Shown: positions 1 to 23,779 of the stretch, piece by piece
Layout of the letters: each line of letters starts with the position of its first letter
How positions within the stretch are numbered: the first letter of the stretch is position 1
Virus record (IMG/VR): IMGVR_UViG_3300030012_001919
Coordinates: 1 to 23,779 of that record
From: a virus
DNA: 23,779 nucleotides
Strand: one strand, 5' to 3'
Made by a program: the position numbers and the translations under genes
The notes under the pieces: model-generated
What the model was told of the DNA's origin: nothing
The model's database searches: none
What the model saw: only the letters and a program-made list of their open reading frames with translations

Positions 1-721
1 AACCTCAGATGCAAGTGGTACAATAGATTTTACAGCAAATGGCAGTAATAAATTTATTATTGGTGATGGTACAGATATTAAATCTGGAATATTTGCTGGG
101 GATGCAACTGCAGCTTGGAATAGTGGAACTGGACAAATAGATATAACTGTAAATGAAATAGGTGGTTCTGGTGGTTTATCAATTAAAGGTGATATAAGCT
201 CTGCAACTGTAAGTCCTAATTGGACATTACAAGACAATCAAGCAAATGCTTTAGTATTTAGATCTTCTGATGGTTCTGGTGGTTGGGAAAACATTGCTTC
301 TTTTGATACACAAAATGGTGCAGAAAGATTTAAAGTATTAAAAGATATGGTAATTGATGGAAATCTTACTATAAATGGTACAACAACAAATATTTCTAGT
401 AGCACAATTGTTGCAGAAGATACTTTAATTAAATTAAATAGTGAAGCAACTGGCAATACAGTTGATACTGGAATTTATTCTAAATATGTAGCAGATGAAG
501 GTGGAGGCTCTGGAACTTATTATAGAGGTTTTGTATGGGACCAATCTGCATCTCAATGGATGTTATTTCATGGTGTAAATTCTGAACCAACAACTACAGT
601 AGATGTTACAAATACATATTTTGATTATGATACATTACAATTAGGAAGTCTCAAAGGTTCAAACAATTCTGGAGGATTTGGCTCAATAACAAGTATGACC
701 ATTGACTGTGGAACCTATTAA
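1..721 (+). CDS. Tail fibre/structural protein, 3' part (partial)
   Basis: The reading frame is open from base 2 to the TAA at 719-721, giving about 239 residues with no convincing start, so the gene begins before the window. The protein is rich in Gly, Ser, Thr and Asn. It carries the stretch IDGNLTINGTTTNISSSTI, a pattern I know from tail-fibre and receptor-binding proteins of marine phages, where short beta strands stack into a fibre. The next gene starts on the last base of this stop codon (TAATG at 719-723), so the two are translationally linked. The C-terminus (W-D-Q-S-A-S-Q-W-M-L-F) looks like a small beta domain. Fibre or baseplate-associated structural protein is the likely role; the exact location in the tail cannot be told. 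Confidence 0.7.
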   Translation, partial: TSDASGTIDFTANGSNKFIIGDGTDIKSGIFAGDATAAWNSGTGQIDITVNEIGGSGGLSIKGDISSATVSPNWTLQDNQANALVFRSSDGSGGWENIASFDTQNGAERFKVLKDMVIDGNLTINGTTTNISSSTIVAEDTLIKLNSEATGNTVDTGIYSKYVADEGGGSGTYYRGFVWDQSASQWMLFHGVNSEPTTTVDVTNTYFDYDTLQLGSLKGSNNSGGFGSITSMTIDCGTY

Positions 722-3700
722 TGGCACAAATAAATAAAATACAATTTAGAAGAGGTTCAAATCTCAGTAACGCAGGAACACCCTCTGCTGGTGAACCAAT
801 ATACGATACCACTACTAAAAAATTGTACATAGGTGATGGAACTACTGCAGCAGCAGGAGCTACTCCTTCATTAGTTGCTATTAGTGATGATAAACTACCT
901 TTAACAGGTGGAACAATAACTGGTTCACTTGGTGTAGGTGCAAGTCCTAGTTTTAAATTAGACACACAAGATAACTCTACAACTTGGGCAAGTAGAGTAT
1001 TAAATACAAATGCTGGAGGGCAAGGTTTATTAGTTAGAACAGATGCTACTAATGGAGCTACTGCTTTTGGTGTGTATGCTAACAATGCATACAGATTAAC
1101 TATAACAGAAGCTTTATCTACATTTTCAACTAATGTTACAGTTGGAACTAAACTAAAATTAATTTATGGTAGCACAAGTGAAATAAAACATGATGATGCA
1201 AGTGGCTCACTTACATTGTTAGCTGATCAAATAAATTTAAAAAATAGAGCTGGTAATGAAACTGGACTAACATACAATAGTGGCAGTGGAATTACTTTTA
1301 CTAATCCTTCTATAACAGGCAATTTGCAATTAGACCAAGGTTATCAATTACAATGGGGTGGAACTAACAATGCTATATTTGGACACAATGGAAGTAATTA
1401 TGTAAAAATTAAAACAAGTGGTCATGATAGATTTACTATAGATAGTAGTGGAGATGCATCCTTTACTGGAACCGTTAGAGCTACTGGTGTGTTTTATGCC
1501 AATGATAACGGAGCTAGTAATCCAGGGTTTCGTTTCTATAATGCAGCATCAGGTATGTATCATGCAGGAAGCGATAATTTAGGGTTTGCAGTTTCAGGAA
1601 ATAATGTTGCTACTATTACTAGTTCATCAGCGACTTTTGCAGGAGGAGTAGCTATAAATGGAGCTAGTATTGGTTCTCACAAATTAGTTGTTGATAATGG
1701 CACTACTAGTTTGAATAGAGGTAATTCTTCTGGTGATATAGTTGATATGAGAGGATTAAATGTTAGTCAGTTAAAAGTAAGTACAACTGGTTCTCAATTT
1801 AGAGGCAATATTGGATTAAATCCAGGTTGGGTTACAACTCATATTGCTTTTGGAAGTGCTATTTCTGGATTTAGTGCTACCAACACAGGTGCTAGAATAG
1901 AAATACCTTTACATGCTACTAGTGGTCAAGCACATGGTTCATTTAAATTTTATACCAATTCAGGTGATACACAAAATCATTCTTTAACATTAGAAGAATC
2001 AGGTCAAGCTACTTTTTTAAAATTAACACACCTCAAAGGTTCTGCTTGGAATAGTATATTGCGAATTGGAGACACTTCTAGGTCAGGAGAACAATTAACT
2101 CATATTAATAATGGTTCAGTTAATTTTTCAATATATACAAGCAATGGAACAAAAGGTGTAATAACAGCAAACCACGATGGATCTGCAATGACATTAGGTG
2201 CAGATTATGGTAGTGGAACATTAACTGTTACACCACAGACAACTTTTTCAAATACAGTAACTATAGGCACTCAGCAGGGTAGTAAAGAGTTGATGACGAA
2301 TAGAGCTAGAATGAGGCATATAGATGGAGTAGCTGATGCTAATGCTAATTTTTCTCATGGAGATTTATATGTAAATCATATTAGTACAGGCAATATCTAT
2401 ATGCAAAGAGCTACTACTTTTGCAAGTAGCATTACAGTGAATCAACTTATAAATGTAAGTGAAAGTGGTGGTTCACAAGCATATATTTATAGTGGAGGGT
2501 CTTTTACAGCTTTAAGAACTACATCAAATCATCCAATACATATAACTGCTAATTATAGTAGCTCTGATAAAGCAACTTTTGGAACTGATGGTTCTTTAAC
2601 TTTAACAGGTAATATTTTACATGATGGAACTTTAACAACAGATATAACCTCTAATAATACTGGACATGTCTTTAGAGCTAATTGGGATACAGGGTTTACA
2701 AATAGAATAGATAATAATTTTGATGGGGCATCTGCTAGTGCATCTTATATGAGGTTTAGAATTGCTACTACACCAGCAGGTAGTCTACAAACAGCATTAA
2801 CTTTAAATGGAGCAGGGGATGTTACTGTAGGAAAAAGACTTTATGTTACTTCTGATTTAAATGGAGCATTTGGCACAGAATTATATAATGCACATTCTAC
2901 TGGTCATGGATTAAAAGTTAGAGGTGGAAGTTCAACTTCTCAATATGCTTTATTTGTTTCTAATTACAATCAAACTGTAACTCTTTTTCAAGTTTTAGGA
3001 AGTGGAGATACTTCAATTTTTGGAAATCTACTTATAAGAAATACAGGTTCTAGTTCATACATTGATATAGATGGCAATACAGTTTCAGGTGAAGATGGAA
3101 GAATATATATAAAAGGTCATACTTCTAGCAATTCAAGAGCTTTTGTATATTTTAACAATGGGCAATCAAGTGGAGGTACACCTTGGTATTTAGGTGCATT
3201 GAGAGGAAGTCAAAATTTTGCACTTTCAACTCAAGATGATTATAACACAGGAACAAATGTTTTTGCTGTAGATGCCAATAGAAAAATAGGTATAAATACT
3301 GGTCCATCTTCTTCATATAGAGTAAAAATATCAGGAAATGTATACTCTGATACTACATCACAATTTGCAAATGCATTAATTGGTGAAGTGACTATTGGTG
3401 GTACCAACTATGCTATGATAGGTTCTAATTCATCAGGTAGAGGTATAGCTTTCTGTAGAGATGGTAGTGCTAGTTTTGATGACTTAGTTATAAAAAGCAA
3501 TGGTAATGTAGCAATAGGTGGTACTGGTGGATACCAAAAACTATCTGTTGAGGGTGGTAATATATACATGTCAGATGGATATGCTATTACATGGGCTAAT
3601 GGCAATGGTACAATATTTGGGGATGGTTACAATATAAGATTTACTGCTTGGACTGGTAGTTCATCATTAGAATTATTTAGAATTACTGGTTCAGAAAATG

Positions 3701-4455
3701 TAATGTATAGAACATTAAAATTTGAAACTCCTGGTTATGGTGTTATATTTAAGAACAATAGTTTTTTGCGAGATGGTAATGGTACTTATGTAAAGTTTGG
3801 AGATTGGTTACAAGGTAGTGGTGGTGGTGGTATATATTTCCCTGATACAAATGACACTGATAATCCAGAAATTTATCCTAACCACAATAGATATACTCAT
3901 GGTTCATTTATATTTGATGGAAGAAATGGTATATATGGTGGATTAATTTTTCAAGATATACATTCTGATAAACCTACTTGGATGTTTAATACATCTGCTA
4001 ATGGAGGTTTATTTTATCAAGGTGCTGGTACTTGGGCACTTTTTTACAATAGAGGTCATAGTACATTTAATATAAATGGTACAAGTGGAAGTGGATATGC
4101 ACTTTATGTACATGGAAGTACTTACACTACTGGCTCCTATGGAAGTTCTGATAGAAGATTAAAAGAAAATATAAAACCTTTAGAAAACAGTTTAGATATA
4201 GTAATGCAAATGCAGGGTGTTTCTTTTACAAGAAAGGAACATGGATTAAGAGGTGAAAAAGTTGTTGAAGATAATAGACTTGGAGTCAAAGAAATAGGAT
4301 TCATTGCACAAGACTTGTCGGATATTTTACCTGAAGTAGTAGATCAGAATGAACAAACTACACAATATTCCGTAAATTACGGACAAGTAACTGCTTTATT
4401 AGTAGAAGCTATTAAAGAGTTAAAACAAGAAATTAATGATTTGAAAGGAAATTAA
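721..4455 (+). CDS. Long tail fibre with C-terminal S74 intramolecular chaperone
   Basis: A 1244-residue fibre protein. The N-terminus has FRRGSNLSNAGTPSAGEPIY and then LYIGDGTT, the head motif of many phage fibres. The middle is a long series of loosely repeated beta units of the form G-D-A-S-F-x-G-x-V-x-V. The last ~105 residues form a peptidase_S74 (endosialidase-type) chaperone domain: S1143-D1144 followed by R-R-L-K1148-E-N-I, then IGFIAQDLSDILPEVV. In this family the chaperone trimerises, folds the fibre and cuts itself off just before the conserved Ser; the Ser-Asp pair and Lys are all present. A predicted coiled helix (LLVEAIKELKQEINDL) ends the protein. It follows the partial fibre gene with a TAATG overlap. 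Likely job: host receptor binding. Confidence 0.85.
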   Translation: MAQINKIQFRRGSNLSNAGTPSAGEPIYDTTTKKLYIGDGTTAAAGATPSLVAISDDKLPLTGGTITGSLGVGASPSFKLDTQDNSTTWASRVLNTNAGGQGLLVRTDATNGATAFGVYANNAYRLTITEALSTFSTNVTVGTKLKLIYGSTSEIKHDDASGSLTLLADQINLKNRAGNETGLTYNSGSGITFTNPSITGNLQLDQGYQLQWGGTNNAIFGHNGSNYVKIKTSGHDRFTIDSSGDASFTGTVRATGVFYANDNGASNPGFRFYNAASGMYHAGSDNLGFAVSGNNVATITSSSATFAGGVAINGASIGSHKLVVDNGTTSLNRGNSSGDIVDMRGLNVSQLKVSTTGSQFRGNIGLNPGWVTTHIAFGSAISGFSATNTGARIEIPLHATSGQAHGSFKFYTNSGDTQNHSLTLEESGQATFLKLTHLKGSAWNSILRIGDTSRSGEQLTHINNGSVNFSIYTSNGTKGVITANHDGSAMTLGADYGSGTLTVTPQTTFSNTVTIGTQQGSKELMTNRARMRHIDGVADANANFSHGDLYVNHISTGNIYMQRATTFASSITVNQLINVSESGGSQAYIYSGGSFTALRTTSNHPIHITANYSSSDKATFGTDGSLTLTGNILHDGTLTTDITSNNTGHVFRANWDTGFTNRIDNNFDGASASASYMRFRIATTPAGSLQTALTLNGAGDVTVGKRLYVTSDLNGAFGTELYNAHSTGHGLKVRGGSSTSQYALFVSNYNQTVTLFQVLGSGDTSIFGNLLIRNTGSSSYIDIDGNTVSGEDGRIYIKGHTSSNSRAFVYFNNGQSSGGTPWYLGALRGSQNFALSTQDDYNTGTNVFAVDANRKIGINTGPSSSYRVKISGNVYSDTTSQFANALIGEVTIGGTNYAMIGSNSSGRGIAFCRDGSASFDDLVIKSNGNVAIGGTGGYQKLSVEGGNIYMSDGYAITWANGNGTIFGDGYNIRFTAWTGSSSLELFRITGSENVMYRTLKFETPGYGVIFKNNSFLRDGNGTYVKFGDWLQGSGGGGIYFPDTNDTDNPEIYPNHNRYTHGSFIFDGRNGIYGGLIFQDIHSDKPTWMFNTSANGGLFYQGAGTWALFYNRGHSTFNINGTSGSGYALYVHGSTYTTGSYGSSDRRLKENIKPLENSLDIVMQMQGVSFTRKEHGLRGEKVVEDNRLGVKEIGFIAQDLSDILPEVVDQNEQTTQYSVNYGQVTALLVEAIKELKQEINDLKGN

Positions 4456-4456
4456 T

Positions 4457-4762
4457 ATGGCTTTAGAAATGTCCTATACAAAATATGGATTAACTACATC
4501 AGAGGGTTATATAGTAATTACTAGTTTGTCTTACTTCAAAGGACTTAATACTACACACACACAAGTAGGTGATGAAAAAAATACATCTGCACAAGTAGCT
4601 ATATACGCAACTAAAGAAGAGCGAGATGCTGATGGAGAACCATTAGATGTTATGAATGTGGATTTTGATATGAAGTTAACATCTACAGCTAAAAATCCAT
4701 TGATACAAGCTTATGAGCATATGAAAACATTAGATATGTTTAAAGAAGCAAAAGATAAATAA
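4457..4762 (+). CDS. Small tail-fibre-associated hypothetical protein (101 aa)
   Basis: A 101-residue protein starting one base after the fibre stop, with AAGGA a few bases before the ATG. I do not recognise a family. The N-terminal half looks like mixed beta strands (EGYIVITSLSYFKG), the C-terminal half is helical and charged (A-Y-E-H-M-K-T-L-D-M-F-K-E-A-K-D-K). Its tight link to the fibre gene suggests a fibre-assembly or tail-tip accessory role, but this is inference from position only. Confidence 0.7.
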   Translation: MALEMSYTKYGLTTSEGYIVITSLSYFKGLNTTHTQVGDEKNTSAQVAIYATKEERDADGEPLDVMNVDFDMKLTSTAKNPLIQAYEHMKTLDMFKEAKDK

Positions 4763-4797
4763 AAGTATTTGACTGACGCATCAAATAAGGAACCGTA

Positions 4798-5001
4798 ATG
4801 GACTTACAACAAATAGCAAAAAAACAGGAAGAGTTTAATAAACAACTAAAAGAGTTAGATGAAGCAATAAATGAAGCATCTGCTTTTTTACAACAGAAAG
4901 CTACAGAGCGTGAAAGATTGATAGGTGCTTTAGCTATGTTAAATGATATTAATCCTCCTAAAGAAACACAAACTAAGGAACCACAAAAGCAAACTAAATA
5001 G
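4798..5001 (+). CDS. Small coiled-coil protein (67 aa)
   Basis: A 67-residue highly charged protein preceded by AAGGAA seven bases before the ATG. Residues about 1-50 form one continuous heptad-like helix (IAKKQEEFNKQLKELDEAIN), followed by a Lys/Thr/Gln/Pro tail. Small soluble coiled-coil proteins are common beside phage holins and fibres, but nothing in the sequence gives a specific function. It sits between the fibre module and the lysis-type genes. Confidence 0.65.
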   Translation: MDLQQIAKKQEEFNKQLKELDEAINEASAFLQQKATERERLIGALAMLNDINPPKETQTKEPQKQTK

Positions 5002-5025
5002 TTTGTAGGTTTCGGAAAGACAATA

Positions 5026-5205
5026 ATGATTAATAAAAATTGGTATAAATCAAAAACTGTATGGTGCTCAATATGTGTTGCTGTTATAGGTGTATATCAA
5101 ACTGCAACTGGACAACCTATTCCTGAAGCAGTTTATGCTATCCTTGCAGCGTTAGGTTTGTATGGAGTTAGAGATGCAGTAGATAAGGTAAAAGAAAATG
5201 CTTAG
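5026..5205 (+). CDS. Putative holin, two membrane segments (59 aa)
   Basis: A 59-residue protein with Lys-rich N-terminus (MINKNWYKSKTVW), a hydrophobic stretch at about residues 11-27, a turn containing TGQPIPEAV, a second hydrophobic stretch at about 36-48, and a charged C-terminus (RDAVDKVKENA). This layout and the turn motif resemble small two-span phage holin-like proteins that open the inner membrane for the lysin. GGAAAG lies nine bases before the ATG. The next ORF overlaps by 8 bases and a muramidase-like gene follows at 5347, so a lysis cassette is a reasonable reading. It could also be a membrane protein with another role. Confidence 0.6.
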   Translation: MINKNWYKSKTVWCSICVAVIGVYQTATGQPIPEAVYAILAALGLYGVRDAVDKVKENA

Positions 5206-5350
5206 AAGAATAATAAAAAGAATGTTAGACAAGTATGGTATGATAGGCTTACTACTATATGTAGGTGACCATGCAGTCAAAGCAAGTAAAAGCAAAGAAG
5301 ATGATAAGATATGGGAACAAATAAAACCATATCTTGAAGATTTAAAATGA
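5198..5350 (+). CDS. Small basic lysis-cassette protein (50 aa)
   Basis: A 50-residue ORF that overlaps the holin-like gene by 8 bases and shares an ATGA with the following gene (5347-5350), so it is probably translated by coupling. The N-terminus is basic (MLRRIIKRMLDKYG), then a short hydrophobic stretch (MIGLLLYVG), then an acidic/basic helix ending in I-K-P-Y-L-E-D-L-K. The hydrophobic run is too short for a firm membrane call. No family recognised; possible holin partner or lysis regulator by position. Confidence 0.6.
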   Translation: MLRRIIKRMLDKYGMIGLLLYVGDHAVKASKSKEDDKIWEQIKPYLEDLK

Positions 5351-5829
5351 AAGTAACTGAAGCTAAAAGACTTATTGAAGATGTACTTAGCCAGATGGGG
5401 CAAAAGTATAGTAAAGATGAAGCCGTAGAGTTATTGTTAGTGACTGGTATGGTTGAGTCTGGCTATAAGTACATCTATCAAATAGGTGGTCCAGCTAGAA
5501 GTTATTGGCAAATTGAACCAGATACTTGTGTATCTCAGATTGAAAACTATATTTCTTATAGAAAGAAACTAGTAACAAAGTGTGCAGAGATTAGCAAGTT
5601 AGATGAATCTATATGGATGAGTAATGATAAAGAATTATGGGATTGGATTTTATCTACAAATATGGCAGCTGCTATTATTCATTGTAGACTAAAATACTGG
5701 AGAGTACCCAAAGCTTTACCACAAGATAGTTTAGGACAAGCTAACTATTGGAAAGATTTTTATAATACTCATGAAGGTGCTGGTACAGTTGAAAAATGGA
5801 TGGATGTAGTAGAAAAACATATGGTATGA
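5347..5829 (+). CDS. Muramidase/transglycosylase-like endolysin
   Basis: A 160-residue protein. After an N-terminal helix comes VTGMVESGYKYIYQ with a Glu at residue 37 in the place of the catalytic Glu of lysozyme/SLT-like folds, and then G-G-P-A-R-S-Y-W-Q-I-E-P at about 47-58, which resembles the G-x-x-Q-I/M-E-P turn of phage glycan hydrolases. The remainder is helical with Trp and Tyr, and there is no signal peptide. The length suits a single catalytic domain. It sits after a holin-like gene and overlaps the phosphoesterase gene by ATGA at 5826-5829. Peptidoglycan cutting during lysis is the best guess; a virion-borne muramidase is the alternative. Confidence 0.55.
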   Translation: MKVTEAKRLIEDVLSQMGQKYSKDEAVELLLVTGMVESGYKYIYQIGGPARSYWQIEPDTCVSQIENYISYRKKLVTKCAEISKLDESIWMSNDKELWDWILSTNMAAAIIHCRLKYWRVPKALPQDSLGQANYWKDFYNTHEGAGTVEKWMDVVEKHMV

Positions 5830-6584
5830 AAGCAAAAAGAGGCATAGTAATTCCAGACCAACACTATCCCATACACGATCAAAAAGCGTTAGAGATAGTA
5901 TATCAAGCCATAGAAATGGTTAAGCCTGACTTATTTATCAATTTAGGTGATGTTGGAGAATGGGAATCTGTATCTGCATGGAGATGGAAAGACAAAAAAT
6001 GTCCTCCACTAGAATATCAAATACCTATTATAGATGAAGAAATAGGATTAGTAAATCAAGGTATTGATGAAATAGACCATTATCTAGACAAAGTAAATTG
6101 TACTGAAAGGTACATACTTGCTGGTAATCATGATATTTGGTTAGACAACTTTGTTATTCGTTATCCTTACATGAAAGACTATAAATTTAGAAAAGCATGT
6201 TATTGGGATAAAAGAGGATATAAATACTATGATTATGGTGCTCCATTAAAAATAGGAAAACTATGTTTCTTTCATGGTGCATATGCTACTACTTATCATG
6301 CAAAAAAACATTTAGAAGCGTATGGAGAGAATGTAATGTATGGGCATACCCATGATGTACAAAGGCATACGCTTACTAAATTAGGTGGTACAATTGGTGC
6401 ATGGTCTTTAGGTTGTTTAAAAGATTGTAGTCCACAAAAAAATAAATGGTTGAAAAATAGATTACATAATTGGGTTTTAGCATTTGCTGTAATTGATTGG
6501 TTTACCGACGGACATTTTCGTGTTGATGTTTGTGAGATACACAAAAATAGAACTACATTATGGGGTGAAACTTTAAAGGCATAA
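5826..6584 (+). CDS. Calcineurin-like metallophosphoesterase
   Basis: A 252-residue protein starting at the ATG that shares ATGA with the lysin stop; an in-frame ATG 30 bases earlier is less likely because it lies well inside the lysin gene. All metal-binding blocks are present: P-D11-Q-H13, G41-D42, G100-N101-H102-D103, H150-G and G173-H174-T-H176. This is the full two-metal site of the superfamily, which hydrolyses phosphomono- or diesters. It lacks a signal peptide and membrane segments. Similar genes occur in marine phage late regions, where the substrate is unknown; nucleic-acid end or nucleotide processing are possibilities. Its location between a lysin and virion-type genes is unusual for a nucleic-acid enzyme. 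Confidence 0.85.
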   Translation: MKAKRGIVIPDQHYPIHDQKALEIVYQAIEMVKPDLFINLGDVGEWESVSAWRWKDKKCPPLEYQIPIIDEEIGLVNQGIDEIDHYLDKVNCTERYILAGNHDIWLDNFVIRYPYMKDYKFRKACYWDKRGYKYYDYGAPLKIGKLCFFHGAYATTYHAKKHLEAYGENVMYGHTHDVQRHTLTKLGGTIGAWSLGCLKDCSPQKNKWLKNRLHNWVLAFAVIDWFTDGHFRVDVCEIHKNRTTLWGETLKA

Positions 6585-6585
6585 T

Positions 6586-6981
6586 ATGGCTTCAGCAAAG
6601 AAAACCAAACCAAGTCTATGGAAAAGAATTGTTGCTAGTGTCAAGGCAAGTAATAAGGGAGGTAGGTCAGGTCAATGGTCTGCACGAAAAGCTCAATTAG
6701 CTACTGCAAGATACAAAAAAGCTGGAGGTGGATATAGAGGTGCAAAATCAAGTGATAATAGTCTTAGTAAATGGACAAAACAAAAATGGGACTATGTAAG
6801 TAAAAGTGACAAAAAGAAACCAAAATCAAAAAGAGGCAGGTATTTACCTGAGTCAGTTAGGAAAAGTCTTAGTAAATCCGAAAAAGCTTCTACTAATAAA
6901 AGAAAAAGAGCTGCTACCAAAAGAGGTAAGCAAAGAGCTAAATACACAAAAAAAATAGCAAGAAAGGTAAGGAACGCATAA
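6586..6981 (+). CDS. Basic protein with RSGQWSARKAQ-type domain (DUF5872-like)
   Basis: A 131-residue, very Lys/Arg-rich protein. It contains S-L-W-K-R-I-V-A, R-S-G-Q-W-S-A-R-K-A-Q-L-A, Y-K-K-A-G-G-G-Y, SLSKWTKQKWDY, R-Y-L-P and a C-terminal T-N-K-R-K-R-A-A-T-K-R-G-K-Q pattern. From memory these match the DUF5872 family of phage and algal-virus proteins; I could not verify the number. The function of that family is unknown. The strong positive charge suggests binding to DNA or RNA. It starts one base after the phosphoesterase stop and its stop overlaps the next ATG (TAATG), in a cluster of three basic proteins. Confidence 0.75.
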   Translation: MASAKKTKPSLWKRIVASVKASNKGGRSGQWSARKAQLATARYKKAGGGYRGAKSSDNSLSKWTKQKWDYVSKSDKKKPKSKRGRYLPESVRKSLSKSEKASTNKRKRAATKRGKQRAKYTKKIARKVRNA

Positions 6982-7136
6982 TGCCAATGGGAAAAGGAAC
7001 CTATGGTTCAAAAAGAGGTAGACCTAAAAAGAAAATGACAAAGAAGAAAGGTTTAACTGCAAAACAAAAAAAGTTACCAAAAAAACTTCAACAAGCAATA
7101 ATGAAGAAAAATGCCAAGAAAAAAAAGAAAAAGTAA
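6981..7136 (+). CDS. Small Lys-rich protein (51 aa)
   Basis: A 51-residue ORF starting on the last base of the preceding stop codon (TAATG, 6979-6983). It opens with MPMGKGTYGSKRGRPKKK, a sequence type I have seen at the start of short marine phage proteins, and ends in six Lys. About half of its residues are Lys or Arg. Its last 26 bases overlap the next gene in the +1 frame, and there both frames encode Lys/Arg runs. Nucleic-acid binding or charge neutralisation in the capsid are plausible but unproven. Confidence 0.65.
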   Translation: MPMGKGTYGSKRGRPKKKMTKKKGLTAKQKKLPKKLQQAIMKKNAKKKKKK

Positions 7137-7413
7137 ACGAGACCCTAAATTAGCAAGAGCTGGTGTATCAGGTTATAATAAACCTAAAAGAACTCCTGGT
7201 CATAAAACAAAAAGTCATATTGTAGTAGCAAAAGTTGGTGATACTACAAAGACTATTAGATTTGGTCAGCAAGGAGTTAGAGGTGCTGGTAAGAATCCTA
7301 AATCAAAAAAAGATAAAGCTAGAAGAAGATCTTACTATGCTAGGCATAATGCACAAGATGCTAAACCATCAAAGCTCTCTGCTCGTTATTGGTCTCACAA
7401 GGTGAAATGGTAA
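7111..7413 (+). CDS. Basic phage protein ending in W-S-H-K-V-K-W (100 aa)
   Basis: A 100-residue basic protein. It has a Lys/Arg N-terminus, GYNKPKRTPGHKTKSHIVVA, V-G-D-T-T-K-T-I-R-F-G-Q-Q-G-V-R-G, a region of K/R and S, and a C-terminal LSARYWSHKVKW. This layout recurs in small proteins of marine phages; I recognise the pattern but not a characterised function. The central part looks like a small beta hairpin unit (IVVAKVGDTTKTIRFG). The start overlaps the preceding gene by 26 bases. Together with the two genes before it, it forms a trio of basic proteins inside the late operon, which suggests a role in the virion or in DNA packaging. Confidence 0.75.
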   Translation: MPRKKRKSKRDPKLARAGVSGYNKPKRTPGHKTKSHIVVAKVGDTTKTIRFGQQGVRGAGKNPKSKKDKARRRSYYARHNAQDAKPSKLSARYWSHKVKW

Positions 7414-7414
7414 A

Positions 7415-7462
7415 ATGAATTGTGATAATTGTACATGTGACTGTTGTTGTTGTAAAAGATGA
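7415..7462 (+). CDS. Cysteine-rich micro-ORF (15 aa)
   Basis: A 15-codon ORF encoding MNCDNCTCDCCCCKR, with seven Cys. It begins one base after the preceding stop, has AAGGTG ten bases before its ATG, and its TGA shares an ATGA with the next gene at 7459-7462. These junctions are the same as those of the proven-looking genes around it. The peptide would be metallothionein-like in composition, so metal or disulfide binding is possible. Alternatively it may serve as a leader that couples translation to the next gene. It is too short for any homology call. Confidence 0.5.
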   Translation: MNCDNCTCDCCCCKR

Positions 7463-7716
7463 ATGGAAAGATTAAAAAACTTACTGATAGATGTAATAAG
7501 TTTTTTCATGGTTTTTATTTTGGTCTCTTGTTTATTGGTTTATTCACTTGGGCTTGTGACCATTTTTATATCGGCAAAAGTGCAGAAGAAATTGAATCTG
7601 AATTAACTCGCAGTATGTTTGAAGTTGATAGTTTATTTAGAACAATAGAGTACATGTTAGACTCAAATAGTATACATAAAGATGAATGGATAAGGGATGA
7701 TGGAAAATTGGACTGA
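7459..7716 (+). CDS. Small single-span membrane protein (85 aa)
   Basis: An 85-residue protein with a basic N-terminus (MNGKIKKLTDRCNKF), one hydrophobic segment at about residues 16-34 (F-H-G-F-Y-F-G-L-L-F-I-G-L-F-T-W-A) and a charged, mostly acidic helical C-terminus. It starts at an ATGA overlap with the Cys-rich micro-ORF and overlaps the next membrane-protein gene by 20 bases. The layout fits an inner-membrane anchored helper such as a spanin-like or holin-associated protein, but no lipobox or other deciding motif is seen. Confidence 0.65.
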   Translation: MNGKIKKLTDRCNKFFHGFYFGLLFIGLFTWACDHFYIGKSAEEIESELTRSMFEVDSLFRTIEYMLDSNSIHKDEWIRDDGKLD

Positions 7717-7987
7717 GATAGGATTTGCAGGATTAAGTGCTACAATACTTTTTATGACATTTAAATGGATGACATCTGAATTAAATAAAAAGATAGATGA
7801 CTTGCAAGATATTGTAATAAAACTTATTGATGCAAAAAATAATTTAAAAGAAGCTATATCTGACCATGAACTAAAAATGTTAGATGAATTTAAAAGTATG
7901 GCTGATAATACAACTGATCAACTTAATTACATTGAAAGTAAGCTTGGCAATGGTAGAGGTTCTAAGCAAAGAAGGAGAAGTAATTAA
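7697..7987 (+). CDS. Holin-like protein: N-terminal membrane segment plus coiled coil (96 aa)
   Basis: A 96-residue protein. Residues about 6-24 are hydrophobic (IGFAGLSATILFMTFKWM) and are followed by a long amphipathic helix (LNKKIDDLQDIVIKLIDAKN) and a basic tail (GSKQRRRSN). One N-terminal span followed by a coiled coil is the layout of BhlA/UviB-type holin-like proteins. Two ATGs stand side by side at 7697 and 7700; AAGGG at 7692-7696 is too close to the first, so translation may begin at 7700. Its stop overlaps the next start (TAATG). It is the second holin-like candidate in this operon, the first being at 5026. Confidence 0.65.
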   Translation: MMENWTEIGFAGLSATILFMTFKWMTSELNKKIDDLQDIVIKLIDAKNNLKEAISDHELKMLDEFKSMADNTTDQLNYIESKLGNGRGSKQRRRSN

Positions 7988-9924
7988 TGCCAAAAGAGGC
8001 ATTTGAAATAAAATCATTTGATGTAGGAGTAGCTACTAGTCCTTCTTCAAGAGATGTAGCTCCTAATGCAGCAGTACACTCTGAGAATATAGATTCTTTA
8101 ACAGAACAAGGTAAGCTTGTACCTATTCCTGGTCAAACCAATTGGATAAATTATACTGGAACTGACTTTGCTGAATTGCAAAGAGTAAATCAAGTAGGTG
8201 AAAGAGATTTAATTATTTATGATAATAGTGGCAATGCTGGTAACCTAAATTTAGTTAGCGATGTATATGAATTTAATACTGCTAAATCTTTAGATGGTGC
8301 TATAGGTTCATTAGGCAATCAACCAGATGTTAACTTTGTAACAAATAATAGTGAGTTACATATTGGTGGCACATCTAATTCTTTTAATTTACCTGCTACT
8401 GCAAAATCTATAATATTTTTAAATGGAAGAACACAATTTAATACTGGCTCTACAACTGGATATAATTTATTTGATTCTGAATGTCACAATCCTGATGATT
8501 TTCTTACAATAACTGTACAGGAAAGCACACAAAATGCTGTTATTCCTTACAGTGATGCAGCTTATCATTATGCATTTAGTGTAGTATATGATGAATATCA
8601 AGAATCACCATTATACTTTGAAGAAAATATAGGTATAAATACATGGGGTAGACACGCTAAAGTAGATGAAAATAGTGGTGCTAATAATACTAACAAAGGT
8701 ATAAAAGTAACTATAGCAATAGATACAGGAGATACAAAGTTTACTAAAAGAATTACTAATTTAAGGGTATATCGTGGTACATCACCAAGAAGTCAATTTA
8801 AAGCAGTAGGGTTTTATAGACTTGTAAAAGATTTTAATTTAATGACATATGCAGGTGCATCTACTAGTGGCAATACAAAGACCATTACTTTTCACGACCT
8901 AAATGAAGAACTAGGTACATCCTATGAGGACAATACAGGTATACCACAAACACTTGAAACTACACATGTAAACTATAAATTATCTGAAAAACTTGATAAT
9001 TCATTATTTATAGCTGATTGTATGCAATCTGACATAGGTTTTGAATCACAAACATATATTTTTAAAAGTAAACCTTATAGATTTAATACATTTGATTGGA
9101 CATTAGATTATGTTCGTATTGATTTTTTACCTACTGCTTTAGCATCTTTCTTAGGTAAATTATATGTTTTTGGTGAAAATAAAATGATAAAGGTAAATCC
9201 TCAAACATTAGTAGTAGAAGATGAGTTTGATGGTGTTGGATGTTTAAATCAAAATTGTGTATTAGTAACTGAGTATGGTATGGCTATTGCAGATGATAGA
9301 AATATTTATCTACATAATGGTAGTAACCCTGCACCAATTAGTAATGTTATAAACGAAGGATCAAGCTATTCATGGCAGAATAGACTAAAGACTTACGATT
9401 CATTTATGTTGTTTGATTCTAAAAGAAATTCTATAATAACATTTTTTCAAACTAATTTAGTTCAAGGTGATGAACAATGGGCATGGGCATATAATATATC
9501 GCAAAGCAGATGGGATTTGTATAAATTTGGAAACACAGTTTTTAAAGGTGGATATAACAACAAAGAGGGTGATGTTGTTATTGCTGATAGTAATTCACTT
9601 GAAAAATTATTTACATCTACAACTGAATTAGCTTTTACATGGCAAAGTGGTGATTTAAATATAGGTACGGATTCTCAAAGAAAAATATTTTTTAAGATAT
9701 ATGTATTTGGTACTGGCACTATAGATGTACAATACGCTATAGATAAAGGTTCTTTTTCTTCAGCATCTTCTGTCAATGCTAGTACCTTAACTAATGAAGC
9801 TAATGGTATTACTCTTCCTGCAAATGCTAGAAAGGGTAAAACTATTGCTGTTAAGGTAAGTGGTACTAATGGTGAAAAAGTAGACTCTATAGCAATTGTA
9901 TTAAGAAAGTTGTCAATCAAATGA
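7987..9924 (+). CDS. Tail/head-completion structural protein (nozzle or stabiliser type)
   Basis: A 645-residue protein that looks almost entirely beta-stranded with many aromatic and Asn/Gly turns. Features seen are an N-terminal F-E-I-K-S-F-D-V-G-V-A, a middle part with LRVYRGTSPRS, and a region around residues 380-480 with FGENKMIKVNP, YGMAIADDRNIYLHNG and Q-S-R-W-D-L-Y-K-F. Such regularly spaced blade-like strands occur in tail nozzle/tail-tubular proteins and packaged-DNA stabilisers of podoviruses. Position just before ejection proteins agrees. I cannot name the exact family, so tail nozzle versus head-completion protein stays open. The stop overlaps the next gene by ATGA. Confidence 0.55.
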   Translation: MPKEAFEIKSFDVGVATSPSSRDVAPNAAVHSENIDSLTEQGKLVPIPGQTNWINYTGTDFAELQRVNQVGERDLIIYDNSGNAGNLNLVSDVYEFNTAKSLDGAIGSLGNQPDVNFVTNNSELHIGGTSNSFNLPATAKSIIFLNGRTQFNTGSTTGYNLFDSECHNPDDFLTITVQESTQNAVIPYSDAAYHYAFSVVYDEYQESPLYFEENIGINTWGRHAKVDENSGANNTNKGIKVTIAIDTGDTKFTKRITNLRVYRGTSPRSQFKAVGFYRLVKDFNLMTYAGASTSGNTKTITFHDLNEELGTSYEDNTGIPQTLETTHVNYKLSEKLDNSLFIADCMQSDIGFESQTYIFKSKPYRFNTFDWTLDYVRIDFLPTALASFLGKLYVFGENKMIKVNPQTLVVEDEFDGVGCLNQNCVLVTEYGMAIADDRNIYLHNGSNPAPISNVINEGSSYSWQNRLKTYDSFMLFDSKRNSIITFFQTNLVQGDEQWAWAYNISQSRWDLYKFGNTVFKGGYNNKEGDVVIADSNSLEKLFTSTTELAFTWQSGDLNIGTDSQRKIFFKIYVFGTGTIDVQYAIDKGSFSSASSVNASTLTNEANGITLPANARKGKTIAVKVSGTNGEKVDSIAIVLRKLSIK

Positions 9925-10205
9925 GAAAATTAATAGATAGTGTATTGGCTAAAAGCTTTGGTGAAATAGCTAGTAGACCTAAAGTAAAAATAGAAGATAA
10001 AGATTTAAAAATTGTAATAGATGATATATATCTAAAAATAAATGCAATAGAAAAAAGATTAACTAACCTAAGACCTCCTGCTCAAAACTTTGAAGGGAAC
10101 GCTGGTGATGTAAGAGTTGTTAAAGACAAGACAGATGACAAAGTTTACATTGAAGCTAAATCTGATGAGGGTTGGGCAAAAACAGAATTAACTTTAAAGG
10201 ATTAA
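9921..10205 (+). CDS. Small structural or assembly protein (94 aa)
   Basis: A 94-residue protein starting at an ATGA overlap with the 645-residue gene. The first ~55 residues are helical and charged (KIEDKDLKIVIDDIYLKINA), followed by a short beta part (GDVRVVKDKTDDKVYIEAKS) ending in W-A-K-T-E-L-T-L. Helix-then-beta-hairpin proteins of this kind often trimerise as small tail or fibre adaptors, which is only a suggestion here. No family recognised. Confidence 0.65.
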   Translation: MRKLIDSVLAKSFGEIASRPKVKIEDKDLKIVIDDIYLKINAIEKRLTNLRPPAQNFEGNAGDVRVVKDKTDDKVYIEAKSDEGWAKTELTLKD

Positions 10206-10208
10206 ATT

Positions 10209-11171
10209 ATGAGTATGCTATCACAAGCGTTGGGATTTGATAGAGCTAATAATTTTAGAACTGATATAGATACATCAGCACTAGAACAACAATATGCTTC
10301 ATTAAATGACCCATATGCTAATTTTGATTATTATAGAAGAGCTATGGGTGACAACCGAGCTAATCTAAACACAATGCTAGGAGTACAGGCTGCACAAGGT
10401 GGAAGTAGTGCTATAGCTCAACAACAAGCACAACGTATGGCTTCACAAGGTGGTGAAAGCGTATTAAATCAATTAGGTGCTGAATATGGTAGAAGGCAAA
10501 ATCAAGCTGTCAATGTAGCAAATCAACTAGCTAATTACGATTTACAAGAAATACAATTAGAAGATCAAAAAAGACAAATGCAACAAGGTGCAGCAATGGA
10601 GCCATTTAAACTAGGAGTATCTGCTTTAACAGGTGGAGTGGGTGCATCTATACTTGGAGGTTTAAGTACAGGTGCAAAAGCAATAGGTGGATTAATGGGT
10701 AATGCTGGTAACATTGCAGGTAATATTGGAGGTGCAGTTAGTAATGTAGCTAGTGGTATAGGTAATGCATTTACACAAGGATTTGGTAGTGGCATGGGAG
10801 CAATTGGTAATACTTTGGCTAGTGGAATACAAGGAGCAGGAGGCTTACTACAAAGAGCTGGTCAAGGTATAGGTAATTTTGTTAATCAACAACAAGCTGT
10901 TCCACAAATGGGAGATGCACCTGCACCACAAATAAATTATAATGCTATACCACCAGAACAAATGGCTATAAATGCAGGAGGCATGATGGCTCCACAACAA
11001 GGAGGTACAATAGCACCCCCACCACAAATGGGACCAGCTCCTACATTTATGGGTGGAGGTATGAATATGAGTATGTTAAATAGAGTAGTGTCAGCTCCAG
11101 CATATAGTAATTTTGGAATGGGTAGAAATAGTTTTGGTTTAGCTACACCACCAATGTTAGGAAGGTATTAA
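10209..11171 (+). CDS. Ejection (internal virion) protein with Gly-rich membrane-type core
   Basis: A 320-residue protein. Residues 1-125 are helical and Gln/Ala-rich (IAQQQAQRMASQGG, L-G-A-E-Y-G-R-R-Q-N-Q). Residues about 130-225 are a Gly/Ala/Ile-rich stretch with glycine-zipper spacing (GGVGASILGGLSTGAKAIGG). The C-terminus is Pro/Gln/Met-rich. This is typical of podovirus ejection proteins (T7 gp14 or P22 gp7 type), which leave the capsid with the DNA and insert in the host envelope. The two following genes are also ejection-like. Sequence similarity to a named protein is not claimed; composition and order carry the call. Confidence 0.6.
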   Translation: MSMLSQALGFDRANNFRTDIDTSALEQQYASLNDPYANFDYYRRAMGDNRANLNTMLGVQAAQGGSSAIAQQQAQRMASQGGESVLNQLGAEYGRRQNQAVNVANQLANYDLQEIQLEDQKRQMQQGAAMEPFKLGVSALTGGVGASILGGLSTGAKAIGGLMGNAGNIAGNIGGAVSNVASGIGNAFTQGFGSGMGAIGNTLASGIQGAGGLLQRAGQGIGNFVNQQQAVPQMGDAPAPQINYNAIPPEQMAINAGGMMAPQQGGTIAPPPQMGPAPTFMGGGMNMSMLNRVVSAPAYSNFGMGRNSFGLATPPMLGRY

Positions 11172-11172
11172 T

Positions 11173-12405
11173 ATGAGTTTAGTAGATTCACTAGACGCAA
11201 AATTATTTGCGAGAAAAGACAAACAATTTGAACAAAACATGCAGATGGAAAATCTGAAGTTAAAGTCAGTAATTGCTGCTAACGATGCAAAGTTTAAAGA
11301 AGGTCAATTAGCTAATCAGCAATCACAAATTGTAGGCAATCAACAATATAGAAATGCATTAGTTGATATTCAAAATGCTAATTTGGCATTGAACCAAAGA
11401 AAACAAGCATTTGATGAAGATGAAAGAATGGCATTTAGAGACCCACAATTAGCTAATTTACAAGCTAGAACAGGTTTGACTCAAGCACAAACAGGTACTC
11501 AAACAGCTAGAACAAATCAAATTAACTTAGATAATCGTTTTGCTGAACAATCATTTGACCGAAGATTAGACAATCTTTCATTAACAAATGAATTACAAAG
11601 AGGTCAAATTAAAGCACAAGACCTAGCTTATCGGTTAGGTGATGCTACGTTTGCAGATAAAGTAGCTATGTCTGGTCTTGGAGTTAAAGGAGCAGAATTA
11701 AGTAATGAAGGTGCAAGATTAGGAAATATAGGTGCAGGTATAACAAATCAAATGAATCAAAACATTTTAACTTATCAACCAGAAACGCTTAAGCAAAATT
11801 TAGAAGCAGGTCAAGTTGGTATTGATGCAACCAAACAAAGTATAGAAGCATCTAAAGCTAAAATGGAAAATGATAAAGCTAGATTAAATATAGAAAATGA
11901 AAAACTTGGTTTAGCTAAAAATGAACACGCATTTCAAAAAGAACAATATGAAGCTATGATGGAGAAAATGCCTACCGAAGCTGGATTTATAAAAGAGCAT
12001 ACTAACATGCTAAATCCTATTACTAATGCTATATTAGCTAATGTTGATACTAAAGGTAACAATAGGAAATCATGGGCAAAATCTTTTTTAGGATATGCGT
12101 TTGCTAGTCCAAGTTTAGTACAAAGTGGAAAAGCCGATAGAGAAATAATTAAAAGTATCAAACAAACAAAGTTTAATGATATAAATAAAATGCTTGGAAA
12201 CATAAATACTATGTTAGGTAGTGGTAATGCTAGTACTGACCAAATAAATGCTAGTAACGCTGCAGCACAATTTCTTATTAATAATTCTAAAGATTTTGGA
12301 TTTAGTAAAGTACAAAGAAAAGATCTAGTGTTAGAGGCACAAAGAATAACTAATATGATAAATGCTGGTAAGAAAGCATCTGTTCCACCAATGCAAACAC
12401 AATAA
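11173..12405 (+). CDS. Ejection (internal virion) protein, Gln/Asn-rich coiled coil
   Basis: A 410-residue protein made of long helices rich in Gln, Asn, Lys and Ala with few aromatics. Recurrent heptad-like stretches include ARTGLTQAQTGTQTARTNQI and IEASKAKMENDKARLNIEN. The C-terminal third is more globular (KSFLGYAFASPSLVQSGKAD). No membrane segment is evident. Its length, helical build and place between a Gly-rich ejection protein and the giant protein match the middle ejection protein of podoviruses, which forms part of the trans-envelope channel. It begins one base after the previous stop, and the giant gene begins directly after its own stop. Confidence 0.6.
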   Translation: MSLVDSLDAKLFARKDKQFEQNMQMENLKLKSVIAANDAKFKEGQLANQQSQIVGNQQYRNALVDIQNANLALNQRKQAFDEDERMAFRDPQLANLQARTGLTQAQTGTQTARTNQINLDNRFAEQSFDRRLDNLSLTNELQRGQIKAQDLAYRLGDATFADKVAMSGLGVKGAELSNEGARLGNIGAGITNQMNQNILTYQPETLKQNLEAGQVGIDATKQSIEASKAKMENDKARLNIENEKLGLAKNEHAFQKEQYEAMMEKMPTEAGFIKEHTNMLNPITNAILANVDTKGNNRKSWAKSFLGYAFASPSLVQSGKADREIIKSIKQTKFNDINKMLGNINTMLGSGNASTDQINASNAAAQFLINNSKDFGFSKVQRKDLVLEAQRITNMINAGKKASVPPMQTQ

Positions 12406-15400
12406 ATGTCACAATATTTACTCGACCTTTACAGTCAATCTCCAGACATATTTAGTGATGAGGAAGTAGACCAACTAGAATCATTCGCAAAAGATAATAA
12501 TATATCTTTTATGCGAAACCCCAATAGTATGGACTTTTCCATAGGTAGAACCCTAAAGCAAACTGCACAAGGGTTTGCATCTGGAATGACTACGTTAAAA
12601 ATAGGTGAAGCTCCTAGAAACGAAGCAGAAAGAATAGCTAATAGTGTAGGTCATTTATTTGGATTTATAGGTATTATTCCTGGAGCAGGTACTCTTTTAA
12701 GTGCTGGTACTAAAGCTTTAGGAACAGGAGTAAAAGCCGTAGGTATCGGTTCTAAGATTGCAAAAGCTACAAAAGTAACAGGACAACCAGGAAGATTTGG
12801 TGGTGTTGCAACTGGTGTTTCTGTACCTATGATGGCAACAAATGCATTGTTTAGTGGTGTATCAAGAGGAGCCAAAGCATTACCAGCTAATAGAGTTACT
12901 AATTTTTTTAAAGATACAAGTAAACTTGGTAATATAACACAACAAGCTTTGCACCTAGGTACAGCAAGTGCTGTATCTTCTTGGCAAGAAGGTTTAGACA
13001 CTATGATGTCTAGCTTTGTACAGGGTACTGTAGCTGGTGGTGTTTTTGCAGGTATACCGAATTTTAAAACACTAAACAACCTTGTAAAAAATCCTGACCC
13101 AGTAAAACAACAACAAGGACTAAATGGTGTTCGTGCTTTAGCTGGTGCTATAGCTAATACAGGGTTAGTAGCAGGTACTAGTGCATTATCTGGAATGGAA
13201 GTACCTCCATCAGAATATATTTATCAAGCATTGTTAGGTGGATATTTTGGTTATAAGACCCAACCTTTTGAGCAACAACTTGCTGGTAAAAGAGTAGGTC
13301 AAGCTGTACAAGAAAGACAAGAACGTATTGCTAATGAAGGTGAACCTTTTTATTACTTAACTAAAGACAACATTAAAGATTATCAAACTTTACCTACAGA
13401 AACTAAATCATATATAGATACACAATTAGCAGTTGACCCTCAAACAAGACAACTAATAGCACAACTCGCACCGAAAGAATCTTTTCAATTAGGACAAAAC
13501 TTTGTAGAGGGTATCAATAAAAAAACTGGTAAACCTATTTATGTAGATTTAAATGCAGGTGTAAACAAAAAGAATCAATTAAAAACATACGAATTAGAGA
13601 GTGTAGATGCCTCTAAACCTTTAGTATCTAAATTGGTTAGTGTAAATAATGTAGATGTTATAGAGCCAGTTACATTTAAAAAAGCTAGAAAAGATGCTGT
13701 TTATGAAATAGATGAATCTTCTATTGATTTTACTACAAGTGAGTTGCAAGGTGATAAATTAAATAGAGTATTAAATACATTAGAAAAAGATGGATTTAAT
13801 AGATTTGAAGCAGAAACTAATTTAATCAAAGTATCAAAAAGTTTTAATCGTGGTATAGACCAAGCTGAACAATTAGAAGCATTTAGAAAATTATATCCAC
13901 AATCCTTTAGTAAAATAGAAAGAGATCTTCAATCATATATAAGATATAACGAGGGATTAAAAGAGGTTAATCAAATAGTTTATGTAGATAGTCCTGATGG
14001 TGGCATAAAGCCTAGAGGTAGCATTAGTTTAGATAATAATGTAATTACTAAAATGAAACATAACAGTTTATTAGATGATACTGTTATAGGTTTGTCTAAA
14101 GGTTTACCTCATTTACAAAACAAACCTGTTGAAGTTAGAGGTGTACAAGAACTTCAATATTATCATGTAAAAGATAATCAAGGAAAATTTATTGAACAAA
14201 GATTATTAGATGCTGATGTATTTATTAATAGCAAAACAGGTAAAGAAACAAACCTTGCTAATGACGTTCGTGTAGATTTGGCATTAAATCAAGAAGCATA
14301 TATTTTATCTAGTAAAAAAGCTAAAGGCACATTACAAGTTGTTCCATTCTTAGTACCTGTTTCAGGAGCTACTAACATAGCACAAGGATATGCTAAATCA
14401 GTAGGTTCACTTGCTCAATACAAAAAACTAAGAAATGATTTTAGTAATAATATTGTTGGTACACAAATAGGCACAACAGGTAAATCTCTTACTAAGAGAC
14501 AAGCTAATAATTTATACGATAGAATGTTTGCTAGTAATATACGTTTATTAGAAAACATGAATGGACTACCTTTAAAAGATATGTTAAAGGCTACTAAGAA
14601 AAACAAAAAAGCGTTTGTCTTAGATGTTGTAGATTTTAATAATAGGATGCAATTATTTGATGCAGCTGAACCTGGACTTTCAAAAACAAGATTTATTAAT
14701 AACAAAGGTAAAGTCACATTAAAAGATTCTGAAATAAATGCTAATGGTGATGTTGAGTTAAAGTTTGCATTAATTAACAGTAAAAATCAAAATATTGTAG
14801 ATAAGGTTGGACAAGAAATAAATGCTCATGTTGATGGTATTGTATTTTTAAGAAAAGATTTATTTAAAAAAATGTTAGATGAGGGTGGTTTTCCAAACAG
14901 GTCATCTATTTTAAAAGGAACTATTGCTAGTAAAGAAGCTGGTAAAGGATTGTTGTTAGGCAAATTAGCTTATTTTGAAGCACCAAGTATAATAAATAAA
15001 TCTTTAGTAACTAAGAAAATACATGGTGAAATATATGATACTGCTATTAAACAAACAGGATTACGAAAATTTGCATCTGCAAAATACTTACCTATAAACA
15101 GAAGAGGTTTTGACCCAATAAGATATATAGGCAAAGATTATATAACTAAAATAAAGCCTGAAGATATAAGACTTAATTTATCTGTATATGAAAACCCACA
15201 AAGCAGTCTTAAACCACAAAAGGTAGTACAACAATTATTAACTACTCCTTCATTACAACAACTTAGTAAAAAAAGTTTAAATGAATTATATGATTATGTG
15301 CAAAAAGAAGGTATAGATGGTGACCCTGTAATTCGTAAAAAGATAGAAGATCATCTTGCTAGAAAAAAAGTTCTTACTGACAATGAAATATCCAAATTAA

Positions 15401-18400
15401 ATATAGATGACATACCTATAGATTTAATAGCAAGTATAACACAACAACAAACATCAAGTAGATTATACTCACATGTATTTAAAAAACTATTATCAGCAGA
15501 TAATCAATACCTCAAAAGTGATATACAAACACAAGCACAATTAGACTTACTGAAAAATGCTAGAAGGTTTAATGCTAGTGGTGATAGGATTATAACAGTA
15601 GCAGAATTAAATCCTGCTGTAACTAATCACAAATGGGTTACTAATTTTTCTGACCAAGTAATTACTAAATATATTATAGATAGAGTTATATCTCCTAAAG
15701 TAAAGTATTCTGGTAAAGCTATTGGTGTACCTAACAATATTGTTTATAGGAAAATATTAAAAACACAAGAAGGTGAAATGCATCTTGGCAATGAATGGAA
15801 AAACTTTATTATTCGTGTTGGTGATAAAGAAATGACTCTTGGTAATGCATATGCAGAATACACCCAGAAGAAGCTTTCTAAGGCTCGTAAAGCACAGTTA
15901 GAGGATGCTTTTGAGTTTGTTGTTACTAGAGTTCCAATTGATGCATTAAGTGGCATTAGAGCCTTAAAATTCAAAGGATTTACAGGGGATAGAGGTGCAG
16001 GAATTGTATTAAATGGTAAGGATATGATACAATTTTCTGGAATGGATTTAGATATTGATAGTGTATTTCTATATCAATCAATGCCAAAGTCTTTTAGAAA
16101 ACAACTAAAGAAGAATAAAGATGAGTTTTATCAAGGTGGTAAGTTTATAGACGCTAAAAGTAAACAAGCAGAAAGACAATTTACAGTATCAGAATATGGT
16201 GATAAAAAACTATCTGATATAAGAAGCAGTAATATATCTGTATTTGACCCATCGTTAAGAGTGCAAGTAGGTCAATCTGTATACGAAAGTGCTAAGAGTA
16301 TTGGGGTTGCTGTTAACACTAGCAGAAGAGCAAGAGCTATTTATGAGTATGAAACTAATCGTAAGAATAAAACCATTCAAAGAGATAAGGGTAAAGGCAT
16401 CAGAGAAACTGGTAGAAGCATAACTCAGTTAGCAGCAGATTCAAAAGACTATGCTGGATTAGTAGACAACCAAACATTATCACAAGCTATATATGATAAG
16501 ATTTATAGAAGAAAGAAAAAACCAAAAGAGTTATGGAATGACCCTGAAATAGGTAATATTTTAAAAGTTGATGCTAGTATAAGGGGTAGGAGATGGAATC
16601 GTAAATTACAAAAAACTGAAAAAGCTAGAATAGATGACATCTTACAAGTGATAAATGACACACCTTTGCCAGAAGGATCACCACTTTGGTTACAGCAATA
16701 CGTTAGAAATATGAAGAAGTTTGAGTATGATTTTAATGTTACCAATAAAATAAATACTCGAAACTTAACAAAGCAAACTAATAAACTTATTGATGAGATA
16801 AGTAAGTTAGACTCAGACTTTGATGCATTAATTTTTAAAAATGTACAAGGTTTTAGTATTGAAAAACTAAATGACCCTAATGCACAAAGAAGAAAAATAT
16901 CAGATGCACTATCACAGTTAGTATCTATTAAAAGATTAGCTGGTGCTATTAAAGCTGCTCAAAATAAAGGTGCTACTAAAGAACAAATCTTTGATGCTAT
17001 TAACTTTGCAGAGCAAATAAACTATGCATCATATTTCACAGTTACTAGATTAGATAAAAATAGACTTACCCCTGAAGCATTAGATTATATTAATAAAACA
17101 AATCTTAAAACACCAAACGATGTAAATATAGCATTAAAAGAAAGACTTGATAGATCTTCTCCAGAAATAAAAAATTTAATACAAGAAAAATTAATTAATA
17201 ATATACTTGGACCCACACCACAAGAAATAAATATATCAGTAGTCAAACCGAAAGAATTACCAAAAGGATTGCAAAAAGCAGTAGATGCACAAAAGGGTTC
17301 TGAGGTGCAAAAAGGTTATGTAGCTGATTTACAAAGATTTGGGTTTGTTTCTGAGTTAGTACCAGATTCTATGATAAAGAGCTGGTTTAAAGATTATTCT
17401 AATGTATTTGATGCAATACAAAATAAACCAACAGTATCCTATGCTAGGCAGTTAATAGCAGGTAGTAATAGTAAATATGAAGCAGTACGCACACAAGCAA
17501 AACGAGAAGATAGACTTAATCTAACAATGAATCTTCTAAGGAGAACACCACTTAAAAATCCTACACAACAAACATTAGAATATAAAAAGTATTTATCTGA
17601 AATATTCAATCACCATAGAGAAGCATATACTGAAGGATTTGAAGCAAAGTTTTTAGGTACTGCTGCAATGTCTCCAATGGGAGCTGAAATAAAGATACCA
17701 AGATCGTTAGAACAACTAGATGCTACTACTATGAATAACTTTATAGGTTTCTGGAGAACAGTTACTAATGGAAAACTAGCTAATATGGTTGCTAAAAAAG
17801 GTATGCCATTAAAATGGAAAGACTTTTTCAAGTTTCCAACAACTATATCAGAACAACATTTACAATATGATTTAAAGTGGGCACAGACTAAAGCACCTGT
17901 ACTAAAGCCAGGAAAGGGTGCAGAGCTAAGAGATTTACAAATACCTATATCTAACTCAGGTAAATTACAAGCTACAACACAAGCATCATTAGAAATGTAT
18001 GATTCAGTAAGTCAAAGATTTAATGAGAAGTTAATTAAAAAGTTTGACTATACAGAAAACATACCTACTGAAATTAAATCTGATGTTATTAGTGATGCAG
18101 TTGCTTTGATTGAAATAAAAGGAGCAGATGCACAAATATATAAAGATTCATATGCAAAGGCATTATCAAATCGAGATAAGTACAAAGGCAAGAAATATGT
18201 ATTAACAATTCGTGGTGATAATAGAAAACTGACATATGAAAAATTAGTAAATCAAGTAAGTAAAGATATGGAATCTACTTTAGGTGATGTTCAAGAAGTT
18301 ATTTATGGTAGAAGATTTGCAAATAAAAAAGAATATGATGATGCAAAAATCAATGTAATGGATGAATCAAATCCAAATCATGAGTTTTGGAATTTTGTTG

Positions 18401-20511
18401 TATTAAAAAATCCTGCAAATGGTAAGAAAATTAGTAACATAAATATTGATGCAACCATATCAAAACGCATTTCTTCTAATTTATTTCAAAAAAAGATGGG
18501 ACAACCTGAGCCATTTATACATTACGCACGATTAAGCGACATTATAATCAAATTAGAGTCATTTACCTCTAAGAACAGCAATAAGCTAGTTCGTGAGCTT
18601 AATTCAGACCAAATTGATGCTTGGTTTAGAAAGAATGATAAAAAATTTAAGTTTCGTGGTGCAGGATATGTAGAAGGTTATTTTCCACACATGAATCATC
18701 TACCTACTGAAGTGCAAAAATACATGGAAAGAAAAATAGCTACTAGAGAAGCTGAAGCAGCACAAAAAGCAAAAGAGCTTGTAGACAATGCAAATTCTGT
18801 AGATGGTGGTCTTAGTGATAACTTAGCTAGATTAGTATTACAAGATAATAAAAAGAGCAGAAGGCTAAAAGAAAATGACCAGCTACATGGTACATTAGGT
18901 ATGAGGTCAAGACCACAAAACTTATTAACTAGAGATAAGAACGACCCTACTCCTGGATATAGAAAGAGTGTTGATGTATTAGGTCAATATCATAGTAAAA
19001 TATATAAAGCTACAACTAATCATATGTTAGGACTTGCAGGATATAAAACGATTAGAGATTTTCATAAAGGTAATTCTTTTGGTAAAGACAATGTACAATG
19101 GGAAAGGTTTATGAAACTCTATCTTGCTGATAACCTTGGCTATCCTTCTATCATGCCACAGAAATGGGCAGACGACCCAACCTTTGCAGGAAATAAAAAA
19201 TCATTATACTACAAGTTTACAGATAAATATATCTTTGAAAAAATGAATAGGAATCTTCCAGGTCTAGTAGGTGAGAAAGGCAAATGGTACAAAAACCCAG
19301 AAGATCTTGGTAGGAAACTAAATCATTTTAGTAATATGGAAGGCAAGTATCAGCTATATACTTTGTTATTTAATACAAGAACATATTTCAACAACGTAGT
19401 TGGTGGTAATTTTAATAGCATGATTAGTGCTGGTTTTGACAATATGTATATGTCTTACGGAACATTAGATAAAATTGTACCAAAGGCAAAGGGTGACCCT
19501 ATTAAAAGAGGTTATGAGTATTTTAGAAAGATTGCAGAAGAGCATGGTGCAGTAGAAACTTTTCTAACTGGTGAGTTCAATAGTAATCCTATATTTGCAA
19601 AAGGCAAAGGAAGAAAGATTGAAACTGCAAAAAAAGAACTTAGAGAGTTGCGTGACAAAGGTCAATTAAATAGAAAAAATGCTGGGGAAATTTTAAGGAG
19701 AGCAGGTATATCACAAACTGCTGAAAGAGGAGCTGGATTCTTAATGAGAGTAGCAGAGGAAAGATTAAGAACTAGGTCTTATTGGATGCATTATAAAAAA
19801 GCTCAAGAAGTATTTAGTAATAATGGAATTGTATTTGAAAGGGATGACCCTATTCTTGTTAAGTTTGCATTAAAAGGTTCACAAACTTCTCAATATTTAT
19901 ACAACAATGCACAAAGACCTGCATTTTCTAGAACATCTTTTGGTAGGGTATTTTCTAGATTCCAATTATTTACATGGAATAGTATAAGATTAAGAAAGCA
20001 ATTCTACAAAGCTGCAAAGGGATATGGTTTTAATCCTGATACACAAGAGTTTGATCAATTTAAGAGGATGATGTTGGCTGATATGTTTGTTATTTCATTA
20101 GCATCTTATTTTCCAGCATCATTATTTGAGAACGTAGTACCACCACCATATAATATACTACAAGATTTATCAGATGTGGCATTTGGTTCAGAGAAAGAGA
20201 GAGAAAGAGCTTTCTTTGGCACACTACCAGCACCATTTAATGTAGTACAAGCTGTTTCTCCACCATCGGCAAGACTTATAATGCAACCTTTGGGTAGTGC
20301 ATTAAAAGGTGATTGGGAAAGATTTTATGATTATTATATTTATAACATGATGCCAGGAGGGATGATGATTAAAACTGGAATGGACATCATGAAGTCTCCT
20401 TTATCTTTAGTAAACAAAGCAACTGGATTCCCACTATATCAAATAGCTGCTAAAGTTAGAGATAAAAGAAAAGTGACCGAAGAGGAAAAGAAAGCAGGAG
20501 AGCAGAACTAG
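12406..20511 (+). CDS. Giant virion protein with candidate two-barrel RNA polymerase core
   Basis: A 2701-residue protein, over a third of the window. Residues ~50-300 are Gly/Ala-rich and membrane-active in look, with P-P-S-E-Y-I-Y-Q-A-L-L-G-G-Y-F-G at ~267-282. Residues ~805-885 have H-V-D810-G and a Lys-rich block (K837-G, K843, GKGLLLGK853, NKSLVTKK871). Residues 1172-1220 read VVTRVP, F-K-G-F, G-A-G-I-V and S-G-M-D1214-L-D1216-I-D1218. S-I-G-V-A-V-N-T lies at 1298-1305. This order resembles crAss-like virion RNA polymerases (phi14:2 gp66, D-F-D-I-D) and YonO/QDE-1. The C-terminus (~2515-2590) has FSRFQLFTWNS and a hydrophobic segment, as in large ejection proteins. Likely ejected with the DNA; RNA synthesis is an inference from motifs, and a plain internal virion protein is the alternative. 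Confidence 0.65.
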   Translation: MSQYLLDLYSQSPDIFSDEEVDQLESFAKDNNISFMRNPNSMDFSIGRTLKQTAQGFASGMTTLKIGEAPRNEAERIANSVGHLFGFIGIIPGAGTLLSAGTKALGTGVKAVGIGSKIAKATKVTGQPGRFGGVATGVSVPMMATNALFSGVSRGAKALPANRVTNFFKDTSKLGNITQQALHLGTASAVSSWQEGLDTMMSSFVQGTVAGGVFAGIPNFKTLNNLVKNPDPVKQQQGLNGVRALAGAIANTGLVAGTSALSGMEVPPSEYIYQALLGGYFGYKTQPFEQQLAGKRVGQAVQERQERIANEGEPFYYLTKDNIKDYQTLPTETKSYIDTQLAVDPQTRQLIAQLAPKESFQLGQNFVEGINKKTGKPIYVDLNAGVNKKNQLKTYELESVDASKPLVSKLVSVNNVDVIEPVTFKKARKDAVYEIDESSIDFTTSELQGDKLNRVLNTLEKDGFNRFEAETNLIKVSKSFNRGIDQAEQLEAFRKLYPQSFSKIERDLQSYIRYNEGLKEVNQIVYVDSPDGGIKPRGSISLDNNVITKMKHNSLLDDTVIGLSKGLPHLQNKPVEVRGVQELQYYHVKDNQGKFIEQRLLDADVFINSKTGKETNLANDVRVDLALNQEAYILSSKKAKGTLQVVPFLVPVSGATNIAQGYAKSVGSLAQYKKLRNDFSNNIVGTQIGTTGKSLTKRQANNLYDRMFASNIRLLENMNGLPLKDMLKATKKNKKAFVLDVVDFNNRMQLFDAAEPGLSKTRFINNKGKVTLKDSEINANGDVELKFALINSKNQNIVDKVGQEINAHVDGIVFLRKDLFKKMLDEGGFPNRSSILKGTIASKEAGKGLLLGKLAYFEAPSIINKSLVTKKIHGEIYDTAIKQTGLRKFASAKYLPINRRGFDPIRYIGKDYITKIKPEDIRLNLSVYENPQSSLKPQKVVQQLLTTPSLQQLSKKSLNELYDYVQKEGIDGDPVIRKKIEDHLARKKVLTDNEISKLNIDDIPIDLIASITQQQTSSRLYSHVFKKLLSADNQYLKSDIQTQAQLDLLKNARRFNASGDRIITVAELNPAVTNHKWVTNFSDQVITKYIIDRVISPKVKYSGKAIGVPNNIVYRKILKTQEGEMHLGNEWKNFIIRVGDKEMTLGNAYAEYTQKKLSKARKAQLEDAFEFVVTRVPIDALSGIRALKFKGFTGDRGAGIVLNGKDMIQFSGMDLDIDSVFLYQSMPKSFRKQLKKNKDEFYQGGKFIDAKSKQAERQFTVSEYGDKKLSDIRSSNISVFDPSLRVQVGQSVYESAKSIGVAVNTSRRARAIYEYETNRKNKTIQRDKGKGIRETGRSITQLAADSKDYAGLVDNQTLSQAIYDKIYRRKKKPKELWNDPEIGNILKVDASIRGRRWNRKLQKTEKARIDDILQVINDTPLPEGSPLWLQQYVRNMKKFEYDFNVTNKINTRNLTKQTNKLIDEISKLDSDFDALIFKNVQGFSIEKLNDPNAQRRKISDALSQLVSIKRLAGAIKAAQNKGATKEQIFDAINFAEQINYASYFTVTRLDKNRLTPEALDYINKTNLKTPNDVNIALKERLDRSSPEIKNLIQEKLINNILGPTPQEINISVVKPKELPKGLQKAVDAQKGSEVQKGYVADLQRFGFVSELVPDSMIKSWFKDYSNVFDAIQNKPTVSYARQLIAGSNSKYEAVRTQAKREDRLNLTMNLLRRTPLKNPTQQTLEYKKYLSEIFNHHREAYTEGFEAKFLGTAAMSPMGAEIKIPRSLEQLDATTMNNFIGFWRTVTNGKLANMVAKKGMPLKWKDFFKFPTTISEQHLQYDLKWAQTKAPVLKPGKGAELRDLQIPISNSGKLQATTQASLEMYDSVSQRFNEKLIKKFDYTENIPTEIKSDVISDAVALIEIKGADAQIYKDSYAKALSNRDKYKGKKYVLTIRGDNRKLTYEKLVNQVSKDMESTLGDVQEVIYGRRFANKKEYDDAKINVMDESNPNHEFWNFVVLKNPANGKKISNINIDATISKRISSNLFQKKMGQPEPFIHYARLSDIIIKLESFTSKNSNKLVRELNSDQIDAWFRKNDKKFKFRGAGYVEGYFPHMNHLPTEVQKYMERKIATREAEAAQKAKELVDNANSVDGGLSDNLARLVLQDNKKSRRLKENDQLHGTLGMRSRPQNLLTRDKNDPTPGYRKSVDVLGQYHSKIYKATTNHMLGLAGYKTIRDFHKGNSFGKDNVQWERFMKLYLADNLGYPSIMPQKWADDPTFAGNKKSLYYKFTDKYIFEKMNRNLPGLVGEKGKWYKNPEDLGRKLNHFSNMEGKYQLYTLLFNTRTYFNNVVGGNFNSMISAGFDNMYMSYGTLDKIVPKAKGDPIKRGYEYFRKIAEEHGAVETFLTGEFNSNPIFAKGKGRKIETAKKELRELRDKGQLNRKNAGEILRRAGISQTAERGAGFLMRVAEERLRTRSYWMHYKKAQEVFSNNGIVFERDDPILVKFALKGSQTSQYLYNNAQRPAFSRTSFGRVFSRFQLFTWNSIRLRKQFYKAAKGYGFNPDTQEFDQFKRMMLADMFVISLASYFPASLFENVVPPPYNILQDLSDVAFGSEKERERAFFGTLPAPFNVVQAVSPPSARLIMQPLGSALKGDWERFYDYYIYNMMPGGMMIKTGMDIMKSPLSLVNKATGFPLYQIAAKVRDKRKVTEEEKKAGEQN

Positions 20512-20522
20512 TCCACTCTCCT
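20496..20522 (+). terminator. Possible terminator hairpin at end of late operon
   Basis: AGGAGAG (20496-20502) and CTCTCCT (20516-20522) form a perfect 7-bp stem with a 13-base loop that covers the stop codon of the giant gene. No run of T follows, so a classic intrinsic terminator is only weakly supported. Its place at the end of the plus-strand operon, facing the minus-strand operon, is what favours the call. Confidence 0.3.
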
Positions 20523-20535
20523 ACTTTGTCGATCG

Positions 20536-20554
20536 TGTTAGGAAGAACCTAATA
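20536..20554. terminator. Short hairpin in convergent gap
   Basis: TGTTAGG (20536-20542) and CCTAATA (20548-20554) pair with one G-T wobble around a 5-base loop. It overlaps the stop codon of the minus-strand zinc-ribbon gene and lies between two converging operons, where a bidirectional terminator would be expected. No clear T-tract on either side, so support is weak. Confidence 0.25.
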
Positions 20555-20800
20555 AAACAAATCTTCTGTCTCTTCGTAATGCGTTGGTTGGTTTCTGCAA
20601 TCAAAACAATAATATTCTTTATCATCATTATGATACGCACCACAATCAGGACATTGATATGTTCTTTTAGGTTTAGGTATTTTATTAAAGCTATTAAGAT
20701 AAACACTAGTTTGTTGTTTTTCTAAACAGCTATCACAAACTCCAGAGGAGTTCATAGTTGGCTTGTCACATGTATGGCAGTGAAAAGGGGTTGGACTCAT
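20549..20800 (-). CDS. Double zinc-ribbon protein (83 aa)
   Basis: An 83-residue protein with four CxxC pairs: C8/C11, C22/C25, C50/C53 and C65/C68. They form two zinc ribbons joined by a basic linker (NKIPKPKRTYQ). The C-terminus is acidic (Y-E-E-T-E-D-L-F-Y). Such small ribbons bind nucleic acid or protein partners, for example in transcription, but the partner cannot be told. It is the last gene of the minus-strand operon, and its ATG shares ATGA with the stop of the 27-residue membrane microprotein. Confidence 0.75.
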   Translation of the reverse strand: MSPTPFHCHTCDKPTMNSSGVCDSCLEKQQTSVYLNSFNKIPKPKRTYQCPDCGAYHNDDKEYYCFDCRNQPTHYEETEDLFY

Positions 20801-20880
20801 TTATCTTCAAAGTCCATAAACAATGCTAGGTATGTTACCATTAGGAATATTATGATTGTAAAAGGGTGTATATCAAACAT
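20797..20880 (-). CDS. Membrane microprotein (27 aa)
   Basis: A 27-residue ORF: MFDIHPF, a hydrophobic stretch at about residues 7-22 (F-T-I-I-I-F-L-M-V-T-Y-L-A-L-F-M) and an acidic end D-F-E-D-K. It overlaps the DUF3310 gene by 8 bases (ATGTTTGA) and shares ATGA with the next gene, which fits coupled translation. One membrane span is very likely if it is made. Function unknown. Confidence 0.5.
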   Translation of the reverse strand: MFDIHPFTIIIFLMVTYLALFMDFEDK

Positions 20881-21100
20881 TATTTTTTTCTACATCCTCA
20901 ATCAACAATGCTAAATACTTTTTTGCCTTTAACAAATCTTCTAATCCATTTTTTAATTTATACCTAGTAATGTACTTAATAATATTACCTTCACAAAAAT
21001 TTAACTTGTGAGATAATATGTATTTAGTTGTTTCTATTTTACCATTACCTTTATAGTAATCTGGGTTAATAGCATCTTTATTATCTTTTATACTCATCAT
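20873..21100 (-). CDS. DUF3310-family protein
   Basis: A 75-residue protein with the pattern I-N-P-D-Y-Y-K, I-E-T-T-K-Y-I-L, N-F-C-E-G-N-I-I-K-Y-I-T-R-Y-K-L-K-N-G-L and E-D-L-L-K-A-K-K-Y-L. This is the signature of DUF3310, a small family of phage proteins common in early or nucleotide-metabolism regions, sometimes annotated as nucleotide-kinase-like. No catalytic role is proven. Two Met codons stand together at the start; the first is used here. The gene begins inside the end of the TTG-started membrane gene (20-base overlap). Confidence 0.85.
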   Translation of the reverse strand: MMSIKDNKDAINPDYYKGNGKIETTKYILSHKLNFCEGNIIKYITRYKLKNGLEDLLKAKKYLALLIEDVEKNNV

Positions 21101-21236
21101 ATAAACTCATAATTACCATACCTATTAGATATGCTATTGGTAATGTTAAAATAATCTGTATTGTTTTTAATGTTAATGCATATAGCACTACATAACCTAA
21201 AACAATTTTTATTATATCATCGAATTTAAATTTCAA
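21081..21236 (-). CDS. Membrane microprotein with TTG start (51 aa)
   Basis: A 51-residue ORF with TTG start and a full AGGAGG (21241-21246) four bases upstream. The protein is charged at the N-terminus (K-F-K-F-D-D) and then almost entirely hydrophobic (IVLGYVVLYALTL, IQIILTLPIAYLIGMVIM), giving one or two membrane spans, and ends in Y-D-E-Y-K-R. No ATG start fits this frame before the hydrophobic part ends. The strong Shine-Dalgarno site and the 20-base overlap with DUF3310 support it; the short spacer is a weakness. Confidence 0.55.
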   Translation of the reverse strand: MKFKFDDIIKIVLGYVVLYALTLKTIQIILTLPIAYLIGMVIMSLYDEYKR

Positions 21237-21253
21237 GTTGCCTCCTAAAGTTA

Positions 21254-21321
21254 TGAGGGTAAACAGTTGGAGGATGTAGGTGAGTCGTAAGCGTGATTAC
21301 GATGTTGAATGTCTACCCTCA
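21254..21321 (-). other. Nested stem-loop leader before the TTG gene
   Basis: An 8-bp outer stem, TGAGGGTA (21254-21261) with TACCCTCA (21314-21321), encloses a 6-bp inner stem TCGTAA (21285-21290) with TTACGA (21297-21302). On the minus-strand transcript it fills the gap between the 59-residue gene and the Shine-Dalgarno site of the TTG gene. The transcript bases CCUCC at 21273-21269 lie in the open part of the outer loop and can pair with GGAGG of that site at 21245-21241. A pseudoknot controlling translation is possible. It is not a canonical tRNA. Confidence 0.4.
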
Positions 21322-21322
21322 A

Positions 21323-21502
21323 TTATTTTGTATAATGATATAAATCACCAGTAAGTCTTTTTATATTATTAAACTTACATTTATCAATTTTTTTATTTAT
21401 TAATCTCATAATTTCTTCATTCAATAAACACAAAGCATCTGTATTTATTTGAATTTTTTCTTTATGAAATTTGTCTCTTACTTTATTTGCTTTATAAATC
21501 AT
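21323..21502 (-). CDS. Small protein with possible histone-like fold (59 aa)
   Basis: A 59-residue protein. It starts with basic MIYKANKVRDKFHKEK, followed by IQINTDALCLLNEEIMRLIN, a predicted long central helix, and then N-N-I-K-R-L-T-G-D-L. The order short basic helix, strand with polar turn, long helix, and K-R-L-T turn before a final helix recalls the histone fold (I-x-x-D-A-L-x-x-L-N-E ... K-x-L-T-x-x-D-L). This is a resemblance only; the last helix would be very short. It begins two bases after the upstream stop. Confidence 0.65.
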   Translation of the reverse strand: MIYKANKVRDKFHKEKIQINTDALCLLNEEIMRLINKKIDKCKFNNIKRLTGDLYHYTK

Positions 21503-21504
21503 AA

Positions 21505-21702
21505 TTAACTTTCAGCCATATCCAAGTCCATAGAAACATCCATGCTACTAAGAACTTCTTTTATCCATACATGTTTAGGATTTATGATCAAACCTTGTGC
21601 TATGTCTAATCTAACCTTCTCCATTACTTCAGGCATATCAAAAGACTCAGTCATATCTTTAGGTAATTTAACTTGTATTACTAATGTTACTTCTGATTTC
21701 AT
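21505..21702 (-). CDS. Hypothetical protein (65 aa)
   Basis: A 65-residue acidic protein. It opens with a beta strand (K-S-E-V-T-L-V-I-Q-V-K-L-P) and continues with a helix (M-P-E-V-M-E-K-V-R-L-D-I-A-Q) and a second strand (K-H-V-W-I-K-E-V-L). No family recognised. Its ATG shares ATGA with the stop of the 79-residue gene (21699-21702), so the two are translated as a pair. Confidence 0.65.
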   Translation of the reverse strand: MKSEVTLVIQVKLPKDMTESFDMPEVMEKVRLDIAQGLIINPKHVWIKEVLSSMDVSMDLDMAES

Positions 21703-21938
21703 TTTTCAGTCCATATAGATATTTTACCACCATGATGTTTATGTATGTAGTATGGCTTTTTTGCTGTTTCCAATTGTTTTATATGTATAGATAAATCATC
21801 CCATGTAGCTTTAACTGTAAGTTGCCTATAATGCTTTGGCTTTTTGTCAAGTCTATGTCTATAAGTATTCATAAAAACTCTTCTTACAATGTTTGGGGGT
21901 AAAGGGTTGCCAAACCAATTATCTTTTATCTTTTTCAT
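21699..21938 (-). CDS. Small basic protein (79 aa)
   Basis: A 79-residue basic protein: N-W-F-G-N-P-L-P-P-N-I, then helix V-R-R-V-F-M-N-T-Y-R-H-R, A-T-W-D-D-L-S-I-H-I-K-Q-L, and an end with Y-Y-I-H-K-H-H-G-G-K-I-S-I-W. The helix followed by a hairpin with G-G could be a winged-helix-like DNA-binding unit, which is speculative. No Shine-Dalgarno site is visible; the ATG lies inside a repeated TTTGACAAAT sequence, and the first gene after the 249-base gap may be read from its own promoter or a very short leader. Confidence 0.65.
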   Translation of the reverse strand: MKKIKDNWFGNPLPPNIVRRVFMNTYRHRLDKKPKHYRQLTVKATWDDLSIHIKQLETAKKPYYIHKHHGGKISIWTEK

Positions 21939-22005
21939 TTGTCAAACTAACTATACTAACTTTTTATATCCACTTGTTATTTGTCAAATTTAAGTCTTTA
22001 CCCCC
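21895..22005. repeat. 10-bp inverted repeat around a start codon
   Basis: GGGGGTAAAG (21895-21904) and CTTTACCCCC (21996-22005) are perfect inverted copies. In the minus-strand transcript they would pair across 91 bases and enclose the start codon of the 79-residue gene. One arm lies in that gene's codons (N-P-L-P-P-N). It could restrict or shape initiation, or be chance. Confidence 0.4.
21937..21988. promoter_or_regulatory. Pair of ATTTGTCAAA boxes, possible operators
   Basis: ATTTGTCAAA occurs at 21937-21946 and 21979-21988. The 9-base core TTTGTCAAA is symmetrical around its centre. The copies are 42 bases apart, four turns of B-DNA, and the proximal one overlaps the ATG of the 79-residue gene. 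This fits a repressor site pair. The minus-strand form contains TTGACA, a -35-like hexamer, but no well-spaced -10 was found. Confidence 0.3.
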
Positions 22006-22012
22006 ATATTTC

Positions 22013-22093
22013 TAGGGTATAAACTGATTATTATTGTTACTTGTGAAATTAACTTCAATTAATCAATACTATTTTAGTTGTGTTTATACCCTA
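22013..22093. other. Fold-back element 1 (12-bp perfect stem)
   Basis: TAGGGTATAAAC (22013-22024) and GTTTATACCCTA (22082-22093) form a perfect 12-bp stem. A further 6-bp stem, TGATTA (22025-22030) with TAATCA (22060-22065), stacks directly on its left arm, and a short hairpin TGAA/TTCA (22044-22057) lies inside. A 16-base one-sided bulge remains. This is more than AT-rich noise would easily give, but the direction of transcription and role are unknown. Confidence 0.45.
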
Positions 22094-22097
22094 AATC

Positions 22098-22184
22098 TAT
22101 AAAGGGAATCAAGGTCGTTACCACCTTTTGTTTGACTGACGACAATGTATTCAACATTATTTAACAGTTTTAATTCCCTTTATA
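22098..22184. other. Fold-back element 2 (three-way junction)
   Basis: TATAAAGGGAAT (22098-22109) and ATTCCCTTTATA (22173-22184) form a perfect 12-bp stem. Inside, GTCGTTA (22114-22120) pairs with TGACGAC (22137-22143) with one wobble, and AATGT (22144-22148) pairs with ACATT (22154-22158). The two inner hairpins abut with no spacer, so they could stack. The shape is a three-way junction and suggests a structured RNA or DNA site. It begins four bases past element 1 and ends just after the resolvase stop. Confidence 0.45.
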
Positions 22185-22187
22185 TTT

Positions 22188-22499
22188 CTAATCTTTTTCT
22201 GATAGCTTATACATAACTAAAAAGAAATCTAGTGGCATTACTGCCAAAGTATCTGTTCTATCTCCTTTAATTACTTGTATATCTACATTTTCATTAGGCA
22301 ACATCCATTCTGCAATTTTCTTTCTACACTTGGCTTGTACCTTTAATTTTTCACCTATAACTAAATCTACTTCTTCATGTTGTCCCATTGACCTTCCATC
22401 ACTACCCCATGCTCTTTTAGCCTTTATGTCAAAGAATTTAGCTCTATCGACTATATAACGCTCAAAACGATTACCTTTTGCTTTACTCTTGCTCGGCAT
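22188..22499 (-). CDS. Hjc-like Holliday-junction resolvase / PDDEXK nuclease
   Basis: A 103-residue protein with the PDDEXK layout of archaeal-type Hjc and phage resolvases: SKAKGNRFE13 at the start, A-W-G-S-D-G-R at ~30-36, E-V-D45-L-V-I, and V-Q55-A-K57-C-R-K-K. Glu13, Asp45 and the Q-x-K pair fill the usual metal and catalytic places. It would cut branched DNA made in replication or recombination before packaging. The start is the second Met (22499): AGGAGG at 22506-22511 lies six bases from it but directly touches the first ATG at 22505. It overlaps the acidic 59-residue gene by 17 bases. Confidence 0.75.
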   Translation of the reverse strand: MPSKSKAKGNRFERYIVDRAKFFDIKAKRAWGSDGRSMGQHEEVDLVIGEKLKVQAKCRKKIAEWMLPNENVDIQVIKGDRTDTLAVMPLDFFLVMYKLSEKD

Positions 22500-22662
22500 C
22501 TTCATCCTCCTCTATTTCATTCCTCAACTTATTTCTTTCATTTATTTTTTCTGCAAGGTCTTTAGGTATCATTTCAGCATCTTTAGATATATCTTTATTA
22601 TCGTTTTCGTCACCTGGGTCATGATAGAATAACATATCTACCTCTTTCTTTTTTTTATTCAT
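22483..22662 (-). CDS. Small acidic-tailed protein (59 aa)
   Basis: A 59-residue protein with basic start MNKKKKEVDM, then L-F-Y-H-D-P-G-D-E-N-D-N-K-D, a helix P-K-D-L-A-E-K-I-N-E-R-N-K-L-R-N and a strongly acidic end EEDEDAEQE. It shares ATGA with the 25-residue ORF (22659-22662), and its last codons carry the AGGAGG site used by the resolvase, so the resolvase is probably coupled to it. No family recognised. Confidence 0.65.
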   Translation of the reverse strand: MNKKKKEVDMLFYHDPGDENDNKDISKDAEMIPKDLAEKINERNKLRNEIEEDEDAEQE

Positions 22663-22736
22663 ATATGCTCACCACAATCAGAACATATATCGTGAAGAAT
22701 TATTTCTCCACCACAACAATCAGTCACATGTTTCAC
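22659..22736 (-). CDS. Zinc-finger-like microprotein, GTG start (25 aa)
   Basis: A 25-residue ORF, (M)KHVTDCCGGEIILHDICSDCGEHI in parts: a C-C pair, then G-G-E-I-I-L-H-D-I, then C-S-D-C-G. Four Cys could hold one zinc. The GTG start has GGAG six bases upstream. It overlaps the 64-residue gene by 17 bases and shares ATGA with the next. Another GTG nine bases later is possible. Too short for homology claims. Confidence 0.45.
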   Translation of the reverse strand: MKHVTDCCGGEIILHDICSDCGEHI

Positions 22737-22914
22737 AAATTTCTCCAAAAACTCCTTGAGCTTTATCTTTTAAATCTTTTGTATTGGTTACTTTTGTAAA
22801 AGCATCAAGTGCTTGTTGCAATTTCTGTGTTTGTAGTCTACTACCAGAATCTTTTCCTGCTACTATACAAGCATTTAATGCTGCTATAGTATATCTTATA
22901 TTTTCATCAGTCAT
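22720..22914 (-). CDS. Small helical protein (64 aa)
   Basis: A 64-residue protein with AGGAG five bases before the ATG; this site overlaps the stop codon of the upstream gene. It is predicted to be helical: TIAALNACIVAGKDSGSRL, L-Q-T-Q-K-L-Q-Q-A-L-D-A-F-T-K, and ends C-E-T-C-D. The C-terminal CxxC is a single pair only. No family recognised. Confidence 0.65.
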   Translation of the reverse strand: MTDENIRYTIAALNACIVAGKDSGSRLQTQKLQQALDAFTKVTNTKDLKDKAQGVFGEICETCD

Positions 22915-22922
22915 ATTATCTC

Positions 22923-23096
22923 CTAGTCCCAGAGGGAAAGTTGTAAAGATGTTTCTGCTGGATATATTCCAAAAGCTACTGTGAAGTGTGTACCTTCTAA
23001 GCTACTTATAAGAAAAGTAATGCTTATATATTTAAATAACTTTATCCTAAATCCAGCGTTATCTTTAGTATTTAGTTTTTCTAATTTAAAAATCAT
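22923..23096 (-). CDS. Small beta-rich protein (57 aa)
   Basis: A 57-residue protein: MIFKLEKLNTKDNAGFRIKL, then F-K-Y-I-S-I-T-F-L-I, then H-F-T-V-A-F-G-I-Y-P and ending L-Q-L-S-L-W-D. Alternating hydrophobic residues suggest three or four beta strands. I recall short phage proteins of the same look, but no function. It shares ATGA (23093-23096) with the zinc-ribbon gene upstream. Confidence 0.6.
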   Translation of the reverse strand: MIFKLEKLNTKDNAGFRIKLFKYISITFLISSLEGTHFTVAFGIYPAETSLQLSLWD

Positions 23097-23356
23097 TTGA
23101 TCTTTCTTGTTGTTACAAATGCTCTTTCATATTTAGTACCACAATTAGAACATTTAACGTAATGTAATTTAATTTGACCTTTCCAATGTGTCCCATAAGC
23201 ATCACCTTTTGGATTCTTGCATACAGGACACACCGAAGTCATTTCTTTTTTTCTATCCTCAATATCGTTAATAATAATCTCTACATTACTAGCTAGTTCT
23301 CTAATCAATTGTTTTATAAAGAACAGATTACTAAAAACTTTTTCTATCATTCTCAT
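23093..23356 (-). CDS. Zinc-ribbon protein with N-terminal helix (87 aa)
   Basis: An 87-residue protein. Residues 1-38 form a long amphipathic helix (VFSNLFFIKQLIRELASNVE), followed by a zinc ribbon with C43-P-V-C46 and C69-S-N-C72 and a basic end (T-T-R-K-I-K). The first ATG is chosen because it shares ATGA with the ATPase stop (23353-23356). A ribbon directly after a helicase-type ATPase could contact DNA or the ATPase, but this is inference from position. Confidence 0.7.
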   Translation of the reverse strand: MRMIEKVFSNLFFIKQLIRELASNVEIIINDIEDRKKEMTSVCPVCKNPKGDAYGTHWKGQIKLHYVKCSNCGTKYERAFVTTRKIK

Positions 23357-23779
23357 GAATGTTGTGTAAAGTTAAATATTTGAGGATTAAACTTTAAATA
23401 TGTTGCAAAAGAATTTTGAGACCTAGCTTTATGTACTTTAAACATACGCTTTACAGATTGTCTCTCACCTTCTATAGATACAACATTATCACTTTTAGTA
23501 GCAATATGAGTAGAGCCTTTACCACTTAAAGCATTTAGATTGGCTCTTGATGCCTCCTTAGATACATGACTTACTACAAAACTTATTGTTCTGTTTCTAT
23601 TAGTCATCTCACGAACACCATTAATAACAGTATCTATATGTTCTGTTGTACCTTGACGTACTCTTGGCACTGATACAGCATCAATTGTATCTATTACTAG
23701 AATCTCTGGTTGTTCTATTGCTACTAACCTTTTGATTGAGTTCAGTTCCATATGGTCAATAATTATATTAATGTATTTC
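23353..23779 (-). CDS. RecA/DnaB-type ATPase, C-terminal part (partial)
   Basis: The frame stays open past the Met at 23751 to the window edge, so the gene is cut at its 5' end; about 141 residues are visible. They include a Walker B strand P-E-I-L-V-I-D-T-I-D, T-I-S-F-V-V-S-H-V-S-K-E-A with the sensor His, and L-S-G-K-G-S-T-H-I-A-T-K-S-D-N-V, followed by a basic K-V-H-K-A-R-S-Q-N-S-F. This is the RecA-like core of DnaB/gp4-type helicases or RadA-like ATPases; the Walker A motif lies outside the window. A replicative helicase is most likely, a RecA/RadA-like recombinase the alternative. It leads the minus-strand operon seen here. Confidence 0.7.
   Translation of the reverse strand, partial: KYINIIIDHMELNSIKRLVAIEQPEILVIDTIDAVSVPRVRQGTTEHIDTVINGVREMTNRNRTISFVVSHVSKEASRANLNALSGKGSTHIATKSDNVVSIEGERQSVKRMFKVHKARSQNSFATYLKFNPQIFNFTQHS

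Follow-up and report, generated by a model that had tools for sequence, protein, structure and literature searches.

A predicted two-barrel RNA polymerase within a giant late-operon protein of an uncultivated phage

The last gene of the late operon in an uncultivated virus record very likely encodes, in what would be a short-tailed phage, a giant virion protein in which residues ~780-1400 form a single-chain two-barrel DNA-dependent RNA polymerase (RNAP) of the crAss-like/QDE-1 branch that is packaged, ejected and used to transcribe the first phage genes. The window that we analyzed is the 23,779-base IMG/VR virus record IMGVR_UViG_3300030012_001919 (positions 1 to 23,779), which comes from an uncultivated virus of bacteria and is probably a fragment. 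The + strand of the window is a late operon whose last ORF (12406-20511, +) has 2701 codons, and small genes on the opposite strand follow it. The first-pass annotation had placed a two-barrel RNAP akin to phi14:2 gp66 and QDE-1 in the stretch 14740-16330, which corresponds to residues ~779-1308 of the encoded protein, P0001. A fold match, a controlled profile-profile match and invariant catalytic residues bear out this assignment, and the middle of P0001 is supported as a single-chain two-barrel RNAP core whose enzymatic activity is predicted from sequence and model.

The giant protein and its family

P0001 (2701 aa) consists of an N-terminal domain, the two-barrel RNAP and a C-terminal domain, and has full-length relatives at 24-31% identity. 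In a hydropathy scan, aa 80-102 of the N-terminal domain (12643..12711, +) form a hydrophobic segment that may span a membrane, in a region where G82, L84, G86 and F87 are kept in relatives, and a second hydrophobic segment (aa 2555-2577) lies in the C-terminal domain. The latter domain (aa 2304-2697; 19315..20496, +), delimited by a C-terminal alignment search, is the most conserved part of the protein, better conserved than the polymerase, and defines the family; its AlphaFold2 model (pLDDT 57.6) was judged unreliable and unusable.

Sequence comparison of P0001 with described proteins gave little. There was no match among INPHARED phages (tblastn; 50,697 phage records), nothing above cut-off in Pfam and PHROGs and nothing above chance among PDB sequences; a phmmer match to RcsB (E 0.14) was dismissed as chance. 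A HMMER profile of the family likewise returned only chance matches from PDB sequences, showing that sequence search alone is insufficient. No relatives came from default peptide-pattern searches that started from one protein, because these require eight consecutive identical residues. A degenerate DNA pattern for G-M-D-[LF]-D-I-D, by comparison, found 46 viral loci. Eight of these code for proteins related to P0001, with 24-31% identity across stretches of up to ~2,300 residues. Another six resemble crAss-like RNAPs and carry R-I-P-[TS] ... G-M-D-F-D-I-D at the corresponding position; two of the six align weakly with P0001 in this region (E 0.004 and 0.014). Since this first set had been selected by the motif, a second search used only the C-terminal 390-residue alignment and yielded 36 loci, a sample of relatives unbiased for D-x-D-x-D. 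A scan with the polymerase alignment then gave 302 pattern stretches, 225 of them encoding relatives. In IMG/VR the family is thus present on at least 225 viral contigs, of which 80 were retrieved; it was matched in none of the isolates, and its giant proteins range from 2,374 to 4,130 residues.

We consider it probable that these proteins constitute a large, undescribed family of giant virion two-barrel RNAPs in small uncultivated short-tailed phages, with an N4-type layout, an unrelated fold and, in some members, extra enzymes inside. The family is not described in the literature available to us; a survey of viral two-barrel RNAPs reported with the P23-45 work (PMC10770324) may already catalogue some members.

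Catalytic residues, predicted fold and nearest polymerases

The motifs on which the first-pass annotation relied are all present where it had put them: HVDG at residues 808-811, RVP at 1175-1177, FKGF at 1189-1192, GAGIV at 1197-1201, SGMDLDID at 1211-1218 and SIGVAVNT at 1298-1305 (16297..16320, +; G1300 in 74/75 sequences), and its "Lys-rich block" corresponds to the conserved K837 and K853, plus K882. P0001 has a second D-x-D-x-D at residue 1469, so the motif by itself might have arisen by chance, which would not account for its conservation. Every relative that reaches the region contains D-x-D-x-D. In the 22 aligned giants, most of which were selected through the C-terminal domain and not through the motif, D1214, D1216, D1218, R1175 and P1177 are kept without exception (22/22) in a region with a mean column identity of 13-14%, and loss of the Asp triad in homologues, which would have spoken against a polymerase, was not seen. 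The residues between the three Asp vary (DLDID, DLDGD, DLDSD, DNDID, DQDGD, DHDSD, DKDSD, DYDGD), and fixed Asp with varying residues between them is the sequence pattern of a catalytic metal loop, as in RNA polymerases.

The larger set extends this picture. The Asp triad, encoded by the predicted DLDID catalytic loop at 16045..16059 (+), is present in 76/76 distinct sequences, D810, G811, K837 and K853 in 73/73, and P1097, R1175, P1177 and G1212 are invariant in 75-76. K882 is invariant as well, and it, together with D810, G811, K837, K853, R1175, P1177 and D1345, lies outside the search pattern and is nevertheless invariant (73-76 distinct sequences). These residues also bear on whether the barrels could be an inactive relic, kept as a structural part of an ejection protein after polymerization was lost. 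Sequence divergence is extreme, also from all characterized RNAPs, as a relic would allow, but the 73-76 distinct sequences, at ~25% overall identity, all retain the Asp triad, R-x-P and the two Lys, and a relic would not keep exactly those residues; we regard this explanation as extremely improbable.

An AlphaFold2 model of residues 560-1540, built from 22 sequences, had a pLDDT of 77.6 and a pTM of 0.79, with both barrel regions mostly near 90. Its strands form two clusters separated by helices. The first is a DPBB-B-like barrel (aa ~783-928; 14752..15189, +) that contains D810-G811 and, on neighboring strands, K837 (strand 835-844) and K853 (strand 848-858). The helical connector that follows (aa ~931-1095; 15196..15690, +) would, by its position in the model, occupy the clamp-connector place of two-barrel RNAPs. 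The second cluster is a DPBB-A-like barrel (aa ~1097-1226; 15694..16083, +; pLDDT mostly 78-96) containing YSGKAIG, RVP and the metal-binding loop, in which D1214-D1218 precede the last strand and which hhalign aligns with crAss-like RNAPs. Downstream, a conserved helix with A-A-D (aa 1330-1365; 16393..16500, +; D1345 in 75/75) is modeled after DPBB-A, a position that makes it a candidate bridge-helix/trigger-loop region. In two-barrel RNAPs, the D-x-D-x-D loop binds Mg2+ at the barrel interface and the second barrel supplies basic residues (PMC1750930, PMC10770324). P0001 likewise has, within one chain, a basic barrel with conserved Lys followed by a helical connector and then the Asp barrel, which is the order found in gp66 and QDE-1 (PMC10770324, PMC1750930).

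Structure searches with this model returned two-barrel RNAPs, consistent with the fold that had been anticipated from the motifs; a missing barrel fold at residues 780-1320, the other outcome that would have counted against the claim, was not seen. The top Foldseek match in the PDB was the phi14:2 virion RNAP (6vr4, E 9.9e-10), followed by five QDE-1 entries (E 1e-8 to 4e-7) and then by P23-45 gp64 (8f72, E 7.6e-4), plant RDR2 and the beta' subunits of cellular RNAPs. Full-length TM-scores to solved RNAPs were low (0.25-0.37, query-normalized) because large lineage-specific parts outside the barrels differ. Against BFVD, the best matches (TM up to 0.58) were unnamed proteins, then crAss-like RNAPs, with P23-45 gp64 further down. 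The same fold raises the question of whether the enzyme might have another product or template and be injected to initiate replication rather than transcription, for example as a PolD-like primase/DNA polymerase or as a polymerase that copies RNA. The two-barrel core also occurs in PolD (PMC7281927), the second-best fold match, QDE-1, uses RNA as a template, and a primase-helicase gene adjoins the giant gene in the clade. PolD is, however, absent among the best 50 fold matches listed, the top match is a DNA-dependent RNAP, and the neighboring primase-helicase already provides primers, all of which makes such a function very unlikely.

Profile comparison connects the family to the same polymerases. 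With hhalign, the 22-sequence family profile matched a profile of 11 crAss-like RNAP regions, gp66 included, with a probability of 96.5 (E 9.7e-10) over 428 columns spanning both barrels, with the two Asp triads in register and the family L-K-G opposite that of gp66. Reversed profiles gave at most 0.1%, and the controls overall (reversed profiles, two neighboring phi14:2 proteins and the gp96 C-part) at most 0.3. As a single sequence, gp66 matched the family profile weakly (probability 3.4). YonO of Bacillus phage SPbeta, a single-chain two-barrel RNAP (PMC7281927), had also been named as a relative in the first-pass annotation; that part of the claim found no sequence match, since hhalign did not recover YonO as a single sequence with the family profile. 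By its testable features in sequence and model, P0001 belongs to the superfamily of single-chain two-barrel RNAPs, and the branch closest to it is the crAss-like/QDE-1 one.

Genomic setting, proposed packaging and comparison with known systems

The genes around P0001 suggest how such a polymerase might reach the cell. Just upstream in the same operon is a 410-aa Gln/Asn-rich protein (11173..12405, +), a candidate second ejection protein by position, preceded by a 320-aa Gly/Ala/Gln-rich protein (10209..11171, +) that is, also by position, a candidate third. A 645-aa protein of the same late operon (7987..9924, +), which had no family match in Pfam or PHROGs, is a candidate tail/neck stabilization protein. 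Further upstream, the gene at 5347-5829 is a widespread one that is found beside a holin. Relatives share the opposite-strand genes after the giant ORF, namely a small resolvase-like nuclease and a primase/DnaB-type helicase, the C-terminal end of which lies at the right edge of the window. On longer related contigs the same block includes terminase (phrog_38), a P22/podovirus-type portal (phrog_156), major head protein and internal virion protein, and a search with one relative's portal gave P22-like/Helicobacter/Vibrio podoviruses without any Crassvirales record. Long-tail genes were not recognized. A T7-type RNAP (PF00940) was found in none of 24 related contigs, mostly fragments, with phage T7 as a positive control; each related contig, again mostly fragments, has one two-barrel RNAP.

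N4 (Schitoviridae) ejects a ~3,500-residue virion RNAP, gp50, composed of an N-domain, an RNAP and a C-domain, together with two smaller ejection proteins encoded beside it (PMC12633501, PMC5512222). P0001 would resemble it in layout, having an N-domain with a hydrophobic segment, a central RNAP and a C-domain, beside neighbors that are candidate ejection proteins by position. The polymerase itself differs, that of N4 having a T7-like palm fold unrelated to the two barrels of P0001; an N4-type palm RNAP was rejected on the predicted fold and the negative PF00940 result in the 24 related contigs. The first-pass annotation had described the polymerase as lying inside a giant ejected protein. The giant protein is there as a continuous 2701-aa ORF; its packaging and ejection we infer from the late-operon position, the N4-like layout, the P22-like, podovirus-type portal in relatives and the lack of a recognized T7-type RNAP in the related contigs.

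P0001 might instead be made in the cell and act as a non-virion polymerase that merely happens to be fused to a structural-looking protein. One precedent for a non-virion enzyme is P23-45 gp64, a two-barrel RNAP (PMC10770324) whose fold (8f72) is similar to that of the P0001 model. Against this explanation, which we consider unlikely, stand the single uninterrupted ORF, in which the C-terminal domain is better conserved than the polymerase, the position of that ORF at the end of the late operon, and the presence of the characterized giants N4 gp50, P23-45 gp96 and phi14:2 gp66 in virions (PMC12633501, PMC10770324).

If P0001 is a virion polymerase, it would be packaged and would leave the capsid together with the small proteins of its own operon, and its hydrophobic N- and C-terminal regions may help to form or line a conduit through the envelope. 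The two barrels would meet at one active site, where D1214, D1216 and D1218 would hold Mg2+ and K837 and K853 of the other barrel would contact the NTP and the RNA end. The polymerase would then transcribe the first phage genes during DNA entry, before or instead of host RNAP; most likely these genes form the block that lies right of the window in the opposite orientation.

Two-barrel polymerases within giant virion proteins are known both from P23-45 and from crAss-like phages (PMC10770324). Phi14:2 gp66 (6vr4) and its Crassvirales relatives share with P0001 the single chain, the Lys-barrel before the Asp-barrel and R-x-P ... G-x-D-x-D-I-D. In contrast to the gp66 family, the P0001 type is undetected by BLAST in isolates, has its polymerase in mid-protein (in proteins of 2,374-4,130 residues) and possesses its own conserved C-terminal domain. 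Membership in Crassvirales was rejected, as the related contigs reach at most ~56 kb compared with ~90-100 kb in Crassvirales and the relative's portal lacks a Crassvirales match. In P23-45 gp96, as proposed for P0001, a two-barrel RNAP is part of a giant virion protein, but there the polymerase occupies the N-terminal end of a long-tailed phage's tail tape measure (5002 aa) and is without a clamp (PMC10770324), whereas the P0001 polymerase is central and the relatives have a P22-like (short-tail) portal. A tape-measure-fused RNAP of this type was rejected on the lack of recognized long-tail genes and on hhalign, which did not recover gp96 as a single sequence (probability 0.3). QDE-1, the eukaryotic RNA-interference polymerase, has the single-chain two-barrel fold of P0001 and, unlike it, is cellular, RNA/DNA-templated and not fused to a virion protein.

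In the literature available to us, giant virion polymerases are described from three settings (N4-like, crAss-like and P23-45), and the P0001 family would be a fourth, apparently widespread one, offering a possible mechanism for early gene expression in small phages without another recognized RNAP. An N4 layout with an unrelated polymerase fold, if true, would mean that an unrelated enzyme had arrived at the same solution. The origin of single-chain two-barrel polymerases and of the eukaryotic RNA-interference polymerase is debated, and the family contributes dozens of diverse sequences to that question.

Hosts and inserted domains

One relative (L105, identical to L052) is encoded in a Bacteroidetes metagenome bin, on a contig of 142.6 kb where it is linked to genes such as those for a TonB-receptor plug with a carboxypeptidase-regulatory domain and a citrate lyase, and a second metagenome-bin match is to a Flavobacteriaceae bin. 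These bins point to Bacteroidota as hosts of at least part of the family, in parallel with crAss-like phages, with binning errors possible. Shine-Dalgarno-like sites precede about half of the genes in the window and in relatives, a proportion unusual for Bacteroidota, and host assignment from them is ambiguous.

Some relatives carry additional domains. In L068, an SF1 helicase (AAA_30, UvrD_C_2) is inserted after the first barrel, between the two barrels; the sole Dda-like PHROG match in the set (E 1.2e-68) fits this helicase, and the insertion suggests a self-contained transcription machine. L067 and L063 carry cpYpsA/SLOG domains, and the insertions in these three proteins are reminiscent of polyvalent proteins (PMC5512222).

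Giant proteins of an isolate and of relatives

A polymerase block, R-T-P ... D-Y-D-I-D, is present as well in a giant 'structural protein' of an isolate, Flavobacterium phage Fpv1. This protein is longer than 3,571 aa in the stretch examined and is apparently another giant fusion.

Inserted domains were observed within the giant proteins of three relatives. In one (L068:2309-7381), an SF1 Dda/RecD-like helicase lies between the two polymerase barrels, in the region of aa 436-841. Two others (L067:2261-7450 and L063:2783-7132) contain cpYpsA/SLOG domains, inserted in a style like that of polyvalent proteins.

Other genes of the window

The window also encodes a 1244-aa tail fibre (721-4455), with an N-terminal Mtd_N domain and a C-terminal S74 self-cleaving chaperone, and, in the late operon, a metallophosphoesterase (phrog_221; 5796-6584). 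Proteins of actinophages, at 23-29% identity, make up most of the closest isolate matches of this enzyme. The 160-aa phrog_3108 gene (5347-5829) is possibly a lysis gene; it is present in Vibrio phage K303, where it adjoins a holin, and in more than 100 other phages. At the right end, the minus strand encodes a small resolvase/PDDEXK-like nuclease (22188-22505) and the C-terminal end of a DnaB-type primase-helicase (23353-23779), both of which keep this position in many relatives.

Leads to the host

A 142.6-kb metagenome contig (L105, JAHISV010000010.1, and L107-L110) carries Bacteroidota-type genes together with a relative's phage block. The junction reflects either a provirus or a chimera and provides a lead to the host. 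Shine-Dalgarno-like sites precede about half of the starts in the window and in the compared loci L094-L105, against a background of 5-10%, a frequency apparently at odds with Bacteroidota hosts.
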